From: an uncultured Anaerolineae bacterium | GTDB taxonomy: Bacteria > Chloroflexota > Anaerolineae > Anaerolineales > Villigracilaceae | Direction of reading: 5' to 3' | DNA length: 64,000 nucleotides | Assembly (NCBI GenBank): GCA_937120535.1 | Contig: CAKZJX010000007.1 | Coordinates: 62,001 to 126,000, forward strand | Part shown: positions 1 to 64,000 of the stretch, one piece after another | Position numbering within the stretch: the first letter of the stretch is position 1 | How the letters are laid out: each line of letters starts with the position of its first letter | Position numbers and translations under genes: made by a program | The notes under the pieces: generated by a model | What the model saw: the letters and a program-made list of their open reading frames with translations, nothing else | Told to the model about the DNA's origin: nothing | Database searches by the model: none

Positions 1-3
1 CGT

Positions 4-663
4 TCAATGTTTATTTATCAATTGTGCTAAAACATTCTTAACTGACTCAAGCATTGCTTTTTCTCTTTCAGCGCGATTAGCAATGCGCTTTGCTCGTTTC
101 TTGGCTTGCAAGAAAGAAACAAATTCCTCATAAAGCAACGTATCATGCAAAAGTGCATCCAATGCCTGTTCATTTTCATAAACTGCTGTAACCAGAGCCT
201 TGGGGGCTGAAGGGTTCATAACTGCATCAACAGTGTGTAATTTGAAATCTTCACAAACCTCTGAAACGCCTTCTTTCAGGGTTCTTACTGAACCCGAACC
301 TCTGGTAGATACACCCAACACCACGCCACCTTCCAACATGGCTTGCATGATTTTACCGCATGGGGTATCCAGCACTTTAGCTCGACCGATGTAATCTTTG
401 CCTTGTTTTGTCATTGATTCAATCAAGATCGCTACACGGTCTGGATTGATTTGAGGGCTATTGGGGTGAGACAATTCACCAACCGCTCTCTTAGTATTTA
501 CATATTCGGAAACGAAGGAATTTACTTCTCTATCAAGGATGCTTTCTCTGTAGATACGCCTGTTCTTGTTTATCACTTCGGCTTGTGCAAACACGCCTTC
601 GATAAACCAAGCTTGTCCTTCTTTCTTGCTTTCTGCAATTAGTTCGTTTTCGATTAATAGCAT
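4..663 (-). CDS. 21: Prohead maturation protease (T4 gp21-like)
   Basis: Likely the serine protease that digests the scaffold and trims capsid proteins inside the prohead. The 219-residue length matches T4 gp21 (about 212). Visible family signatures are a GELSHP segment with the candidate catalytic His66 and a GVSTRGSG segment with the candidate Ser119. It is the last gene of the run gp20, core proteins, gp21, which is the T4 order. A late promoter box overlaps its final codons and probably serves gp22 beyond the window edge. The family call rests on motifs plus gene order. Confidence 0.9.
   Translation of the reverse strand: MLLIENELIAESKKEGQAWFIEGVFAQAEVINKNRRIYRESILDREVNSFVSEYVNTKRAVGELSHPNSPQINPDRVAILIESMTKQGKDYIGRAKVLDTPCGKIMQAMLEGGVVLGVSTRGSGSVRTLKEGVSEVCEDFKLHTVDAVMNPSAPKALVTAVYENEQALDALLHDTLLYEEFVSFLQAKKRAKRIANRAEREKAMLESVKNVLAQLINKH
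12..19 (-). promoter_or_regulatory. Late promoter box GATAAATA
   Basis: The minus strand reads GATAAATA, one mismatch from the T4 late box TATAAATA. It overlaps the last codons of the protease gene and points out of the window, so it should drive the next head gene. Inferred from the same box recurring before other structural genes here. Confidence 0.55.
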
Positions 664-665
664 TT

Positions 666-998
666 TTATTTTCCGTATAGTGTTTTCATGCGAACCTTAG
701 AGCGAATCATCGATCTCTTGGCTTTTATTTTGCGTGCCGATTTACCAACACGCCAAGCCTTACGAGCGGCTCTTCTTCTCGCTCTTTTTTCTTTTTGGGT
801 CATCCTAACGAATTTGATTCGATTGCCTTGGCGAACAACCTTATAGCCTTTTCGTTTCACTTTCACTTTACGGACAATCTTGCCCTTGCGAACAACTCGC
901 TTCATTGCAACTTCATCAAGAAATTCGAGATGATGTGAAGCCTTCCAGTTTTCTAAAAGAGCATCCAGTTTAGCAAGAATTTCTGATTTGTCGAACAT
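666..998 (-). CDS. Basic prohead core protein (gp68-like)
   Basis: A 110-residue protein whose C-terminal two thirds is extremely rich in Lys and Arg (for example KRARRRAARKAWR). The N-terminal 30 residues look like an amphipathic helix. It sits between gp20 and the gp21 protease, where T4 has its small core proteins gp67 and gp68; T4 gp68 is also strongly basic. By position and charge it is probably an internal core protein, cut by gp21 and perhaps packaged with DNA. Sequence similarity to gp68 cannot be proved here. Confidence 0.55.
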   Translation of the reverse strand: MFDKSEILAKLDALLENWKASHHLEFLDEVAMKRVVRKGKIVRKVKVKRKGYKVVRQGNRIKFVRMTQKEKRARRRAARKAWRVGKSARKIKAKRSMIRSKVRMKTLYGK

Positions 999-999
999 A

Positions 1000-1467
1000 T
1001 TATTTCTTCAACCCTACGTTTCCGCAAGCTGTAACGTCAACTGAATATGAACCATCTTGGCCCTTAGTTGCAACAACTTTGCCGTTCATTTTTAGAACGC
1101 CCGTTTCGTTGTCAAAATCAAATTCTTGATCTAGATAATTGTTGTCAGCAAACCAATTCAAAACAGCATCCATGTCCTTCAGTTGGAGAGGTGCTTCGCT
1201 TTCCTTGACTCCCAACATCTTTTCAAGGGCTTTCTCGGTCACGACCACCAAATCCTTAGAACCCATTTCCTTAACGAAAGCCTGTGCTTTAGCCTTTGAT
1301 GCAAATGGGCCACCCACAACATCTTCAGTTTCTTTGTCAAACACGAAGAAAGCTTCTTCGTTTAGCGAATCAAACATTGCCTGGGCCATTTCGTGGCGCA
1401 ACATCTCAATCTTCTCGTGAGCTTTTTCTTGAAGGCTCAAAACAAGTTGTTCTTTGTTGAATAGCAT
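1000..1467 (-). CDS. Putative prohead core protein between portal and protease
   Basis: A 155-residue acidic protein with an N-terminal helical stretch (residues 1-38) followed by a compact segment containing a FDKETEDVVGGPF motif. It is one base from the basic core gene and follows the portal gene, the location of gp67/gp68 in T4. A perfect TATAAATA late box lies about 30 bases upstream of the ATG. I do not recognise a named domain. A scaffold or core role is inferred from position alone. Confidence 0.5.
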   Translation of the reverse strand: MLFNKEQLVLSLQEKAHEKIEMLRHEMAQAMFDSLNEEAFFVFDKETEDVVGGPFASKAKAQAFVKEMGSKDLVVVTEKALEKMLGVKESEAPLQLKDMDAVLNWFADNNYLDQEFDFDNETGVLKMNGKVVATKGQDGSYSVDVTACGNVGLKK

Positions 1468-1495
1468 GCGTAATTCCTTAGTTCAATTTTTTGTT

Positions 1496-1503
1496 TATTT
1501 ATA
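1496..1503 (-). promoter_or_regulatory. Late promoter box TATAAATA (exact)
   Basis: Exact T4-type late promoter octamer on the minus strand, about 30 bases upstream of the ATG at 1467 and just downstream of the portal stop codon. It would start late transcription of the core, core, protease genes. Confidence 0.75.
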
Positions 1504-1515
1504 TCAAAGACAAAA

Positions 1516-3057
1516 TTAGAATCTGCCTCCACCCATTCCTTCTTCAGGATCGGGTTTAGGTTCATTCTTGATTTGAGAATCAATATCTTTGATTTCTTCA
1601 TCCGTTAGTGAAAGGACGTTCTTCTTAATCCATTCTTGAGAGAAGTATTTACCAACATATGGGTCAAGCTGTTGCATCAATGCAGCGCGGGACTGCCACA
1701 TCTCATTAAACATCAACTCATCCCAATAAGAGTCTGTCTGCCACTTGAATGACAAATGAGCAGAAATTTCATCAAAATCAGAGTCATCCATAATCTTCTT
1801 AGTGATGACCTGAATCTTCAACAATTGAACGAACGTCTCAGAGAACTTAGAGCGTAGGTAATTGATGAATTTTGAGAACTTAACTTCTTCTCTAGTGATT
1901 TCGGCGGAACGTCCCAAATTGAACGTTGCTTCACTTTGTAGGCGAGATATTGGAATGTTCAATGATTTGAACAGCTTTTTGTAGAAGTATTCTACGTCTT
2001 CCAATTCGCCTAAGTTTTGACCGCCTTGCAATGTAGTGACTTCTGTACCTCTGCCACCTTCACGACGAGGCAACCAATAGTCTTCCAACATTGAAAGAAC
2101 ATTTCTTTGATTCTTAATTTCACCTGTATTAGTATCATAAACCATCTTGTTCTTAAAGCGGTTCATAATACCTTGTAAATATTGCTCTGCCTTGGTCTTA
2201 GGCAAGTTACCAACATCTACATAGAAGATTCTACGTTCAGGTGCTCTTGCTAGGCGATAAATGACAAGCGAATCTTCCAAAAGGCGCAATTGATTTGCTG
2301 CCTTAAGTGCTTTGTCTAGGTGTGAAATTGCAATGTTGGTTCCGTCTTCTTTTTCTCTGAATAGACCGCTATTTGAATAAGCGATTGCATCAGGATGAAC
2401 CTTAATTGCTTGCTTTGTTTGGGTTACGGAGTTACCATAATTGCCTCTGCCTGCAATATAGGAATTGTAAAGGTAATAAACGTCTTTAATGCGTTCAATT
2501 TCAATACCTTGCTCATTACGAATCTTCTCGGTTTCAACAACCTTTTTGATTGTACGAGGATCAATCCATCTAACACCAATTAGCCCGTTTGCTGGGTTTT
2601 TTGAATCCACAATGCCATGATAATAATGTTTGCCGTCTATATACCATTGGCGGAATTTATCAGTTGCTGTTCTGTTGAAATTCATCAAGCCAAGAATGTA
2701 ATTAAATTCTTCTCGTAGCCTTACTGCGATTTTTTCAGGCAACTTGGTTGATTTAGGAACTTGCAATGAAACGGGAAAATTCACAAAATCAGTTACAATT
2801 GCTTCATTCACAATTTCCTGGATGGCCCAATCCACCTCTGGTCTTGAGGCCAATTCTCTCCAAGATTCAATTAGTTCTTTCTCATTTGTATTACCTTGAT
2901 CAACAAATTGTATTGCTTGACTGATAATACCACCCGAGTTCAAAACAATGGTATCATCCAAATTTGGAGGCGCAAATGATTCTTCCTTCTTTTCAGGAAT
3001 CTGAATTTCTTTTTCGCTTTTTTTATCAAATTGACTGAAAAAATCAAATAATGCCAT
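1516..3057 (-). CDS. 20: Portal vertex protein (T4 gp20-like)
   Basis: Forms the dodecameric portal through which DNA is packaged and to which the neck attaches. From the start at 3057 the protein has 513 residues, close to T4 gp20 (524). It is followed by core proteins and the protease and preceded by tail tube and sheath, as in T4. An in-frame ATG at 3096 exists, but the ATG at 3057 is preceded by GGAG with 5-base spacing and begins MALFDFFSQ. The upstream ATG would place its first codons inside a 14-bp hairpin. Family assignment is confident from length, context and conserved character. Confidence 0.9.
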   Translation of the reverse strand: MALFDFFSQFDKKSEKEIQIPEKKEESFAPPNLDDTIVLNSGGIISQAIQFVDQGNTNEKELIESWRELASRPEVDWAIQEIVNEAIVTDFVNFPVSLQVPKSTKLPEKIAVRLREEFNYILGLMNFNRTATDKFRQWYIDGKHYYHGIVDSKNPANGLIGVRWIDPRTIKKVVETEKIRNEQGIEIERIKDVYYLYNSYIAGRGNYGNSVTQTKQAIKVHPDAIAYSNSGLFREKEDGTNIAISHLDKALKAANQLRLLEDSLVIYRLARAPERRIFYVDVGNLPKTKAEQYLQGIMNRFKNKMVYDTNTGEIKNQRNVLSMLEDYWLPRREGGRGTEVTTLQGGQNLGELEDVEYFYKKLFKSLNIPISRLQSEATFNLGRSAEITREEVKFSKFINYLRSKFSETFVQLLKIQVITKKIMDDSDFDEISAHLSFKWQTDSYWDELMFNEMWQSRAALMQQLDPYVGKYFSQEWIKKNVLSLTDEEIKDIDSQIKNEPKPDPEEGMGGGRF

Positions 3058-3066
3058 AGTGTCTCC

Positions 3067-3102
3067 AATAGATTGGAGGGGATTTGTTCCCTCCAATCTA
3101 TT
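3067..3102. repeat. 14-bp perfect inverted repeat in portal leader
   Basis: Arms at 3067-3080 and 3089-3102 are exact reverse complements, separated by 8 bases. On the transcript this is a strong hairpin abutting the GGAG ribosome site of the portal gene and overlapping the late promoter box. It could terminate read-through from the tube gene or regulate portal translation. Confidence 0.8.
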
Positions 3103-3106
3103 TATT
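3099..3106 (-). promoter_or_regulatory. Late promoter box AATAAATA
   Basis: Minus-strand AATAAATA (plus strand tatttatt) 42 bases upstream of the portal ATG at 3057. One mismatch from TATAAATA. It overlaps the right arm of the 3067-3102 hairpin, so the start site would fall within the hairpin. Confidence 0.55.
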
Positions 3107-3128
3107 TCAGAGATAGATCATTCAGAGA

Positions 3129-3647
3129 TCACTTGACCTCATCTGTCTGCCAGTACTGGTAGGCCAAAGTTACAGTAAACTCTTCAACCTGGTCTGTGGA
3201 ATCAAAAGACAAGTCAACTGGAGAAACGTTTGTCGGAAATGCGCCAATCAACTGATAAGTTTTTAGCGCACTGCCATCACGGCCCAATTGAGTAATGTAT
3301 AGATCAGCCCAATAGTTGTTAGGATTCACGACCCCTAAGTTGCCTTCGTGGGTGTTCAATAGAGCCATCCAACGCTCGAAAGCATTACGGATTGAGAAGT
3401 CAACATCGTTGATGATGGTCAAGGTCATTTCTTCAAATGTCCGATCACCTGCAACTTTGATTTGACGGCCCATGTAATAGACGTCGATTGGGTTTACCAC
3501 GTCTGCAGGCAATTGTGCGCCTTTGCATAGGTATTCCATTTTACGACCAGCGTCACCGCCAACCGCCCCTGGGAAAATTTGTGTGACTCTGAAAAGGGAA
3601 GGACGTGCACCACCCTGGAAGTTTGCTTTGAAGTCGTTGATGTTCAT
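3129..3647 (-). CDS. 19: Tail tube protein (T4 gp19-like)
   Basis: The major tail tube subunit, which stacks as hexameric rings inside the sheath. The 172-residue length fits T4 gp19 (163). The N-terminus MNINDFKANF with ARPSLFRV is typical of the family. It lies directly after the sheath gene in the same orientation, the T4 18-19-20 order. A second protein with a similar N-terminus starts at 63853, so this phage may carry two tube-like proteins. Confidence 0.92.
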   Translation of the reverse strand: MNINDFKANFQGGARPSLFRVTQIFPGAVGGDAGRKMEYLCKGAQLPADVVNPIDVYYMGRQIKVAGDRTFEEMTLTIINDVDFSIRNAFERWMALLNTHEGNLGVVNPNNYWADLYITQLGRDGSALKTYQLIGAFPTNVSPVDLSFDSTDQVEEFTVTLAYQYWQTDEVK

Positions 3648-3671
3648 TTTACCTTCCTAATTTCCTGATTA

Positions 3672-5582
3672 TTAAGCAATCTCTTCGAAGGCAACACCTG
3701 TTGGGGTTGCCACAAAATTCAACTGAATAAAGTTGATTGAACGTGCAGGCTTGATGTAGATATCAGCGACAAACCCGTTTGAATCAATAACTTCTGGAGT
3801 GTTGTTTGTTGTATCGCAAACAACTTTGAAGCCCGTTACACCACGGCGTCCTTGAATGTCACGAAGGAATGGCTCAACCATACCAACGAAACGACCACGG
3901 GTGAAGGTGTCGTTGAATTCAAACATTTGATACTTGGCAGCAGTAGCGATTGCCTTCTCTAGAACGATAAACAAACGGCGCACGTTGATGCGGTCGAATG
4001 CACTTGGCTTAGCCTGCAATGTCTTGTCACCGAATAGGATAACACCTTCACCAACTTGGCTGGTTACTGGGTTAACGCCATTCACATACAAGGTGTCGCG
4101 TTCTGCCTTAGCACCTGGGTTGTAAGCCAGCTTGATAACGTTCTTGATGAAGCCACGGTTCAAGCCTGCTGGTGAGTACCAAGGATCGGCAACACTGTCA
4201 GTGTATGCACACAAACCTGCAATGTCACCTGATAGTGGAACCCAACGCATCTGGTCATTGTAACGGTCATACATTAGCTTCCAGCCGCTATCTAGAACGG
4301 CATATGAGCTTGATGTTAGTAAATTGCGGAAGTTCAAGATTGCTTGTAGTTCATTCCCCTTATTGTTCACCACAGCATTACGTGGGGGTGAAATCAGTGC
4401 AATGCAATCCTTACGAACGTTCGCCACGTTTTCGATAACGTAGTTTGAAAGGGCTTGCTGGTCATCTTGGTTGTCTAGACCAGCAACGATCACCAGTGAA
4501 ACGTCGATTGCCTCTGCCCTGCTGAACACTTCGTAACCAGCCATGCGCTTGCCAACTGTCACGCCTGTGGTGTTATCAGAAACACCGCCTGTTAGAACCA
4601 CGCTAACTGGAGCGCTTAGTGATGAGAAGTTTGAACTTGAATCACCACCCCAGCCTGAAACCTCGTGGGTACCGCCGAACCAAACATACTTGGAATTGCG
4701 ATTTAGAACATCTGAGTAGTAAGAAGAAGCGCCTGTATAATCCTTGGCGTCGTAAGCCTTTGATAGACCAACATAACGCTCTAGAACTGTACCAGCAGTG
4801 CCTGTCCAAAGACCTAGTTCGTCAACAACAACCAAGTGCAACTCATCGTTTGAACCACCCTTGGATGCAACGTATGAGCTTGTACCGGGAACACCGGTGT
4901 AAGATGTGAAGGTCAACGCCACATTTGCGCCGGTTGCTGTAGCAGGAGCGGTCAAAGTGATTTTGGTTGCAGAGTCAATTGATAGAATCTTTGCGCCCGA
5001 AGGGATGCCAACACCTGTTACTGACATGCCAACCACTAGGTTGGCTGTGCTTTGTGGAGAAACAAAAGTCACCACATCAGAATTATTGGTGGTAGAAGCG
5101 GTCTTATTCAAGGTTACTGAAGAACCGAACAATGAACGATATTCCCACGTTTCAAAGGTTGCAGAGTCTGCAAATGAAACACGAATTGAATTGCCGAGAG
5201 TGCCTGGATATTTGGCGATAAACTTCACGCCAGTTAGACCCGAAACCTTTGATTCATAGTCAATGCTGTTTTCGATAACAGGCGCAACAGTGCCACCATT
5301 ATAAGCGTTTGTGGCTGAATTCCCAACCACACGAACAACGCGAAGGTTGTTTGAATATGCCAAGAAAGATGCTGCAGTGAAAAAGTCTGTGGCAGTGTCT
5401 GCATCGGGTTCTCCGAAGATAGAAACCAAAGTCTTTTCGGAGTCAACGATTGTTGCCTCGTTCACCGGGCCCCATTTGAATACACCAGAGAAAGCCCCGA
5501 TAGAAGTGGCTACGGCTGGCACAATCAGTGTAAGGTCGGTTTCCCTTACTTCCACTGACGGAGAAAGACTGAAAATTGCCAT
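3672..5582 (-). CDS. 18: Tail sheath protein (T4 gp18-like)
   Basis: The contractile sheath subunit. The 636-residue length is near T4 gp18 (659). The N-terminus carries the family's SPSVEVRETDLT motif, and the C-terminal core (GINRGFIKNVIK-like and TFTRGRFVGMVEPFLRDIQ) is typical of myovirus sheaths. Residues about 155-230 look like an inserted beta-rich Ig-like module (repeated Thr/Val strands, GIPSGAKILSID), probably displayed on the sheath surface. A late promoter box lies about 45 bases upstream. Confidence 0.95.
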   Translation of the reverse strand: MAIFSLSPSVEVRETDLTLIVPAVATSIGAFSGVFKWGPVNEATIVDSEKTLVSIFGEPDADTATDFFTAASFLAYSNNLRVVRVVGNSATNAYNGGTVAPVIENSIDYESKVSGLTGVKFIAKYPGTLGNSIRVSFADSATFETWEYRSLFGSSVTLNKTASTTNNSDVVTFVSPQSTANLVVGMSVTGVGIPSGAKILSIDSATKITLTAPATATGANVALTFTSYTGVPGTSSYVASKGGSNDELHLVVVDELGLWTGTAGTVLERYVGLSKAYDAKDYTGASSYYSDVLNRNSKYVWFGGTHEVSGWGGDSSSNFSSLSAPVSVVLTGGVSDNTTGVTVGKRMAGYEVFSRAEAIDVSLVIVAGLDNQDDQQALSNYVIENVANVRKDCIALISPPRNAVVNNKGNELQAILNFRNLLTSSSYAVLDSGWKLMYDRYNDQMRWVPLSGDIAGLCAYTDSVADPWYSPAGLNRGFIKNVIKLAYNPGAKAERDTLYVNGVNPVTSQVGEGVILFGDKTLQAKPSAFDRINVRRLFIVLEKAIATAAKYQMFEFNDTFTRGRFVGMVEPFLRDIQGRRGVTGFKVVCDTTNNTPEVIDSNGFVADIYIKPARSINFIQLNFVATPTGVAFEEIA

Positions 5583-5625
5583 TGTTTACCTCGTTTAATG
5601 TTGATTATAGTGAAATCCTACTGGG

Positions 5626-5847
5626 TTATTTATTGTTTACCACTTTTTCGTAAATCTCAACAATAAGCGCCCTTAGGTCTTTCACTTCGTTCTTTAGTGA
5701 ATTGAATTCGCGTTCCCTATCTCGCTCTCTCATTAGATCGAGTTTGCGCTTTCGATAACGTAGCAATTCTTGTTCGTCTTTGTTAAGGATGGCTCCTGTT
5801 ATGCTATCCCTAACTAAACTCTCATTTCCTTTAACTTTTAATTCCAT
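5626..5847 (-). CDS. Small coiled-coil protein upstream of sheath
   Basis: A 73-residue charged protein, almost all predicted helix, with the middle segment RYRKRKLDLMRERDREREF. A GGGGG-rich ribosome site precedes the ATG. It sits between the giant baseplate-type gene and the sheath gene and is co-oriented with them. I do not recognise a named family; a virion assembly role is inferred from position. Confidence 0.6.
   Translation of the reverse strand: MELKVKGNESLVRDSITGAILNKDEQELLRYRKRKLDLMRERDREREFNSLKNEVKDLRALIVEIYEKVVNNK
5627..5634 (-). promoter_or_regulatory. Late promoter box AATAAATA before sheath
   Basis: Minus-strand AATAAATA overlapping the stop region of the small upstream gene and about 45 bases upstream of the sheath ATG at 5582. 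It fits the late-box pattern seen at other structural genes. Confidence 0.6.
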
Positions 5848-5865
5848 TATGAACCCCCAAAACTA

Positions 5866-8800
5866 TCAACTCGCAACTGCAATAGCTCTTAGTTCTTTGA
5901 TTGAAGGTCGTCTGACGCTATTCCTTCCTTTTAGAACAATTTTGATCTGGAATTCATCAAATTCTGGAATATCGTCAACTCGTCTTTCGTGTTCAGTATA
6001 TGTCTCATTGTCATATGACACCGCAACATTCAAAGGAGCTATCTTAGTCCATGTTTTTGTTTCCAGATCTCTATTTTTTGCTGTTCTGTAATAAACCTCA
6101 ATATCGTCTGCTTCTAGCTTGTTTTCGGTTGTGAAGATTCTCAACGAATCAGCAGCAGTCTTCAAACGAATTGTCCGGGTAACGATCTTACTTGCAGCCT
6201 TGCCATCTGCCATATTTGCAGCGTTTTCATTGTCATTTGAAGGTTTGTTCAATGCCAATGATGCAACAACCACAGAGTTCTCACTCAAGCTTAGTACAGG
6301 AGCAACATAGTCGTTTGCTGTTGTAATGGTGGCTTTGATCTGAATGCTCTTAGATGTTTCGTTCTCAGCAGTTTGAACCAAGGCCACTTCTTGCAGCGCA
6401 TTCGAGTCCTTGTTCTTCACTTGTTGTTCTTTAATCTGAACTTTAGGCGTTTGACCGCCATCAAAATCCTTACCAGTAATTAGGTTCGCAAAATAACGAA
6501 CATTTGACTCTGGTGGAACGAACTCATCAGCCAATAGACGATACATGTAATAATTGATGTTGGAATCAATATAGACATAGCGACCCACATCTTCAAAGTA
6601 ACCTGTCTTGTTTGCAGGTGTTGTCACTTCAATTTTGTAATGATTGATGTCTACAACTTCCTTGACAACGTGATTGCCGTAGATCTCGCTCATTGGGATG
6701 TTGTTGAACGCCGTTGCGGGGCTTGCTGAATTGCTTGTTGAACCAACTGCGTTCTCTGGTTGAATCTTAACAATGCCATTCACTTCCATGCCATGGTTGT
6801 CGTGTCTCACAGTAATGAAACGACTACCTGATGTTGTATAGAAGTTTGACAATTGAACACGGCGACGTGCTGCACGACCGTCGTTCTCGAAAATCCAATC
6901 CGCTGAAACAGAAGTATTGAACTTGGCTCGGTAAATGCGGAACTTAATGTCTTCCAATTGGAACGGTGTCCATGTTGAAGCGTTCTGAGACTTAAACAAT
7001 GAACCCAATGATGGTTGTTCGCCAACAACCCGATCCTCGTTCACAACCTTTTCTCCCAAGCGTGATATCCATACATGATATCTTGAAGACTTACCGAAGA
7101 CCACGAAACAGAACTCTTTGCCTGCTGGAATCCAGATTGGCTTGTCGAATACAAAGGCGGTTGCTGCGGTTGAATCATCGGAAACGTTAACTTGGTCTGG
7201 ACTCAATCCCACTAGAGAACCAGGAATTCTCTCATTGACGGGATAACCGTTATACATTTCACGGAGTTCAAGGAACACTGGCGCCACGGGGTCTTTCTTC
7301 CAGAAGAATAGTTCAACCTTGGTAATGAACATGCCAGCGGCTGGTACGTTGCCAGTGAAGAATGATTGTGCCAATGGGTCGTCGCCGCCACCGCCGTCGA
7401 AGACTGGTTGAAAGCCTAGGTTTGTGAAGGTTGTTGTTTGACGGTTCACTGTAGTGACACGGTTCACTGTAGTAACACGATTGATAGTGTTGACCGTGGT
7501 GTTTGTAATGTCAATAACTTCCTGCATTGTTCTCAATGTGCCGTTTGCGGTGTATGTAGCAGATGCTTCACACTCTACTGCCGCATCGGGGAACTGAAGA
7601 ACGTTAGTATCGGCGATAGCGAAAGTCTTTGAGCCAGTTGAGAACCGACCCGGAGGAATTTGGAAGTCACCCATTAGGCGACCCATAGGGTCTGATACCA
7701 AAGGATCGCCCCATGCACCCGCAACCTGGGTCACAGGGTTAACTGGCCTGCAGAATTCGTTCACATCAACCGCATCAAATGAAGCCCAATAACGAGTGTT
7801 TGGCTTGGATGCTTTCACTTCAAAACGAACAGTTCTTGAACGCATGAAAGGAATAACACTGGTACCAATCAAACGGGTTGAACGTGCTTCAGTTGAGGTT
7901 GTTACTGATGATGTTGTGGTTGTAGTGTCGGATCCAACATCACGAGTTGATTGGCCCACAATCACTGTCTCTGGAGCAGGTGCTGACCATCCGAAGAAGC
8001 CTGAAACCGAACGTGAAGAATTAACCACGTTAATGGTATTGTTCACCACAGTGCTCTCATTCACGATGGTTCGAGATAGGTTAGTGATGTTTGTAACAGA
8101 AGGCGCCCACTCTGTTTCAATCCAAGTATCATTTGATGGAGTCAAATTCATGCTTGGATTCCATTTGATGATAAGGTATGGGTTGATTGTTTCTGTTGCA
8201 GTGGCGAATGGCTGCTGAATTTCAACGACTTCGGTGTATGGTAGGAACACCTTGTCGCCCTTGATAACAAAGTTAGATGATCTGGTTTGATTCAAAACGA
8301 GATTAATGTTATCTGAATATTCTAGTGGAATGACCTTGTTCTGCTCAGGAACCAAAGTAGCCTGAAATCCACCGTCAAATGGACTGAATACACCAAAGTC
8401 TTGGAAGTCGGATACAAAGAAACCCGACTTGAAGCGATCTAGACCGTTTGCGTCGGTGATCTTCATCTCCTTTGTCTCTAGTTCCTTCAATGTCAATGTT
8501 GTGTAGTATTCTAGGTTTTCGATACGGCGCTCTAGCTTACCAATGTCTCTCATTGTGTAGCGGCGGTTATCATCTTTCTTATACTTGACGAAAGCAGCCT
8601 GACGAGTGTAAGCAGGGACAATCAATGTCGCCAATGACATTGCATCCACAGGGGTTTCAGGGTAACGAGTGACACCCGGAACACCGTAGATATACCTGAT
8701 TTCACCGTTCTTGTAGTAAACGATACGATCCCAACGGTCTACGAAATATGCAGCGTCATAGATGATCGCCTGTCCTGATTGCGGGGCCCAAACGTTTCTT

Positions 8801-11436
8801 ACTTCTGGGAAGAAAGGCTCTGCGGCAGACACTGCAGTATTCACGTTAATAACAGCGTAAACTGTGCCAGTGTATGTAGAGTTAGCAGATGCTACAATCT
8901 TCTGGGAGTCAATTGATGTAACTGTCGTGCCCGCAGCAAATCCATTGCAATGAACCCGTGACAATGGAGCAATGACGTTTGAATAATCGTGCTCCAAGAG
9001 GATGTTAGGTGAACCGCTTGTAACTCGGCCACGTAGGATGAAGAATCCATCGCGTGGGGTTTGACGGAAGTCCAAATAGTCTGATAGGATGTAGGTTTTC
9101 TCTTTTGTTGAGAATGTTGGGATACGACCGATATGAGTTGTGTCGTTTTCATCAACAGGATTATCCCTCAATGATGTATATGAGTCAACCGTGAACACTT
9201 CACCTGGGCTGTGTAGGAAATAATCATACACCACAAGCAATTGACCTGATGGAACAGCGAAGCCCGATTTTGCCTTCAATAGGGTGTTCTGATAGAAGTC
9301 AAGAGTGTCGTTGTTCACCAACTCAAAATATTGACCAATGTCCGTGTCTGAGGTTGTTGCGGGTGTTGAAAGGTTAGCTGAGACATAGACATGTTTCAGC
9401 TTGTAGACGTCCTTGTGTGCCAATGCAATATGACGTGCTGATGGGACAGCGATTGCGGTGCTACCTTCAGCCAAAGTCTTTGTCTTAACAGAAATAGTCT
9501 TGTTCAATGTCGCGCTTACAGAGAAGATCGCGTTTGGATAAGAGACGTTGTTGATGACAAGACGCTTACCTTCGTTCTCAATATTTACGATGTTTGAGAA
9601 GTAGGCGTTGTCAATTGCTGTATGTGCTGCAACGGGTTGGCCCGTGAAAACACCGTTTCCTAGGTAATCATAAACGCCGTAGCCTGAAGCGTTTGTGGTG
9701 ATTGTCACGTTGAAGGCAACGTCTGTTGACAATTCAAGGTTACCCGAAGCATCCCTTGTTGTTTTGATGTTAGAGATGCTCAAAGGAATCAAATCACCTG
9801 CGCCGCCAGGGAAGGTTTCCTTGAATTCAATTTTTGCCACATAACCTGAAGCTGCACCCTTCACAACCTGGGTTGCGGTGTTGAACACAGGGGCTGATGA
9901 TGCTTTCTTGACGTAGAGAATCTTGTTTGCGCCATCCCACGCATAAGGCGCATATCCTGCATGAGATGTTAGTGGCATGCCATCAGTAACGTTGAAGTTT
10001 GACACCACGTTGTCTAGAGTCACCTTCTGCAAAACGGGACCGTTCTTTAGATCATTTAGCTTCCAACCACCTAAATGCTGCCAACCGTATGTCGAGCTTT
10101 GTGATAGGAAGAATGAACCGAATAGCTTGAAGATCGTCCGACCCGAGATGTTGATTGCTTCCATGTGCTTTGGAATGCAATAGCCTATGATAGGTGCAGT
10201 GTTTTCTTGACCCGTCGTTAGCCAAAGGATTGGGTGACGAGAAATGTCGATGAATTCGTTACCAGGAGCAAGGTAGATGCATTCTCCGTTTTCGTTGACC
10301 TGAATAACATTGTTTGAGAACTTGATAGCGTCTGGGGTGCGGGCCTTGTCTACTTCAAGGTAAAGGCTTGAATGGTTCTCTACTTCAAATCCCTTGATAT
10401 ACGCCTTGCCTTCACTGATTTCAATAGCCATTAGGTTGTCATCGCCGCCATCCGCTGCGCTACGGAAACCTGTTGGGTTACGGTCATCTTTCAAATGGTC
10501 GATAACCTTGATGTCTAAGCCGAATACGGCGTAGTCGCCTGATTCATCGTAAGTGCGACGAGCAAGGGTTTCTTCTAGAACGTTGTATTGGGAGTTTGTC
10601 TTTGAAACCTTCAACCAGTTGTTCTCAATACGAACCAGCTCTAGGAAGTCTGTATCTTCATCGTCCAGAGCAAGGGTTGAAAGCTCAAGGTGAATTGACA
10701 TACGGTCAGCACCGGGAGCACCTTCATTAGGGGCACCCGTTGCATTGTCAAACAATGAAGGATCATCGTAAGCAGTAACAATCTCTTTCTTGACAATGAA
10801 ACCCGCCTTGGCATTTAGGTTAGTATAGTTCCAACCAATCAAAGTAGATTGGGTTTCAGTGTGGACGAAATACCCATCCACATAGAACACACCCGATTCA
10901 ACAGTCAAAAATGTTGCACGACCTGTACTAGGTTCTCCACCTGGTCCTTGAGCAGCAACGGCAATTGAAATTGTAGGTTCGCCTTCAACAGCGATGGTTA
11001 GGTCTGATGAAAACACTGTAACGTTTACCACCTCACCGGCAACGGTCTTTGTGGCTGAATTGGTATATGAAATGATGGCAAGAATTTGACTACCCAGTGC
11101 CTGTGTCATCAAAACAGTGGCTTCTAGGTTGGTAGCACCAACTGTCTGAAGAAGTTTCTTGCCTACCAATTTTGTAAGCAATTCGGGGTCGTTATCCAAG
11201 TTGTTCAAGATGACGTAGGATGCATTGCGGTTCAATTTTGATTGACCAGGGATAACCATTGAACCATTCTTGAACATATGAGAACCCAAGCGAGCAATTT
11301 GCTGTTGGAGAATCTCTTGCATTTGGTTCATTTCTCTTGCCTGAACCGACACGCCAGGCTTGAAAAGGATTTTATGGAAACCCTTTTCCTTAGAGTAGTC
11401 ATCGAAATATGGCTTTGCTGAAAAATCTACTGCCAT
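5866..11436 (-). CDS. Giant baseplate/tail protein (DUF4815-like N-terminus)
   Basis: A 1856-residue virion protein. Its N-terminus (PYFDDYSKEKGFHKILFKPG, then VQAREMNQMQEIL) resembles the DUF4815 proteins found in T4-like cyanophages and other myoviruses. The rest is beta-rich, with a Thr/Asn/Val-rich low-complexity stretch near residues 1130-1340 (TTTTTSSVTTST and repeated RVTTVN units). It is immediately downstream of the gp8-like wedge gene, so a baseplate wedge or short-fibre role analogous to gp7 or gp10 is likely. The exact T4 counterpart cannot be assigned from sequence alone. Confidence 0.7.
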   Translation of the reverse strand: MAVDFSAKPYFDDYSKEKGFHKILFKPGVSVQAREMNQMQEILQQQIARLGSHMFKNGSMVIPGQSKLNRNASYVILNNLDNDPELLTKLVGKKLLQTVGATNLEATVLMTQALGSQILAIISYTNSATKTVAGEVVNVTVFSSDLTIAVEGEPTISIAVAAQGPGGEPSTGRATFLTVESGVFYVDGYFVHTETQSTLIGWNYTNLNAKAGFIVKKEIVTAYDDPSLFDNATGAPNEGAPGADRMSIHLELSTLALDDEDTDFLELVRIENNWLKVSKTNSQYNVLEETLARRTYDESGDYAVFGLDIKVIDHLKDDRNPTGFRSAADGGDDNLMAIEISEGKAYIKGFEVENHSSLYLEVDKARTPDAIKFSNNVIQVNENGECIYLAPGNEFIDISRHPILWLTTGQENTAPIIGYCIPKHMEAINISGRTIFKLFGSFFLSQSSTYGWQHLGGWKLNDLKNGPVLQKVTLDNVVSNFNVTDGMPLTSHAGYAPYAWDGANKILYVKKASSAPVFNTATQVVKGAASGYVAKIEFKETFPGGAGDLIPLSISNIKTTRDASGNLELSTDVAFNVTITTNASGYGVYDYLGNGVFTGQPVAAHTAIDNAYFSNIVNIENEGKRLVINNVSYPNAIFSVSATLNKTISVKTKTLAEGSTAIAVPSARHIALAHKDVYKLKHVYVSANLSTPATTSDTDIGQYFELVNNDTLDFYQNTLLKAKSGFAVPSGQLLVVYDYFLHSPGEVFTVDSYTSLRDNPVDENDTTHIGRIPTFSTKEKTYILSDYLDFRQTPRDGFFILRGRVTSGSPNILLEHDYSNVIAPLSRVHCNGFAAGTTVTSIDSQKIVASANSTYTGTVYAVINVNTAVSAAEPFFPEVRNVWAPQSGQAIIYDAAYFVDRWDRIVYYKNGEIRYIYGVPGVTRYPETPVDAMSLATLIVPAYTRQAAFVKYKKDDNRRYTMRDIGKLERRIENLEYYTTLTLKELETKEMKITDANGLDRFKSGFFVSDFQDFGVFSPFDGGFQATLVPEQNKVIPLEYSDNINLVLNQTRSSNFVIKGDKVFLPYTEVVEIQQPFATATETINPYLIIKWNPSMNLTPSNDTWIETEWAPSVTNITNLSRTIVNESTVVNNTINVVNSSRSVSGFFGWSAPAPETVIVGQSTRDVGSDTTTTTSSVTTSTEARSTRLIGTSVIPFMRSRTVRFEVKASKPNTRYWASFDAVDVNEFCRPVNPVTQVAGAWGDPLVSDPMGRLMGDFQIPPGRFSTGSKTFAIADTNVLQFPDAAVECEASATYTANGTLRTMQEVIDITNTTVNTINRVTTVNRVTTVNRQTTTFTNLGFQPVFDGGGGDDPLAQSFFTGNVPAAGMFITKVELFFWKKDPVAPVFLELREMYNGYPVNERIPGSLVGLSPDQVNVSDDSTAATAFVFDKPIWIPAGKEFCFVVFGKSSRYHVWISRLGEKVVNEDRVVGEQPSLGSLFKSQNASTWTPFQLEDIKFRIYRAKFNTSVSADWIFENDGRAARRRVQLSNFYTTSGSRFITVRHDNHGMEVNGIVKIQPENAVGSTSNSASPATAFNNIPMSEIYGNHVVKEVVDINHYKIEVTTPANKTGYFEDVGRYVYIDSNINYYMYRLLADEFVPPESNVRYFANLITGKDFDGGQTPKVQIKEQQVKNKDSNALQEVALVQTAENETSKSIQIKATITTANDYVAPVLSLSENSVVVASLALNKPSNDNENAANMADGKAASKIVTRTIRLKTAADSLRIFTTENKLEADDIEVYYRTAKNRDLETKTWTKIAPLNVAVSYDNETYTEHERRVDDIPEFDEFQIKIVLKGRNSVRRPSIKELRAIAVAS

Positions 11437-11470
11437 CGTATGTCCTTTTCTAATATCTAACCGTTGCTTT

Positions 11471-11478
11471 TATTTATT
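11471..11478 (-). promoter_or_regulatory. Late promoter box AATAAATA
   Basis: Minus-strand AATAAATA, about 35 bases upstream of the ATG at 11436 and a few bases before the stop of the gp8-like gene is read on the opposite side. Same class as the other late boxes. Confidence 0.6.
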
Positions 11479-11481
11479 GGC

Positions 11482-12753
11482 TCAGAAACTGAAAATTGGT
11501 CTTGCTTCCACATTGTCCGCAATCGACTTCGTTCTCGGATCGAAATATGCCTTGAATATCACGGACCCGCTAATCTTAAATGTCTCATTCGTCACTGTTG
11601 ATACAGTCCCCGTTGCTGAACTTGTCTCACCTGTCACTACTCCTGAAGGAACACCATCAAGGCCTGTTAGGTAAAGAGTATCTGCTTCAATGTAAGTGAT
11701 ATATCCGTATCCACCAGAGAACGTTACCCTTTCGCCTACTACAAATGATCCGCTTACACCCGTCAGCACAACTGTAGAAGTGTTTGCATATCTATAATCG
11801 GTTGCGAAAGAATTGTTCATCAATTGGGGGTCAGCAACCAACAGAAGTTTTCTAAAGGTCAAATCGCCTTTGATGAGACCACCTTCGTTGCCTTCAATTG
11901 TACAGGTTGCCATTACATGTGAAGCATAGAGCTCTTCGGCAGGATTGTAACCGTGGCCGAATACGGGAGATAGCACGGCTGTTGCAAATGCACCTGTTCC
12001 AGGAACTGCTTGGGGGTCGGTGATGATAACATTTGCCCAAGTGTAACCTCGGCCTTTATTAGTTACTGAAATCGAAGTGATTGCGCCTGTTGTTGGGTGA
12101 ATTGTGAGTGATGCTGTTGCGCCTGTTCCGTCGCCTACAATCGTAACGGTTGTTCCCACGCCATATTTAGAACCACCTTGGACAAGATCAATTCTGTCTA
12201 TTGTTCCGGGGACAGCCGCAACCTGTGAAGCATATTGATTTTCGTATCCGACCTCAGATGTGAAGATTTCCTTCACTGGAATCCAATCAGGTGTTAGGAA
12301 CTTCAATAGGTCGTCACCGTTAACTGAGAACATATAGCGCCAGACATAACCATCTGCTGTCTGAAAGGGAACGGTATTCACCAGGTTGGGTTCAACTGTA
12401 GAAACCGCACCGTTATTGTTTGAAATGCACTTGTAGACGTGATTGGAACTTGTCAAACAGTAGAAGTCTTTATTCGCAATGAGAGGGTCTCGGTCATTCC
12501 ATTGGGTGAAAACCTTTTCTTCCCAATTGACTCTACGAATCACCAAAGAGAAGTTTGACTCAAGAACCTTTTTAGCGAACACCGTCTCATTGAAGTCATT
12601 TACAAGGTTGTATGCTGACTCTTGAATACCCGTAGGCGCAAGATCAGGAGAACCCCAACTGAAGGTCCTACCTAGAAATGCATAAATGCGTCTGTCTAAG
12701 CAATACTGAAGAAAATTTCTTGCTGAGATAAGAGATAGTTTGTAATTTTTCAT
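11482..12753 (-). CDS. 8: Baseplate wedge protein (T4 gp8-like)
   Basis: A 423-residue wedge subunit candidate. Family-like features are FLGRTFSWGSPD near residue 27, an IRRVNWEEK segment, VYKCISNNNGA, DGYVWRYMFSV, and a C-terminus ending IFSF as T4 gp8 ends ILFTF. It is longer than T4 gp8 (334) because of a repetitive beta-rich insert around residues 190-260 (GGSKYGVGTTVTIVGDGTGA-like units). A late promoter box and tandem hairpins precede it. Assignment is moderately confident. Confidence 0.75.
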   Translation of the reverse strand: MKNYKLSLISARNFLQYCLDRRIYAFLGRTFSWGSPDLAPTGIQESAYNLVNDFNETVFAKKVLESNFSLVIRRVNWEEKVFTQWNDRDPLIANKDFYCLTSSNHVYKCISNNNGAVSTVEPNLVNTVPFQTADGYVWRYMFSVNGDDLLKFLTPDWIPVKEIFTSEVGYENQYASQVAAVPGTIDRIDLVQGGSKYGVGTTVTIVGDGTGATASLTIHPTTGAITSISVTNKGRGYTWANVIITDPQAVPGTGAFATAVLSPVFGHGYNPAEELYASHVMATCTIEGNEGGLIKGDLTFRKLLLVADPQLMNNSFATDYRYANTSTVVLTGVSGSFVVGERVTFSGGYGYITYIEADTLYLTGLDGVPSGVVTGETSSATGTVSTVTNETFKISGSVIFKAYFDPRTKSIADNVEARPIFSF

Positions 12754-12783
12754 CCTAATATCCAGAGATTCGTTCCATGTAGA

Positions 12784-12791
12784 TATTTATG
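12784..12791 (-). promoter_or_regulatory. Late promoter box CATAAATA
   Basis: Minus-strand CATAAATA, about 30 bases upstream of the gp8-like ATG at 12753 and immediately after two terminator-like hairpins, which would insulate this late unit from upstream transcripts. Confidence 0.65.
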
Positions 12792-12793
12792 AG

Positions 12794-12849
12794 GAAGGGG
12801 CCCAAGCCCCTTCGTTTGCATATGTAGTGAAAGGGGCCTAAGCCCCTTT
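12794..12849 (-). terminator. Tandem terminator-like hairpins
   Basis: Two near-identical 8-bp stems with 4-base loops, at 12794-12813 (GAAGGGGC stem) and 12830-12849 (AAAGGGGC stem). They follow the DsbA-like gene and precede the late promoter for gp8. The U tract is weak, so they may act as a bidirectional block or an RNA-stability element rather than classical terminators. Confidence 0.6.
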
Positions 12850-12857
12850 GTTTATTC

Positions 12858-13139
12858 TCATTCCTTGACGTTTAGCTCCACGACTGTTTCATAGAGCGTC
12901 TCGAAATTGTTTTGTTCATCAACCACATCCTTGAAGTTCTGGCGATGATATGTTCGAGCCATTCGATTCAGAAACTTCTTGGGAATTTCAAACTCTTCTG
13001 CCAGAGCTGCAATCTCGTCTTTGATGAGATCCTTCTCGGCCTCAATACGAGTCATTGACTCTGATACCGTTCGCATAACACGGCGAATCTTCTCACGATC
13101 TGCGGGGCTGGATGGGATAATAACTTGCTTGGTGCTCAT
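12858..13139 (-). CDS. DsbA-like dsDNA-binding late-transcription protein
   Basis: A 93-residue, helix-rich, charged protein. The block RIEAEKDLIKDEIAALAEEF followed by IPKKFLNRMARTYHRQNF and ending in a LYETVVEL helix resembles T4 DsbA, a small dsDNA-binding protein linked to late transcription. In T4 dsbA sits beside rnh and gene 33; here it is elsewhere, 20 bases from the folE gene. Two hairpins follow its stop codon. The call is from remembered family pattern and is moderate. Confidence 0.55.
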   Translation of the reverse strand: MSTKQVIIPSSPADREKIRRVMRTVSESMTRIEAEKDLIKDEIAALAEEFEIPKKFLNRMARTYHRQNFKDVVDEQNNFETLYETVVELNVKE

Positions 13140-13154
13140 AATGATTCCCCTTGA

Positions 13155-13835
13155 TTAGTTCATGCCGTTTGCAATCGCCATGAATTCAGCGCGCACCGTC
13201 GGATTGCTCTTGAAGGCACCGCTAATGTAACTAGTCACAGTTTCAGAGTTTTGATCCTCGACTCCACGACTAATGACACAATAGTGACGTGCTTTGATTG
13301 CAACTGCCACATCATCTGTTTCCAGAATGAATTTCAGAGTTTCCGCAATCTGTTGGGTCAGGCGTTCTTGAACCTGAGGACGGCGGCTGAAATATTCCAC
13401 AATACGGTTCATCTTCGATAGACCCAGAACCTTCTTGTCGGGAATGTATGCTACAGTTGCCAGACCGTCAATTTGCACAAGGTGATGCTCACAATCAGAC
13501 ATGACTCGGATGTTGCGTTCCACGACCATTTCATCATAGTGCATCTTGTTTTCGATTGTCGTACATTTCGGGAAGTTCTCTGGCTTGAGACCCCAAAACT
13601 TCTCGAGGACAAACATCTTAGCCACTCGCTTAGGAGTATCGACTAGACTGTCATCGGTCAAATCAAGACCGAGGAAAATCATAACATCTCGAATGAGAGG
13701 TTCGATGACTGAAATCTTGTCTTGTTCGGAAATTTGCAGTTTGTTTGTGGTAGGCGTATGAATACCCAATGAACGTAGATGATTCTCTACTGCTTGGCCC
13801 AGACTTGGGTCCGTCTTTGTTTTGTTAAATGCCAT
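13155..13835 (-). CDS. folE: GTP cyclohydrolase I
   Basis: Converts GTP to 7,8-dihydroneopterin triphosphate, the first step towards 7-deazaguanines (and folate). The 226-residue length is normal. The zinc-site motif SDCEHHL lies near residue 112, and the second Cys lies in ARHYCVISRGVED near residue 187; both are diagnostic. The N-terminal 40 residues are less conserved. With QueE close by and QueC plus a DpdA-like enzyme at 36-39 kb, it most likely feeds the DNA-modification pathway. No QueD gene is visible in the window, so that step may come from the host or from elsewhere in the genome. Confidence 0.93.
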   Translation of the reverse strand: MAFNKTKTDPSLGQAVENHLRSLGIHTPTTNKLQISEQDKISVIEPLIRDVMIFLGLDLTDDSLVDTPKRVAKMFVLEKFWGLKPENFPKCTTIENKMHYDEMVVERNIRVMSDCEHHLVQIDGLATVAYIPDKKVLGLSKMNRIVEYFSRRPQVQERLTQQIAETLKFILETDDVAVAIKARHYCVISRGVEDQNSETVTSYISGAFKSNPTVRAEFMAIANGMN

Positions 13836-13890
13836 TTGTTCCCTTTCCTTAAACGAGAAACATTATTGTAACACAATTTACACGGACATG

Positions 13891-14421
13891 CTAGTGAAAA
13901 AAATCTATGAGGTATTTAGCTTGGGCGATTGAATCGTCTAGCGCATTGTGGTGAACGCCTTCATCACGCTCAATGTCCACACCGAAAACATTACACACTG
14001 TCCGTCCATCATAGACATTGTAATATTTCCATGGCATCTTGCCAATCCCTAAAACCTTCATCATTGCTACCTGAGTGATAGGTACATCAAAATGAGGTCC
14101 CCTGGCCCATAGGGGTTCATTGCGCTTCTTGGACAGATACTCGAAGAACATATTGAGGGCTTCTGCTGCAGGTTTTGCGGTTTTCTGAATACCTCTCAAC
14201 GCCGCAGGGTTTTGCTCTCGCCATCATTGAAGTGTATCTTTGTCGTATGTCAAACCATGACGTAGAGAATCTTGTGCATCAATGGTCACATAGAATTCAT
14301 CATAGATCCGCTTTTGGTCGATGTTGAAACGGCACGCGCCAATGCTCAAAATAGCACACCCCGGCTCTTTGCCCAAGGTTTCAATGTCAAACATCACGCC
14401 ATTCAAATGACTAAAACTCAT
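13891..14421 (-). pseudogene. DnaQ-fold 3'-5' exonuclease interrupted by in-frame TGA
   Basis: Residues before the stop contain the DEDD signature MFDIETLG. Residues after it contain HNALDDSIAQAK, the closing HxxxD motif. The two halves are in the same frame, with a single TGA at 14224-14226 between TLQ and WREQNP. Related phage exonucleases usually have two adjacent Trp residues here, so TGA sits exactly where TGG is expected. Either the gene is inactivated by one substitution, or the stop is read through, or the downstream TTG at 14199 restarts translation. TGA is an ordinary stop elsewhere in the window (for example queE). Confidence 0.75.
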
Positions 14422-14427
14422 AGAAAA

Positions 14428-14904
14428 TCAATCCTCGACAACATCGTTCCAACTATACCCATTGAAAACAAGCTCACGCCCGTTGATTGAATCAATGACG
14501 TTCTCAAGGTAATAGTCGTCCCAAGGCTTGCCTGTTTGAATTGTAACGTGGGGTGAATAGAATTCCCGGGAGTGTTTCGCCCCTAGTTTCTTAAGCCTTT
14601 CATGTTCCGCCTGTAAATCGGCGCTTTCCAAGGTAATAACGAGAGAGTCTTCGTTCTTACCGTAGAGCTGGATGTCCTTCATTCTTGCTCTGAAGGTTTT
14701 TGTTTTCGGGTATGATTTTTCAGCGGGCGAGTCGTACTTGCTATACATCACAATGCAATGTAGATCATCATAATTGCATTCTGTTCCCAAGACATCAGCA
14801 ACTGCCGTGATGATGTCTTTGGAACGTTTGTTTGGCACAACGCTCACATAAAGTCCAGATTTTCCCGTCCAACCATTACGAATCAGCTTTTCTACAATCT
14901 GCAT
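14428..14904 (-). CDS. 2H-phosphoesterase, Acb1-like (candidate anti-CBASS)
   Basis: About 158 residues from the ATG at 14904, preceded by GAGG with good spacing; an ATG at 14922 overlapping the queE stop is the alternative. Two histidine motifs are visible, LHCIVMYS (His49) and SPHVTIQ near the C-terminus, the layout of 2H phosphoesterases. T4 gp57B (Acb1) belongs to this fold, has a similar length, and destroys cyclic nucleotide signals of CBASS defence. The first motif reads H-C-I where H-x-T/S is expected, so activity may be altered. RNA 2',3'-cyclic phosphodiesterase is the alternative. Confidence 0.6.
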   Translation of the reverse strand: MQIVEKLIRNGWTGKSGLYVSVVPNKRSKDIITAVADVLGTECNYDDLHCIVMYSKYDSPAEKSYPKTKTFRARMKDIQLYGKNEDSLVITLESADLQAEHERLKKLGAKHSREFYSPHVTIQTGKPWDDYYLENVIDSINGRELVFNGYSWNDVVED

Positions 14905-14918
14905 TGACTTTTCCTCAA

Positions 14919-15803
14919 TCATGAGCCGATAACATTCCCAAATACGTATGTATGGTTTCTAGTTGCGACCATATAGCCACGCTTCATTGCCTCATTCGAG
15001 ATTTTCGCAATGGTAGAACCTTCTTGTTGTTCCTTCGTTGCACCAACAGGCATTACCCAGATGTGCCAATCACTAGGAATTATGGGGATAATCTGCTTCA
15101 TATACATGTCTAACTCTTCCCAACATGCATCAGTGCCGTTCACCACAAACTTCAACCAACCCGAGGCTTCCTCAAAATAATCCTCCAAGAGCTTGACGTT
15201 CACTGCATTACGTTCGCCTGAAACGGAGAACAGCTTAGGCGACACGCTAAGATAGAGGTCTGCGGTTGTTGACATGCTATGGAAGTCTTTGAAAGGCTTT
15301 GTTCCATTCGTCTCGATTGTGATCTGAAGCGGAGACATGTCACGCTCCTTGAATTCATCACAAATCGCCTTCATCTGTTTTTGCCAGAGCATGGGTTCGC
15401 CACCTGTAAAACATAGCTGAACTTTTTGATTGGTTACGGGATGCCTCCAAAAGCCGTTTTTATTATCGGCCTTGAGACCAAGGTTTGCTTCACCCAAAGC
15501 GATCAGTTTGTCCACAAGCTCTCTGACGGACTTCTTGTGAACAAGAGAATCAAACCTCTTAGACCACGAGTATGACGAATCACACCCATGCTCGAAAACA
15601 GGCAGTTCTTCAAGGGTCTTGTACTTGCTGATATCAATTGTCTTGTACGGAAGAACGTAGGTTGATTCGTCCATAGGATTCTTCTGACCGAACCCGTTGC
15701 ATTCTAGGTTGCAGCCGAAGAACCGAACCCAGATTGTGGGCATGCCAGCGAAACCCGCTTCGCCTTGAAAAGATGTGAAGATTTCACTGTACTTGATATC
15801 CAT
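14919..15803 (-). CDS. queE: 7-carboxy-7-deazaguanine synthase (QueE)
   Basis: A radical SAM enzyme that makes 7-carboxy-7-deazaguanine from carboxytetrahydropterin. Diagnostic features are the N-terminal YSEIFTSFQGEAGFAG, the cluster Cys residues in FFGCNLECNGFG and again in GCDSSYSW, and TGGEPMLW. A roughly 40-residue insertion separates the second and third cluster cysteines, giving a 294-residue protein, longer than most bacterial QueE (about 220). It is translationally coupled to the Acb1-like gene by an overlapping ATG/TGA. It works with FolE upstream and QueC at 38 kb. Confidence 0.93.
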   Translation of the reverse strand: MDIKYSEIFTSFQGEAGFAGMPTIWVRFFGCNLECNGFGQKNPMDESTYVLPYKTIDISKYKTLEELPVFEHGCDSSYSWSKRFDSLVHKKSVRELVDKLIALGEANLGLKADNKNGFWRHPVTNQKVQLCFTGGEPMLWQKQMKAICDEFKERDMSPLQITIETNGTKPFKDFHSMSTTADLYLSVSPKLFSVSGERNAVNVKLLEDYFEEASGWLKFVVNGTDACWEELDMYMKQIIPIIPSDWHIWVMPVGATKEQQEGSTIAKISNEAMKRGYMVATRNHTYVFGNVIGS

Positions 15804-15836
15804 GAAAGACTCCTTGAAAACTGCATTATAGCAGAC

Positions 15837-16445
15837 TTAAGCCATCAATGCAAGGTCAAATTTTTCTTTGAGAATGTCAGAACAAATCTTGACGCGTTCC
15901 TCAAAATCTGTTACTTCTTTCGGCATGACGAAGTACTTATCTTTCGGCAAATACCTGTCTGCGACGTTCAGGAACACCTCGTTCAGAGACTCTTGGATGT
16001 CTAGAGAGCAGCTACCCGCATCATCTTCAAAAGGAATCCCTGGCTGAATGATAAAGGTGAAGTCGATAGAATCGAAATGTTGACGAATCATGCCAAGGTG
16101 TGACTCAAAGGCACGAAAGTCTTCTCGTCCTGCCTTGAAGTCACCCAAGAGGTTGCTAAGGAAGAACTCTGAGTAACAGTAGACGTCAAACGCTGAACGG
16201 TCAAAAACAGAGTATTGTTCGCCTCGCATAATCTGCTGGGTCACATGGTTGCAAATCACGTTTTGCTGAACAATGCGCCAATAAAACCCATCCTTGCCTC
16301 GGAGACTTTCTGCTTCCTTGACAGAGCGTTTCTTAAAGGTCTTCTCGACCCTAGTATAATACATGATGAGATCATGGTCTACTGCAATACGCTCTGCAAG
16401 AGTAGTCTTGCCTGTACGATGAGCGCCGCTGAAACAAATTTTCAT
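15837..16445 (-). CDS. P-loop kinase (AAA_28 / nucleoside-kinase-like)
   Basis: A 202-residue protein with a clear Walker A at the N-terminus (FSGAHRTGKTTL) and a second motif FDRSAFDVYCYSEF typical of NadR-like or deoxynucleoside-type kinases. No membrane segments. It lies between queE and the GC-rich cassette on the minus strand. Substrate cannot be deduced; a role in nucleotide or cofactor salvage is plausible. Start chosen at the ATG that directly opens the Walker A strand. Confidence 0.65.
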   Translation of the reverse strand: MKICFSGAHRTGKTTLAERIAVDHDLIMYYTRVEKTFKKRSVKEAESLRGKDGFYWRIVQQNVICNHVTQQIMRGEQYSVFDRSAFDVYCYSEFFLSNLLGDFKAGREDFRAFESHLGMIRQHFDSIDFTFIIQPGIPFEDDAGSCSLDIQESLNEVFLNVADRYLPKDKYFVMPKEVTDFEERVKICSDILKEKFDLALMA

Positions 16446-16478
16446 CGTTGTTTCTCCTTTATGCCACTTTCACCCAAG

Positions 16479-17173
16479 TCACTCACGAATAGCGGCCTCC
16501 TGCTGCTCCAGCCTCTTGAACTCGATCACCCATACCCAAGGGTTGGCGACCCAGCTTTCGGGGCCGTTGATCATCTCCCAGGCTTCTCGGAAGGCGTGCC
16601 AAGGTGCGTTGTGTCGCGTGTATCGCTCGGGCGCAAACCACCCAAACTCATCAAAAAACACGGCTTCACCGTCGCCGAAGGCGTGCCATTTGCCGTCCAC
16701 TCGCCGCACACCCTCCGCTACAGCGTCCGCCTCGCTGATGTCCTGCAACCGCTCCACACGCACGCCGGTCACTTCGAGGGTGATGCGCGACAGTCTGCGA
16801 GGCATGTGGATGCTTGGCGACCAGCGCCCACCACTCGGATCGTCTGCATCGGCCCGATACACCGTCTTGGCGGGTCGGCAAGGAATGCTGACGCTCGCCT
16901 CCCAGCAGTAGTCGGCTGGCTCGTGGATGAACGCCTCCCTCACCCACAGCCTGTCTCCGGGCCGCCCGTAGGGGGCAGCGGTCTCCAGGACTTCAGGTAA
17001 GGGCTTCCGCTTGATAGGTCGATGAACCGCTGGGCCCACAACCCGTCTCCATCATCGAACCAACCGATGCAGTCTGCTGAATAGCGCTTCACAACCCGCC
17101 TCGTTTGGGTCTTGGCGCCCGCCAGAATCACCCGGACCATCGGCGCGCTGAAGAGGATGGGACGCTCTTTCAT
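16479..17173 (-). pseudogene. Prophage-type gene [13 protein letters not shown] family, frameshifted
   Basis: The start at 17173 has a good AAGGAG ribosome site and opens with [13 protein letters not shown], then [10 protein letters not shown], a family widespread in proteobacterial prophages and sometimes annotated as ASCH-like or morphogenetic. The frame runs into a stop after [10 protein letters not shown]. The natural continuation, [14 protein letters not shown], is in the next frame and stays open to 16479. One missing C in the run near 16975 explains it. The region is visibly more GC-rich than the phage backbone, a sign of recent acquisition. Confidence 0.7.
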
Positions 17174-17415
17174 GCTTGCTCCTTCATCGCCAGGATGGCG
17201 GCGGAAATGTTGGTACCCGGACAACTGTCCGTGTACTGCCCCTCGAACTCGAACGCACACTCCTCAAGCGTGACGTTGCGGACGAGGGCAGCGAACTTCA
17301 AGAGTTCCTCCGGAGAAATAACAAAATTGCCCTCGTCCCAGTCAGTTGGTGGGCTTGTGAATCCGTCATACCCGCCAGCTTTTCGCGCCATCTCGATGAC
17401 ATCGGTTATCGTCAT
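17170..17415 (-). CDS. Small prophage-type protein
   Basis: An 81-residue protein in the GC-rich cassette. The C-terminal half ([20 protein letters not shown], then [12 protein letters not shown]) matches a common type of short prophage protein of unknown function. Its stop overlaps the next start as ATGA, so the genes form an operon with the 27-residue ORF upstream. Base composition differs from neighbouring phage genes. Confidence 0.6.
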
Positions 17416-17484
17416 GTCTTCTGCTCCTCAAGCACACAAAGTACGGCGCTCAGCGTGGAAACCACTTCACATCAAAGCGCAGCT

Positions 17485-17568
17485 CTAAAGCCCCACCACA
17501 GCCTCCACCACAGCCTCAACGTCTACCTTGTTCATCATCAGATCTCCAGTGCGTTCGTCTTGAATCAT
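17485..17568 (-). CDS. 27-residue ORF, first gene of GC-rich cassette
   Basis: Starts MIQDERTGDLMMNKV, 9 bases after GGAG, directly behind the phage promoter at 17599-17627. Its first residues echo the start of the gene at 39957 (MFQDEA), because promoter, leader and first codons are a duplicated segment. The 3' part (VEAVVEAVVGL) is GC-rich and prophage-like, so this may be a fusion made when the cassette was joined to the promoter. Confidence 0.5.
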   Translation of the reverse strand: MIQDERTGDLMMNKVDVEAVVEAVVGL

Positions 17569-17598
17569 GATCTAGGTTCTCCGTTCAACAATGAACGC

Positions 17599-17627
17599 AT
17601 TATAAGGCAAGAATCATACCATGTCTA
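17599..17627 (-). promoter_or_regulatory. Early promoter TAGACA-N17-TATAAT
   Basis: Minus-strand -35 box TAGACA (17622-17627) and -10 box TATAAT (17599-17604) with 17-bp spacing. It and the following 45 bases are nearly identical to the promoter at 39898-39926. It drives the GC-rich cassette 17568-16479. Confidence 0.8.
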
Positions 17628-17672
17628 GTATGTTTTTGAGAATTTTTACTCGAATATCAAAGTTTGACATGT

Positions 17673-18599
17673 CTACTCCTCACAAGACCCATTCTTCAAC
17701 CCAGTGGTTGACTCTTGTTCTCCATTATAAACGTGACCCGGGATTAGCTGACGATGTTGAATCCAACCACGGAAGTTACCTGACCACAGTTGCATGTCTG
17801 CGGTCATATGAGTGACTCCCAACTCCTTCCAATGCTCTGGTTCATATGGGGAACAAGTCTTATCCATAGGCTTAGCTTGATGTTCAAAAGGAGAAGCATG
17901 AACAGGTTTTGTCTCCACTAGACGACGATAGATGTCTTGTGCTTTTTCAAGACTTTTGTCTAGCTTACGATACGAAACCTGAGCGCAACACGATGAGGAG
18001 ATAGCCAACGCTTCTTCTAGGCTATGATCTTGTGAATCAGTCCAATGACCTTGCATGTAATACGGGACATGCCAATCATTGTATCCGAGTTCAAATGGGT
18101 CTGAATTAGCTACAGCTTCTAGCATGGCTTCTGCAAGAGCCTTGATTTCAGGTTGTGCGTCTTTGTGAGCACGGAGATAGAAGAAGTTACCAATTTCGGT
18201 TGTCGTCATCACAACCTTGATGATTTGGAACGGTTCTAGGATACGATTGATGATTTGCTTATGTGCGCCTTCTTCATTCATTAAAGCGGCAATTCTGCAG
18301 GCCTCACCCCTTGCTTCATCCCAAAGGGACTTTACTCGAGCAAGATTGGGTTCTTGAAGTTCCTCATTGGCTTGCATGCCTGGTTGGTTCTTGCCCCAAT
18401 GAACCGGCTTTGCTGGATTTGTTTGCACCAGCTCAATCATAGACTTGACGGGAATGGCTCGGCTTGATGCTGCGTTTCGTGAGAACATTCGGTGGGTAAG
18501 GAGCTCCGCGTGAATGAAACGGGGATACTCCAACTCAAAGGTTGTAAGCCGAACACCTGCGGGTGAAATTGAATCTGCGATGATGTTTGCTTTAATCAT
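17673..18599 (-). CDS. thyX: Flavin-dependent thymidylate synthase
   Basis: Makes dTMP from dUMP using FAD. The ThyX signature is seen as LLTHRMFSRNAASSR at residues about 34-48 (an R/H-R-x7-S type motif). The ATG at 18599 has an AAGGAG ribosome site 4 bases upstream; a start at 18617 is less likely. At 308 residues it is longer than the typical 220-250, with a longer C-terminal half. It is preceded by a strongly structured 170-base leader. T4 uses the unrelated ThyA-type enzyme, so this is a replacement. Confidence 0.88.
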   Translation of the reverse strand: MIKANIIADSISPAGVRLTTFELEYPRFIHAELLTHRMFSRNAASSRAIPVKSMIELVQTNPAKPVHWGKNQPGMQANEELQEPNLARVKSLWDEARGEACRIAALMNEEGAHKQIINRILEPFQIIKVVMTTTEIGNFFYLRAHKDAQPEIKALAEAMLEAVANSDPFELGYNDWHVPYYMQGHWTDSQDHSLEEALAISSSCCAQVSYRKLDKSLEKAQDIYRRLVETKPVHASPFEHQAKPMDKTCSPYEPEHWKELGVTHMTADMQLWSGNFRGWIQHRQLIPGHVYNGEQESTTGLKNGSCEE

Positions 18600-18619
18600 A
18601 AAACTCCTTGGTAACAAAA

Positions 18620-18770
18620 TGAACTACCACGAAACTAAAGATTTCGTGGTTTCGGACTTCGTAGACTCTGTTTTACCAACAGACGCCTCCATCCGTTTTT
18701 GTTTAGAGTCCGACTTGGTTCCCAAACCAGACTTAATATACGACTAAAGATCGTGTATTTTTCTCGCTAA
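18620..18770 (-). ncRNA. Structured intergenic RNA candidate beside Ro-like gene
   Basis: The roughly 230-base gap between the Ro-like gene and thyX holds nested hairpins: an 8-bp perfect stem at 18627-18649 (CCACGAAA), a 7-bp stem joining 18652-18658 with 18707-18713, and an inner CTGTT/AACAG stem at 18668-18682. A TATAAT at 18776-18781 (minus) lies just upstream. It could be a long thyX leader, or, because the neighbour is a Ro60 homologue, a Y-like RNA. The function is inference; the stems are seen directly. Confidence 0.4.
18745..18763 (+). repeat. Left 19-bp inverted repeat flanking Ro-like gene
   Basis: The 19 bases TAAAGATCGTGTATTTTTC are the exact reverse complement of 20464-20482. 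The pair brackets the Ro-like gene, 1.7 kb apart. Confidence 0.85.
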
Positions 18771-18834
18771 CTCTTATTATAAAAGGCTGTCAGACATCAT
18801 ATCAGACAACCTTCCTAAAATCAAGATTTTATTC

Positions 18835-20274
18835 TTATACCGTCAGCCCATCAATGTCATAACGAGGAGAGCTGATTGTCTTCAGCATCACGCTTTCTGG
18901 CGTGATTTCCTCTGCCTTAAGAACGCTTTGCATGATTGCAGGGCTGAACCCAGTAATCATAGTTGTTCCGTTCTCATCAGACTTAACTTGGATGTTTTGA
19001 CTACGAGCGTTCACGTTCCAGAAGATGATGTTAGGACGAACATAACCCGCCCTTTCAAACTTCTCATTGATAGCTTGGTAGTTTGTTACCATCTTCTTCC
19101 TACCAGAGCAATCTTCCGAACTCGTAGCGGCGTTGAATTCCATATCTGAGATGATGATGATGTACTCAGGCATGTCGCTTTGAGGTACATTGTTCTCTAC
19201 AGCAGAGTTCAACAGCAAATCAAATGCTGCTTGAATATCAGTAGAACCTCCCCAAGGCAATTTACGAACATAATCCACTTTTTCCTTGATGGTCTTCTGA
19301 TCGATGTTTGCCCACTTCGGAGCAGTCTCAAACGTCATCGCCAAGTTCTTGAAGTGACCTTCTTGACGTTCAGCCAAGTAGATACCCAAGGAGATTGCAA
19401 CGTCCATGCATGACACTTTACCAAAACCACCTGCAGGACAGTTCATAGAACCAGAAACGTCAATCATAGGAAGCATCTTGGATGCACCATCCAGATAGTC
19501 TGGCAGTTCCTTCCATTGTGCGTCTGCAACTTCAGCATCGCCGAATTGTGCAGTTCGAATAACATCATAAGGGTACAACGCCGAGGCTTTGGCTTTCACC
19601 TTGCCGTTTGCAAGAGCTTCCTTGTATGCAGAGAACCTCTCTTTAGCGTTACGGGCAAAAGCGTTTGTATAGCGAGCCATTGCAACAGAAGGCACTTGGG
19701 AGAAATTGATTTCATCCCATTGTTTAGCGCACATCTTAGTCTCAACAGTGTTGGAAGTTTCAACCAACAGCTTACGATATGCTTTAGGGCTCAACTTCAT
19801 CAAACCACGGATGATGGCAGCTTCTTTACCTTTGCGAGGCAACCACTTTGCAATCAACCCTGCATTGACAGATTTGGTTTCCATAGCAACCTTAAGTTGT
19901 TCAGCCAAGTGGAAACGGATTTGGGTTGGGATTGCATCATGACACAACAGAGGAACCAAATCGTCAAAACGACCTAGCTCGGGGATCTTACCGCTCAACA
20001 TGATTGAAGCGACTGCGCGCTTATCGTTCTTAGCCAACCAATCCATGATTGTACGGAATACCAAACGTTCGCCTGGGCCGCCACGAGCGTCACGCGCCCA
20101 TAGCAAGATACGTAGCGCAGTGACAGGGTCCTCGGCATATGCCAGAATGAACTTCTCTAGTGCGTCGTTAGGATTGTTTCGTGCAGAACCGATAACAGCG
20201 AACAAGTCAACGTTACGGTTTAGGGAAGTTGCCAGAGTCTTTGCTCCATTGGCAGTGAAAGCCACGTTTGACAT
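18835..20274 (-). CDS. Ro60/TROVE-vWA RNA-binding protein
   Basis: A 479-residue homologue of the Ro60/Rsr type. Residues about 1-250 are helical-repeat TROVE-like (ALRILLWARDARGGPGERLVF, then AKWLPRKGKEAA). Residues about 265-470 form a von Willebrand A domain with a MIDAS motif LPMIDVSGSMN near residue 273, a Thr in the GGSTDIQAAF loop and a VISDMEF-type Asp (IIISDMEFNA). Ro proteins are rings that bind Y RNAs and misfolded RNAs and, in bacteria, partner with nucleases. The gene is flanked by structured intergenic RNA and a 19-bp inverted repeat, suggesting a phage Ro ribonucleoprotein. Confidence 0.85.
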   Translation of the reverse strand: MSNVAFTANGAKTLATSLNRNVDLFAVIGSARNNPNDALEKFILAYAEDPVTALRILLWARDARGGPGERLVFRTIMDWLAKNDKRAVASIMLSGKIPELGRFDDLVPLLCHDAIPTQIRFHLAEQLKVAMETKSVNAGLIAKWLPRKGKEAAIIRGLMKLSPKAYRKLLVETSNTVETKMCAKQWDEINFSQVPSVAMARYTNAFARNAKERFSAYKEALANGKVKAKASALYPYDVIRTAQFGDAEVADAQWKELPDYLDGASKMLPMIDVSGSMNCPAGGFGKVSCMDVAISLGIYLAERQEGHFKNLAMTFETAPKWANIDQKTIKEKVDYVRKLPWGGSTDIQAAFDLLLNSAVENNVPQSDMPEYIIIISDMEFNAATSSEDCSGRKKMVTNYQAINEKFERAGYVRPNIIFWNVNARSQNIQVKSDENGTTMITGFSPAIMQSVLKAEEITPESVMLKTISSPRYDIDGLTV

Positions 20275-20505
20275 AATAATCTCCGCAGGTTGTTTATGAT
20301 TTCAAGAGATGAATTGCTGAAAGCAACCTTTTATACAGGAACGCTGTGCACTAAGCACTCATGAGGGCTCACGCTCTAACCCAAAAGCATACAAAGGCAT
20401 GCTAGATCTAAGTTTTAATATGTCGGGTTCTTGATCTGCTTGCTGAAACGTTCCTTATTGCGTGAAAAATACACGATCTTTAACCGGGTATTAGTTCATT
20501 ATATA
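20275..20505 (-). other. Long structured leader upstream of Ro-like gene
   Basis: No gene is visible in this 231-base stretch. On the minus strand a TATAAT lies near 20500, about 220 bases before the Ro-like ATG, implying a long 5' leader. Small hairpins include AGCAT/ATGCT near 20385-20402 and a GTGC-rich stem near 20345-20362. The right 19-bp inverted repeat lies here. It may hold a regulatory leader or a separate small RNA. Confidence 0.4.
20464..20482 (-). repeat. Right 19-bp inverted repeat flanking Ro-like gene
   Basis: Exact reverse complement of 18745-18763, lying in the Ro-like gene's leader. The arms could pair in a transcript spanning the gene, or be two copies of an operator in opposite orientation. 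Confidence 0.85.
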
Positions 20506-20766
20506 TCAATCTTGTGCCTTATAAAAAGAATTTTTTTGTTGATTAACACCTGCTTCAAAAGCAGCTTCCAGCCACTTTACCATCATTCTAGTGGCAGCTT
20601 GAAAGTCCTTTGCTCCGTCAAACATGTAGATCAGAATGTCATCATAGAAACGCTCTGACCTAAATCCGAATCCTTCAATTTCGTGAAACCACCTGAAGAA
20701 ATCAGTCCCAGAGGCTTCGGTAATATTTTCCGAACAGGGTCGTTCCACGTCGAATGCGTTCTTCAT
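20506..20766 (-). CDS. Small uncharacterised protein
   Basis: An 86-residue protein starting MKNAFDVERP at 20766, behind AAGGA with 10-base spacing. It overlaps the end of the preceding gene by 65 bases in another frame. A longer open frame runs up to 20934 but has no convincing ribosome site. The C-terminal half is helical (ATRMMVKWLEAAFEAG). No family recognised. Confidence 0.5.
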   Translation of the reverse strand: MKNAFDVERPCSENITEASGTDFFRWFHEIEGFGFRSERFYDDILIYMFDGAKDFQAATRMMVKWLEAAFEAGVNQQKNSFYKAQD

Positions 20767-21391
20767 GCTTACGAATTCCTTCATAGTCGCACTTGTATGT
20801 ATGGTTAGGGCCGCGTTCCATTTTGAACAGCTTGGGCTTGCCGTTCTCGTTCCATTCACAGGGCTCCCACTTAATGTCAAACTCACCAGAGCGATAATGT
20901 TCTTCCCAGTCGTTGTCTGGGTGAAGTTGCTCAAACGCCCAAATCATTTCATCAAGAACCCAATCCCAGCGCTTATGGTGATTGGCGTCAATGTCATATT
21001 CATTCTCTTTGGCAGGCGCTGAAGTTGAACGGAGTTCTTCCGGAACATCCTCATCATCAACGTGAGGTGAACCATGTTTGGTAGCCTTCAGTTGTTTCAG
21101 CATAGGTAGAATGATGAGGGCTAGATTGGCATCCATATTCCATGTGTCATACTTGTCAATACGAACCTTGACCTTACGTTTTCTCTTGGAGTTAATCCAC
21201 TGGCAGAGTTTCATAAGCCAAGAATCGTTTCCGTCCTTATCTTCTGCAAGCCAAGTGCCAAAATCATGCACCCAGTCTGGATGACGCATGATTCCATATT
21301 CATCAGGAACCTTCTTAACCCAAAAGCAAAGCTTCTCAGCAATTTGATAAGGTCCAACCCAATTTACATAAGGGCCAATTTCTACTTTCAT
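20702..21391 (-). CDS. Conserved phage protein, function unknown
   Basis: A 229-residue soluble protein rich in Trp (WVGPYQ, WVHDFGTWLAED, WDWVLDEMIWAFEQ). Proteins with this WVLDEMIWAFEQ pattern are widespread in phage genomes without known function. Its ATG overlaps the stop of the preceding small membrane gene (ATGA), so it belongs to the same operon as the peptides up to 22086. I do not assign a role. Confidence 0.7.
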   Translation of the reverse strand: MKVEIGPYVNWVGPYQIAEKLCFWVKKVPDEYGIMRHPDWVHDFGTWLAEDKDGNDSWLMKLCQWINSKRKRKVKVRIDKYDTWNMDANLALIILPMLKQLKATKHGSPHVDDEDVPEELRSTSAPAKENEYDIDANHHKRWDWVLDEMIWAFEQLHPDNDWEEHYRSGEFDIKWEPCEWNENGKPKLFKMERGPNHTYKCDYEGIRKHEERIRRGTTLFGKYYRSLWD

Positions 21392-21534
21392 TTTGATGCC
21401 ACCATATAAAGTCCGATGTTAGCGAAAGCATAACCCGCATATGCGAGCAACATGCCGGTATTGCCTTTCATGCCTTGCTCTAGAGCAACGTAGGCATAAA
21501 TGATGCCCGTTAGAATAATAAGCCATCCACTCAT
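21388..21534 (-). CDS. 48-residue membrane protein
   Basis: Starts MSGWLIILTGIIYAYVALEQ and has a second hydrophobic stretch (MLLAYAGYAFANIGLYMV), giving two likely membrane segments. Start and stop both overlap neighbours by four bases (ATGA), a strong sign that it is translated. It replaces a longer frame over the same DNA that reads as low-quality sequence. Role unknown. Confidence 0.65.
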   Translation of the reverse strand: MSGWLIILTGIIYAYVALEQGMKGNTGMLLAYAGYAFANIGLYMVASK

Positions 21535-21671
21535 CGCTGTTTCCTTTCACAATTGCATTCGCTACGACCTTGGTTGCAATCGCCACTACAACCGTCAGTT
21601 TTTTCAGATATATGGTACATAGTGACAATAAACAAAACGAAACATATAACGCTAGCAACAATTTCAAACAT
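21531..21671 (-). CDS. 46-residue membrane peptide with Cys-rich tail
   Basis: Starts MFEIVASVICFVLFIVTMYH, one membrane segment at residues 3-20, then a short tail with four cysteines (GCSGDCNQGRSECNC). Small phage peptides with a membrane anchor and a Cys/Asn/Gly tail of this kind are common in T4-like genomes and uncharacterised. Its stop overlaps the start of the next gene. Confidence 0.65.
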   Translation of the reverse strand: MFEIVASVICFVLFIVTMYHISEKTDGCSGDCNQGRSECNCERKQR

Positions 21672-21682
21672 GATATTCTTAC

Positions 21683-21898
21683 TTAGAATAGTGCCTTAGC
21701 GGCACCAAGCATATAAATCGCAAGCAAACCCGTATTGACAACAATCAAGGAATTTTCTTTGATCCTGACTGCAAAAATCAACCACAGGACGCTACCCGCA
21801 TTGAAAGCCCAAACATTCAAAGGATAGGTGTTCAAGGATGTCAAAAGAGCACCCGCAATCGTCAAGACTGTAGCGCTCCACTTCAAAAACGAATTCAA
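21683..21898 (-). CDS. 71-residue membrane protein, 3 putative segments
   Basis: Starts MNSFLKWSATVLTIAGALLTSL and has further hydrophobic blocks VWAFNAGSVLWLIFAV and SLIVVNTGLLAIYMLGA. The layout resembles very small transporter-like membrane proteins found in phages, but no function is established. The start overlaps the stop of the upstream gene by four bases. Confidence 0.65.
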   Translation of the reverse strand: MNSFLKWSATVLTIAGALLTSLNTYPLNVWAFNAGSVLWLIFAVRIKENSLIVVNTGLLAIYMLGAAKALF

Positions 21899-22086
21899 GT
21901 GATTTCCTTACAATCAGAAACTTTGAGAACACCTTCAGTCACAATGACTCCGCCTTCAAGTCGTTGATACAACTCGGCAGTCTCTTTGATGTAGAAATGC
22001 ATGATCTTACCCTTTTCGGTAATCAGAGTGAAGGGCATAGGATCTTTCTGAACTTGTTCCATGAATAGATTTTCGTTGTTGTTCAT
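21895..22086 (-). CDS. Small acidic protein, first gene of membrane-peptide operon
   Basis: 63 residues from the ATG at 22086 (MNNNENLFMEQ), which is 10 bases after GGAGG. An ATG at 22095 sits too close to that ribosome site and near the predicted transcript start, so 22086 is preferred. The promoter at 22102-22129 is directly upstream. No recognised domain. Confidence 0.6.
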   Translation of the reverse strand: MNNNENLFMEQVQKDPMPFTLITEKGKIMHFYIKETAELYQRLEGGVIVTEGVLKVSDCKEIT

Positions 22087-22101
22087 CGTCTTCATGCCTC
22101 C

Positions 22102-22129
22102 ATTATAACATGGTTTCAGACGATGTCTA
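22102..22129 (-). promoter_or_regulatory. Early promoter TAGACA-N16-TATAAT
   Basis: Minus-strand TAGACA (22124-22129) and TATAAT (22102-22107) with 16-bp spacing, between the second GC-rich cassette and the small-gene operon 22086-20506. Belongs to the recurring promoter class of this phage. Confidence 0.8.
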
Positions 22130-22136
22130 GGACTTT

Positions 22137-22779
22137 TTATCCGAGAGCATTGCCATAGATGAGGTGAAGACCGCGGAGCACTTTGTCCAAGTTGTTCCAG
22201 CCTCGGAAAACCGACCACAACTCAATGTGGTCAACCGCTACGTGGGTGGCCCCACGATCGTAAATCAAAGACTCCGGGCTCCCAACATCCGCTGGTAACT
22301 TCGTTCGTACCCAAGGGCCATAGTCATCTGAGCGACGCTTATACTGGGCAACGAGCCGCCCTTTTCGGGCGGCGTGAGCGGCATCTTGAATAGCCTGCAG
22401 CGCCGTATGGATTTCGGCGGGAGCAGGAGTGATGTGAGGCATGTCATATGATGTCCGGATGCGTTGCACGGTGTCAAAATTGGACCAGCCAGACCTAGCC
22501 TGCCACCCCAAGTACATAATAGCACAGCGCTTCAATGTTTCGTTTTCGCGTGCAAGTGCATCCCGCTCTTCAAGCAGCTCGCGGATCGTGTCGGGGTTGC
22601 AAGCGGCGATCAGATGGGCGTCTGCCTTAACGTCTTGGGCGGTTCGGCAATGGCGGACTTCGGCCAGAAACCCGTTCGCTCTTTACAAACGTCCCGCTAT
22701 TGGTAGGGCAAACCCGCCACGGGCCCGGCGTCGGCCCCTTCGCTAGTGCCTTGCGGATTTCCTCGTAACGGTCAGCCAT
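22137..22779 (-). pseudogene. Prophage Ead/Ea22-type gene, frameshifted
   Basis: The ATG at 22779 opens MADRYEEIRKALAKGPTPGP, then runs to KSERVSG before losing frame. The expected continuation (AEVRHCRTAQDVKADAHLIA, then NPDTIRELLEERDAL) is in the next frame and stays open to 22137. One base change near 22668, in a GGG run, explains this. The family is a common proteobacterial prophage protein. High GC content marks it as foreign to the phage backbone. It overlaps the stop of the upstream gene, so the cassette arrived as an operon. Confidence 0.65.
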
Positions 22780-23011
22780 TGCGGTTCTCCTTGAACAGTA
22801 CAGCTTTGGCCTCCTTCAGCACTTGCATCGGCGTCTCGGGGTCAAACCCCAGGCGGCGATACGTGTCCGCTGATGGAAACCACGAAACCATCGCAGCCAA
22901 GGCCTTTCGCAGCCGCTCATTCTCGGCTTCCAGCGCGTCACGCTCTGCCATCAGAATCTTGGCATCAACGTCCTTCATGCACATCTCGATAAAATCACCG
23001 GTGTTCATCAT
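22772..23011 (-). CDS. Small prophage-type protein with coiled coil
   Basis: A 79-residue protein in the second GC-rich cassette. A helix LMAERDALEAENERLRKALA (about residues 20-40) is followed by MVSWFPSADTYRRLGFDPET. This kind of short protein is common in prophages, with no known function. An AAAGGA ribosome site lies 3-6 bases upstream of the double ATG. The TAGACG/TACAAT promoter lies just upstream. Confidence 0.6.
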   Translation of the reverse strand: MMNTGDFIEMCMKDVDAKILMAERDALEAENERLRKALAAMVSWFPSADTYRRLGFDPETPMQVLKEAKAVLFKENRNG

Positions 23012-23038
23012 GTTTCCTTTCGTTTACCGTATGACTAC

Positions 23039-23066
23039 ATTGTACAGCAAACAAAAGGGCCGTCTA
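23039..23066 (-). promoter_or_regulatory. Early promoter TAGACG-N16-TACAAT
   Basis: Minus-strand TAGACG (23061-23066) and TACAAT (23039-23044) with 16-bp spacing, directly before the second GC-rich cassette. A weaker copy of the phage's early promoter class. Confidence 0.65.
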
Positions 23067-23085
23067 GCCTCTTTGTCAAAAAATT

Positions 23086-23559
23086 TCACGACCATTGAAC
23101 CCCGCCGCTAACGACAAAGTTCTCAACTTTCAGCTTCACAAAGGTCATACCCTCGTCATCATGAGCCTGACGCTCGATCTCGGCGTTCACTTCAGCTTCG
23201 GTTTCATATACCTCGGGAAAAATATCTAGTCTGATGTAGCCATCTTGGATAAATCCAATCACCCAACCCTTCTTTTGCCCTCGTGCTTGAGCCTTAGCAG
23301 TCTCAATAAGCTTAGAAGCTTCGATTGCTTTTTTTGCCAAATCTTCATGCTTCACATAATCAGACTTGACCCAATTGGTTTTATACTCACGCTTGAGTTG
23401 CAGGTTGTAACGGCGAGTACCATTCCGAACGCTACCAGACAGGATAGCGAAGGAACCGTCCTTCTTATTGCTCAGCAGTTGACTTGTTTCAGTGTTGAAA
23501 AAGTAACCATCAGAGATTTGACGGAAACCTTCCAAAGAGTTAACAGGGATAAGAGCCAT
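23086..23559 (-). CDS. Uncharacterised phage protein
   Basis: A 157-residue soluble protein starting MALIPVNSLEGFRQISDGYF. The middle is a charged helix (EDLAKKAIEASKLIETAKAQ); the rest is likely mixed alpha/beta. Base composition matches the phage backbone. No family recognised. It lies alone, between the second GC-rich cassette and the repeat-rich homing-endonuclease remnant. Confidence 0.6.
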   Translation of the reverse strand: MALIPVNSLEGFRQISDGYFFNTETSQLLSNKKDGSFAILSGSVRNGTRRYNLQLKREYKTNWVKSDYVKHEDLAKKAIEASKLIETAKAQARGQKKGWVIGFIQDGYIRLDIFPEVYETEAEVNAEIERQAHDDEGMTFVKLKVENFVVSGGVQWS

Positions 23560-23653
23560 TTCACATTCCTTTCAGAGTTCAGAGCAATAACAACCAACGA
23601 AAATTTATTTTATAGGAAGGTCCTTGGGAAGTCTAGAGGTTGTTGCTGGTTTC

Positions 23654-23712
23654 TTGTATAACTTGTATAACTTGAATAACTTGAATAACTTGTATAACTT
23701 GAATAACTTGTA
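23654..23712 (+). repeat. 9-bp tandem repeat TTG(T/A)ATAAC, six copies
   Basis: Six uninterrupted 9-bp units from 23654 to 23707 plus a partial unit, alternating TTGTATAAC and TTGAATAAC. It is non-coding, upstream of the 23559 gene and at the edge of the homing-endonuclease remnant. No CRISPR-like spacers. Confidence 0.9.
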
Positions 23713-23748
23713 CTATTCACACATTGATTACTAGTTCTTTTTCAAGTT

Positions 23749-23862
23749 TCATCTCATGGGGAAAACTGCTCCAAGTGCAGGAGCACTATATAATTTAACA
23801 TTCACCGATTTACCGTACTCTACCCAATCCACTGATAGATGGGTAATTCCTTCTTTTACCAT
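23749..23862 (-). other. 37-residue ORF, possible endonuclease fragment
   Basis: Reads MVKEGITHLSVDWVEYGKSV and ends VFPMR. It begins where the decayed endonuclease frame ends, shifted by one frame, so it may be a detached C-terminal piece or a remnant of another gene. No independent ribosome site is clear. Confidence 0.3.
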
Positions 23863-24214
23863 GTTGAACCTAAAGTATAACCTTTATATTTTATCCACCT
23901 AGATGGGGTAACCCCATCTAGTCCTCGTTCTTTTGCTAATTTACTCTGTCGTATTTTAAATTCTTCTGTGTAGGGATGCCCTTTTATTGATTTACCCTTA
24001 TTTGGGTTAATTGGAATATCAATACCTAATTCTCTTGCTTTAATGTATTGATTACTTTTTTAGCACCGGGTGGGTGCTTGTTTACACTGTTATGGAAAGA
24101 TTCCTTTTCAAAATTTGAAATTCTTCTATTCGGATTTTGTTTACAATATCTCTCATGATTTATTTTTGAATTATTATTCTTACATTCTTTGTTGCAAAAA
24201 TTACATATTAGCAT
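23856..24214 (-). pseudogene. Zinc-finger homing endonuclease remnant, frameshifted
   Basis: The N-terminus MLICNFCNKECKNNNSKINH is a C2H2-like finger typical of phage homing endonucleases. The frame breaks in an A6 run (plus 24056-24061); with seven A residues it would continue NQYIKARELGIDIPINPNKG and on to GYTLGSTW. The core catalytic region typical of HNH or GIY-YIG enzymes is not visible, so this is probably a degenerate or partial element. It lies at the downstream end of the tRNA array, next to truncated tRNA-like sequence, which fits insertion into the array. A 23-bp near-perfect palindrome (23899-23921) lies inside it. Confidence 0.6.
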
Positions 24215-24229
24215 TTTATTATTCTTATA

Positions 24230-24320
24230 ATTACATTTTGTAAATTCGTTGCCGTAGACCACTTGGCTAATCCAGCACAATATGCCATAGGCGGCTGCTC
24301 TACCAACTGAGTTAAAAGAA
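24230..24320 (-). pseudogene. tRNA-like remnants
   Basis: Two tRNA 5'-half-like stretches in tandem: one with TAACTCAGTTGGTAGAGC (D-arm type), the other with TTAGCCAAGTGGT (D-arm of long-variable-arm tRNAs). Neither continues into a normal anticodon and T arm. The outer ends AAATTC and GAATTT are complementary, so a fused fold is possible. Probably broken by the adjacent endonuclease insertion. Confidence 0.4.
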
Positions 24321-24327
24321 TGAATTT

Positions 24328-24402
24328 TGGTGGAGCTGCGGGGAATCGAACCCCGAACTGCGCCTTGCAAGGGCGCTGTGTTCCCAATTATACCACAACC
24401 CC
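24328..24402 (-). tRNA. tRNA-Ala (UGC)
   Basis: A 7-bp acceptor stem GGGGTTG/CAGCTCC with two G-U pairs, a TTCGATT T-loop and anticodon loop CTTGCAA give anticodon UGC (GCA codons). Discriminator A and CCA are encoded. The D arm is compact. Confidence 0.9.
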
Positions 24403-24440
24403 AAAAATCTACATTGTTTTGTATATATTCAAAACGTTTG

Positions 24441-24514
24441 GGATGACCCACGGGATTTGAACCCATACTGCCAAGGTCACAACATAGAGTTCTAATCATT
24501 ACACTAAAGTCACC
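24441..24514 (-). tRNA. tRNA-His (GUG)
   Basis: 74 bases. Acceptor GGTGACT pairs with GGTCATC; anticodon loop TTGTGAC gives GUG. Discriminator is C, as expected for tRNA-His. The anticodon stem has one U-U mismatch. The base at -1 is U rather than the usual encoded G, and CCA is not encoded. Confidence 0.8.
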
Positions 24515-24525
24515 ACTAAGCGTTT

Positions 24526-24602
24526 TGGAACGGTTAGTCAGATTCGAACTGACACTTCGGATTTGGAAGACCCGCGTGCTAGCCGTTAAACACTATAACC
24601 GC
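24526..24602 (-). tRNA. tRNA-Gly (UCC)
   Basis: Acceptor GCGGTTA pairs with TAACCGT; anticodon loop CTTCCAA gives UCC. Discriminator U, as in bacterial tRNA-Gly, followed by encoded CCA. Confidence 0.9.
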
Positions 24603-24615
24603 ATTGAATATAACA

Positions 24616-24695
24616 GGATGGCTCCTACTTTTTGATTAAAGAGAGAAATCGAAACTCTCAACCAGTATATCTTAAAATAACTGCTGTAACCATCC
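24616..24695 (-). other. Degenerate tRNA-like element
   Basis: Ends GGATGGT and GCCATCC form a perfect 7-bp acceptor-like stem (with a terminal T-G). A GAGAG/CTCTC hairpin has a TTTCGATTT loop resembling a T arm but is followed by about 17 extra bases before the acceptor strand. No normal D or anticodon arm can be drawn. It sits in the array spacing of a tRNA, so it is probably a decayed tRNA or a tRNA-mimic. Confidence 0.35.
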
Positions 24696-24706
24696 TTAAA
24701 TTTTTG

Positions 24707-24777
24707 TCTCCGAAGAAGGAATCGAACCTTCGCCTCATGGCCCCAAACCACGCACGCTACCATTACACCACTCGGAG
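24707..24777 (-). tRNA. tRNA-Pro (UGG)
   Basis: 71 bases, acceptor CTCCGAG/TTCGGAG beginning with C as in tRNA-Pro, anticodon stem CGTGG/CCATG, loop TTTGGGG giving UGG. Discriminator A; CCA is not encoded. Confidence 0.9.
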
Positions 24778-24868
24778 TGATTTCCATTTTTCTACGGTGA
24801 CCGCTACCAACTCGCTACTGAGTTGTATCACAGTTAGTTGGATCACTGCATATGATACTTTTAATCAG

Positions 24869-24961
24869 TGGTGCGGTAGGTTGGATTCGAACCAACAGTG
24901 TTTACCACGAGGGACCGGATTTACAGTCCGGGGATGCACACGCCATAGCATCAACTACCGC
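24869..24961 (-). tRNA. tRNA-Tyr (GUA)
   Basis: 93 bases with a long variable arm, as bacterial tRNA-Tyr. Acceptor GCGGTAG/CTACCGC, anticodon stem CCGGA/TCCGG, loop CTGTAAA giving GUA. Discriminator A and CCA encoded. Confidence 0.92.
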
Positions 24962-24973
24962 ATCTTTGTCGTC

Positions 24974-25039
24974 ACCATTTCAAAACACAATATCGGTCCG
25001 GGATTCTAACCCATTTCTAATTTTGTGTTTTGAAATGGT
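24974..25039. repeat. 17-bp perfect inverted repeat overlapping tRNA-Leu 3' end
   Basis: Arms 24974-24990 and 25023-25039 are exact reverse complements around a 32-base loop. The right arm contains the CCA and discriminator of tRNA-Leu. The loop holds a GGGTTAGAATCCC segment like a T arm. It fills the spacer between tRNA-Tyr and tRNA-Leu and may direct processing or be a tRNA-derived relic. Confidence 0.85.
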
Positions 25040-25120
25040 GCCCCTAGCAGGGTTCGAACCTGCACTCCTTTCGGAAGCGGATTTTGAGTCCGCCGAGTCT
25101 ACCAGTTCCTCCATAGGGGC
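25036..25120 (-). tRNA. tRNA-Leu (CAA)
   Basis: 85 bases with a long variable arm. Acceptor GCCCCTA/TAGGGGC, anticodon stem GCGGA/TCCGC, loop CTCAAAA giving CAA (UUG codons). Discriminator A and CCA encoded. First tRNA after the array promoter. Confidence 0.92.
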
Positions 25121-25192
25121 AACAAAACAACCTCTAGACTTTTAAAGAACGTTTCGTCTCGGACGTTTGTTAACGTCCTCAACATGTATCCC

Positions 25193-25221
25193 ATTATATC
25201 AGAATTCTTCGCTGACAACAA
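25193..25221 (-). promoter_or_regulatory. Promoter of tRNA array, TTGTTG-N17-TATAAT
   Basis: Minus-strand TTGTTG (25216-25221) and TATAAT (25193-25198), 17-bp spacing, overlapping the end of the upstream gene. A 7-bp hairpin (GGACGTT stem) at about 25160-25177 lies between it and tRNA-Leu. Confidence 0.65.
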
Positions 25222-25486
25222 CTTCTTGCTGATTCTTGAAAAATTCTTTTTCCCCAATCACGTGTCGCTTTTCCTGAATCGTAAGTTTGCCGAAGAACTT
25301 ACGCGGGTTGCCACACAAGACACAATTGCTATTCCCACAGGTTACAGTATTTAGCTTATGAAGTCTATGCCCGACACGCTTACCTTTCAACCCCAGCCAC
25401 TTGGCGATCTTCATCTGTCTTGCGATATGGCGTTCATCGTTTGCAAGACGCTTGCTGTGTTTCAACCTTTGTTCTACATCGCTCAT
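25199..25486 (-). CDS. Small zinc-ribbon-like phage protein
   Basis: A 95-residue basic protein. The segment VTCGNSNCVLCGNPRKFFGK carries three cysteines in a C-x4-C-x2-C arrangement, and the N-terminal half is helical with RHIARQMKIAKWLG. Short proteins with this CGNxxCxxCGNPR pattern occur in many bacteria and phages with unknown function. TATAAT near 25527 upstream suggests its own promoter. Confidence 0.65.
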   Translation of the reverse strand: MSDVEQRLKHSKRLANDERHIARQMKIAKWLGLKGKRVGHRLHKLNTVTCGNSNCVLCGNPRKFFGKLTIQEKRHVIGEKEFFKNQQEVVVSEEF

Positions 25487-25621
25487 ATATCTTTCTCCTT
25501 GTACGTCGGAGACCCATTGAACCCTATTATAGGGGCAATTTTCGCTTCACAACAAAAACCATACGGGGTTCTTAGACATTCATTTGAACCACCAAGACCC
25601 ACACCCCATCCAATCTCTAAC

Positions 25622-26038
25622 CTAAATCTTTTCTACCTCGACACCTAGCTGCTGAAGAAACTTGATACCATCATCAGAACGATACTGATTTCTGTACCAT
25701 ACCTTCCTGAACCCTGACGTCTTGATGGCTTTGGCACATTCGACGCAAGGCGCATGGGTCACAAACAAATCCGCACCGAGAGCACTCTGACCGTCCCGTG
25801 CCATTTTGTAGATTGCGTTTTGTTCTGCATGAATGACCTCAGGCCTTGTTACAGTAGAACCGTCTTCATTCTGTGTCTCACAGACGTTATCAAACCCCGG
25901 CGGTGTGCCGTTGTAACCCACGCTAAGAATACGATGGTCTTTCACAGCAACAGCACCGACCTTGAGCCTTGTAGCGGTTGAAGTCTTGGCAACAACCTCT
26001 GCAATCTCAATGTAAAGGTCTACGAATTTCCGTTTCAT
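25622..26038 (-). CDS. dCMP deaminase
   Basis: Converts dCMP to dUMP, feeding thymidylate synthesis by ThyX. The 138-residue protein has the zinc motif VIHAEQNAI (His and catalytic Glu) and PCVECAKAI (two Cys), diagnostic of the ComE/dCMP deaminase family. It is near T4 Cd in function but shorter (T4 enzyme is 193 residues). Could deaminate other cytosine nucleotides. Confidence 0.9.
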   Translation of the reverse strand: MKRKFVDLYIEIAEVVAKTSTATRLKVGAVAVKDHRILSVGYNGTPPGFDNVCETQNEDGSTVTRPEVIHAEQNAIYKMARDGQSALGADLFVTHAPCVECAKAIKTSGFRKVWYRNQYRSDDGIKFLQQLGVEVEKI

Positions 26039-26082
26039 TAGGAATGTGCAAAATACGCAATTTTGTTCAAGATGACGGACAA

Positions 26083-26355
26083 TTAGGCGGTCAAGTCTTT
26101 TTCACGTTTTGTGGAGTCACTTTTTTGTTTTGGTGGAATCTTACGAAGCCATGATGCCGAAAAGTCTGCAAATTTTCCCGAGCCTCCAAATTCAGTCACC
26201 AAACCTTGACCTTCACATTGCCAGATTCGTCCAAACTCCGGATGCTCACCTTTCAATGCACGAACGGTGACGATCTTTCCTCGATTGGGACTATCTGTCC
26301 CGAAAGCGCCGCCGATTACTTCACATACATCACCTGTCTTGATTGGTTCTTGCAT
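26083..26355 (-). CDS. Small beta-rich protein, KOW-like
   Basis: A 90-residue protein starting MQEPIKTGDVCEVIGGAFGT, with KIVTVRALKG and a C-terminal basic tail (KREKDLTA). The GDVCEVIGG/GKIVTVRAL pattern looks like an SH3/KOW-type barrel found in many prophage proteins. Function unknown. It lies directly upstream of the dCMP deaminase in the same direction. Confidence 0.6.
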   Translation of the reverse strand: MQEPIKTGDVCEVIGGAFGTDSPNRGKIVTVRALKGEHPEFGRIWQCEGQGLVTEFGGSGKFADFSASWLRKIPPKQKSDSTKREKDLTA

Positions 26356-26391
26356 TTGTGTTTCTGTCCCTCATGCAAATACCTTTGTGAA

Positions 26392-26475
26392 TGGCACCCC
26401 CTGGAGGAATCGAACCTCGTGCCGTCCATCCTTCACTAAGGAACGGTTTAGAAGACCGTTGAAGGGACAGGGGGT
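26392..26475 (-). tRNA. Unusual tRNA-Arg (UCU) without normal D arm
   Basis: Acceptor ACCCCCT/AGGGGGT is perfect, the T arm GAGG-TTCGATT-CCTC is normal, discriminator G and CCA are encoded. Anticodon stem ACGGT/ACCGT with loop CTTCTAA gives UCU (AGA). Only 9 bases lie between the acceptor and anticodon stems, so no D arm fits, while the variable region is 23 bases with a TCCTT/AAGGA hairpin. Arms GTCC and GGAC can pair across the whole anticodon region. Possibly non-standard or inactive. Confidence 0.6.
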
Positions 26476-26558
26476 TTAATTTACAAAGGTATTCATACAA
26501 CTAAGTTTTATGATATTCGTTTCACCATAGACGCATTGTTCTTCTTACTATATCTTCT

Positions 26559-26855
26559 TTAAAACATTTGAGCAATCAAAGGCGTTTCATCGAGTTCTTC
26601 GACGATGTTGGAGTAGTTATTCTTAATGTATCGTTCCAACACCTTCTTCTTGGACTTACCATTAATAGACTTCACGTCGATAATAAAAGGATACATGCTT
26701 CTATCTTTGCGGTAAGCAGGTTCAAACTCATAGACATACCAAGTGTCTTCGGGACCTTCCCAACGAGACTTAGGAACAAACTTGTACTCAACCTTAACTG
26801 CTTTGTCGATCATTTTGTATTCAATGTGCTCCAATGCCTCTATTATGCGGCACAA
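26559..26855 (-). CDS. Uncharacterised protein
   Basis: Up to 98 residues from a TTG at 26855; an ATG at 26813 (MIDKAVKVEYKFVPKS) is an alternative start. Contains WYVYEFEPAYRK and a Lys-rich loop (SINGKSKKKVLERYIKNNYS). It follows the resolvase gene by 12 bases on the same strand. No family recognised. Confidence 0.5.
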   Translation of the reverse strand: MCRIIEALEHIEYKMIDKAVKVEYKFVPKSRWEGPEDTWYVYEFEPAYRKDRSMYPFIIDVKSINGKSKKKVLERYIKNNYSNIVEELDETPLIAQMF

Positions 26856-26867
26856 AAGTTGCTTTGT

Positions 26868-27404
26868 CTACAACCCCGTTCTTGCTATTGCGTAACTGTC
26901 TACTATATCATGCGCAGGGGAAGCAAGTTTGCTCATTTGCATCCATTTTACAATATCTATGCCTTCTTTGTCAAGTAGGGTTTGCACCATGGCTTCCTTG
27001 TTGGCGTTGCCCTTTCCTGTCCAGTGCTTCTTGACCGCCGTGGGTGCAATGATTTCAGGATGCAACCCAAACGACTTCTTGAGGTGATATTTCAACAAGC
27101 CAGCATTCTCTGCAATGTTGAACAACATGCTACCTCGTGCCCCGAAAGCGTAACCTTCTAGGATGATCTTAGAGCCAGCTTCCCAATGCTGTTGTATTTT
27201 CTCAACAGACCATTTTGCTAGGGTTTCATAGCGATCAACGTTATCTGCCCAGTCCTTTTGGATAAGCGTACCCTCATAATTCAGAGCCTTTACACAGACC
27301 TTCTTGTTTGCATTTGCAAAATAGAAAAAGGATGATTTGAAGTCATCCCCTAGAACGCAAATTGATGGACTGGTATAAGAATAGTCTATACCAAATATCT
27401 TCAT
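26868..27404 (-). CDS. RuvC-like Holliday junction resolvase
   Basis: A 178-residue RNase-H-fold nuclease. Acidic motifs are visible in order: GIDYSYTSP near the N-terminus, IILEGYAFGARG in the middle, and SPAHDIVDSYAIA at the C-terminus. A basic VKKHWTGKGNANKEAMVQ segment precedes the last motif, as in RuvC. Probably resolves branched replication DNA before packaging, replacing T4 endonuclease VII. It overlaps the next gene by four bases. Confidence 0.8.
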   Translation of the reverse strand: MKIFGIDYSYTSPSICVLGDDFKSSFFYFANANKKVCVKALNYEGTLIQKDWADNVDRYETLAKWSVEKIQQHWEAGSKIILEGYAFGARGSMLFNIAENAGLLKYHLKKSFGLHPEIIAPTAVKKHWTGKGNANKEAMVQTLLDKEGIDIVKWMQMSKLASPAHDIVDSYAIARTGL

Positions 27405-27733
27405 TTTTCTTTCAGTGATTCAGCAAGAAGCTCTCCCTTTTCGTCAAGAGACTCGGATGCTTCTTTCATCAGTCGATAGGCTTGGAACACAGCGACGTTA
27501 CGCCAATCGTCACCGTACTTTTCACGAAATTCTTCTTCACGTTGGAGAATAGCTTGTTTGAGTTTTTCGTATTCCTTGCGCACCCGAGCAGGGAATGAAT
27601 TCACATCTTTCTCAAAAAAGAATTCCACATATGAAGTATCATTCGGAGGCGTCCATGGTCCTGAAGTATAATCTTCATCTAACCCAAGTTCTCTTTTTAT
27701 ACGACGCAGATACACGAGTTTGTCTATTAACAT
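27401..27733 (-). CDS. Uncharacterised protein between primase and resolvase
   Basis: 110 residues from the ATG at 27733 (MLIDKLVYLRRIKREL), chosen because AAGGA lies 9 bases upstream. Helical, charged, with SGPWTPPNDTSYVEFFFEKD. It overlaps the 3' end of the primase gene by about 58 bases in another frame. Role unknown; position suggests a link to replication or recombination. Confidence 0.6.
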   Translation of the reverse strand: MLIDKLVYLRRIKRELGLDEDYTSGPWTPPNDTSYVEFFFEKDVNSFPARVRKEYEKLKQAILQREEEFREKYGDDWRNVAVFQAYRLMKEASESLDEKGELLAESLKEK

Positions 27734-28730
27734 CGGAATTAATCCTTTTCCATTTGGCATACTCCATCATTGCTCTAACATGATGGAAAGTTCTTTTCTT
27801 GATTAAGGCATTAACATCAATGCCGTCTTCCACCATTCTATTTATATCCTTTTGCTGAATGTCATTCGGAAAAATAACAACCCTTTCATTTTGCCGAATT
27901 GCATTAGCCATGTATCTGCAAATATTCACATTACGAGGTTCGTTGTCCCAAATATGAATTGCATTCTTGATACCAAGATTGTATTTCTGATATGCCAGAA
28001 GGTTTGCGTCCAATGTTGCAATGCAATTGTCTAGGAACAATGAATCAATGGCGCCCTCAACTACATAAACAGGTTTTGTGTAATCCAGATCACCCAAACC
28101 AAATATCTTGGGATAGCTCTCGTCAATCTTCAGTGTAATATAGCGAAGCTCTGAACTTTTGAAAGCACGGGCAATCAGAATCTTAAGGTTGCCAAATTTA
28201 TCTGTTTCTGTCAAGATGATTCGAGGGTCGGCCGGGACTGTTTGCTCGAGACCAATCTTCTCAACAAAATCACGAAAGTTAGATGTGTACCAAAACTTCT
28301 TGTATTTCTCTTTAGGAATTTTGCGTGACTTCAGATATTCAACAGCAGGGTGAATCTTGGACAGCTCTGATATTGGAGTAAGATATTTCGTCCAATCTTT
28401 GAGTTCTTCTGGCTCTTGTTTCTTTTCCTCAACCTTAGATTCTTCTCGTTCGCCTTTGAACGATTCGAGTACATACTCCTTATAGAGTCTCGGGTTTAGG
28501 AATTTCAGGAACGTCTTGAATTTGTGATTCTCTCCGCAATTGTGACACTGAAACGACAACAGACCCGTCTTGTCCTTGTATATGTAGCCACGCGCCTTTG
28601 CTTCGCTCTTTTCAGAGTCGCCGCAATACGGACAACGGAAATTCCACAACAGATTGCCCTTTTGCTTAAAGCGATCTAATTGTGAAGCTACAAACGATAA
28701 GAACTTTTGCTGAATGTAAAGATGTTCCAA
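27675..28730 (-). CDS. 61: DNA primase (T4 gp61-like)
   Basis: Makes RNA primers for the lagging strand with the phage helicase. The 351-residue length fits T4 gp61 (342). An N-terminal zinc site (CPYCGDSEKS, then CHNCGEN) is followed by a TOPRIM-like region (YVVEGAIDSLFLDN and HIWDNEPRN). These are the DnaG-type features of gp61. It lies in the minus-strand replication block with the RuvC-like resolvase downstream. Confidence 0.92.
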   Translation of the reverse strand: MEHLYIQQKFLSFVASQLDRFKQKGNLLWNFRCPYCGDSEKSEAKARGYIYKDKTGLLSFQCHNCGENHKFKTFLKFLNPRLYKEYVLESFKGEREESKVEEKKQEPEELKDWTKYLTPISELSKIHPAVEYLKSRKIPKEKYKKFWYTSNFRDFVEKIGLEQTVPADPRIILTETDKFGNLKILIARAFKSSELRYITLKIDESYPKIFGLGDLDYTKPVYVVEGAIDSLFLDNCIATLDANLLAYQKYNLGIKNAIHIWDNEPRNVNICRYMANAIRQNERVVIFPNDIQQKDINRMVEDGIDVNALIKKRTFHHVRAMMEYAKWKRINSDVNRQTRVSASYKKRTWVR

Positions 28731-28764
28731 GGTTCGCTACTCCTACATGAACCTTGAGAATACA

Positions 28765-29232
28765 TCATTTTTCCTTGTCTGTCAAGGTCTCTTCTTCTTC
28801 TTCTTTCCTTTTGCGACGAACCATGCCTAAGGGCTTAGGTGAGTCTGTTGAAACAGCAGAGCCTGTCACGTTGGTTGGTGTTTCCTCATGCATGTTGAAG
28901 ATTGCTTCCTCAATCATTGCCCATTCACGTTCAGAAATATCTAGCTCTTTCAAACCTTCTTTCAATAGCAACAATGATGCGGTGGCTGCCGCAAGCCATG
29001 ATTTGCCGCCTGGAACCGTTCCAAGCAAACGCTTCAGGTTGAACACTATTCGGTGCAAATATGTGAATGAATCTTTCTCTTCAGATGTTTTCAAGTCTCT
29101 GAAACGACGAAGGCGTTTGCCGTCCTTGTCGATTATACCAAACTTGAAAGCTTCTTGCTGTTCCCAAGGGGTAGTTAGAAGTTTGATGATTCTTAAGGCG
29201 TATATAAAGTCGCCCATTCTTGTAATGTTCAT
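28765..29232 (-). CDS. Conserved myovirus protein, function unknown
   Basis: A 155-residue protein starting MNITRMGDFIYALRIIKLLT. It contains FKFGIIDKDGKRLRR and a GTVPGGKSWLAAATASLLLL helix, followed by an acidic/basic tail. I recognise the pattern from other T4-like and marine phages, without a known role. It overlaps the next upstream gene by four bases, in an operon of short genes from 30900 to 28765. Confidence 0.6.
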   Translation of the reverse strand: MNITRMGDFIYALRIIKLLTTPWEQQEAFKFGIIDKDGKRLRRFRDLKTSEEKDSFTYLHRIVFNLKRLLGTVPGGKSWLAAATASLLLLKEGLKELDISEREWAMIEEAIFNMHEETPTNVTGSAVSTDSPKPLGMVRRKRKEEEEETLTDKEK

Positions 29233-29618
29233 AATTCCAAATCTTTGAGAATTATTTTTTGAAATGACTTGTTGATTCGTGTCGGATCAAATTTGATTTT
29301 TAGATTGGGGTTGACAACCACATGGCTCTCAATACCCCAAACCGTATTTAGAAACGTCATCACTAAATCATGGTTGTTAGGATGTGACAGAAGAAATAAA
29401 CTCTTTGCTACAAACTCCACACCGAAGCAATTACATGCAATAATAAAATTATTGAAAACAAGACGAGTAGAAAACCTTCCAGTCTCGGAAAATTTTTCAA
29501 TTTTCCCCGCGACTCTTTTGATAAGCGCAAGGTCTTGTTCAAATTCTTCATCCGAGAAAACGGGATTTCTATATAATTTCGCCGCTGTCAGCTTGTAACT
29601 GCTTAGAGTGATTTGCAT
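29229..29618 (-). CDS. Uncharacterised small protein
   Basis: A 129-residue protein (MQITLSSYKLTAAKLYRNPV). The middle is helical and Phe-rich (RLVFNNFIIACNCFGVEFVA). No motif recognised. It overlaps the stop of the upstream acidic gene by one base and the start of the next by four, so it is translated as part of the operon. Confidence 0.6.
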   Translation of the reverse strand: MQITLSSYKLTAAKLYRNPVFSDEEFEQDLALIKRVAGKIEKFSETGRFSTRLVFNNFIIACNCFGVEFVAKSLFLLSHPNNHDLVMTFLNTVWGIESHVVVNPNLKIKFDPTRINKSFQKIILKDLEL

Positions 29619-30013
29619 TATTCTTTGTCTAGTTCCTCGAAGTATTCGTCATCCATTTCCGTTTCCCAAACGTATTGGAGCTCCATATCAATCTCATATT
29701 CACCATCCTCAGAGTCTCGGTAATAGGTGACAACCAAATTGTATTCGCTTTGGTCACCTTCCTTATAGACTGGGATAATGAAACTAATTGCTTCTTGGGC
29801 TGAAGAATCTTCCAAATTGATGCGAATATTTTCCACATCGTCATAATTCAAATACAACCCCTTTGACCTCAACAATGAGTCGGCATGCTCGATAAACTTA
29901 ATGACCTCACCATAATCAGTGAATGTCTTTTCACAGAAAATGGTTAGTTGGTCATTGATGGCGTCTAGTTCGTCACTGAAATCATCATCAAGATCATAGG
30001 TTTCATGCAACAT
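29618..30013 (-). CDS. Acidic small protein
   Basis: 131 residues from the ATG at 30013 (MLHETYDLDDDFSDEL), preceded by GAGGT with 4-base spacing; longer starts lack a ribosome site. Strongly acidic throughout (many Asp/Glu), ending EYFEELDKE. Highly acidic phage proteins can be DNA mimics, but nothing here proves that. Overlaps the upstream gene by 11 bases. Confidence 0.6.
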   Translation of the reverse strand: MLHETYDLDDDFSDELDAINDQLTIFCEKTFTDYGEVIKFIEHADSLLRSKGLYLNYDDVENIRINLEDSSAQEAISFIIPVYKEGDQSEYNLVVTYYRDSEDGEYEIDMELQYVWETEMDDEYFEELDKE

Positions 30014-30314
30014 TTTTACCTCTACCTCTACGCTTAGCCTTTGGTGCTTCTTCTGCAATTACTTCTACGGGTTGTTCGTCTGCAATGGCGGCTTCCCCTT
30101 GGACTGTTTCATCAATCACGGCATCTTCCACGACTTCTGAAATCACGGCTTCAGCAGTAGGGACCTCGACCAATTGTTCTTCGACTTTGGGAAGAGGTTT
30201 AACACCGCCACGAACTGAAACAAGCAATTCGCCTGTTACTGGATGACGCCAGCCACGGTCGCTCGGCACAGCATCGGGGCACCAGCTTGGCGGAAAATTA
30301 ACAATATTCCTCAT
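30003..30314 (-). CDS. Conserved small phage protein (PPSWCPDAVP type)
   Basis: A 103-residue protein. The N-terminal 35 residues (PPSWCPDAVPSDRGWRHP, VTGELLVSVRGG) look like a small folded motif seen in other T4-like phages. The rest is an acidic linker rich in Val/Glu ending in a basic KAKRRGRGK tail. Function unknown; perhaps virion-associated. Confidence 0.6.
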   Translation of the reverse strand: MRNIVNFPPSWCPDAVPSDRGWRHPVTGELLVSVRGGVKPLPKVEEQLVEVPTAEAVISEVVEDAVIDETVQGEAAIADEQPVEVIAEEAPKAKRRGRGKNVA

Positions 30315-30900
30315 TTAGCATATCTCCTAGAAAGTTTTCCAATAGTTCATCCAATTCTTCGTTTAGGACGTCCTGTAGTAATTTATACAATTCTTGGGTG
30401 TCCTTTTCCGATGCTTTCTTAGGCATGCCTTTTCTGAATGATGCATAATCACCCACCTTGACAAAACCTCTCATCTTGGAAGCACTCATGCCTGTTGCAT
30501 CATCGGCGTCAGGGTCGCGTTCGCCTGCGCTAATCAATTCAACAACATCAAAGCGTGTCTTGTTACGTTCGGCTATGTCTTTGTAACCTTCCATTCGGTC
30601 AGAGCCAGCAAAGAAGTAAACTTCTTTGAATCCGTTGTTTGCAATCCAAGTGAATGCATTGATAGGTGTCTTGACATTTGGATCATCCACAAATGTCACT
30701 TCAGGAAAGAACTTCTTTGCCATTTTGATTTTCACATCAAACGGCAAAGGGTTCTTTTTCTTATCAACGGTTCTAGACAGGAACAATACAGGCATGCCAC
30801 CTATCTTCTTAGCATGTGCAACCAATTTGTCTATAAGTAACTGATGACCTGATGTTGGTGGATTCATCCTACCAAAGGCAAATACAATCTTATCTTTCAT
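30298..30900 (-). CDS. Nucleotidyltransferase (cytidylyltransferase/NMNAT fold)
   Basis: 200 residues from the ATG at 30900. It starts MKDKIVFAFGRMNPPTSGHQ, the GxxxPxxxGH signature of the adenylyl/cytidylyltransferase superfamily, and later has SASKMRGF in place of the ISSTxxR motif. It may act in NAD synthesis. An ATG at 30933 is rejected because the late promoter box is only a few bases upstream, so transcripts would begin after it. A helical acidic C-terminus (residues about 160-200) is an extra. Confidence 0.7.
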   Translation of the reverse strand: MKDKIVFAFGRMNPPTSGHQLLIDKLVAHAKKIGGMPVLFLSRTVDKKKNPLPFDVKIKMAKKFFPEVTFVDDPNVKTPINAFTWIANNGFKEVYFFAGSDRMEGYKDIAERNKTRFDVVELISAGERDPDADDATGMSASKMRGFVKVGDYASFRKGMPKKASEKDTQELYKLLQDVLNEELDELLENFLGDMLNEEYC

Positions 30901-30934
30901 TAGTGTTATCCAGTCATGGTTGATGTTTTTCATT

Positions 30935-30942
30935 TATTTATC
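30935..30942 (-). promoter_or_regulatory. Late promoter box GATAAATA
   Basis: Minus-strand GATAAATA upstream of the nucleotidyltransferase operon. The predicted start site falls between the two candidate ATGs and so supports the start at 30900. Confidence 0.6.
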
Positions 30943-30962
30943 AATGGTCCCCTTATGTCACC

Positions 30963-31009
30963 TAATATATCATCCCCACCCCATCCCCCATTGATAATCT
31001 GCTATAGTT
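30963..31009 (+). repeat. Duplicated promoter-region element, copy A
   Basis: A 47-base C-rich segment ending TTGATAATCTGCTATAGTT, matched by 63764-63809 with only one inserted C. Further 3' both copies share AATCAACAAGTTAA and AGATCG. Copy A precedes gp55, copy B the second tube-like gene, both on the plus strand. Likely a specialised promoter or regulator site. Confidence 0.85.
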
Positions 31010-31117
31010 TGAAAATTCTTCAATAAAATCAACAAGTTAACTTAGATCGTGCTGTGACTTGATATTGTTTGAAACATGCCTTATAATAAGACATCTCGAA
31101 TAAGAACAGGAGTTAGT

Positions 31118-31714
31118 ATGAGCACAGAGAAAAAAGCTGGACGCAATTATGTGGACAATGAAAAATTGTATGAATCTTTTTTAGAGTGGCATGCTAAACG
31201 TGCTGAGGCTGCTGAACAAGGTTTGGAAGAACCGCAACCACCAAAGTATATTTCGGAATGCATTGTGCTTATACCTACACGTTTAGCGTCCAAAGGAAAT
31301 TTCTCGGGCTATTCATTCAAGGAGGACATGATTGGAGACGCTATTGAGAATATCATCCAATATTACAGAAACTTTGACCCAACAAAGTCTAAGAATCCGT
31401 TTGCATATTTCACACAGATCGCCTATTACGCCTTCCTGCGTAGGATCCTTCGAGAGAGGAAACAATCATATATCAAGCATAAGCTGATTCAAAACAGCGA
31501 CATCTTGGATAGCATCGTCACTCAAGAGCATGATGACAGTATCGACTATCATGTATCGATTGTTGAGACTATGAAGATGAACCTTCGCCCTGAGCTTGAG
31601 GAATATTTCGAGAGAAAGAAAGGCGTCAAGGCAAAGAAGATTGGTAAATCGATTGAGGACTTGCTAGAGGAAGAGCTGCAAGAAGTTGTGGAGGGCCCCG
31701 ATGACGAAGCGTAA
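31118..31714 (+). CDS. 55: Late-transcription sigma factor (T4 gp55-like)
   Basis: Directs host RNA polymerase to the TATAAATA late promoters. 198 residues from the ATG at 31118, near T4 gp55 (185), with an AGGAGT ribosome site. The FDPTKSKNPFAYFTQIAYYAFLRRI region is the conserved sigma-2-like helix of gp55 (DNA melting and box recognition). It overlaps gp47 and is followed by gp46 and, further on, gp45. Confidence 0.92.
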   Translation: MSTEKKAGRNYVDNEKLYESFLEWHAKRAEAAEQGLEEPQPPKYISECIVLIPTRLASKGNFSGYSFKEDMIGDAIENIIQYYRNFDPTKSKNPFAYFTQIAYYAFLRRILRERKQSYIKHKLIQNSDILDSIVTQEHDDSIDYHVSIVETMKMNLRPELEEYFERKKGVKAKKIGKSIEDLLEEELQEVVEGPDDEA

Positions 31715-32789
31715 ACTGAACTGGGCTTTCATTACAGATCAACACTTCGGCTGCAGATCTGATAGCAAAATTTTCCACAGGCTGTTCAGGAAGTTCTACA
31801 CTGAAGTTTTCATTCCGTTTCTCAAGGAGAATGAAATCAAGACTCTGTTTGTCTTGGGCGACTTCTTTGACCGCAGAAAATTCATCAACTTTGAAACTCT
31901 CAAATTGTCAAGGGAAATATTCTTTGACCCCTTAAAGGAAATGGGAATCAAAGTTCATGCCATTGTGGGCAATCATGATGTAATGTATAAGAACACAAAC
32001 GCCGTCAATAGCTTGGACTTGCTTGTTAGTGAACATCATTATGACAACGTGACGGTGTATTCCGAACCTACAACGACTGTGGTTGATGATGTTAAGGTGT
32101 TGATGCTACCTTGGATCAACTCTGAGAACTATGGTCGTTCCATTGATGCAATCAAACATTCAGACGCTCGCTTTGTGTTCGGTCACTTGGAGATGAAGGG
32201 GTTTGAATACCATAGGGGCATGGTGTCTGAACATGGTCACTGTGACGCCGATTTGCTTGCTAGATATGAGTATGTGTTCTCCGGTCACTACCATCATCGT
32301 TCAAGCCGAGGCAACATTCATTACCTAGGCACCGCCTATGAGATGAATTGGTCTGATTACAACGACCCAAAGGGCTTTCATACCTTTGACGGACAAAAAT
32401 TGACGTTTGTAGAGAATCCTGAAAAGATTTTCATTCGCTTGGTTTACGATGATATAAACCCCAGGCAAATTGAAAAGGACATTGGGGAACTAGGTTCTTT
32501 TAAAGATAAATTCGTCAAGGTGGTGATTCGGAGGAAGGAGCAACCAATCTTATTTGAACGATTCATAGACAAGATTGCAGAGACGGGTCCTTCTGACATA
32601 AACATTATTGACGAGACAAACTCTGTCAAAGTTCTGGCTGAGGTCGGGGACGAACTTCCTAAAGACACCCTTGAGGTTATCAAGAATTTCATTTATAATG
32701 ATCTTGAGACAGATTTGTCTAAGGAGCGTCTGATGCGAAAGCTACAGACAATTTATGTCGCAGCAAAGGCGTTAGCCGATGATGAGTAA
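31701..32789 (+). CDS. 47: Recombination nuclease subunit (T4 gp47-like, Mre11 family)
   Basis: Nuclease half of the gp46/47 complex that processes DNA ends for recombination-dependent replication. 362 residues from the ATG at 31701 (T4 gp47: 339). Metallophosphoesterase motifs are in order: TDQHFG, GDFFDRR, GNHDV, GHLEM and GHYHH. It starts inside the gp55 gene, 14 bases before its stop. Confidence 0.93.
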   Translation: MTKRKLNWAFITDQHFGCRSDSKIFHRLFRKFYTEVFIPFLKENEIKTLFVLGDFFDRRKFINFETLKLSREIFFDPLKEMGIKVHAIVGNHDVMYKNTNAVNSLDLLVSEHHYDNVTVYSEPTTTVVDDVKVLMLPWINSENYGRSIDAIKHSDARFVFGHLEMKGFEYHRGMVSEHGHCDADLLARYEYVFSGHYHHRSSRGNIHYLGTAYEMNWSDYNDPKGFHTFDGQKLTFVENPEKIFIRLVYDDINPRQIEKDIGELGSFKDKFVKVVIRRKEQPILFERFIDKIAETGPSDINIIDETNSVKVLAEVGDELPKDTLEVIKNFIYNDLETDLSKERLMRKLQTIYVAAKALADDE

Positions 32790-32792
32790 AAC

Positions 32793-34493
32793 ATGTTCTT
32801 AGTAAAAAAGATTCGATTCAAAAATTTCAGGTCATACGGCAATCAATTTACAGAGATAAACCTAATCAAGAGTGGCAGCACTGTTATCACTGCACCTAAT
32901 GGCAGTGGTAAATCTACCATCTTGATGGCGATTGAATTCGCACTGTTCGGCAAAGTGTCCAACGGCATCAACAAAAACGACTTGGTCAATACAATCAACA
33001 AGAAAGATCTTGTCGTAGAGATTGAATGTGAAACGAAGGGCAAAGAGATTCTGATTCGCCGAGGCATCAAGCCTAACATCTTTGAAATCTTCATTGATGG
33101 TAAATTGGTTGACCAAGAGGCGTCTACCAGAGACTATCAAACCCAATTTGAAGAAGAAATCCTGGGGTTCAACATCTCTAGCTTCCGCCAGGTTGTTTCA
33201 ATCAGCGGCGGTTCATACACCCCGTTCCTTTTGCTATCTGCGGGGCAACGTAGAAAGATTGTTGAAGAGCTTTTGAACCTAACGGTGTTCTCTAAGATGT
33301 ATATCATGCATCTTGCATCTATTGCACAAACGAAAGAAAATCTGCAATCAGTAGAAAACGAAATCGAGAAACTACAAGCATCGCTTGCTTCATTGAAGAA
33401 GGGTCTTGAAACCCTATCAGAGCAAGAAGAAGGCTATCGGAAAACGATTGAAGAAAACATTGAAAAAGCCAACTCAAAGATTCAGGCCATCAATGACGAG
33501 ATAAGAGATCAGAATGTTCAAATCGAAAAGCTCCAATCACAAGCAGACTCTTATGAAGTAAAAATCGCCAAGAAGACCAAGCTCCAAGAGTATGGACGGG
33601 ACATGAGGAAGAAGATTCAGAAGATTACAGACTTCATCTCATTCTTCCGAGATAACGATACTTGCCCAACCTGCACCCAACCTATTACTGAAGACTTCAA
33701 GGCGCAAGTCATCGAAGCTAAAGCAAATAAAAGAACAGAACTTCAGAGTAGCCTTGAAAATCTTAATGCGCTACTTCAAAAGACCGAGTCAGAAATCGAA
33801 AAGCTAGATGAAGTCCTAAAGAAGATTCGTTCTCTTGAAAACAACATCCACACAAACACAAAGCGCATCTCTGACCTTCAGGCATACATTTCAGAGCAAC
33901 AGAAGATCTTGGGTAAAAAACATTTCAGCTCGGCAGACCTTACAGCAGAAATTAAGAAAACTTCTCAGGATATTTCTGAATTAAAAGCTCGTCGTCTAGA
34001 ACTTCTTGAAGAAAAACAATATAATGAGGTCATCAGTGCAATCATCAAGGACAACGGCATCAAGTCCAAGATCATTGCGCAATATGTGCCTCGAATGAAC
34101 CAAGAGATCAACAAGTTCCTAGAGCTATTGGATTTGGGTATTTCATTCGAGATCAATGAGAATTTTGAAGAACGTATTCTTTCACGTTTCAAAGACGAAC
34201 TTTCATACATGAGTTTCTCTGCGGGCGAACGTGCGAGAATTGACATTGCAATTCTTTTCACTTGGAGGGAGTTAGCTAAATTAAAGAACTCGCTTAATTG
34301 CAATCTGCTCTTCCTAGACGAGATTTTTGATGCAGTATTGGACGACCAGGGACTAGAATCATTCATAAATCTGTTAAAATATCATCTAAGTGATACGAAC
34401 GTTTTTCTAATTAGTCATCGACCCGAGGTTGTGGACAAATTTGAGAGCAATCTCCGCATTGTCAAATCTGCAAACTTTTCAAGGATAGAATAA
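32793..34493 (+). CDS. 46: Recombination nuclease ATPase subunit (T4 gp46-like, Rad50 family)
   Basis: Rad50-type ATPase partner of gp47. 566 residues (T4 gp46: 560). Walker A TAPNGSGKST is near residue 35, long coiled coils flank a zinc hook DTCPTCTQPI near the middle, and the signature FSAGERARIDIA is followed by Walker B NLLFLDEIFD. It begins 3 bases after gp47 and overlaps the ClpP-like gene by one base. Confidence 0.95.
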   Translation: MFLVKKIRFKNFRSYGNQFTEINLIKSGSTVITAPNGSGKSTILMAIEFALFGKVSNGINKNDLVNTINKKDLVVEIECETKGKEILIRRGIKPNIFEIFIDGKLVDQEASTRDYQTQFEEEILGFNISSFRQVVSISGGSYTPFLLLSAGQRRKIVEELLNLTVFSKMYIMHLASIAQTKENLQSVENEIEKLQASLASLKKGLETLSEQEEGYRKTIEENIEKANSKIQAINDEIRDQNVQIEKLQSQADSYEVKIAKKTKLQEYGRDMRKKIQKITDFISFFRDNDTCPTCTQPITEDFKAQVIEAKANKRTELQSSLENLNALLQKTESEIEKLDEVLKKIRSLENNIHTNTKRISDLQAYISEQQKILGKKHFSSADLTAEIKKTSQDISELKARRLELLEEKQYNEVISAIIKDNGIKSKIIAQYVPRMNQEINKFLELLDLGISFEINENFEERILSRFKDELSYMSFSAGERARIDIAILFTWRELAKLKNSLNCNLLFLDEIFDAVLDDQGLESFINLLKYHLSDTNVFLISHRPEVVDKFESNLRIVKSANFSRIE

Positions 34494-35230
34494 TGATTTC
34501 CAAACAACCAGAATATATTCTCCGAACCATGTGGGATAGAATCAAAACAACAAATGAAAATCTAGATCAAGATGAAGAAACTCTTGATGAAGTTGTTTCT
34601 GAAGATGAGCAGACATCGGTTTCGGTGTTTGACAAGTTTGCAATCATCCAACTGAATGGCCCTGTATGCGCTGAGACGGTCAATCCGATTGTGGATTTCA
34701 TTGTCGGGGCAAATTTGTCAAGTGACAAGAAACTGGATTTGAACGTCATTAACCTTTTCATTGACACCGAGGGCGGCGACCTCCATTCGGCTATGAAATT
34801 GATTGATGCCATTCGTATGAGTGAAATTCCTATTCGCACCATCGGATGGGGTAAGGTGGCATCCGCTGGTCTAATCATTTTCATGACTGGCGCAGAACGT
34901 TTCATATCCGAGAACTGTTCAATCCTTTCGCACAATGCAACCTTCAATGCGGCTCGTTACTCTGTTCGGGTGAATGACCTTTCACACCAACAAGAGTTCA
35001 AGCTCATCATTGACCGAATCATGCGTGTCTACAAAGAATGCACCGGCAAGGATGAGAAGTATATCAAGAAGCACCTGTTGCGTGATAATGACGTCTACAT
35101 GTCCGCTGCCGATGCAATCGAACATGGCCTCGGCGACGGGTTCCTTCCAAGAGGCATGTCTTGGCTAAAAAGTTTGGTTAGACAGAGAATGACAGTCGAA
35201 GAAGTCCTTGACCCCGAGCTAAATACCTGA
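34493..35230 (+). CDS. ClpP-like serine protease
   Basis: A 245-residue ClpP-fold protein. A full catalytic triad is visible: Ser124 in GKVASAGLIIF, His147 in ILSHNATF and Asp200 in LRDNDVYMSAADAIEHGLGD. The first 45 residues are an extra acidic extension. It lies between gp46 and the gp45 clamp, a location unlike any T4 gene. It may be a prohead-unrelated cytoplasmic protease that turns over a phage or host regulator, alone or with host ClpA/ClpX. Cleavage of structural proteins is a less likely alternative because gp21 is present. Confidence 0.85.
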   Translation: MISKQPEYILRTMWDRIKTTNENLDQDEETLDEVVSEDEQTSVSVFDKFAIIQLNGPVCAETVNPIVDFIVGANLSSDKKLDLNVINLFIDTEGGDLHSAMKLIDAIRMSEIPIRTIGWGKVASAGLIIFMTGAERFISENCSILSHNATFNAARYSVRVNDLSHQQEFKLIIDRIMRVYKECTGKDEKYIKKHLLRDNDVYMSAADAIEHGLGDGFLPRGMSWLKSLVRQRMTVEEVLDPELNT

Positions 35231-35282
35231 TACAATACAGGTTCAAAAGTGTTGTACAAAAAATCTTTCATGAGGTAACATA

Positions 35283-35948
35283 ATGCAACTTTCCAAGCGT
35301 ACAATCGAAGTTCTCAAGAATTTCGCAACTATCAATCAGTCAATTGTTGTCAAACCTGGTAAGAAGCTTGCGACGATGGCAGTAGCCCGAAACATTCTAG
35401 CCGAGGCCGATGTTGAGGAAACTTTTCCATCAGAGTTTGCGATTTACAACCTCAACGAATTCCTTTCAGCGTTGTCACTGTTCGAGAATCCCGAATTGGA
35501 GTTTGGCGAGAAGTGGGTCGTGATTCGTGAGAAGGGTGCCAAGCGCGGGGGCGTCAAGTATTTCTATTCAAACAAGGCTCTGATTGTGCATCCCACAAAG
35601 TCCATCAAGATGCCTGATGACATTTCTGTGGAGTTCACCGTTACAGAGGCAATCCTGACAAAAATCTCTCGCGCTGCAGGAGTGTTGGGTGTGAGTGACG
35701 TTGTGGTTGTGGGTGATGATGAAGGCATCAGCCTAATCGTTCAGGATCGTAAAAACGATTCTTCAAACGATTTTGAGATTCAGGTCTCTGACAAGGCTCA
35801 AGAAAAGCCATTCAAGTTCTTCTTCAAGCAAGAGAACCTGAAATTCATCCCGGGTGATTATGTTGTTCAAATTTCAGACAAAGGCATTTCGTCTTTCAAG
35901 AAAGCAGACGGTACAATGCAATACGCCGTGGCTCTAGAAGCCACTTAA
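35283..35948 (+). CDS. 45: Sliding clamp (T4 gp45-like)
   Basis: Trimeric DNA polymerase processivity clamp and, with gp55 and gp33, the mobile enhancer of late transcription. The 221-residue length matches T4 gp45 (228). The N-terminus MQLSKRTIEVLKNFATINQS is characteristic of the family, as is the C-terminal LKFIPGDYVVQIS. Clear GAGGT ribosome site 5 bases upstream. Confidence 0.94.
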   Translation: MQLSKRTIEVLKNFATINQSIVVKPGKKLATMAVARNILAEADVEETFPSEFAIYNLNEFLSALSLFENPELEFGEKWVVIREKGAKRGGVKYFYSNKALIVHPTKSIKMPDDISVEFTVTEAILTKISRAAGVLGVSDVVVVGDDEGISLIVQDRKNDSSNDFEIQVSDKAQEKPFKFFFKQENLKFIPGDYVVQISDKGISSFKKADGTMQYAVALEAT

Positions 35949-35961
35949 CCAAGGAGACCCA

Positions 35962-37287
35962 ATGCTACACAATAATAGAATGAACTATGTGGCGTCGGGT
36001 CTTCAATTTGCCAAGTTCCTCTACAAGGATGCTCTTAAGAGCAAGGAAATTGTTGACCTGACAGGCCAGTGGCTAAAGCGTTTGGATAACGTCAACGGCC
36101 ATCGCTTCAGTGTGCTGTTCAATGCATTCACTGAGAAGAAGATGGGCCCACAGATTCAAGAGACCATCAAGCCTTATGTCTATGATGTTCATTCGGACTC
36201 CGGTGGCCTTCAGATGATTTCTCGTGGCCTTGCTGTGACGCCTGAGATCAAAAAAGAAATCTATGAAACCCAAGGTAGGTATTCAGATGTGGCTATGTCT
36301 TTTGACGAAATCCCAGTCTATACCTTGGTGCAGAAGTCTGAGCTGAAAGATGCGAGCAATAAAGTATTTGATAGGTCTCGTCTTGAGCCTTGCGCTAAGG
36401 CAACCGCTCGAAACATTACCGAGCAGATCCAATCATTCCTTGATAACAAGTCATCGACCCGCCCATTGGCGATCATTCAAGGGAACTGTCTAGAGACTGC
36501 TATGATTTGGTCGGATATCCTGTTTAAGGAGATTCCACAAAACATGCATGAAGTGATTGGAGGTATCGCTATTGGTTCACCTGCTCTAGGCGTCGGTGAA
36601 TTGGAAGAAGTGAAGAAGGCGTTCTGGTTCACCCAGATTCCCTTTGACATTAAAGAGAAACATCTTCATATGTTGGGTGTGGGTGCAATGAAGCGATTTG
36701 TGCCTACGTTGGTGTTTGTGAAATCGGGTTTGTTCAAGGATACCTTAGTGTCCTACGATTCAACAACCCATACCAGCATGAACATCTACGGTCGCTATTA
36801 CTACGGCAAGAAGCCAGGCCGTCAATATCAGATCGTCTACAATCGTGAATACACTCCAGCGTATGATGAGGTGTATGAAGACATTGTGTCTTTGCTACCA
36901 GAGCTAACCCAATGGTGTAAGAACGGATATGAATTCTTCACATTAATGAACGCCAAGCCAAAAGAATATACCAAGACGAACCCTTCACGGATTCCGCTAA
37001 TCATGTCAACCGTGGCGCATGCAATTTCATGTATTTACAACTTCACCAAGCACGTTGAAGATGCACTTCATGATGACGAAATCCTATATGAGATGGTTGA
37101 TGAAGAAGTAACCGAGCCGAAGTCTAAGATCAAGTATATTGACAAGACCAAGCGGAACGTCTATAATGAGCTAGGTAAAGTAAAAACCCTTGAGGATTAC
37201 AAATATTGGGAATCCCATCTTGGCCGTTTCCTCAATAGCAAGCCTTCTCGTAACGGTCATACAACCTTGGATGATTTTTTCGAATGA
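35962..37287 (+). CDS. DpdA-like 7-deazaguanine DNA transglycosylase (TGT fold)
   Basis: A 441-residue member of the tRNA-guanine transglycosylase superfamily. YDVHSDSGGLQMI (residues about 73-85) parallels the TGT DSGGFQ motif, VAMSFDEIP follows, GGIAIGSPALGVGE resembles the TGT glycine loop, and SYDSTTHTSMNIYGRYY near 265 has the candidate nucleophilic Asp. With FolE, QueE and QueC in the same phage, it most likely swaps guanine in DNA for a 7-deazaguanine base. Protects DNA from host restriction in known cases. Overlaps the HAD gene by four bases. A tRNA substrate is the alternative. Confidence 0.85.
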   Translation: MLHNNRMNYVASGLQFAKFLYKDALKSKEIVDLTGQWLKRLDNVNGHRFSVLFNAFTEKKMGPQIQETIKPYVYDVHSDSGGLQMISRGLAVTPEIKKEIYETQGRYSDVAMSFDEIPVYTLVQKSELKDASNKVFDRSRLEPCAKATARNITEQIQSFLDNKSSTRPLAIIQGNCLETAMIWSDILFKEIPQNMHEVIGGIAIGSPALGVGELEEVKKAFWFTQIPFDIKEKHLHMLGVGAMKRFVPTLVFVKSGLFKDTLVSYDSTTHTSMNIYGRYYYGKKPGRQYQIVYNREYTPAYDEVYEDIVSLLPELTQWCKNGYEFFTLMNAKPKEYTKTNPSRIPLIMSTVAHAISCIYNFTKHVEDALHDDEILYEMVDEEVTEPKSKIKYIDKTKRNVYNELGKVKTLEDYKYWESHLGRFLNSKPSRNGHTTLDDFFE

Positions 37288-37688
37288 GCATCGGATATGA
37301 TCTTGACGGAGTTCTAATCTCCGATTTGTACTGGCCTGATGGCATGTCTCTTGAAGATTTTCTTAAGATGCGTGCTTCAGAGCCGTATGCCAATTTTGTT
37401 CCAAAAGGAAGCTATGTCATTGTGACTGGTCGAAATTCATCAGATAGACCCTACACTGAAGCATGGATTAGCAAAAACCTTGCAAGCAATCCCCCGTATC
37501 GTTTGTTTCATGATTGTCCAGATCATAGGCAAGGCGCAGAGTACAAGGCAAGTGTAATTAACCAGAACGGCATCAGGATTTTCATTGAATCAGATGCAAA
37601 GCAGGTTGAGTATTTGAAAAAGCATTGCCCATATTGTCGTGTTTATCATTTCGGGAGCTTTCTAAGTGAAACGTTTTATAACCTATGA
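37284..37688 (+). CDS. HAD-superfamily hydrolase-like protein
   Basis: A 134-residue protein with the HAD motif GYDLDGVLI (Asp6, Asp8) at the extreme N-terminus, VIVTGRNSS as motif II, and FIESDAKQVEYL as a motif IV-like acidic site. Short HADs of this type dephosphorylate nucleotides or small metabolites. It is coupled to the transglycosylase by ATGA overlap and to the phosphoribosyltransferase by a 23-base overlap, so it probably serves the modified-base pathway. Substrate unknown. Confidence 0.75.
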   Translation: MSIGYDLDGVLISDLYWPDGMSLEDFLKMRASEPYANFVPKGSYVIVTGRNSSDRPYTEAWISKNLASNPPYRLFHDCPDHRQGAEYKASVINQNGIRIFIESDAKQVEYLKKHCPYCRVYHFGSFLSETFYNL

Positions 37689-38148
37689 GGAAATGACTGC
37701 TCTGTTAGATGAGCAGATTCCCAAGATTGAAGCATACGGGTTTGATGAAATCGTTGCTGTGGTTCGTGGTGGTTTGACCGCTGCGCACTACATTGCAAAA
37801 CAACTTCGCTTACCTGTGGGTGTTTACTACCCATCAAATGATGCATATTCTACACCTCGTTTGATCCTAGCCAAGAAGAAGGCGGGCAAACTGTTGTTTG
37901 TGGAGGACCTTGTTGCGCAGGGTCGTACTCATGCCGAGCTATATAAGTTCATGAAGGGCTTTCCAGAAGTCGATTGGCATTTCATGCCAGTGCTAGTGGA
38001 TGGGAAGTATGAGAAGAACTTCCTTATGCAGTGTTTGAAAACAGACGACTGGATTGTGTTCCCCTACGAAAAGTATGATAAAATGCAGGAAGGTGACAGG
38101 GGTCTTTTCCGGATGAATTCAGATGTTTATGGGGTAGCAAATGGGTAA
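37666..38148 (+). CDS. Phosphoribosyltransferase-like protein
   Basis: A 160-residue type I PRTase fold. VAVVRGGLTAAHYIAKQL is the substrate-side loop and LLFVEDLVAQGRTHAEL the PRPP motif (VED in place of the usual VDD; QGRT for TGxT). Starts at GTG inside the HAD gene and overlaps queC by eight bases. Could salvage a purine or 7-deazapurine base, or cleave a nucleotide to free base for the transglycosylase. This is inference from context. Confidence 0.75.
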   Translation: MKRFITYEEMTALLDEQIPKIEAYGFDEIVAVVRGGLTAAHYIAKQLRLPVGVYYPSNDAYSTPRLILAKKKAGKLLFVEDLVAQGRTHAELYKFMKGFPEVDWHFMPVLVDGKYEKNFLMQCLKTDDWIVFPYEKYDKMQEGDRGLFRMNSDVYGVANG

Positions 38149-39061
38149 GAAGATTGTTGTTTTGCACAGTGGTGGTCTTGACTCTACAGTGATGTGGCGT
38201 CTAGCGAAAGAGGACATTCGCAATGAGGTGATCGCCGTATATTTTGACATTGGACACGACTACGCTTGGAAAGAAAAGGCGCAATTGCCGCCGGGCGCAC
38301 ACATCCATGATATGACTTGGTTCAAAGCCGAAGGCAAAGGCAAGGCGGGCAACGCCATGAATAACATCTTCATTCCTGGTAGGAACATGATGTTTGCTAC
38401 AATCGCTGCATGTAAGTATCTGCCTGACGAGATTTGGATGGGCGCGCTCATGGGTGAAATCCATGACCAAGCAACCGACAAGAACCTAGAATATCTCCAT
38501 CGACAGAACGATATTCTTAGTTATGTTCTATCGCCCTTCGGAAAAGTGAAGGTGGTGTTTCCTTTCGTAGAACGCCAGTGGGGTAAGCTGCAAGTAACAA
38601 GGTGGGCATGCCAAAACGGTATGCAACAAGAGATTCTCGCATCGAGTTCATGCATGAGCGGTGAAGCAGGAAATTGTGGTCGTTGCGGCGTTTGTTTGCG
38701 CCGTGCAGGCATTTTCCCTCAATTAAACATGGAAGAAAGCTACAACGTTGATCCTTGGACAGCCCCCGAGAACCGCAAGCTGATCCACGATTTGATTGTT
38801 GCTGAAATCAATCAAGACGATTCCCATTATGACCGCTTCCGTAGGGAAGAGATCATCCCCACTCTAATCCGAAACCACAGCGGAAAATCTTTGCAGGAAA
38901 TTTTGGAGCTTTATACGGATGGGGCTACTCAAGCTAAGGAAGAAGTTCTACAAGAAACTCCTCAAGAATCCGGGCCTAATCAAACGGAAATGAACCAAGA
39001 CCAGACCTCGACAAGCACCCACAATCCAGACGCACCTCCTCAAGTCACCCATGTTGTTTAA
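38141..39061 (+). CDS. queC: 7-cyano-7-deazaguanine synthase (QueC)
   Basis: Converts carboxydeazaguanine to preQ0 with ATP and ammonia. The PP-loop VLHSGGLDSTVMW is at the N-terminus, PGRNMMFATIAA is conserved, and a zinc site of four Cys (SSCMSGEAGNCGRCGVCLRR) lies around residues 170-185. Residues about 235-306 form an extra Gln/Glu/Thr-rich tail absent from bacterial QueC (about 230). It overlaps the glycosyltransferase gene by 11 bases. Confidence 0.94.
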   Translation: MGKKIVVLHSGGLDSTVMWRLAKEDIRNEVIAVYFDIGHDYAWKEKAQLPPGAHIHDMTWFKAEGKGKAGNAMNNIFIPGRNMMFATIAACKYLPDEIWMGALMGEIHDQATDKNLEYLHRQNDILSYVLSPFGKVKVVFPFVERQWGKLQVTRWACQNGMQQEILASSSCMSGEAGNCGRCGVCLRRAGIFPQLNMEESYNVDPWTAPENRKLIHDLIVAEINQDDSHYDRFRREEIIPTLIRNHSGKSLQEILELYTDGATQAKEEVLQETPQESGPNQTEMNQDQTSTSTHNPDAPPQVTHVV

Positions 39062-39911
39062 TACCGCTTACATCATCTCATACCTGCCTAATGATTCTCT
39101 CAAGGCCAGGCGCCTTGAGATTCATAACAAACAGGTTGACTATTGGCTGGCTAAGGGTTTGAACGTCTTGGTGTATGCCCAAGGATATCAACAAGACGAC
39201 TTCCGAAAGGACGTCCAGTATATCGTCAATACCCGAGGCGAAACCGATAGGCCCGGGCCCGCTCGTAACGTCTTGCTCCGTGCTTTTTATGATTCGGATG
39301 AAGACTTTTGTTTGTTGATGGACAACGACATTGTTCTCTATGAGGGTGAGAAGTATTGTGATAGTGACAACCTTGTTCAAATCTTAAAAGACATTCCTCT
39401 TGAAAGCCTAGAAGGTGTAGATGTATTTGAGCCTTTGAATCCTACACAAACACCTTTCAGTGCTTTCTATGCCGAAAAGAAGGATGTGCTAGCTAACAAC
39501 CTAATCTTCAAGCGTCGTCCGAACATCTCAGGATGTTGTTTGTTCATTAGAAATTTCAAGAAGTTTGGTGAAGAGCCATTCTTCTATAATGATTGGTTTG
39601 ATGAAAAGACAGGTAAGGTTATCATGGGAGAAGATGTTGCCTTCGGTCTTAACCTCACGAAAAAGGGCAAGGGTGTCTATTCTTTGATGAATGCCGTCCG
39701 AAAGGACATGGGGTGGACGTCGAGCTCTTGGTGCAAGAGCCCTGAAATCAGAAAGCAATCATTTGAAACTCTGAAGGCGATCCTACCGACTTTGGGAGTG
39801 GGAACCAAGAACGGGAACCTAGATTGGGCAGGTTTCGCCGATCGCTACAAGATCCCACGACAAGTTCTAGCCCCCAAGAAAAAATCCGCAAGCATCCTAG
39901 ACATGATGTGA
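39051..39911 (+). CDS. GT-A-fold glycosyltransferase
   Basis: A 286-residue protein. GPARNVLLRAFYDSDEDFCL leads into LLMDNDIVLYEG near residues 88-97, a DxD-type metal/nucleotide-sugar site. GCCLFIRNFKKFGEEPFFY and GEDVAFGLNLTKKGKGVYS resemble the acceptor side of GT2-like enzymes. No signal peptide, so it acts in the cytoplasm. Overlap with queC suggests it may glycosylate the deazaguanine base, DNA, or a protein of the pathway. No closer family assignment can be made. Confidence 0.75.
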   Translation: MLFNTAYIISYLPNDSLKARRLEIHNKQVDYWLAKGLNVLVYAQGYQQDDFRKDVQYIVNTRGETDRPGPARNVLLRAFYDSDEDFCLLMDNDIVLYEGEKYCDSDNLVQILKDIPLESLEGVDVFEPLNPTQTPFSAFYAEKKDVLANNLIFKRRPNISGCCLFIRNFKKFGEEPFFYNDWFDEKTGKVIMGEDVAFGLNLTKKGKGVYSLMNAVRKDMGWTSSSWCKSPEIRKQSFETLKAILPTLGVGTKNGNLDWAGFADRYKIPRQVLAPKKKSASILDMM

Positions 39912-39926
39912 TTCTTGCCTTATAAT
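39898..39926 (+). promoter_or_regulatory. Early promoter TAGACA-N17-TATAAT
   Basis: TAGACA (39898-39903) and TATAAT (39921-39926), 17-bp spacing, with the -35 box inside the last codons of the glycosyltransferase gene. Near-identical copy at 17599-17627 on the other strand. Drives the gene at 39957. Confidence 0.8.
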
Positions 39927-39956
39927 GCAGTCATTGTTGAACGGAGGACCTAGATC

Positions 39957-40181
39957 GTGTTTCAAGACGAAGCTCTCAAAGAACTTCAAGCTCGTAACGA
40001 GGCGCGTGTCAAACAAATGATTGAGCAGATGGGCACAAAGTATCTGTGCCATCCTGCAAATTTCATCACCAAGGCAAAGTTCAAGAAAGACCTGCGTAAA
40101 TCCAAAAAGAAGGCGATGTCGATGTCTAAGGACAAGAACCTAAGTTTCGTAGTGCAAAACACTCCAGAAGGTCAAATCTGA
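39957..40181 (+). CDS. Small basic protein
   Basis: 74 residues from a GTG start behind a strong GGAGG. Sequence begins MFQDEALKELQARNEARVKQ and has a Lys-rich centre (KAKFKKDLRKSKKKAMSMSK). Predicted helical and nucleic-acid-binding in character, but no family is recognised. Its promoter, leader and first codons are duplicated at 17560-17627. Confidence 0.65.
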   Translation: MFQDEALKELQARNEARVKQMIEQMGTKYLCHPANFITKAKFKKDLRKSKKKAMSMSKDKNLSFVVQNTPEGQI

Positions 40182-40264
40182 ACGAGAAAAGAAGGTTGGC
40201 AAGGAAACATAAGCCAAGGTGCAAGAACAGTCACAAGAATTTTTACAAACTATCTAATTTTTTG

Positions 40265-40292
40265 TAGACAAGTCGCAAAAACTTCATATAAT
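40265..40292 (+). promoter_or_regulatory. Early promoter TAGACA-N16-TATAAT
   Basis: TAGACA (40265-40270) and TATAAT (40287-40292), 16-bp spacing, 33 bases upstream of the 49-residue ORF and also upstream of tRNA-Met. Confidence 0.8.
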
Positions 40293-40324
40293 AAAGACGT
40301 CAACAAGCAAACGAGGACAGTAAA

Positions 40325-40474
40325 ATGCTGAAAGACTTCATTATGTGGATGCAAGAACCCGGCAAATGGAATGACGTCATGGTTATTTGCGGTGTGGTTA
40401 TTATTGTTTCTTTGATCGGCATAATTGTCTGCGAAAAGATTGAAAAGCGTAAAGCTTGGAAAATGGGCCGATAG
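40325..40474 (+). CDS. 49-residue membrane protein
   Basis: MLKDFIMWMQEPGKWNDVMV is followed by a hydrophobic segment (VVIIVSLIGIIVCEK) and a basic tail (KRKAWKMGR). GAGGACAG precedes the ATG as a ribosome site. The stop codon lies inside the 5' end of the tRNA-Met gene, so mRNA and tRNA share a transcript. One membrane segment, role unknown. Confidence 0.65.
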   Translation: MLKDFIMWMQEPGKWNDVMVICGVVIIVSLIGIIVCEKIEKRKAWKMGR

Positions 40475-40541
40475 CTTAGTGGCCTAAAGCAGCGGCCTCA
40501 TAAGCCGTTGATCCTGGGTTCAAATCCCAGTCGGCCCACCA
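40465..40541 (+). tRNA. tRNA-Met (CAU) or Ile2 type
   Basis: 77 bases. Acceptor GGGCCGA/TCGGCCC, normal D arm (TAGCTTAGTGGCCTAAAGC region), anticodon stem GCGGC/GCCGT, loop CTCATAA giving CAU. Discriminator A, CCA encoded. The CAU anticodon could also serve AUA Ile if lysidine-modified. It is the only complete tRNA here outside the main array on the plus strand. Confidence 0.92.
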
Positions 40542-40567
40542 AAAATTGATTGAAGGAGGAAAGCAGG

Positions 40568-40756
40568 ATGGTGCATGAAGCAGGAAAGGGCGATGCGCCT
40601 CGTAAAGTACGAGACGACAAAGCCTATTCAGAAGGTTGGGATCGAATCTTTGGAGCTAAACGTGGCAAAGCAAAAGGAAACAATGAAGGTGAAGGTTCCC
40701 AAGCCAAGGAACCATCTAGTCGTGCCAGCGAAAACCAAAAAAGCGGGCAAACATAA
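40568..40756 (+). CDS. Small conserved phage protein (GKGDAPRKV type)
   Basis: 62 residues from the ATG at 40568, 6-10 bases after AAGGAGG. The segment HEAGKGDAPRKVRDDKAYSE followed by GWDRIFG is a familiar small phage motif of unknown function; the C-terminus is low complexity. The 3' half overlaps another gene in a different frame. Confidence 0.65.
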   Translation: MVHEAGKGDAPRKVRDDKAYSEGWDRIFGAKRGKAKGNNEGEGSQAKEPSSRASENQKSGQT

Positions 40757-40805
40757 AGACAAAAAACGTGAGATAAAATATAAGCACATTGAAGAACATG
40801 TTTAG
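40662..40805 (+). CDS. Small basic protein overlapping the previous gene
   Basis: 47 residues from a GTG at 40662, with GGAG 6 bases upstream. Sequence MAKQKETMKVKVPKPRNHLV, then PAKTKKAGKHKDKKRE, matches a widespread short phage protein type (KVPKPRN...KAGxHK). About 95 bases overlap the preceding gene in a second frame. Both frames look real, giving nested coding. Role unknown. Confidence 0.6.
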   Translation: MAKQKETMKVKVPKPRNHLVVPAKTKKAGKHKDKKREIKYKHIEEHV

Positions 40806-41010
40806 ACCGAATCCTTATCCTTGGGTTGAAATCGTTGATCCTAAGCCAGAGCCCACATTTACCTTAGATCAAATCATAGAGAAAATGGTCGAGATGTTTG
40901 GTGACAATGTAGCCGATCCAGACCATCATCCTCTTATTACGAAATATCAATTCAAGCTTGCTAAGCTTGAATTAACCCGCCAATTTGTTGTGGTGGAACC
41001 CCAAGTTTGA
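40798..41010 (+). CDS. Small uncharacterised protein
   Basis: 70 residues from the ATG at 40798 (MFRPNPYPWVEIVDPKPEPT), overlapping the previous gene's stop. The C-terminal half is helical. Its last 39 bases overlap, convergently, the 3' end of the minus-strand membrane protein. No family recognised. Confidence 0.55.
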   Translation: MFRPNPYPWVEIVDPKPEPTFTLDQIIEKMVEMFGDNVADPDHHPLITKYQFKLAKLELTRQFVVVEPQV

Positions 41011-41340
41011 TTCGTGACGATATGCTTGTGCCAAGGCACGCTCCAATTCGTCGATGCGCTTGTTTGCTTCGCGTAGTTGCTCCATAAGCTCAAGATTCTG
41101 TATATGCAGATCTGAAAGCTGTTTTCTAGTTCTGTCAAGTTCGTCGCTAAGAAGCTTAATTTGTTGCATCAAGCTTTCAACTTGAGCAATCTGGATGTCG
41201 CTTTGATTTTTCTTTTCTTCAACATCGGTTTTTTTAATCTTAAGCCAGACACCCAGAATTAAGATTCCGAGGCTGACTATGAAGCTCAAAGATGCTGGCA
41301 GATGTTGTAAGGTATTGCCTAAGTCGAGTGCAAGTTCCAT
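40972..41340 (-). CDS. Membrane-anchored coiled-coil protein (i-spanin-like candidate)
   Basis: 122 residues. A single membrane segment at about residues 17-35 (LSFIVSLGILILGVWLKI) is followed by a long coiled coil (residues about 40-108). This N-anchor plus periplasmic coil layout is that of inner-membrane spanins, though no o-spanin lipoprotein gene is nested in it. It is a lone minus-strand gene among plus-strand early genes and has its own late box, fitting a lysis gene. Alternative: another membrane scaffold. Confidence 0.5.
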   Translation of the reverse strand: MELALDLGNTLQHLPASLSFIVSLGILILGVWLKIKKTDVEEKKNQSDIQIAQVESLMQQIKLLSDELDRTRKQLSDLHIQNLELMEQLREANKRIDELERALAQAYRHESNLGFHHNKLAG

Positions 41341-41369
41341 TGAGAAGACCTAAGATAAATTCACCAGAA

Positions 41370-41377
41370 TATTTATG
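41370..41377 (-). promoter_or_regulatory. Late promoter box CATAAATA
   Basis: Minus-strand CATAAATA about 30 bases upstream of the ATG at 41340. Supports late expression of the putative spanin, opposite in direction to the adjacent early promoter. Confidence 0.65.
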
Positions 41378-41383
41378 AGGTAC

Positions 41384-41411
41384 TAGACAAGCACAGAACC
41401 TATGTTATAAT
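41384..41411 (+). promoter_or_regulatory. Early promoter TAGACA-N16-TATAAT
   Basis: TAGACA (41384-41389), TATAAT (41406-41411), 16-bp spacing, 25 bases upstream of the start at 41436. Confidence 0.82.
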
Positions 41412-41435
41412 GTAGGCATGAATGAGGGAAACATT

Positions 41436-41714
41436 ATGGACAAGACCGAATCGGAAGTTCGTCAAATTCTTATCGAAGCTATGAAGGCTCAGCTTGAGAA
41501 CCCTACCAGGTCTTATTCCAACAGTGAATCATCCTTTGTTGCCTGCCGTCTGCGTAAATCGGGTTACCCCGGAGTCGCTGCACGTTATTGGGCTTGGACT
41601 TGCGGCCCCGAGAACCGTGAAGAATTCGGTGATGAGATTTATGAGCTTCAGATGAAGCTCAAGGAAATTGACAGGGAATTTGTTATGCCTGATTGGGGTA
41701 CCTATGGAACTTGA
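41436..41714 (+). CDS. Uncharacterised early protein
   Basis: 92 residues from the ATG at 41436 (MDKTESEVRQILIEAMKAQL), with GAGGG 8 bases upstream; an ATG at 41418 is too near the promoter. Contains SSFVACRLRKSGYPGVAARY and WAWTCGPENREEFGDEIYEL. Small, soluble, directly behind an early promoter, so perhaps a host-takeover protein. No family recognised. Confidence 0.6.
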   Translation: MDKTESEVRQILIEAMKAQLENPTRSYSNSESSFVACRLRKSGYPGVAARYWAWTCGPENREEFGDEIYELQMKLKEIDREFVMPDWGTYGT

Positions 41715-41792
41715 GGAACAACATGGGTAGCCTGAGTCTGGCTACTGGGCGAACCGTGGTTATATGAATCGTTCAAGACTGGCAAAGACTGT

Positions 41793-41897
41793 ATGAACAT
41801 GAACAAGATAATCCAAACAGCGTATGACCAAGGATTCGACGCTGGTCGCCGTGAGACCAAGCTGCGGGTGGAACAATCCTTGAAGAATATTTACTGA
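41793..41897 (+). CDS. 34-residue ORF
   Basis: MNMNKIIQTAYDQGFDAGRR, then ETKLRVEQSLKNIY. A short helical peptide between two early genes; the YDQGFDAGRRE pattern is reminiscent of small phage proteins. No clear ribosome site, so expression is uncertain. Confidence 0.35.
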   Translation: MNMNKIIQTAYDQGFDAGRRETKLRVEQSLKNIY

Positions 41898-41913
41898 TCT
41901 TTGCTGATTTCTC

Positions 41914-41943
41914 TAGACGTGTTCTTTGGCTGATGCATATAAT
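41914..41943 (+). promoter_or_regulatory. Early promoter TAGACG-N18-TATAAT
   Basis: TAGACG (41914-41919) and TATAAT (41938-41943), 18-bp spacing, 40 bases before the GTG at 41983. Same class as the other early promoters, slightly degenerate. Confidence 0.65.
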
Positions 41944-41982
41944 GAAGGCATACAGTGAACGAAACATCAAAAGGGGTTTGAA

Positions 41983-42153
41983 GTGAACAACGTTAAGAAT
42001 TTTGCCATGGAACTGGAACAAGAAGTTCGTCAGTATATCGAAGCCGAGGGCACGGAGCTTGTTCGCCAAGCCTACAATGCACCTGAAGGTTTGACTCTGG
42101 ACGAGCTGGTTGAATGTTGTGTGGGCGTAGAATATCAGAACGCTTTCAAGTAA
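41983..42153 (+). CDS. 56-residue acidic protein
   Basis: Starts at GTG (MNNVKNFAMELEQEVRQYIE) after an AGGGG ribosome site. Acidic, helical, with APEGLTLDELVECC near the end. It ends 6 bases before the polynucleotide kinase start. No family recognised. Confidence 0.55.
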   Translation: MNNVKNFAMELEQEVRQYIEAEGTELVRQAYNAPEGLTLDELVECCVGVEYQNAFK

Positions 42154-42159
42154 GGAAAC

Positions 42160-43062
42160 ATGATGCGAGCAATTGTGACCGTGGGGGTTTCGGCCTCGGG
42201 TAAGTCGACTTGGGCGTCGGACTTTATCAAAGCTGAGGCCTCCAAGGGCGTTATTTGGCAGCGCATTGAACGAGATTGTATCCGCAGGGGTATCTTGATT
42301 GAAAAGGGTATCGCTGCGGAACTGGAATGGGACAAATGGAATTGGAAATGGGAAAAGGAAGTGAGTGAGCGCGCAGACAAAATACTGGAAGCCGCTGCTC
42401 AATCACGCGCCAACGTTATTATCTCTGACACCAACCTGAACAAAGAACGACGGAAGAGTCTGATTCAGAAGCTCAAGGAATTTGGCTACACCGTAGACGT
42501 TCGACCCTTTCCTATCTCGTTTGAGGAAGCTGTTAAACGTGACGCCAAGCGCAAGAACGGTGTGGGCGTTTCTGTTCTGGCATCTCAGTTTGAGCAATGG
42601 AACAAGCAATTCGTCACTCAGTATGAAGGCACTAAGGGTGCTCCCAAGGCCATCATCGTTGATATTGACGGCACGTTGGCACAAATGAATCGTGACCGTG
42701 GCCCGTTTGAATGGGACAAGGTTGAACAAGACAAGCTGGATGAAGAAGTGGCAGCAATCGTCAAAGCTCTGGAAAGCTCTGGAGAATGGAAGATTGTTGT
42801 TCTGTCGGGTCGCGATGGCGTCTGCCGTCCTCAAATCGAACGGTGGCTGGCACGGCACGAAATTCGGTACAGCGACTTCTTCATGCGTGCTGAAGGCGAT
42901 ATGCGTAAGGATTCGGTCATCAAATCAGAAATCTTCTGGTGTGATGTTGCTCCGAAATATGACGTTAAAATGGTCATTGATGGCCGTCCTCAGGTCACCC
43001 GTATGTGGCGCAGCATTGGTCTGAAAGTGCTTCAGGTGGGTAACCCTTACATTGAATTTTGA
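42160..43062 (+). CDS. pnk: Polynucleotide 5'-kinase/3'-phosphatase (T4 Pnk-like)
   Basis: Repairs nucleic acid ends, typically tRNAs cut by host anticodon nucleases. 300 residues (T4 Pnk: 301). N-terminal kinase with Walker A TVGVSASGKSTW; C-terminal phosphatase with IIVDIDGTLA and VVLSGRDGVCRP (HAD motifs). No RNA ligase partner is visible in the window. The tRNA genes in this phage fit a repair role. Confidence 0.95.
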   Translation: MMRAIVTVGVSASGKSTWASDFIKAEASKGVIWQRIERDCIRRGILIEKGIAAELEWDKWNWKWEKEVSERADKILEAAAQSRANVIISDTNLNKERRKSLIQKLKEFGYTVDVRPFPISFEEAVKRDAKRKNGVGVSVLASQFEQWNKQFVTQYEGTKGAPKAIIVDIDGTLAQMNRDRGPFEWDKVEQDKLDEEVAAIVKALESSGEWKIVVLSGRDGVCRPQIERWLARHEIRYSDFFMRAEGDMRKDSVIKSEIFWCDVAPKYDVKMVIDGRPQVTRMWRSIGLKVLQVGNPYIEF

Positions 43063-43109
43063 GTTGTTTTATAATTGGATTTTCAACGTAGACAAAAAGG
43101 AACACCTAT

Positions 43110-43586
43110 ATGAAAAACGAAGCCCTTCAAGCAATCAACCAAAGCCTAGAATCGCTGGCTAGTATGGTCAAATATCTTGATGCTCGCATGAATGCCCTTG
43201 AGGATCGTGTGGCCAAGCCAGTAGCTAAAGTTCGTAATGACGAAAAGAGTCCTCTGATTGTTCGGCATTCACGTTACTTTGATGGGTTCGGTGGGGTGGA
43301 AGCCAGGGGCGGCGTGACATACGTCTTTGAACTAAACTACAAGAACCGAACCGCCAAGGTGGGTATTGCGGTGTGTTCTCTGAAGGAAAATTTCAACAAG
43401 GCCACGGGTCGCAAACTTGCTGAGGATCGTCTGAAGACCGATCCTATCGTTTTTGGGTACAGCGCGCCTAGCTATGTTGGTCTTGTGGATGCCTTTTGGG
43501 ACGCTGTGACTCTTGATTCTGCTAGTATGTCTAAGGACAACCGGCGCATCATCAAAAACATCAAAACAAACTACCTGATTTACTGA
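43110..43586 (+). CDS. Uncharacterised protein with N-terminal coiled coil
   Basis: 158 residues. Residues 1-35 form a coiled coil (LQAINQSLESLASMVKYLDA); the rest is a basic beta-rich domain (GVTYVFELNYKNRTAKVGIA). AAAAGGAAC ribosome site upstream. It is between pnk and the PD-(D/E)XK nuclease gene. A single-strand binding or accessory nucleic-acid role is possible but unproven. Confidence 0.55.
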   Translation: MKNEALQAINQSLESLASMVKYLDARMNALEDRVAKPVAKVRNDEKSPLIVRHSRYFDGFGGVEARGGVTYVFELNYKNRTAKVGIAVCSLKENFNKATGRKLAEDRLKTDPIVFGYSAPSYVGLVDAFWDAVTLDSASMSKDNRRIIKNIKTNYLIY

Positions 43587-43590
43587 TTTA

Positions 43591-44235
43591 ATGCATACAT
43601 ATAACAAGGATGGAATAGGCCGTTTCTATTCTACTCCTAAAGGAGACTATCCCTCGGTTACTACTGTTCTTGGAGCTTATGGTGACGACACCGGGCTCCA
43701 AGAATGGCGCGATAAGATTGGTGCTGAAAATGCAGATCGAATCGTGAAAGAGTCAACGGACATTGGTTCTCATCTTCACTATCTTTTTGAATGTCTACTG
43801 CGAAAAGTTGACGCCAAAAAGTCGGAAACGCCCGAAGAGAAGAAAGCAGAACAAATGTTCAAGGTAGCCAAACCCAAGCTGCTAAAAATTGTTGACCAAG
43901 TTCTTTACATGGAAGAACCTGTATGGTCTGATACGTTCAGAATCGCTGGCAGGTTTGACATGCTATGCAGAACGAAAGAAGGCAAGATTGCGCTGGTAGA
44001 TTACAAGAATACAAGGCGTAGCAAGTCTAAGGAAGAAATTTCCTCCTATAGACTACAACTTGCCTTCTATGTTAGAATGATTAAGGAAACGTTGGGGATA
44101 GACGTTGAAGAACAGAAGATCTTTATGGTAAATCGTGAAGGCTTCGTACAGGTATTTAACTTCTATGAACACGAAACACCTAGATCAGAGCTTGTTGCTA
44201 TCAGGAAAAACTTTTGGGAAAAGTACGGTTACTAA
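43591..44235 (+). CDS. PD-(D/E)XK exonuclease (RecB/Cas4-like)
   Basis: A 214-residue nuclease. RIAGRFDMLCRTKEGKIALV carries the Asp, and LVDYKNTRR the D-x-K-like motif IV; SYRLQLAFYVRMIKE is the Gln-containing final helix of RecB-family nucleases. The N-terminus VTTVLGAYGDD is also typical of phage versions. Probably degrades or processes DNA in replication or recombination. Its end overlaps the hydrolase gene in another frame. Confidence 0.82.
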   Translation: MHTYNKDGIGRFYSTPKGDYPSVTTVLGAYGDDTGLQEWRDKIGAENADRIVKESTDIGSHLHYLFECLLRKVDAKKSETPEEKKAEQMFKVAKPKLLKIVDQVLYMEEPVWSDTFRIAGRFDMLCRTKEGKIALVDYKNTRRSKSKEEISSYRLQLAFYVRMIKETLGIDVEEQKIFMVNREGFVQVFNFYEHETPRSELVAIRKNFWEKYGY

Positions 44236-44734
44236 ACTGTTTCTCATTATGATTCTTCTATTGGGCTCTCTAATTCCTTCACATGCTTCAAACTACAAAG
44301 CGATTGACGCCATTGAAGCCCTGTCAAATGCAAACAAAGAAATGGTTTGTCTGGCTAAGGTCATTTATGATGAAGCACGAGGTGAAACGCCTCGTGGCAT
44401 GCAAGCCGTTGCCCACGTTGTTTTGAATCGAGCAAAACATCAAGACTACCCTGGTACAATCTGCGGCGTTGCATATCAAAAGCATCGTGGCGTTTGTCAA
44501 TTCAGCGGAATGTGCAAAAAGAAGACTAAGCAGTTTGATGCCGAGTCTTTGAATGTAGCATATAGAGTTTTGGTTTTGAAGGACGTAAAAGACCCAACCC
44601 GAGGCGCAACACACTTTCACAATGATACCACATCACCGCCATGGAGCAAAACATATGTCAGAACAGCAAGAATTGGAAAACACACTTTCTATAAACCAGG
44701 CTATCGACAAAATCCAAGTAGTCGAGGAGATTGA
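44165..44734 (+). CDS. SleB-type cell wall hydrolase (putative endolysin)
   Basis: 189 residues from the ATG at 44165, overlapping the nuclease gene by 71 bases; the start is uncertain because no ribosome site is clear. Residues about 25-45 form a signal or anchor segment (LFLIMILLLGSLIPSHA). The Hydrolase_2 domain has IYDEARGETPRGMQAVAHVV with the catalytic Glu, CGVAYQKHRGVCQFSG, and GATHFHNDTTSPPW. Likely the lysis endolysin, exported by the signal segment rather than by a holin alone. Confidence 0.8.
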   Translation: MNTKHLDQSLLLSGKTFGKSTVTKLFLIMILLLGSLIPSHASNYKAIDAIEALSNANKEMVCLAKVIYDEARGETPRGMQAVAHVVLNRAKHQDYPGTICGVAYQKHRGVCQFSGMCKKKTKQFDAESLNVAYRVLVLKDVKDPTRGATHFHNDTTSPPWSKTYVRTARIGKHTFYKPGYRQNPSSRGD

Positions 44735-44921
44735 GAAGATGGCTCTTGAGAAGAAAATTGACTACATTTCCGCAGCCTTAGAACTCGCTCGAAAATTGGA
44801 TTGGGACCCTGCTTGGATTGCTCCTTATATCACCGGATCTCTCAAAGAGAAAATCCGTGTAGAAGGTGAAGCACAGGGGCTGTTGAAAAGGACCAGTAGA
44901 CCCCAGGTGTTGTTTGAATGA
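44655..44921 (+). CDS. 33: Late-transcription co-activator (T4 gp33-like)
   Basis: Links RNA polymerase to the gp45 clamp for late transcription. 88 residues from the ATG at 44655 (GGAG 8 bases upstream). EEIEKMALEKKIDYISAALE, then LDWDPAWIAPYITGSLKEKI and LKRTSRPQVLFE correspond to the T4 gp33 core and C-terminal tail. It precedes gp59 and gp32 as in T4. Overlaps the hydrolase gene 3' end. Confidence 0.8.
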   Translation: MSEQQELENTLSINQAIDKIQVVEEIEKMALEKKIDYISAALELARKLDWDPAWIAPYITGSLKEKIRVEGEAQGLLKRTSRPQVLFE

Positions 44922-45487
44922 CGGGACAAGAGCTTTATCAAATCTTTTTGGGAATGAAGCTCCATTTCACCCAGAAGTCCTATGACTATTTGACATATGG
45001 GCCTAAGCGGGTTGATGCGGCTTCAATGGGCAAATATTATGTCTTGTCTAGTGCCTTAGGACGAAAGTTTGCTACGAGAGAAGCTCTAGAGACTCGTCTG
45101 ATTGCATTGTTCAAGAACAAGGTTTGCTGGCTGAACGAAATCTCGACGCCAGAAGCTGAAAAAGCTGAAGCCAAGCATCGCTCGGACCTTAACTGTTTTT
45201 CGTACAATTTTGAGAACCACTTGTCCTTGATTAAAGAGCAATATCCTGATATGATTAGTGTTGTTCGAGTGAACAACGCCTTCGAGGTTCCACCTATTGG
45301 GAGGATGCTACTGAACAAGGAAATCAATATCGAGACATACTGTGCACTTGATTATCTGTTGGACTTTTCAAGACACATCAACGATCTTGTCTGGAAGGCA
45401 GAGAAACTTAGGATTGAAAAATACAAGGCTTTCTTCACACCAGATAAGGCCAAGATAGCGAAAATTGCCAAGCCTTTCTTCGCATAG
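44918..45487 (+). CDS. 59: Helicase loader (T4 gp59-like)
   Basis: Loads the replicative helicase onto gp32-coated forks. 189 residues, somewhat shorter than T4 gp59 (217). ELYQIFLGMKLHFTQKSYDY at the N-terminus, KYYVLSSALGRKF, and INIETYCALDYLLDF towards the C-terminus match the all-helical family. Overlaps gp33 by four bases and precedes gp32, which is the T4 order. Confidence 0.82.
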   Translation: MTGQELYQIFLGMKLHFTQKSYDYLTYGPKRVDAASMGKYYVLSSALGRKFATREALETRLIALFKNKVCWLNEISTPEAEKAEAKHRSDLNCFSYNFENHLSLIKEQYPDMISVVRVNNAFEVPPIGRMLLNKEINIETYCALDYLLDFSRHINDLVWKAEKLRIEKYKAFFTPDKAKIAKIAKPFFA

Positions 45488-45503
45488 ATATCTAGGTACA
45501 TCA

Positions 45504-45532
45504 TTGCAAACGTGGATAAAATATGTTACACT
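45504..45532 (+). promoter_or_regulatory. Promoter of gene 32, TTGCAA-N17-TACACT
   Basis: TTGCAA (45504-45509) and TACACT (45527-45532), 17-bp spacing, about 64 bases upstream of the gp32 ATG. Confidence 0.65.
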
Positions 45533-45595
45533 AAACATTCAGTTGCTTACATCATGCATTTCGTGGATCATTCAATTTTTAAGGAGTAAACATTT

Positions 45596-46543
45596 ATGAC
45601 AATCAATCGCTCAGCTCTTCGCCGCAGTACCGCTCAAACCCTTCTAAAGAAAATTCAAGAAGCATCAGTTAAGAAAGGCGAATCTCAAGGTTCAGACGAC
45701 CGCTTTTGGCAACCCACTGTTGATAGCAACGGCAATGGTTTCGCCGTGATTCGTTTCCTTCCATCAAAGACAGAAGACACTCTTCCATTTGTCAAGACTT
45801 ATAGCCATGGCTTCAAGGTCGGCTCTAAGTGGTTCATTGAAGAATGCCCTACTACAATCGGCGAGAAGTGCCCCGTTTGTGATGCAAACTCTGAACTCTG
45901 GAACAGCGGTTATGAGAACGACAAGAAAACGGTTCGTGAGCGCAAGCGTCGCCTACGTTTCGTGAGCAATATCATGGTTATCAAGGATCCCAAAAATCCT
46001 GAAAACGAGGGCAAGATCTTCCTGTTCGGTTATGGTCAGAAGATCTATGACAAGCTAGTGACCGCCATGAATCCCCCAGAAGAATACGGCGAGGATCCTC
46101 GTGACCCATTCGGCTTTTTCGATGGCTGTGTGGTCAAGCTGAAAATCAAGAACAAGGACGGCTATCGTAATTATGATGACACTACAGTTGAACCCGCATC
46201 AGACTTGTATGACGGTGACGAAGAAAAGCTGATGGAAGTCCTAGAGAAGATGTATGACCTCAGTGAATTCACCGATCCTAAGAAGTTCAAGTCCTATGAG
46301 CAGTTGAAGACTCGTTTTTCACAAGTGTTAGGTGAAGATGCTCCTGCAAAACAGGACAACGATGAAGACGACGCTCCTCGTAGCACAGGTCGTGAATACG
46401 GCGCTGCTGCAAGACATAAGGACGAGACTCCTCCGTGGGATGATGAAGAAAAGCCTAAGGCTAAGGTTGACTCCAAGCCAAAGGCAGCTGTTGAAGATGA
46501 CGATGATTTGGCATTCTTCAAGTCGCTCGCTGAAGACGAATAA
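45596..46543 (+). CDS. 32: Single-stranded DNA-binding protein (T4 gp32-like)
   Basis: Coats single-stranded DNA in replication, recombination and repair. 315 residues (T4 gp32: 301). The N-terminus SALRRSTAQTLLKKI is basic as in gp32; the zinc site is YSHGFKVGSKWFIEECP followed by EKCPVCD; the C-terminal 60 residues are an acidic tail (DDDDLAFFKSLAEDE) that binds partners. Preceded by an AAGGAG ribosome site and followed by a terminator embedded in the next ORF. Confidence 0.94.
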   Translation: MTINRSALRRSTAQTLLKKIQEASVKKGESQGSDDRFWQPTVDSNGNGFAVIRFLPSKTEDTLPFVKTYSHGFKVGSKWFIEECPTTIGEKCPVCDANSELWNSGYENDKKTVRERKRRLRFVSNIMVIKDPKNPENEGKIFLFGYGQKIYDKLVTAMNPPEEYGEDPRDPFGFFDGCVVKLKIKNKDGYRNYDDTTVEPASDLYDGDEEKLMEVLEKMYDLSEFTDPKKFKSYEQLKTRFSQVLGEDAPAKQDNDEDDAPRSTGREYGAAARHKDETPPWDDEEKPKAKVDSKPKAAVEDDDDLAFFKSLAEDE

Positions 46544-46554
46544 TTAGCTGCCAT

Positions 46555-47984
46555 ATGGATAAAGATACCCTTGTTAACTTAAGTGTGCCTTCAATTGCAA
46601 AAAGGCCAGATGCTCAAAAGGCTCTGGCCTTTTTTACAGATTACCTACCAGAAGGTTCTTCGCTATCAGAGCGACATTACTGTTTGAAGAATTCACTTAA
46701 AGCTAGGCCAAAATGTGAGGTTTGTGGATCCGAGGTAAATTTCCAGCTAGGTAAATACAATCGTTTCTGCTCTAGGAAATGCAGCATTGCTTTTTACAAG
46801 AATGATGCTTCGATAAAGAAAAAGATTTCAGAATCAAATAAGAGATCAGCCGAGCAGGCTAAAGAAAAAAGAAAAGAAACCAATCTTAAAAGATACGGCG
46901 TCGAGTGTACTTTTACTACGATTAACAATGACCGAAAAGCTAAGGGTCTAGTTTCTCCGTCTGTCTCCAAGAATGCGGATGTTTCTTCATTGCTGAGCGA
47001 ATCCGTTCTGAGGGAAATGCATCATGAGAAGAAGCTAAATTTGGTTGAGATTGCAAACGAACTGGGTGTTACCGAAAGGGCGATCTGGAATAGATTGAAG
47101 ATGTTCTCAATAGAACAAATGTACTGGGGTGGTTCTTCTCTTGAGACTAGAATTTGCGACTTTCTAGAAGGCCTTGACGTGCAGTTCAAGAGGAATTACA
47201 AACCCGATTTTCTACAAGGTAAAGAGATCGACATCTGGATTCCCGAATCTAAACTAGGAATAGAGATAAACGGCCTCTATTGGCATAGCGAACATAAAAG
47301 ACCCAAAACATATTATCATGATAAAGCCAAGACATGTCTTAACAACGGTGTCAGATTGATTCAATTTTGGGAGCATGAAATCATAGAAAAGGAAAAATTG
47401 GTCTTTTCTATGATTAGGAATGCTGTTGGTAGGTCAGAAATAAAATTGAGTGCCAGAGACTGCATTGTTGTGGAGTCAACCAAAGCCGACAGAGAAACCA
47501 TTAGAACATTCCTAGACGAAAACCATCTAAAGGGCTATCATCATTATTCAAGGGCGTTTCTTTTAAAGAACAAAGATGGCGAGATTCTTTCAACCATGAC
47601 CTTTTCAAAGCCGAGATTTTCGAAGAGTTCTGGGCTAGAATTGATTAGGTTTTGTTCAAAAATGAACACCACAATTCGAGGCGGGCCAGTAAATTGTGGA
47701 AACATTGTACATCTGTTCTTGAGTCTGATATAATGACCTATGCGGATTTGAGGTACTCTACAGGAAGCATTTACCGAGATGTGTTTGGTATGAAATTTGA
47801 AGGCGTAACATCACCTGGATTCTTTTGGGCAAATAGTAAACTAGAAACCAGGAATCGACTAACACTGATCAATCAGATCGTAAGAAATGAAGGTGAAACC
47901 CAGGAGGCCGCTGCCAGGAGACTCGGGTGGTTTAAGGTTTTTGATTGCGGTAATCTGAAATTTTCCTCTAAGCGAGAAAGCTAG
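46555..47984 (+). pseudogene. VSR-like (EDxHD) homing endonuclease, frameshifted
   Basis: Free-standing homing endonuclease between gp32 and RNase H. An N-terminal zinc motif CEVCGSEVNF...CSRKCS is followed by a helix-turn-helix, then a VSR-type nuclease core (YKPDFLQGKEIDIWIPESKL, IEINGLYWHSEHK, IQFWEHEI) as in the I-Bth0305I family. The frame breaks after CSKMNTTIRGG; the expected ASKLWKHCTSVLESDIMTYA continues in the next frame to 47984. A missing G near 47690 explains it. Start 12 bases after the gp32 stop, without a ribosome site. Confidence 0.8.
46599..46635 (+). terminator. Rho-independent terminator inside endonuclease ORF
   Basis: Arms 46599-46610 (AAAAAGGCCAGA) and 46623-46634 are complementary around a 12-base loop and end in a run of six T. 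It lies 56 bases after the gp32 stop and acts as the gp32 terminator, yet is translated as SIAKRPDAQKALAFF in the endonuclease frame. Confidence 0.85.
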
Positions 47985-48010
47985 GCAACTAGCCCTTTTT
48001 GCTTTATAAT
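47982..48010 (+). promoter_or_regulatory. Promoter TAGGCA-N17-TATAAT
   Basis: TAGGCA (47982-47987), TATAAT (48005-48010), 17-bp spacing, overlapping the end of the endonuclease remnant and 28 bases before the RNase H start. Confidence 0.75.
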
Positions 48011-48038
48011 GTAGGCTATTACTTCGGAGGGTAGACTC

Positions 48039-48920
48039 TTGATCTTAATTGACCTATCTCAGACCCTTTTCTCGGTTATTTTTCAGAACCAGAAGAATGG
48101 CGTCAACAAAGACTTGGCACGTTCCATGATCTTTATGACGTTGCTCTCATATCGCAAACAGTTCGGTTCGAAGTATGGTGCCCCTGTTCTAGCGATTGAC
48201 TCCAAGACTGGATATTGGCGTCGAGAAATTTTCGAGCATTACAAGGCCCATCGTAAGAAGGCACGAGAGGCCTCAGACATTGATTGGGATGCATTCTTTG
48301 ACATTGCAAACACGGTGACAGCCGAGATTCGTGAGTGTATTCCTTGGAAAACGATCTATGTGGACAAAGCAGAGGCAGACGACATCATTGCAGTTCTGGC
48401 AATGAAGTATGGCGACATGCCCACCTTGATTGTGTCATCGGACAAGGATTACAAACAACTGCACTACAAGAAAGGCGTAGCACAATATTCGCCCATTATG
48501 AAGAAATGGATTACGACCGATGATCCTAAGAAGGATTTGGTTGAACTGATTCTGACGGGTGACGCAGGCGACGGCATCCCTAACATTCGTTCTGACGCAG
48601 ATTCGATTGTTAAGGGCAAACGTCAAAAGCCGATCTCTCAGAAGTTCAAGGATGAGTTCCATGCAAACCCGGCACGCATTTATCGTGACCACAAGGAACG
48701 ATATGACCTGAATGAAAAGTTGATTGATTTCACCAAAATCCCTGAGCACATCCAACAAGCCATCCTTGCAGAGTTTGACAAGAAGCCAGTCGGCTCTATA
48801 AATAAACTATATCAGCTTTTCGTGGCACACAAAATGCCTCGTATGCTATCAGACATCGAACTCTTTAAGGTGAAGGAATCAGACTATGCCGTTTGTGCAG
48901 AAGGCAGTTTTTTCCAGTAA
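48039..48920 (+). CDS. rnh: RNase H / 5'-3' exonuclease (T4 Rnh-like)
   Basis: FEN-family nuclease that removes lagging-strand RNA primers. 293 residues (T4 Rnh: 305). Starts at TTG behind a GGAGGG ribosome site. IDLSQTLFSV and APVLAIDSKTGYWRREIF are the first acidic sites, VDKAEADDIIAVLA the helical arch acids, VSSDKDYKQL the third, and LILTGDAGDGIPNI the helix-hairpin-helix region. Overlaps the next gene by 35 bases. Confidence 0.93.
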   Translation: MILIDLSQTLFSVIFQNQKNGVNKDLARSMIFMTLLSYRKQFGSKYGAPVLAIDSKTGYWRREIFEHYKAHRKKAREASDIDWDAFFDIANTVTAEIRECIPWKTIYVDKAEADDIIAVLAMKYGDMPTLIVSSDKDYKQLHYKKGVAQYSPIMKKWITTDDPKKDLVELILTGDAGDGIPNIRSDADSIVKGKRQKPISQKFKDEFHANPARIYRDHKERYDLNEKLIDFTKIPEHIQQAILAEFDKKPVGSINKLYQLFVAHKMPRMLSDIELFKVKESDYAVCAEGSFFQ

Positions 48921-49374
48921 TGGAATTTCCCAGGACCTAGTGGCATTGCTAGGTTCATACGGCGAAACACAAGTCAAAAAGGCTTTTGAGACGGCCAAGA
49001 ATCCAGAGTATTTGATTGGCTTGATGAAGGAGGTCCTTTCATACAAGTTCATTGAACTGCCAGAAGGTAGTTATAAAAACAGCACTACCAAGGTGCCTTA
49101 TCAGTCTATGGAAAGGGCATTGAAGCAGTTGAAATATTTTACTGTGGATTCGCCTTATTACGCCGATGAGCAAACAAAGTGGCGAAAGCTCTCGATCCTT
49201 TTGGAAAGCGTCACCTTTGTAGAAGCAGAGGCTATAATGAAATTGATCACCGGTGCATATGATGTTGCATCTGTCAAAGCCTTTCTCTACCCTCCCAAGA
49301 AGAAGAAAGAAGTTATCAGGACGACAGAGGAAACAGAACCACTAAGTCAGACGTTTGTTGTCGATTCCGAGTAA
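48886..49374 (+). CDS. Conserved T4-like protein, function unknown
   Basis: 162 residues, starting MPFVQKAVFSSNGISQDLVA inside the RNase H 3' end. Mostly helical, with KEVLSYKFIELPEGSYKNST and a Lys-rich tail (PPKKKKEVIRTTEETEP). Coupled to RNase H, so perhaps replication-linked. No domain recognised. A bidirectional terminator follows. Confidence 0.6.
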   Translation: MPFVQKAVFSSNGISQDLVALLGSYGETQVKKAFETAKNPEYLIGLMKEVLSYKFIELPEGSYKNSTTKVPYQSMERALKQLKYFTVDSPYYADEQTKWRKLSILLESVTFVEAEAIMKLITGAYDVASVKAFLYPPKKKKEVIRTTEETEPLSQTFVVDSE

Positions 49375-49378
49375 GAAC

Positions 49379-49402
49379 AAAAAGCCCCTTTCGGGGCTTT
49401 TT
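49379..49402. terminator. Bidirectional rho-independent terminator
   Basis: A perfect stem AAAAAGCCCC with a TTTC loop and GGGGCTTTTT. It separates the plus-strand replication genes (ending 49374) from the minus-strand tail fibre gene (ending 49416) and would stop transcription from both sides. Confidence 0.92.
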
Positions 49403-49415
49403 CTACGTCCCTTTC

Positions 49416-52400
49416 TTAATCATGCAACGCTATTACGGTTCCGGTGATTGTCTTGCCTACGTCAGCTGGATGGAATCTTAATGTTCCGTGCTGATGCAAA
49501 TAAACCTCACCTTGTAGTGGCAATGCTTCCGCTTGATAGTTAGAGCGGTTCTTCGTTGTCGGGACTCCGTTCAATTGAATCTTGAAGTCTGATCCCCAAT
49601 ATGAATCCACCGCCAAGAACTTAGGATGGAATGAACCATTTGCAAAAGCCACTGACCCTACCCTGGAGATATAATCAGATCCGTTTTGGACAATTTCAAC
49701 TGAAGGTGAAATCAATGGTCTATTGATTTTATCGGATGAAGGTCTTTCTTGCCACATTGCAATATAGTGAATACCTGCATGGTCGGTGTAACTAAACTGA
49801 TTATTAGACCAAAAAATACCGTTAGTCGTACTAGTATCAATGAAAATATTAGTTCCAACCTTACGGAACCGAACAGCATTTATGTTCGATCCTAGGTTTC
49901 CGTTCGACCAAACATCCATCCATCTCTGGAATAATAGAGTGTCATTTGCACCAGCCAAGAATCTATAGCCGATGTCTGTCAGGTTGTTGATGACAGGTGC
50001 GCTAGTGATACCGAATACCAATGATGGGCGCCCATAGTCTCTCATTCTAAACCATGATGGAATGTCGCGGAATACCACAACCCAATCACCAACCAATTCT
50101 TTCCTGGCGACGATTCCGCCTTGCAAGTAGTTACCCGGGAACTTCAAACGAGCACCCGAATAGTCGTTACCACTATTCTGGAATGGCTTATTGGGTAAAG
50201 GACTGATGTTGCCGTTGTAACGGTCGATACCTTTTGTGATTCTTAGGTTGCTCATATAGCCACGGAAACCGCGCCAGTTGCCACCGAAGTTCTCACTATC
50301 CTGTAACCACATGTTCTCAAGGGAACCGGAAGGTGTATATGTGCCAGGTGTTGTGCCTGAATTCAACATAGCACCCCAAACGTAGCATGCTTCTTCAGTT
50401 CCGTTACCAGCCCAGCTTGTTGTTGGGTTTGTCGAACCTGTTGGACCCCAAGCAAAATATCTTGACACGTTGTTGGAGTTCTCTGTTGCGGTCACCCACA
50501 AGCGAACCCAACCGTTGGTCAAAACTTCTCGTCCCACAGTATGACCTGACCCAACAGTCACAAAGGTGTCGGTGTCAAAATCATACACTGAACGAGTGTC
50601 AGTATTGTTGATGCCGGTTCTCAACATGAAGTAACGACGAGTGCCCTTCTTAGCAAAGATGCTTGAAGTGTATGTGCCTTGTTGCAATGTCTTATACTGA
50701 TAGAAGTTGTGAACATCAATATTTGTGGTGTTAGGGATGAAAGCCTCCGCACTCATAACACCTGATGGGTTCGGATACTTAGTAACAGGTATAGAACCGT
50801 TTTGGAGTGTCCAGGTTGTGGTTCGTGCAAAGCGCTTACCAATATGCAATGGTCTGGTTGAAGGAAAGCCTGTTGAATCTGTCCATGTAGCAACAGATGT
50901 GCCGTTCAATGTCATTTCCCAATTGTTGTTCGCCTTGCGAACAAGAGTAACAAAGTTCCAAGAATCAGGAATAACCGATGGGCCCGTCTGACCGAAAGTG
51001 GTGCTTCCATTCCACCATGCCAATTGGCCCTGAGTGTTTAGTGACAATGCGCCTATTTCATTTGCCGCACCTCGGAAGTCAACTAGAATCTGTTCCGTTA
51101 CATTGTAGTTTGTAGGATAAATCCACAATTCCAAGGTGAAGTTTCCAGATCCCATTGAATAACGGGTTTGTGAGGCATAGAAAATACCGCTTTCACCATC
51201 AAAGTAAGTAGTTGGTTTAGATTCACCTGTGCCAGACCAGACAATAGGAACGTCTGAAGATGGCGCTAGTTCACCTTCAATAGCGGTCGGTGGTTGATTC
51301 CACTTCTCATCCTTCATACCATAATCGCCCGCTTTCTCGAAGTAGTTTAGATACACCACATAGGGGTAGTAGACGTCACCATCTAACACTATAGGCTGTC
51401 CGTCATAAGTTGTATCTGGTAGAGCATCGATGTTCCAGTCCACATTAATGTCTGGGCTGTTCAAAATACCAATTTGATGTGAGCGGTCATACAGCTGAAC
51501 CGTAGGCGGCGTGAATGTTGTAACCACCTCTTTTGGTTTGTAGTAAACAGTATCCCTAATCCACATCTTTGAGGAGTTATCTTTGTAATATCCGTCAAAG
51601 CAAGTGAATGTATATTGGTCAGTAGCCACAAAAGATGTGGTAGATGCCGGACCGTTCTCAAACCGTAGACTTATTCCTTTGATGAAGGGTTCGGTTGTAG
51701 TATGACCTGTCTTAGAACCAGGATGATTCTTAACCCAATTTCCACCATCCCAACCCCATAAGGTGGAGTTGAAGGTTTTCCACTGCTTTGAGCTGCCTAT
51801 GAATTCATGAACACACCAGTACAAATAGTAGTGGTTGTAAAAAAGATCTGTTGCTAAAAATCCCAATACTCTGTTCTTACCGATGAAGCAGCAGTTAGTT
51901 GCATAAATGTCGCTGTTTGTTGATCTGTCGGCGTTTTCTACCCAATCTAACATTGCTGTTCTTGATTCATTATGGGCAATGTCAATTACAGCTGGCCCGG
52001 TTGATTTAATACCGGGAATATAAGCGAACTCTCTATATTCACCAAAATCTGAATCCCATTCATATGCATATTCAATATGACGATACCAGATGCGGTTATA
52101 GCCTGAATTTGAGCCAGGTTTCAAGCGCATGTTCACTCGAGTAGCACCTGCATTGTGTTGGAAAGGAATATACAATACGGTATCAACGTTTATTGCATAT
52201 TGGGTTGTTCCTGAAATGCCCGGAGACCGGCTGGTGTATGTGTAGTATGAACCAGAACCCGAACTCCAATCATTCAAGAACATCCACTTATTTTCCAACC
52301 GAGAAACAATCATGCTCTGGTGACGGTTAGAATTGCGAACAAACGCCAACTGATTTCTGAGTGTGGAGTTTGTAATACCTGTCACGTTTGCTGAAATTTG

Positions 52401-54221
52401 GTCATACCAACAACCTGCAGTTGTGGAACCATCATTCACATCTGTGCGCTGTAATAGAAGAATCTGGGCATCGCCGTTACGAACATCTCGGTGTGGATTT
52501 ACTATCAACCTTGAACAAAATCTCCATTTGGAGTTAGTCCCTCCTTCATCAAAATTAGAGAACGAAGGATAGTTGATGATGACGTTAACCCATGTCTGGC
52601 CGCCATCAGTTGTGTAGTGAAGACCTAGGCCCCAGAAGATAGCATAAACGTTTCCGAAATTATCAACGTCTAAAGCATATACCTTAGATTGGCAACCGGG
52701 TGGCGCGCCTATATGAACCAGAGTTGTTTCTGTTTCTGTGATTGTCAGTTTCCACAAACCTGTAGATGCACATGCAACCCAGATGTTGCCGTAAGTGTCA
52801 ACCTTAACGTCTTGGATGTTTGTCACAGCCAGGGACGGTGTGGTTGTGGCATCCCAAGACTCAATCTTGCCATAGTAAATGTCATATATCGTAATGCCTG
52901 TTTTATCGTAAGTGATAAAGGCCCTGTCCTCAATCCATTTTCTAACACCCGCATAATATTGGACATGCACATGGTCTGGTCTAGAATACATTATATTCTT
53001 AAGGATGTTGTCATATGTGTACTGGGCGCCATTTGTCCAGTATTGTGAGGAGTCACGATAGGCATAAGGCAGCAGGTTCAAAATCGCGTCAGGTGATCTA
53101 TGATACTCTCGGACGTTGTATTTCATATCCGAGGCTAATTCTCCTGTCTGCGTGATATAAGCAACAAATTTTGAAGGGAAAGGTTGTTTGATTTCCGCGC
53201 CGTTCCATTGGCCTGATGCATACATGCGACCAGAACCCAAGGGAAAGAAGGCGGGGTCAAAGTAGTTAGAGTTCGAACTCGAAGCAGTGCCGAATACGTT
53301 ACCTATGCCCGTGAAACCTTCAGGACCGCCAATCTCGGGTGTGAATTTGTCAGGGTGTAGGAGAGACACCATGTAACTAATTCGAGTACGACCCGCGCGA
53401 ATAACGGTGTTCAAGAAAGTATCTTGAATTTGATTATATTGGTTAGGGATATTATCCGGATAGTTGTAAATCTTACGAGCAGAGTACAAAGAAAGATTCA
53501 ATCCATTTGGATGAACTGTTTCCTTAGAACCCAGTGAAACATATCCGCCGCTTAGAAAATTAACGTACCCGTTTGCACCCAAATCCTGTTCAATTCGGAA
53601 TGGATACAATTGAATGTTGTCGTTTTGATAGAAGCGCTTTGGATTTCTATCTACGTCCAAAAGAAACTGTTCTTTAACCCAATCGTTGTTTGTTGTATCT
53701 GTCTCATCTTCAACAAGAATCAAACGATAGTAAACGTTCAAATATTCAGTGGGTGATTGATAGCAAGGTGGCGACAAATTAATTGCTGTTTTTGCATGGC
53801 TAGAATATATCCAACTTGTATAACCAACATAAGGTAGTTGATTGTCACCTATGTTGTAACTAATTAGACAAATACAACTAATTGCTGCCGTTGAAGCAGG
53901 TGGTGGGAATAGGGAATAATATTCCCAATATGCGGGAGATTCGGTTGTTTTTGGAAAGTATTTTTTTAGAGCTGTGCCAGTGGGCGCGTAACCTGTATAA
54001 AAGGCACTATTCTCTAGATTTCCGTAATACGGACTATACCTATTTACCATAGGATAGGTTTCGCTTCCTCTATAGAGGATGGCAAGTCGTTGAATAACAG
54101 TCTCGCCTTGAAATAGGTCAATATATTTGTCGAGAAAGATGAAATTGTCTCTTTCTTCAACTCGCTTTTCGCCGGTATTAACATCAACGAATTCAAAAAT
54201 TGCTTTACCTTTGACTTGCAT
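49416..54221 (-). CDS. Large tail fibre / receptor-binding protein with LamG domain
   Basis: 1601 residues, probably the main host-recognition fibre. Residues about 450-560 have propeller-like repeats (VDTYGNIWVACASTGLWKL, then ALDVDNFGNVYAIFWG). Residues about 985-1345 form a LamG/concanavalin-like domain (FTLELWIYPTNYNVTEQIL, ending GYMSNLRITKGIDRYNG), split by a roughly 170-residue insert at about 1140-1310 that looks like a separate carbohydrate-binding module. The C-terminal 100 residues (HQHGTLRFHPADVGKTITGT) are a small tip domain. Virion location inferred from neighbours. Confidence 0.75.
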   Translation of the reverse strand: MQVKGKAIFEFVDVNTGEKRVEERDNFIFLDKYIDLFQGETVIQRLAILYRGSETYPMVNRYSPYYGNLENSAFYTGYAPTGTALKKYFPKTTESPAYWEYYSLFPPPASTAAISCICLISYNIGDNQLPYVGYTSWIYSSHAKTAINLSPPCYQSPTEYLNVYYRLILVEDETDTTNNDWVKEQFLLDVDRNPKRFYQNDNIQLYPFRIEQDLGANGYVNFLSGGYVSLGSKETVHPNGLNLSLYSARKIYNYPDNIPNQYNQIQDTFLNTVIRAGRTRISYMVSLLHPDKFTPEIGGPEGFTGIGNVFGTASSSNSNYFDPAFFPLGSGRMYASGQWNGAEIKQPFPSKFVAYITQTGELASDMKYNVREYHRSPDAILNLLPYAYRDSSQYWTNGAQYTYDNILKNIMYSRPDHVHVQYYAGVRKWIEDRAFITYDKTGITIYDIYYGKIESWDATTTPSLAVTNIQDVKVDTYGNIWVACASTGLWKLTITETETTLVHIGAPPGCQSKVYALDVDNFGNVYAIFWGLGLHYTTDGGQTWVNVIINYPSFSNFDEGGTNSKWRFCSRLIVNPHRDVRNGDAQILLLQRTDVNDGSTTAGCWYDQISANVTGITNSTLRNQLAFVRNSNRHQSMIVSRLENKWMFLNDWSSGSGSYYTYTSRSPGISGTTQYAINVDTVLYIPFQHNAGATRVNMRLKPGSNSGYNRIWYRHIEYAYEWDSDFGEYREFAYIPGIKSTGPAVIDIAHNESRTAMLDWVENADRSTNSDIYATNCCFIGKNRVLGFLATDLFYNHYYLYWCVHEFIGSSKQWKTFNSTLWGWDGGNWVKNHPGSKTGHTTTEPFIKGISLRFENGPASTTSFVATDQYTFTCFDGYYKDNSSKMWIRDTVYYKPKEVVTTFTPPTVQLYDRSHQIGILNSPDINVDWNIDALPDTTYDGQPIVLDGDVYYPYVVYLNYFEKAGDYGMKDEKWNQPPTAIEGELAPSSDVPIVWSGTGESKPTTYFDGESGIFYASQTRYSMGSGNFTLELWIYPTNYNVTEQILVDFRGAANEIGALSLNTQGQLAWWNGSTTFGQTGPSVIPDSWNFVTLVRKANNNWEMTLNGTSVATWTDSTGFPSTRPLHIGKRFARTTTWTLQNGSIPVTKYPNPSGVMSAEAFIPNTTNIDVHNFYQYKTLQQGTYTSSIFAKKGTRRYFMLRTGINNTDTRSVYDFDTDTFVTVGSGHTVGREVLTNGWVRLWVTATENSNNVSRYFAWGPTGSTNPTTSWAGNGTEEACYVWGAMLNSGTTPGTYTPSGSLENMWLQDSENFGGNWRGFRGYMSNLRITKGIDRYNGNISPLPNKPFQNSGNDYSGARLKFPGNYLQGGIVARKELVGDWVVVFRDIPSWFRMRDYGRPSLVFGITSAPVINNLTDIGYRFLAGANDTLLFQRWMDVWSNGNLGSNINAVRFRKVGTNIFIDTSTTNGIFWSNNQFSYTDHAGIHYIAMWQERPSSDKINRPLISPSVEIVQNGSDYISRVGSVAFANGSFHPKFLAVDSYWGSDFKIQLNGVPTTKNRSNYQAEALPLQGEVYLHQHGTLRFHPADVGKTITGTVIALHD

Positions 54222-55652
54222 TTAGCCCCCAATTTGTCCTGTTGATAGGTCCACGTATTCCTGTATGAAGTATATATTAGGGTTGCCGCCACCGTGGGTT
54301 ATAGAAGCAACATCTTCTGGAGTTAAGAATATTCTTGTAATTTCTTCATATTTTTGAGAGTACCATATGTTTTTGTTTGCATTCTGACTTATGCCGTAAA
54401 CATCACTATCCGGAATACAATACACCGGAAATGATTCTGTTGTTTCTAATAATGAATAAACGTTAGATGACGCTTTAGGCCCATCCAACATTGCATGATC
54501 TGCAATGTTCAAATAAGGCATCCTGTTATCAAAATGCGCTTGGAAAGGAATTATGTAATTTTCCTTTTCCAACATGGCTCTTGGACGATTGCCGATTCCA
54601 CTAGAATCTGCGTTCTTATACTCAACTTCAATGAAGAATTCATTTTCCTTTTTGCTAATGCAATGGATAGGAATTCTATATACTTCTGAATACTTGAATG
54701 GGTTTAGTAATAAATGAGGTTCTTGATTTCCACCAGGATAATCAACAATCCGCATTTTATCCAATGAGATATGGCCGCTTGGTGATTTAATCCAGACGCT
54801 AATTTTCACAATGTCTTTCAGGTCGTGGTCGAACGTGAAAGTCATATCAACCGTACCACGTCTCAATTCCTCATCTGTTAAGTTGAAATCTGTAGTTGTC
54901 AAGAATACAGCATAACAAGGATCCTCAGGCACACTAGGTATGACCCATGACCTGTTATTAGACATTTCATATACTTGTCTAATGATGCTAGCTTTAGGAT
55001 ATCCGAAAATTACCCTGCCTCGCAAATGACTGATTGAATCAGTGAATTGCATGTTCTGGCCCAATTCAAACACTGTAGTGATAATAACACCACTTTGGCT
55101 TGAAATGGTCATGTTGCCGATATTGTTCACTGCAGCCATGACAATAGGTATCATTTCTGCATAACCCTGTGATGTTATCGGACTTCTAATACGAGCATTT
55201 GACCTTCCCCAGTTACCACGGTCGATAACTGAAGAGCTTTCCATTGTAAAAACGTTGTCACCTGCTACACTAATGATAGTAGCGATTTTACCTACAAGAG
55301 TCAGCCCACCCGATAGCGTTGCAGAACCAGAAACTAACCAAGGTGAAGGCCAGTGAATTATCTCAGATAGAGACTCAAACCCACCTAATTTCCAACCACT
55401 ACTGACTAATACTGTTTCATTGGCCCGATCATCACAAACCAAATGGAAATACACTTGCCCGCCTGGAGGCGAAACATATCCTGTCGCGGGATTATCTAGG
55501 CGGAAATCGATGTTTGGGCTTGTCGGTATTAGATAACGACAAACGTAATTATACCAAGAGAAATCTGCAGACGTAGAATCAGGGTAGGTGTATTCATCGA
55601 AACCTACCCAGCTAAAATCTACTTGATTGTTTGGCGGATATTGATAACTCAT
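54222..55652 (-). CDS. Tail fibre-associated structural protein
   Basis: 476 residues, beta-rich (repeated Ser/Thr/Val strands such as VSGSATLSGGLTLVG), starting MSYQYPPNNQVDFSW with repeated FSWxxYxY-like units. Adjacent to the 1601-residue fibre gene (stop and start one base apart) and preceded by a late promoter. Likely a fibre subunit or connector. No specific family recognised. Confidence 0.6.
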   Translation of the reverse strand: MSYQYPPNNQVDFSWVGFDEYTYPDSTSADFSWYNYVCRYLIPTSPNIDFRLDNPATGYVSPPGGQVYFHLVCDDRANETVLVSSGWKLGGFESLSEIIHWPSPWLVSGSATLSGGLTLVGKIATIISVAGDNVFTMESSSVIDRGNWGRSNARIRSPITSQGYAEMIPIVMAAVNNIGNMTISSQSGVIITTVFELGQNMQFTDSISHLRGRVIFGYPKASIIRQVYEMSNNRSWVIPSVPEDPCYAVFLTTTDFNLTDEELRRGTVDMTFTFDHDLKDIVKISVWIKSPSGHISLDKMRIVDYPGGNQEPHLLLNPFKYSEVYRIPIHCISKKENEFFIEVEYKNADSSGIGNRPRAMLEKENYIIPFQAHFDNRMPYLNIADHAMLDGPKASSNVYSLLETTESFPVYCIPDSDVYGISQNANKNIWYSQKYEEITRIFLTPEDVASITHGGGNPNIYFIQEYVDLSTGQIGG

Positions 55653-55676
55653 TTAACCCAGATACCTGATTATAGG

Positions 55677-55684
55677 TATTTATT
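55677..55684 (-). promoter_or_regulatory. Late promoter box AATAAATA
   Basis: Minus-strand AATAAATA about 25 bases upstream of the ATG at 55652. Drives the two fibre genes. Confidence 0.6.
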
Positions 55685-55693
55685 CTGGGTCAT

Positions 55694-56107
55694 TCATCCT
55701 CCTGGCATAGTCCACTGCAATGTAGTGAAGCGAATAGGACCGTTGATAACAATGTTCACTGTGTTCATTTGCAAATCACCGCCGCCACCAACTTGGGTAA
55801 TAGATGCGTCAGCAACTGCATTCCCTGTTGAATCATAGATTCGTGCCCAAACAGCAGTGCCTGTTGCATTTGCAAACGAATCTTCGGCAATTGGTCCAAA
55901 TGTCAAAACACCGTTTGATGCTGTACCGCAAGGATAAGACAATGTGTGTTCTGAAAGAACGTTTTGTGAAGTGATAGGACTATCGGGGCCTGTAGGTTGA
56001 ATTCCGTCATAAATCTTCAAAACCCCCGCAGCGCCGCCTGCATCAATTTTGTTGATTAGTGTTTGTGCTAGTTCTGTTCTAGCTGCCAATGAAAGTTTGA
56101 CTGCCAT
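55694..56107 (-). CDS. Small tail structural protein
   Basis: 137 residues starting MAVKLSLAARTELAQTLINK, then Gly/Ala-rich beta sequence (GPDSPITSQNVLSEHTLSYP) and ending FTTLQWTMPGG. This N-terminus (MAxKLS..R...) is common to small phage structural proteins of tail regions. Tail or baseplate decoration role is likely. Follows a large unknown tail gene by two bases. Confidence 0.6.
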   Translation of the reverse strand: MAVKLSLAARTELAQTLINKIDAGGAAGVLKIYDGIQPTGPDSPITSQNVLSEHTLSYPCGTASNGVLTFGPIAEDSFANATGTAVWARIYDSTGNAVADASITQVGGGGDLQMNTVNIVINGPIRFTTLQWTMPGG

Positions 56108-56109
56108 TT

Positions 56110-57333
56110 TTAGTAATTCCTTACAATGTTGACTCTTAGTTGTTTGTTCCAGATGTTTTGGTAGCTCAAAAGAATCGGACTACACTCGTGCACTTTGATG
56201 TTCAAATGGTTCTGATGAACACCTACGACCATACCAGCATTGGGTGCGTTTGTGATTCTATCAAACGGAGTACCATAGATGTGAATATCATAATATTTCT
56301 CGTATCTGGTTCCTTTTGAAATCCAAAATCTAAATACACGGTCAATCTTCATATTACCCAGATCAATTACAACGTCTTTTTGATTCTTGGGAGTAAGCCA
56401 AGTTACCGTTGATTGATCTCCAGAAATTTGTTCCCACAAGTATGTATGTCCTGTGGCGATACCTCTTAGAACAGGTGTGAGTTCAACCGTTGTTAGACAC
56501 AATGAAATTATTTCGTCTGGAACAACTGCTTTCAAGTCCCAAAGTAGAATCTCAAAGTCCCATTCAAAGGTTCTATCTAATTTGTCTGGGCCTTTATATA
56601 CGGTTAGGGATCCACCCACTTCGCCAGGTTTTCTATAACCAGTAAAAACGTCACCACCAGATTCAGTAACGTTGGAATTTCGGGGTATAGCAATAAATTT
56701 TCCATTTTGTGTCCTGTAGAAGAATTTTCTCTCGTCAGGCGTTTTCACACGTTCAGAAGGCAAGTAATAATCCATTACGTTGCCGTTCTTCAATGCAGCC
56801 AGAGATTTATTTAATTTGACAGAGCCCAAATCACCAAATAGGTTTGAAGGTGTATATTCACCTAATCTGGTTGTTTTATTGTGAACCCTTGTTGTAGGCA
56901 CGGGAAGTGCAGGTGTTTCAACTTGAAACTTCTGAAAATCTTCCTCATAATTTGAATACTGATCATCATAAACCCATTTGCCATCAGGCGTTTTATCAGC
57001 CTTGCGTATTGTGCCGTCTTCAGTATAGATCGTACCGTCTTCAAACAAGACATAACCCTGAAATGGGGCTTTGGTTTGTTTGATTCTCAATTTCAAAGGG
57101 CCAAAATAATCATCAGGTGTGGTGTATTGAATATAGCCTTGATTAAAAGTCCAAGTTCCCTTTGAAAACGTTATTTCATAGGTGTCTCTAGGATTGTAAT
57201 TAGCAATCTGAAAGATGTAGGAGGATTGAATCCTCAATACTTCGGGATGAATAAGAATGAGGTCATCGGGTTGAACGATTTTAGTCCGATCAACCCAAAG
57301 ATCCCTATCGAGCTTAATTGGCTTGTAGATCAT
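56110..57333 (-). CDS. Uncharacterised tail/baseplate protein
   Basis: 407 residues, beta-rich and Trp/Tyr-rich (YEITFSKGTWTFNQGYIQYT). A region around residues 260-330 (ILLWDLKAVVPDEIISLCLT, then GIATGHTYLWEQISGD) resembles PKD-like beta modules. It overlaps the PAAR gene by four bases and lies in the hub operon, so it is probably a virion protein. No family recognised. Confidence 0.6.
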   Translation of the reverse strand: MIYKPIKLDRDLWVDRTKIVQPDDLILIHPEVLRIQSSYIFQIANYNPRDTYEITFSKGTWTFNQGYIQYTTPDDYFGPLKLRIKQTKAPFQGYVLFEDGTIYTEDGTIRKADKTPDGKWVYDDQYSNYEEDFQKFQVETPALPVPTTRVHNKTTRLGEYTPSNLFGDLGSVKLNKSLAALKNGNVMDYYLPSERVKTPDERKFFYRTQNGKFIAIPRNSNVTESGGDVFTGYRKPGEVGGSLTVYKGPDKLDRTFEWDFEILLWDLKAVVPDEIISLCLTTVELTPVLRGIATGHTYLWEQISGDQSTVTWLTPKNQKDVVIDLGNMKIDRVFRFWISKGTRYEKYYDIHIYGTPFDRITNAPNAGMVVGVHQNHLNIKVHECSPILLSYQNIWNKQLRVNIVRNY

Positions 57334-57614
57334 CCGTTTGCAAATACGTTAGGAGAGCCTGTTGCAACAAAACTGCCGCAAGCAACGGGGTCTCCGATTC
57401 TTCCGACCTGAAGGTTGTTTGCAAAAACATTAGGAGAACCTGATGCAAGAACAGAGCCGTGACAGGAAACGCAACAATGGACAGCCCAAGCATCGCTTTG
57501 CCTATGGACGGGAATCATGTTTGCAAACACATTAGGAGAGGCCGTAACAGATGGTCTAGGGGCGAAACAGCCATGTCCGGTACAAAGATCACCTAACCGA
57601 GTTACTGCCGGCAT
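57330..57614 (-). CDS. 5.4: PAAR spike tip protein (T4 gp5.4-like)
   Basis: Caps the central spike and pierces the outer membrane. 94 residues starting MPAVTRLGDLCTGHGCFAPR, with GSPNVFANG-type repeats (GSPNVFANNLQVGRIGDPVA), the classic PAAR sequence with metal-binding His/Cys. Located directly downstream of the gp5 hub gene. A late-box variant CGTAAATA is upstream. Confidence 0.9.
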   Translation of the reverse strand: MPAVTRLGDLCTGHGCFAPRPSVTASPNVFANMIPVHRQSDAWAVHCCVSCHGSVLASGSPNVFANNLQVGRIGDPVACGSFVATGSPNVFANG

Positions 57615-57639
57615 GGCGAAACCTCCTTTGAAGACGACA

Positions 57640-57647
57640 TATTTACG
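57640..57647 (-). promoter_or_regulatory. Late promoter-like box CGTAAATA
   Basis: Minus-strand CGTAAATA, two mismatches from TATAAATA, about 26 bases before the PAAR gene start. Weaker match than the others. Confidence 0.4.
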
Positions 57648-57688
57648 CTCCTCGAAAAATCTCGTTTAAGACCTAATTCCATTCCACC

Positions 57689-60379
57689 TTAGGTGTAAAC
57701 CAAACCCATTGATTGATCTCTGAAACCCGAAAAGTAGGTCCTCAGATCGGGTGTTGATTTCTTCTGACCTCTATTGCCGTTAGGGTTGTATGAAATATGT
57801 ATCACCGGATTTCTTCCATGATATTCGAGAATCATTTGGTCGAATGCTGGAAGGATCTTAGAGATTTCTTGAATACGGTGAACATATTGTTCTTTAGGCA
57901 ATCCTGGGAATTGAATATCAACTGCCTGACCCTTAGGATGTTGAGAATTGCCGTTCGACCCCATATTTCGTAATCCTGATGTAATAATGAATTCGTTTCC
58001 GTAGCGTGATCTAATTGGCTCTAGAACGTTTTTAGCCAAAGCGCTTAGGTTATCGAAAATCTCACATTTCGTTAGACCACCTTGCTCCTTCAATGAAACC
58101 TTAGAAAACACTGGGCTTGTGGTCAAATCTGCCAATTTGTAATTGGTGCTGATTTGATCGCTTCCTTTTGGATCATCGCCCGGGCACTTTGTTTCTTTCT
58201 TATCAGGCTCTGCCTTCTCTAGCTTCTCTATTTCAGGATCGGGTTCTGTCTGTGTTGATTTCATTGTGCCATCGGGTTGTCTGGCTGGGGGCGACGCCTG
58301 TGATGCCGGTGGAATAGCACCGCTAGCTTGGGCTGCTTGAATTGCCTCTGCCTCGGATTCAACACTTTGAACAGGAACTTCCTCATCATCGTCATAAACT
58401 TCAACTGTAATTTTACCAACAGCATAATCTCCTGCGGAAATATTTTGAGGGAACCAAGAACAGTTCATCAGAATGTTACTTGCGCCTTCGTGCAAGTTAC
58501 CACTTGAACCAACGTGCATATCGCCATTGGAAATGATGAACGCTTGACCTTCTGCACCGATGTGAAGGTTTGAACCTGTTTTGATTGTCATATCGCCATC
58601 TGATTCCATGTTTAGGACGCCTTTGGAATAGATGTTTGTGTCGCCCATCACCGTGATATTGCAGGTGCCACCCACGTAGATGTTTCTGTCAGCAACAGTG
58701 ACTTCAAATTGATCCTTGACACTCTTATAAACAACCGTGCCGTCAGGATGGAATTCAACAAACGAACCCGCTCTATGATAAATGTGGATACGTTCAGCAT
58801 CGGGCGTGTCGTCGTATTCAACAGTGTGGCCCGACTCTGATTGATAAACGTGGTTCAAAGGATATTTTGCAGCGTAAGGTGATTTTGGTTCGTCCCATGA
58901 ACCACCACCCGCTGTACCTACGCCTTTGATTAGAGTTTGTTCTTTTGCCTTAACAATCGTCTGATCGATTTTCTCGTTTCGTGCAAGTCTAGAAACGTCT
59001 TGTTCATTTATCCATTTCTTACGAGGATAGACTTCAAATGGGTCTTGGAATCCTGGCTTGTCGTTTTTCTCTATTGTCCGAGGTTCGGTTACACCGGATG
59101 CGGGAATCGGTTTTGGTTGGCCTGAAGTTGTGGATTCCCCCACTGGTTTTCCTAGGTTTGATTGTTGGGCTTGTTGTTTCTTCTTGATTGCCTCAACGTC
59201 TTCCTTAGCTATCGGCCCGTCATCGCCGGCAAATTCAACTAGACGAGCCTTTTCACGTTCAGCTCTTTTCTTCACACCTTCCCTGATATTTGGAGAGCTG
59301 CTCCTGAAGTCCTTATCTATGTTCTTGATCTTGTCATCTTGGACTGCCGCAACAATCTCAGCATCTGTCATTGATGATATGTCTTTGCCAGCTAATGCTC
59401 GTTTGATAACACGGCCACTACCATATTGGGTGGATGTAGAGAAAACCATTTCCTGAACAGCAGGGCCTCGGTTTGTCAAGTCGATGCCGTCTTTTCTCAA
59501 GATGTTCAGTGTTGGTGTATAGTTATTGTCTACAATAAACTGGCGTTGGGCGTCCTCGAACCCTTTGGGATCTCTAGCTGCAACCTCTTTCCATTTAGCA
59601 TCGAAAGCGGGTGTGCCGGGAACTAATCCAGCAAAGTCTTGTTTGTACTTGGACCCGTCTATGAAACGCTTTACTGGAGAATTGTTTGCTCTACTGCTCT
59701 TTGGGCCATCTGCTCCCATGTATGATGCAAGCTGATACTTGCCGTATGATGCTCCACCTAGGTCGCCTGACGCTTTGCCTTTGTAATCGTTGATTGCATC
59801 AATTCGACCGTTAGATTCGAATTGGCTTGTTAGCTGACCAACCTTGTAATCAGCTTTCTTTTCCTTGGATGGTAAAGCAACTCCATCTACCTGATTAAGG
59901 ACGTTGCCTGTTCTAGTTTTTACGGGATTGCCTGAACCGTCCAAGACAACGTTGCCCGAACCGTCTTTCAGAATTCCGCCCGAAGAATCGGTTTCGTCAG
60001 ATTCTATCGATGTGAGGTCTTTGAGACCTTCATATCTTGTTCCGGCAGTTCCTGGGTATTGATCTGAGAATTTCTGTCCTTTTTCTTCTGGTATGCCAGC
60101 CAGAGTTCCCAACATGATTGGTTCTTGAAATGAACCTTCATCACGAAAAATACAAACAACCCAAGTTCCTTCAACCGGACCTGTAGGTGAGAACCCAATA
60201 CCTGAAACCCCTGCAGACGTAATAGGCTGCAAAGGGAACGCCCATGGTAAATCTTTAGTAGGAAGCAAAACGGTATCCTCTGTATGAATACCCATTATCC
60301 GAACCTTGCAGCGACCCAATTTCAAAGGGTCGGCTCGTGATTCTACAACACCATAATAGAATTTGTTTCCACTAATCAT
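57689..60379 (-). CDS. 5: Baseplate hub spike with two cell-wall hydrolase domains (T4 gp5-like)
   Basis: 896 residues, far longer than T4 gp5 (575). Residues 1-130: OB-fold hub domain (YYGVVESRADPLKLGRCKVR). Residues about 183-385: a muramidase-like domain in the position of T4 lysozyme (QFESNGRIDAIND with candidate Glu189, GGASYGKYQLAS), resembling VgrG3-type hydrolases. Residues about 505-645: spike beta-helix (INIYVGG, ITVMGDTNIYSKGVLNME). Residues about 765-896: peptidase M15-type domain (SGLRNMGSNGNSQHPKGQAV, His814, Asp821, His861). So glycan and peptide hydrolases are both built into the spike. Confidence 0.88.
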   Translation of the reverse strand: MISGNKFYYGVVESRADPLKLGRCKVRIMGIHTEDTVLLPTKDLPWAFPLQPITSAGVSGIGFSPTGPVEGTWVVCIFRDEGSFQEPIMLGTLAGIPEEKGQKFSDQYPGTAGTRYEGLKDLTSIESDETDSSGGILKDGSGNVVLDGSGNPVKTRTGNVLNQVDGVALPSKEKKADYKVGQLTSQFESNGRIDAINDYKGKASGDLGGASYGKYQLASYMGADGPKSSRANNSPVKRFIDGSKYKQDFAGLVPGTPAFDAKWKEVAARDPKGFEDAQRQFIVDNNYTPTLNILRKDGIDLTNRGPAVQEMVFSTSTQYGSGRVIKRALAGKDISSMTDAEIVAAVQDDKIKNIDKDFRSSSPNIREGVKKRAEREKARLVEFAGDDGPIAKEDVEAIKKKQQAQQSNLGKPVGESTTSGQPKPIPASGVTEPRTIEKNDKPGFQDPFEVYPRKKWINEQDVSRLARNEKIDQTIVKAKEQTLIKGVGTAGGGSWDEPKSPYAAKYPLNHVYQSESGHTVEYDDTPDAERIHIYHRAGSFVEFHPDGTVVYKSVKDQFEVTVADRNIYVGGTCNITVMGDTNIYSKGVLNMESDGDMTIKTGSNLHIGAEGQAFIISNGDMHVGSSGNLHEGASNILMNCSWFPQNISAGDYAVGKITVEVYDDDEEVPVQSVESEAEAIQAAQASGAIPPASQASPPARQPDGTMKSTQTEPDPEIEKLEKAEPDKKETKCPGDDPKGSDQISTNYKLADLTTSPVFSKVSLKEQGGLTKCEIFDNLSALAKNVLEPIRSRYGNEFIITSGLRNMGSNGNSQHPKGQAVDIQFPGLPKEQYVHRIQEISKILPAFDQMILEYHGRNPVIHISYNPNGNRGQKKSTPDLRTYFSGFRDQSMGLVYT

Positions 60380-61614
60380 TAGCTTTTCCTCGAGTCTTTA
60401 ACCGCTTCAACAGACATGTGAAAGTCTTGTGCTTTAAAAATGTAACGAATAGCCGTAACTAAATATTTTCCTGATAACAATTTATCTTCGGAGTTATCTT
60501 TGTTCTCCGTAGTAATCATTTTTGTCTGTAGGAACTTCATATCTATGACATCACCGACCTTCATCTTTCTATGACCGAAGGCCAAGAAACGAATCTTCAG
60601 ATTTGAAAATTGTCTCATTGCAGACAGCTTGGTTTGGATTGAATCGTAGTAATATGTTTGTGTGGCTGAATGAACGTTTCTAGTTTCTGGTTTGATGATA
60701 ACTTCAGAGCCAAAAACATCTCGTCTTGATTTCAATGAGACACCAAAGCCGTTCTGATCTGCAACACCAATCAATGCATCATTCAATTTACCTTTATTGT
60801 CACTTTCAATCTCAAATCGCTTCTTGACATATTTCTTTCTGATCAAATCGTTTGTCCAAAGGGTTGTGTAGTTTTCCGTTACGCCCTTAATGGTGTCGCC
60901 CATGTTGACAATTTCATATTCTCGAATATTGGATGGGTCTTTCGCAGCAAAGCTTTTGCCTGCGGGTTCATATCGGTATTCAAAAACTGGACTTGCTGTA
61001 ATCAATTTCTCTACACTTTTGAAATTGTAACCTTTCATCGTCTCGTAGAAAAGAAAATAACTTCCACCAGACTCTGCCGATATACTTCTACCAGCATACC
61101 AGTTAATACCCTCGAACGGAGTCCAACTAGGCATTACGAATTTAAATGAACCGCTTGTAGATTCAACTTCAAAAGGTTTTTCGCTTCCAATGTATTGGCT
61201 AAACAATTGCTTAACTGCTTCTGAATTGGTGCCTTCAATTGCGCTATACACCCTGGTGTGTTCATTCAGAACACTTTCAAACGAAATGAAATGTAGTTTG
61301 TAAACTTCAGATGTTGGGTTATTTTTCAAACGACTTGAAACAGAGTAAACATAAAACTCTTTGATTTCAACCTCATCGCTTCCAGGTTCGGCAAAAATTT
61401 CAATTGTCAATTTCTCGTTGCCTGTTAGGTTCATCAAATCGGATGCACCAACATTATCTACCATTAACAATTCGCCAGATAGGCTATTTGAAAACAAATC
61501 CTCGAAAATGCTAATTTCAGAAACAAAAGACGTGATGTTGAATTCTTTCCCGTCTTTGTTTTTCAGCTTAACTGATCTATATGTGCCTAGAAACGGAATT
61601 GTTAATTCAGACAT
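60379..61614 (-). CDS. 27: Baseplate hub protein (T4 gp27-like)
   Basis: 411 residues (T4 gp27: 391). Forms the trimeric torus joining the tail tube to the gp5 spike. SELTIPFLGTYRSVKLKNKD, DLFSNSLSGELLMVDNVGA and LLSGKYLVTAIRYIFKAQDF are gp27/gpD-type hub features. Overlaps gp5 by one base (TAATG) and gp53 by eight bases, in the T4 order 53, 27, 5. Confidence 0.82.
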   Translation of the reverse strand: MSELTIPFLGTYRSVKLKNKDGKEFNITSFVSEISIFEDLFSNSLSGELLMVDNVGASDLMNLTGNEKLTIEIFAEPGSDEVEIKEFYVYSVSSRLKNNPTSEVYKLHFISFESVLNEHTRVYSAIEGTNSEAVKQLFSQYIGSEKPFEVESTSGSFKFVMPSWTPFEGINWYAGRSISAESGGSYFLFYETMKGYNFKSVEKLITASPVFEYRYEPAGKSFAAKDPSNIREYEIVNMGDTIKGVTENYTTLWTNDLIRKKYVKKRFEIESDNKGKLNDALIGVADQNGFGVSLKSRRDVFGSEVIIKPETRNVHSATQTYYYDSIQTKLSAMRQFSNLKIRFLAFGHRKMKVGDVIDMKFLQTKMITTENKDNSEDKLLSGKYLVTAIRYIFKAQDFHMSVEAVKDSRKS

Positions 61615-62173
61615 TAGTGCCTCTCAATTTTTTCTCAACGTCAATTAAAAATGAAGGCATATATTCTTTTCTAATTGCTCTGATGATTCTCTTTGAATCG
61701 TTCACCGATTCCTCATGTTCGGCATTAGAAACAGGATAATATGTTGTGGGATCAATTATATCAAATTCAGGATCCGAATCTACTGTTCCGAAAGGGCGTT
61801 TATTGATCATTATCTGGTTCGCCCTCAAATCTGCCACTTGACCGTTTCTAACATAATGATGGGTGGCGCCTGGATTATCATATTTCTTCTTGATGAATAC
61901 ATCAATGCTTCTTGTGTCCATTAACCATTCATTAGGATCAACAATATCATTAACCAAATATAAAGTCCAGAATAAATCAGAACGACCATACAATTTATGG
62001 GCAATAACGTCTGCTCTTTCTGCAGAGTTTAATGTCAAGGTCGTTAGAAACGTAGGGCTATCTCGTAGAGATTCTAATATTCTTAGCTTTATGAAAATAT
62101 CTCTAAAGAAGAAATAATCATCGTCACCTTCAAACAAATAACTTTGTAATGGGAGCTTTCTAAACAATTTCAT
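61607..62173 (-). CDS. 53: Baseplate wedge protein (T4 gp53-like)
   Basis: 188 residues (T4 gp53: 196). RADVIAHKLYGRSDLFWTLY, then LVNDIVDPNEWLMD is the LysM-like segment conserved in gp53. Lies between gp48 and gp27, overlapping gp48 by four bases. Wedge assembly role by family. Confidence 0.88.
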   Translation of the reverse strand: MKLFRKLPLQSYLFEGDDDYFFFRDIFIKLRILESLRDSPTFLTTLTLNSAERADVIAHKLYGRSDLFWTLYLVNDIVDPNEWLMDTRSIDVFIKKKYDNPGATHHYVRNGQVADLRANQIMINKRPFGTVDSDPEFDIIDPTTYYPVSNAEHEESVNDSKRIIRAIRKEYMPSFLIDVEKKLRGTNV

Positions 62174-63258
62174 CTAGCAACTCCTTCAAGGTTATTGTTA
62201 TTTTTGAAACGATCTCTGTGTAGGAATTCCATTTCAGTAAATTGCATTGTGACTTCCCAAGCAACGGGCGCTCCGTTATAATTGGTCGCAACCCACTGGC
62301 CAGCGCCTGTGTAGTTGATAATCATATTGGTCAAGGCGCAAGTGGATGTTCGGTATAGCCATTTATTTTCTTGAGCACCATGCATGAATGTTATATCGAA
62401 CATCGCGGGGAACAAATAGAAGTTACCGCTTGTACTTTGGTCAAGCTCTGGATACATATATAGCTTCATTTTTTCCAAAAGGAAATGTAGCTTGATTGCC
62501 TCGGCTGCTGATTTAGGAATGAATTTCCATTGGAAGTTGAATGAACGATTATTGACACCATCAAACAAGAATTCGTTTCTAGGGTTAGGTGCTCTTTTTG
62601 TCAATAGCTTAAGGTTTGTTTTTGCGCCTTCCAAATCTATCTGCTCTAACAATCCAGCAATACCTGAAGCCGCACCCAATGACATTGCCTTTGCTGCCTT
62701 TGTAGCAGATTCAGAAACTGTTCCGGGGTTATTCAAAAATTCATCACCCATAGCAACCATAGCTGAAACCAAACCGCCTTCTGCTTTTGACCACATTGTT
62801 GAGTGATCGGTTACAATTGAATCGGGCATAGGCAATGCGATGATTTCGCTTAGCTTTTTCAAAACAGGAGAACCTGCAACGCTTGTGTTTCTCAATTGAC
62901 CTTCAGGACCCATATTTTGAGCCATTCGAGGACCTTCACCTTCAACGAATGTGACTTCTTTGTCAGAGTCTCCTCTGACGCCCGAAAGCCCTTTACCGGT
63001 GTCAAGCATATAGACTTCAAATTTCACATAATAAGAATTAGCAGCAGAACCCAAATCATCAGGGAACCAAGCAGCCCCCTCCCAAGTGAAATTACTTTCG
63101 GTGCTTCCAGAATTGGGGTCTTCTGGAATTTGCGAAAAAATTTGCTCTGCGGGCTCTTGTGCAAGTTGACTTAATTCGCCAGTATTGACGTTCAACGCCT
63201 CCCTAATATTGAAATCTCTGCCACCATCTATGATGCTTTGTGGATTGATAGTCGCCAT
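62170..63258 (-). CDS. 48: Baseplate tail tube cap (T4 gp48-like)
   Basis: 362 residues (T4 gp48: 364). Caps the hub and starts tube polymerisation. SFNFQWKFIPKSAAEAIKL and AWEVTMQFTEMEFLHRDRF at the C-terminus are family features. First gene of the hub operon, behind a late box. Confidence 0.85.
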   Translation of the reverse strand: MATINPQSIIDGGRDFNIREALNVNTGELSQLAQEPAEQIFSQIPEDPNSGSTESNFTWEGAAWFPDDLGSAANSYYVKFEVYMLDTGKGLSGVRGDSDKEVTFVEGEGPRMAQNMGPEGQLRNTSVAGSPVLKKLSEIIALPMPDSIVTDHSTMWSKAEGGLVSAMVAMGDEFLNNPGTVSESATKAAKAMSLGAASGIAGLLEQIDLEGAKTNLKLLTKRAPNPRNEFLFDGVNNRSFNFQWKFIPKSAAEAIKLHFLLEKMKLYMYPELDQSTSGNFYLFPAMFDITFMHGAQENKWLYRTSTCALTNMIINYTGAGQWVATNYNGAPVAWEVTMQFTEMEFLHRDRFKNNNNLEGVAR

Positions 63259-63275
63259 TCTGGTGTTCTCTTTAG

Positions 63276-63283
63276 TATAAATA
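63276..63283 (+). promoter_or_regulatory. Late promoter box TATAAATA (exact), rightward
   Basis: Exact late octamer on the plus strand, about 28 bases upstream of the gp4 ATG at 63311. Faces the leftward box at 63295-63302. Confidence 0.78.
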
Positions 63284-63294
63284 TATTGATGAAG

Positions 63295-63302
63295 TATTTA
63301 TT
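63295..63302 (-). promoter_or_regulatory. Late promoter box AATAAATA, leftward
   Basis: Minus-strand AATAAATA about 37 bases upstream of the gp48 ATG. The two boxes point towards each other, so the 5' ends of the two late transcripts overlap. Confidence 0.6.
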
Positions 63303-63310
63303 GAGAATCC

Positions 63311-63766
63311 ATGGCGAGAGAACCCCAACAAGGTAGATACGTATTAAGGAACCCCCAGAAATATGAAGGTGACCCCACAAACGTCATTTTTCGTTCATCC
63401 TGGGAAAAGAGATTCATGATTTTCCTAGACAATCATGACTCCATTATATCATGGAGTTCTGAAGAAGTGGTGGTGCCTTACTTTTGGGAACTAGATGGGA
63501 AGATGCATCGTTACTATCCTGATTTCATAGTGACGATGAAAACCAAACAAGGTGTTGTGAAAATGATGATTGAGATCAAACCTTATTCCCAGACAATAGC
63601 ACCTACAAAAAAAGGTCGAAAGAAAGAGAAAACCTTCTTGACGGAAGTCGAGACGTACACTAAGAACGTTGCAAAGTGGAAAGCTGCTGAACTGTATTGC
63701 AAGGAGAGGAATTGGTTGTTCCGAATCATTACGGAGAAGGAATTGTTCAAGGACAAGGTATGGTAA
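63311..63766 (+). CDS. 4: Head completion nuclease (T4 gp4-like)
   Basis: 151 residues (T4 gp4/50: 150). VLRNPQKYEGDPTNVIFRSS and WEKRFMIFLDNHDSIISWSS, with YYPDFIVTMK and MIEIKP forming a TnsA/PD-(D/E)XK-like core. Acts in head completion after packaging. Rightward, opposite to gp48, behind an exact late promoter. Confidence 0.9.
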   Translation: MAREPQQGRYVLRNPQKYEGDPTNVIFRSSWEKRFMIFLDNHDSIISWSSEEVVVPYFWELDGKMHRYYPDFIVTMKTKQGVVKMMIEIKPYSQTIAPTKKGRKKEKTFLTEVETYTKNVAKWKAAELYCKERNWLFRIITEKELFKDKVW

Positions 63767-63809
63767 TATATCATCCCACCCCATCCCCCATTGATAATCT
63801 GCTATAGTT
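63764..63809 (+). repeat. Duplicated promoter-region element, copy B
   Basis: 46 bases matching 30963-31009 apart from one base. It begins at the gp4 stop codon and precedes the tube-like gene at 63853. Confidence 0.85.
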
Positions 63810-63852
63810 CAAAGAAATCCGTTAAGAATCAACAAGTTAAACGAGATCGGAA

Positions 63853-64000
63853 ATGATTGACGATTTTAAGGCTACGCTAGGCAAGCGAGGATTTGCAAAG
63901 CCAACAATGTTCAGGGTAGAGTTCACTAACATCCCTGATGTAATGAACAACACTCGAGGCACCAACGAGATTGTGAGAGACCTACACTTTTTTGCAGAGA
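63853..64000 (+). CDS. Second tail-tube-like protein (partial)
   Basis: The gene runs off the window end. The visible 49 residues begin MIDDFKATLGKRGFAKPTMF, then RVEFTNIP and RDLHFFAE, closely paralleling the start of the gp19-like tube protein (MNINDFKANF, RPSLFRV). Probably a tube paralogue or a baseplate tube initiator such as gp54. GAGATCGGAA ribosome region upstream; promoter element copy B precedes it. Confidence 0.6.
   Translation, partial: MIDDFKATLGKRGFAKPTMFRVEFTNIPDVMNNTRGTNEIVRDLHFFAE

Follow-up and report, generated by a model that had tools for sequence, protein, structure and literature searches.

Gene block and genome context

The window analysed here, 64,000 nucleotides of DNA assigned to an uncultured Anaerolineae bacterium, carries at positions 35962-39911 five consecutive open reading frames on the + strand that overlap by 4, 23, 8 and 11 bases (Table 1). 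Recomputing the reading frames reproduced the overlapping block of the initial annotation in its coordinates, strand and overlaps. The source contig (C7) has a length of 128,635 bases and a terminal direct repeat of 183 bases, and is therefore probably a complete circular phage genome. The transglycosylase gene adjoins sliding clamp and recombination genes, and the window also encodes a tRNA-His(gtg) and a tRNA-Tyr(gta), which we take to be queuosine-type substrates, as well as a thymidylate synthase of the ThyX type (PF02511).

A search for the five-gene order in other phages, suggested at the outset, found it again in contig L002, with protein identities of 64-80%. Between the window and L002, pS is near-saturated for all five genes (0.77-0.88) and pN is low (0.13-0.26); this divergence, together with the recurrence of the order, places the block beyond chance. 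Two further metagenome contigs encode DpdA2, QueC and glycosyltransferase proteins each 100% identical to those of the window.

Table 1. Genes of the block and of the predicted upstream pathway (window positions unless marked C7)
Feature	Position	Strand	Size, matches and remarks
FolE, GTP cyclohydrolase I	13155..13835	-	PF01227 1.7e-60; phrog_2197 7.8e-75
Exonuclease-like ORF, between QueE and FolE	13891..14199	-	phrog_255 2.3e-18
QueE-like radical SAM enzyme (CDG synthase)	14919..15803	-	phrog_2076 1.4e-49
QueD	C7:46165-47052	-	outside window, same contig
DpdA2-type DNA-guanine transglycosylase	35962..37287	+	441 aa; phrog_10773 1e-97
Small HAD phosphatase	37284..37688	+	134 aa; phrog_415 1.8e-6
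Purine phosphoribosyltransferase (PRTase), xanthine/guanine type	37666..38148	+	160 aa, GTG start; phrog_8995 4.5e-9
Divergent QueC (QueC*), probable CDG-activating amide-forming enzyme	38141..39061	+	306 aa; PF06508 3.7e-14
GT-A-like glycosyltransferase (GT-A)	39051..39911	+	286 aa; weak direct matches and context

Predicted phage-encoded route to CDG

The FolE and QueE genes expected at 13-16 kb are borne out by their family matches (PF01227 1.7e-60 and phrog_2076 1.4e-49). Because FolE, QueD and QueE all lie on the phage contig, the predicted phage-encoded route to 7-carboxy-7-deazaguanine (CDG) is complete. The nearly complete preQ0 pathway proposed earlier is not supported in that form: its last step is doubtful, since the QueC protein is without Y35, Y131 and Y189. 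Many DpdA2 loci have a related exonuclease at the same place as the exonuclease-like frame between QueE and FolE.

The transglycosylase

The first protein of the block is 35.0% identical to DpdA2 of Vibrio phage nt-1 (residues 7-272, E 2e-40). Its AF2 model (pLDDT 89.5) is predicted to adopt the TGT fold: 11 of 11 PDB matches at E<=0.001 are TGT or DpdA proteins, DpdA 7ui4 is matched at E 4.3e-6, and the best Z score, 21.4, was obtained with Zymomonas mobilis TGT (4dy1; rmsd 3.7 over 304 residues). The identity and the fold uphold the DpdA-type insertion enzyme of the initial annotation. Three acidic residues, D79, D115 and D266 (motifs DSGGLQ, FDE and SYDST), are invariant in 27 sequences and are presumably the counterparts of the TGT catalytic residues. 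Sequence searches of the PDB with DpdA2 gave nothing or chance matches; PF01702 matched none of seven phage DpdA records, including that of Motura with its annotated TGT, and comparison with the transglycosylase of locus L100 gave 47% probability (E 1.9e-4).

DNA modification has been published for phage nt-1 (PMC6884629), and in DpdA2 phage 6E351A 15% of dG is a 295-Da base consistent with dPreQ1 (PMC12028318); from the parts of these two papers drawn on here, the products measured in DpdA2 phages are dPreQ0, dADG and dPreQ1. Judged by its family, the window enzyme most likely swaps guanines in the phage's own DNA for a 7-deazaguanine.

A divergent QueC subfamily

Alanine mutants of Y35, Y131 and Y189 of Escherichia coli QueC are reported to be inactive (PMC13329287, in part). 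In an alignment to that enzyme the window protein carries I, A and M in their place and retains R99. It keeps SGGLDS and the four cysteines (zinc), with a first cysteine spacing of 7, not 8. Among the window protein and its eight closest relatives, Y35 and Y131 are lost in all nine and Y189 in eight. The window protein belongs to a divergent subfamily, here called QueC*. With these tyrosines gone, preQ0 synthesis by the window QueC is doubtful, and canonical preQ0 was rejected as end product on the same residues. QueC* genes travel together with HAD genes, in six loci also with myo-inositol-1-phosphate synthase.

Several known systems share parts of this arrangement. The nt-1-type pathway (PMC6884629; 6E351A, PMC12028318; both in part) resembles the window in having DpdA2, FolE, QueD, QueE and a QueC-family gene and in exchanging bases in DNA, but there QueC is canonical and the end products are preQ0, preQ1 or G+; in 6E35.1a QueC matches PF06508 at 3e-54 with the residues kept, and its DpdA2 neighbourhood showed no glycosyltransferase, HAD or PRTase. 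The que cluster of Menderavirus (Stenotrophomonas phages Ps15, IME-SM1 and others; PMC9025141, in part) likewise groups HAD, QueC*, DpdA2, FolE and QueE; unlike the window, it has a myo-inositol-1-phosphate synthase, and no PRTase or glycosyltransferase was found in the stretch. The Cap9/QatC amide ligases have a QueC fold with SGGxDS, as QueC* does, and reportedly couple CDG to an amine on a partner protein, a use of QueC other than for preQ0; they serve in defence and work on a protein, whereas QueC* lies beside DpdA genes (PMC13329287, in part).

Phosphatase and phosphoribosyltransferase

HAD residues D6, D8, T48, K88, E102 and D104, corresponding to the DxD, T/S, K and acidic IV motifs, are invariant in seven homologues. 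The 'phosphoribosyltransferase' of Ps15 (UMO77289), considered as part of a PRTase-QueC pair, is actually a HAD protein (phrog_415 1.8e-15) and was discarded.

A profile of 15 PRTase relatives retrieves purine PRTases first (best 9.1e-24; E. coli XGPRT 1.1e-14), and the window protein, which alone scores below the PF00156 cut-off, keeps the PRPP loop and a C-terminal W-I-V-F-P segment; on its sequence it is a purine PRTase of the xanthine/guanine type. A tblastn search of phages with it gave no match. In phage phiST a related PRTase adjoins a dNMP-kinase-like protein (PF21448 3.2e-5).

The glycosyltransferase and its association with DpdA2

Weak direct matches, together with the gene context, point to a glycosyltransferase in the last gene of the block. 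It matches an annotated glycosyltransferase of phage Phosso (tblastn, 30.3%, E 2e-23), and its motifs D91-N92-D93 and E194-D195 are invariant in seven sequences; its best PHROG glycosyltransferase match is weak (0.043), and Pfam gave nothing for GT-A itself at 0.1. The structure model is poor (pLDDT 56.3), with no Foldseek match at E 0.001 and a mannosyltransferase as the best at 1.2e-3. Sequence searches of the PDB with GT-A gave nothing or chance matches, as they did with the protein family f3 (compared with QueD, f3 gives a suggestive 22% probability, E 9.4e-4). Neither a scan of genome contigs for relatives nor comparison with the L100 glycosyltransferase or with 70 cultured-phage records with DpdA2 matched GT-A.

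The gene association of glycosyltransferases with DpdA2 is strong, and such neighbours are common in uncultivated phages. It was surveyed in 84 loci, drawn from the best 80 of 390 virus-contig matches; L001 and L003, both 100% matches to the window's protein, were left out, and C7 and five phage records were added. Within this set a glycosyltransferase lies within 4 kb of DpdA2 in 74 loci (23 of 27 clusters), a PRTase in 12 (8 of 27 clusters) and a HAD in only three. In the 27 loci with full flanks, every one of the 27 matches to the glycosyltransferase family GTB1 is within 4 kb of DpdA2 and on its strand. In one cluster of 25 loci, the slot directly upstream of DpdA2 holds a GT4 enzyme in 19 and the window's GT-A in five, an exchange of GT-A seen in this one cluster. 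Searching in reverse, GT-A led to deazaguanine genes in 11 of 11 virus loci, and GTB1 did so in all six phages inspected (of 20 records). GTB1 matches four of the 70 cultured DpdA2 records (X1, BUCT-ZZ01 and ACP17 twice), which are mostly of Vibrio (48) and Stenotrophomonas (16) phages.

Ten of the 84 loci have no glycosyltransferase within 4 kb. In five of them (L021, L027, L035, L051 and L056) the sequence stops soon after DpdA2, in L061 it does not, and L007, L008, L009 and L032 are QueC loci; outside the window lineage, the QueC-bearing DpdA2 loci Ps15, pf16, 6E35.1a and L032 all have none within this distance. The f3-type record of L048, with QueC-family matches elsewhere in the record, was counted against the explanation favoured below, as were these QueC loci, the scarcity of HAD genes near DpdA2, the single cluster with the GT-A exchange and the few matches among cultured phages. 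The GT-A relative of Phosso was dropped as counter-evidence, as this phage has f3, GTB1, FolE and QueE about 70 kb away. In phage DSL-LC06, a GT-A relative stands among other glycosyltransferases, and QueE and TGT were looked for there and not found.

Relatives also carry, in varying combinations, inositol-phosphate synthase, GT4, phosphatase, PIG-L deacetylase and an amide-forming ATPase. A PIG-L-like deacetylase is supported in PhiXhv-12 (Pfam 3.5e-7); one named by eye in X1 matched no Pfam family at 0.1 and was dropped.

The HAD, PRTase and glycosyltransferase, initially thought not to be standard parts of such pathways, are indeed unmentioned in the parts of the published descriptions considered, yet in other phages each of the three has relatives that turn up repeatedly next to DpdA or que genes. 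As for a glycosylated deazaguanine, comparative evidence supports the idea of the glycosyltransferase as part of the modification block, and attachment of its sugar to the base is carried forward below as a proposal.

Proposed pathway and alternatives

The families, their order and co-occurrence, the TGT fold of the model and the loss of canonical QueC residues are observed here. We give a probability of roughly one half to the explanation that they belong to a phage DNA hypermodification block ending in a glycosylated 7-deazaguanine. FolE, QueD and QueE would convert GTP to CDG, and QueC* would use ATP to activate the CDG carboxyl, yielding ADG or the amide of some other amine, not preQ0. The HAD, co-traveller of QueC*, would probably strip a phosphate from the partner or product. 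DpdA2 would then replace some guanines of the phage DNA by the 7-deazaguanine, to which GT-A may add a sugar before or after insertion, and the glycosylated base in virion DNA would block host nucleases. The PRTase could recapture the guanine expelled by DpdA2 as GMP, by which GTP would be returned to FolE. We infer the chemistry after CDG, the sugar and where it is attached, and what the HAD and PRTase do.

A serious if unlikely alternative is an ordinary 7-deazaguanine phage, in which the preQ0 or ADG made by QueC enters DNA through DpdA2, with the HAD, PRTase and glycosyltransferase as accessory metabolic or surface-modifying genes of the operon. It agrees with the products measured in DpdA2 phages, with the weak direct evidence for GT-A as a glycosyltransferase and with the company of other glycosyltransferase genes that GT-A keeps in DSL-LC06. 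It sits badly with unrelated glycosyltransferase folds alternating in one slot beside DpdA2, with the deazaguanine genes found from GTB1 and with the residue losses of QueC*.

We consider it improbable that the PRTase and HAD make a deazaguanine nucleotide or nucleoside and, from it, a modified dGTP for the polymerase. PRTases do act on free purine bases, the phiST relative adjoins a kinase-like protein, and a modified-dGTP route is mentioned for Campylobacter phages (PMC6884629, in part); yet this phage has DpdA2 for base exchange, the block is without a dedicated kinase, and most DpdA2 loci of the survey (best 80 of 390) are without a nearby PRTase. There is also little chance that the glycosyltransferase merely shares the operon and has a different DNA base as its target, for instance a 5-hydroxymethyl pyrimidine. 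In T4-like phages, hydroxymethylcytosine, whose pyrimidine is made by a hydroxymethylase, is glucosylated by a phage glycosyltransferase. The Pfam TET-associated glycosyltransferase family shows a very weak similarity to GT-A relatives, under the cut-off in both Phosso (0.026) and L002 (0.12), and Phosso has PF00303; in a TET/JBP search the control itself was without any match. Against such an acceptor, which was rejected as far as PF00303 goes, no PF00303 enzyme was found in C7 or its bin, or in the L085 and L100 records (which may be fragments), and the window's thymidylate synthase is ThyX-type. That the transglycosylase modifies tRNA instead of DNA is very unlikely: the TGT fold, the two window tRNAs and the discussion of tRNA queuosine by the authors of the Ps15 paper (PMC9025141, in part) would suit it, but the enzyme belongs to DpdA2, whose phages have deazaguanines in DNA (on the published portions considered), and its gene adjoins sliding clamp and recombination genes.

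Returning to a glycosylated 7-deazaguanine, one quite unlikely elaboration would make the CDG carboxyl a handle: QueC* would amide-link it to a phosphorylated amine carrier (such as an amino-sugar or inositol-linked glucosamine), the HAD would dephosphorylate this, glycosyltransferases would build the sugar, and DpdA would insert the product into DNA. The enzyme set noted above in relatives, from inositol-phosphate synthase to amide-forming ATPase, fits the scheme by which mycothiol is made. Carboxymethylcytosine hypermodification (PMC12783734, in part) shares the idea of a DNA-base carboxyl as an amide handle, with a different base and enzymes.

Biological relevance

Sugars on DNA are not known from bases other than modified pyrimidines. 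The string 'glycosyl' has no occurrence in PMC6884629, and the literature considered on Stenotrophomonas phages, PA5oct phages and phage CDG contained nothing on a glycosylated deazaguanine. The proposal offers candidate roles for the divergent QueC, the HAD and the PRTase, whose genes records label as queuosine, kinase or hypothetical. Parts of these clusters are borne by cultured phages: Synechococcus phage BUCT-ZZ01, which has two GT4 genes and a PRTase, X1, ACP17, PA5oct-type phages and Menderavirus. If true, a glycosylated 7-deazaguanine would be a purine-based sugar-coating of phage DNA and a new kind of DNA disguise, its system lying beside DpdA2 and, less surely, other transglycosylase types; were the carboxyl handle also correct, this phage DNA would bear, at position 7 of deazaguanine, a mycothiol-like sugar held by an amide bond, a sugar-decorated purine. 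Sugar-coated DNA of this sort would be expected to differ in how well it withstands restriction, Type IV enzymes and CRISPR.

Genome context and composition of the block

Reading of the window agrees with the initial annotation that the five open reading frames of the block overlap by 4, 23, 8 and 11 bases, and that FolE and QueE are both encoded elsewhere in the window. The five-gene order is retained in locus L002, and comparison of the two indicates strong purifying selection on all five genes. C7, the contig that includes the window, is one of 140 in its bin; it has 128,635 bases with a terminal direct repeat of 183 bases, and therefore probably represents an entire circular phage genome that was placed in a bacterial bin. 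T4-like genes surround the block, among them those for a late sigma factor, an SbcD-like nuclease subunit, the sliding clamp, the baseplate and a tail lysozyme, and QueD lies about 52 kb from DpdA2 on C7.

The first gene, which has no Pfam match and falls in phrog_10773, a family of unknown function, encodes four cysteines in an arrangement other than CxCxxC, the zinc motif of TGT enzymes. Its structure model (pLDDT 89.5, built from 27 sequences) has 11 matches in the PDB at E ≤ 0.001, all of them TGT enzymes or DpdA, with a top Z of 21.4, and the protein is 35% identical to that of Vibrio phage nt-1, whose DpdA2 is the reference in PMC6884629. The second gene encodes a small HAD hydrolase with motif residues invariant across seven homologues, and the third a purine phosphoribosyltransferase (PRTase) of the xanthine/guanine type. 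The fifth product is GT-A-like; this glycosyltransferase (GT) is weakly recognisable, and the direct evidence for it is modest.

Coordinates of features in the window and in related phage loci
Feature	Location	Strand	Remarks
Acb1-like anti-CBASS protein	window 14428-14922	-	PF23474 3.4e-15; between QueE and exonuclease-FolE pair
ThyX-type thymidylate synthase	window 17673-18617	-	PF02511 1e-13; PHROGs name: thymidylate synthase only
Six-tRNA array	window 24328-25120	-	
ClpP-like protease	window 34493-35230	+	PF00574 1.5e-22; between recombination genes and sliding clamp
Five-gene block	window 35962-39911	+	DpdA2, HAD, PRTase, QueC*, GT-A
Separate tRNA-Met	window 40465-40541	+	a short way downstream of block
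Polynucleotide kinase, full-length	window 42160-43062	+	phrog_505 6.4e-88; phosphatase half distantly related to block HAD (phrog_415)
Homing-endonuclease-like gene	window 46555-47733	+	phrog_3339 5.5e-64
TnsA-like endonuclease N-terminal domain	window 63311-63766	+	PF08722 1.1e-21
Ps15 UMO77289	L007 6866-7237		HAD family phrog_415 1.8e-15; RefSeq copy annotated polynucleotide kinase
f3	e.g. L078 11275-11667		phrog_17812, ~130 aa, family of unknown function
f3, GTB1, FolE, QueE in one stretch	L121 8618-14272		Phosso, 469-kb jumbo phage
Gat-QueC fusion, PIG-L deacetylase, GT4 enzyme GTB1, adjoining	L124 6663-9897		PhiXhv-12
Related purine PRTase adjoining deoxynucleotide monophosphate kinase-like protein	L125 7866-8910		phage phiST; PF21448 3.2e-5; phage has QueE

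Glycosyltransferases beside DpdA2

A profile of seven DpdA2 proteins matched 390 virus-contig relatives, of which the top 80 were fetched. With C7 and five phage records added and L001 and L003 removed, these gave 84 loci in 27 clusters, in which neighbours were defined by clustering, iterated profiles and mapping. The set is biased towards the query and contains loci related to one another, and cluster counts are therefore reported alongside locus counts. The common layout is QueE, (PRTase), FolE, exonuclease, [second GT], DpdA2, f3, GTB1, [epimerase or cytidylyltransferase], QueD, where GTB1, like GTB2, is a family with members matching the GT4-type Glycos_transf_1 (X1 8e-12, L068 1.7e-4, L103 7.8e-5).

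Families found within 4 kb of DpdA2
Family	Loci (of 84)	Clusters (of 27)
FolE	78	26
QueE	63	23
QueD	60	22
f3	73	22
GTB1	72	22
GTB2	20	2
GT-A	7	2
Any GT	74	23
PRTase	12	8
QueC	6	5
HAD	3	2
Epimerase	22	2

The largest of the DpdA2 clusters has 25 loci. In it, a slot 0.8-2.6 kb upstream of DpdA2 holds GTB2, a GT4 enzyme, in 19 loci and GT-A in five (L084, L085, L090, L093 and L094), the sequence of the remaining locus, L080, ending before the slot; the GT-A arrangement is also present in L112, L113 and L116. This exchange of two unrelated folds at one operon position argues that what is conserved there is sugar transfer as such, and since the swap is found in one cluster, it was probably a single replacement event.

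The search was also run in reverse. With GT-A as query, DpdA2 or FolE/QueE adjoins in 11 of 11 virus loci, representing about three lineages; two phage records also carry GT-A, with QueE present in Phosso and no QueE found in DSL-LC06. GTB1 matches 20 phage records, and in all six examined (BUCT-ZZ01, X1, Phosso, PAC2, ACP17 and PhiXhv-12) deazaguanine genes lie within 9 kb of it, the gene in PhiXhv-12 being Gat-QueC, with QueE distant. PAC2, of the PA5oct group credited with a deazaguanine system in PMC7824862, has a row of a 540-aa protein (TGT-like motifs by eye, no Pfam match), GTB1, f3, an epimerase-like protein, PRTase and QueE. No transglycosylase was recognised in Phosso by PF01702 or DpdA2 search. 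At L100, a transglycosylase other than DpdA2 (PF01702, 1.4e-8) occurs with QueC*. The same locus has a PRTase, matched by profile at 9e-6, a GT-like protein with a Pfam score of 0.015, and an ORF that is HAD-like by motif only and unrecognised by Pfam.

QueC and f3 co-occur in none of the 84 loci. This exclusion is local, not absolute, since X1 and the record of L048 carry both f3 and a QueC-family match. QueC-family matches occur in 4 of 22 whole records (6E35.1a, Ps15, that of L048, and X1, whose match falls below the cut-off) and were not found in the complete phage BUCT-ZZ01, so that many DpdA2 phages appear to stop at 7-carboxy-7-deazaguanine (CDG) or an f3 product. DpdL has been put forward as a CDG decarboxylase; f3 may, on weak grounds, be related to QueD.

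A divergent QueC

Judged by its sequence, the window QueC is divergent and non-canonical (QueC*). Thirteen proteins were aligned, including the window QueC, eight relatives (L002, Ps15, L100 and L103-L107) and those of E. coli, 6E35.1a, pf16 and L032, with E. coli residues defined by mutation in PMC13329287. SGGLDS, PGRN and the cysteines are conserved in the nine QueC* proteins, of which L105 and L106 are almost identical. None of the nine has Y35 or Y131, each reads TDKN at the E. coli PDCR site, and eight have lost Y189, kept in L107. All three tyrosines are present in E. coli, 6E35.1a and pf16, and L032 keeps Y189 alone.

HAD lies immediately upstream of QueC* in six of the nine loci (Ps15 and L103-L107), with PRTase between the two in C7 and L002. 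The same six carry a recurrent module of myo-inositol-1-phosphate synthase, HAD and QueC*, in that order, interrupted in L107 by a methyltransferase between the synthase and HAD; in the Ps15 paper this synthase is one of the genes presumed to come from bacteria (PMC9025141). One record's annotation of Ps15 UMO77289 as a phosphoribosyltransferase was rejected on its HAD match. DpdA2 shares a stretch with QueC* in C7, L002, Ps15, L103, L105 and L106, and thus in four of the six module loci; no transglycosylase was found in the stretches of L104 and L107, both short records. Cap9 and QatC, which share the QueC fold, reportedly couple CDG to protein amines (PMC13329287), so a natural guess is that QueC* may make a CDG amide.

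A proposed pathway to a glycosylated base

The best explanation, to which we give a probability of about one half, is a pathway ending in glycosylated 7-deazaguanine in phage DNA. FolE, QueD and QueE would convert GTP to CDG by established chemistry, QueC* would form the amide, DpdA2 would exchange the base into DNA, as established for its family, and GT-A, from its association, may transfer the sugar. Every exchange releases one guanine, which the PRTase may therefore recycle, as fits its class; HAD, whose class is shown, would remove a phosphate. Searches of an open-licence library found no report of DNA containing glycosylated 7-deazaguanine. An unlikely elaboration is that the CDG carboxyl serves as a handle, QueC* amide-linking an amine-bearing carrier to give a mycothiol-like sugar on the DNA deazaguanine. 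A hydroxymethyl-pyrimidine as sugar acceptor is less likely, because no PF00303 enzyme was found in phage C7 or its bin and the thymidylate synthase of the window is ThyX-type.

Among 70 cultured-phage records with DpdA2, 64 of them from Vibrio and Stenotrophomonas phages, GTB1 matches four (X1, BUCT-ZZ01 and ACP17 twice); this count, and a PIG-L-like deacetylase in X1 that proved unsupported, temper our estimates for both the glycosylated base and the carboxyl handle. GT-A matches none of the 70, and 6E351A, which has DpdA2 and QueF, has a plain dPreQ1-like base as its known product (PMC12028318). DpdA2 thus does not require a glycosyltransferase, which marks a subset that is large among uncultivated phages.
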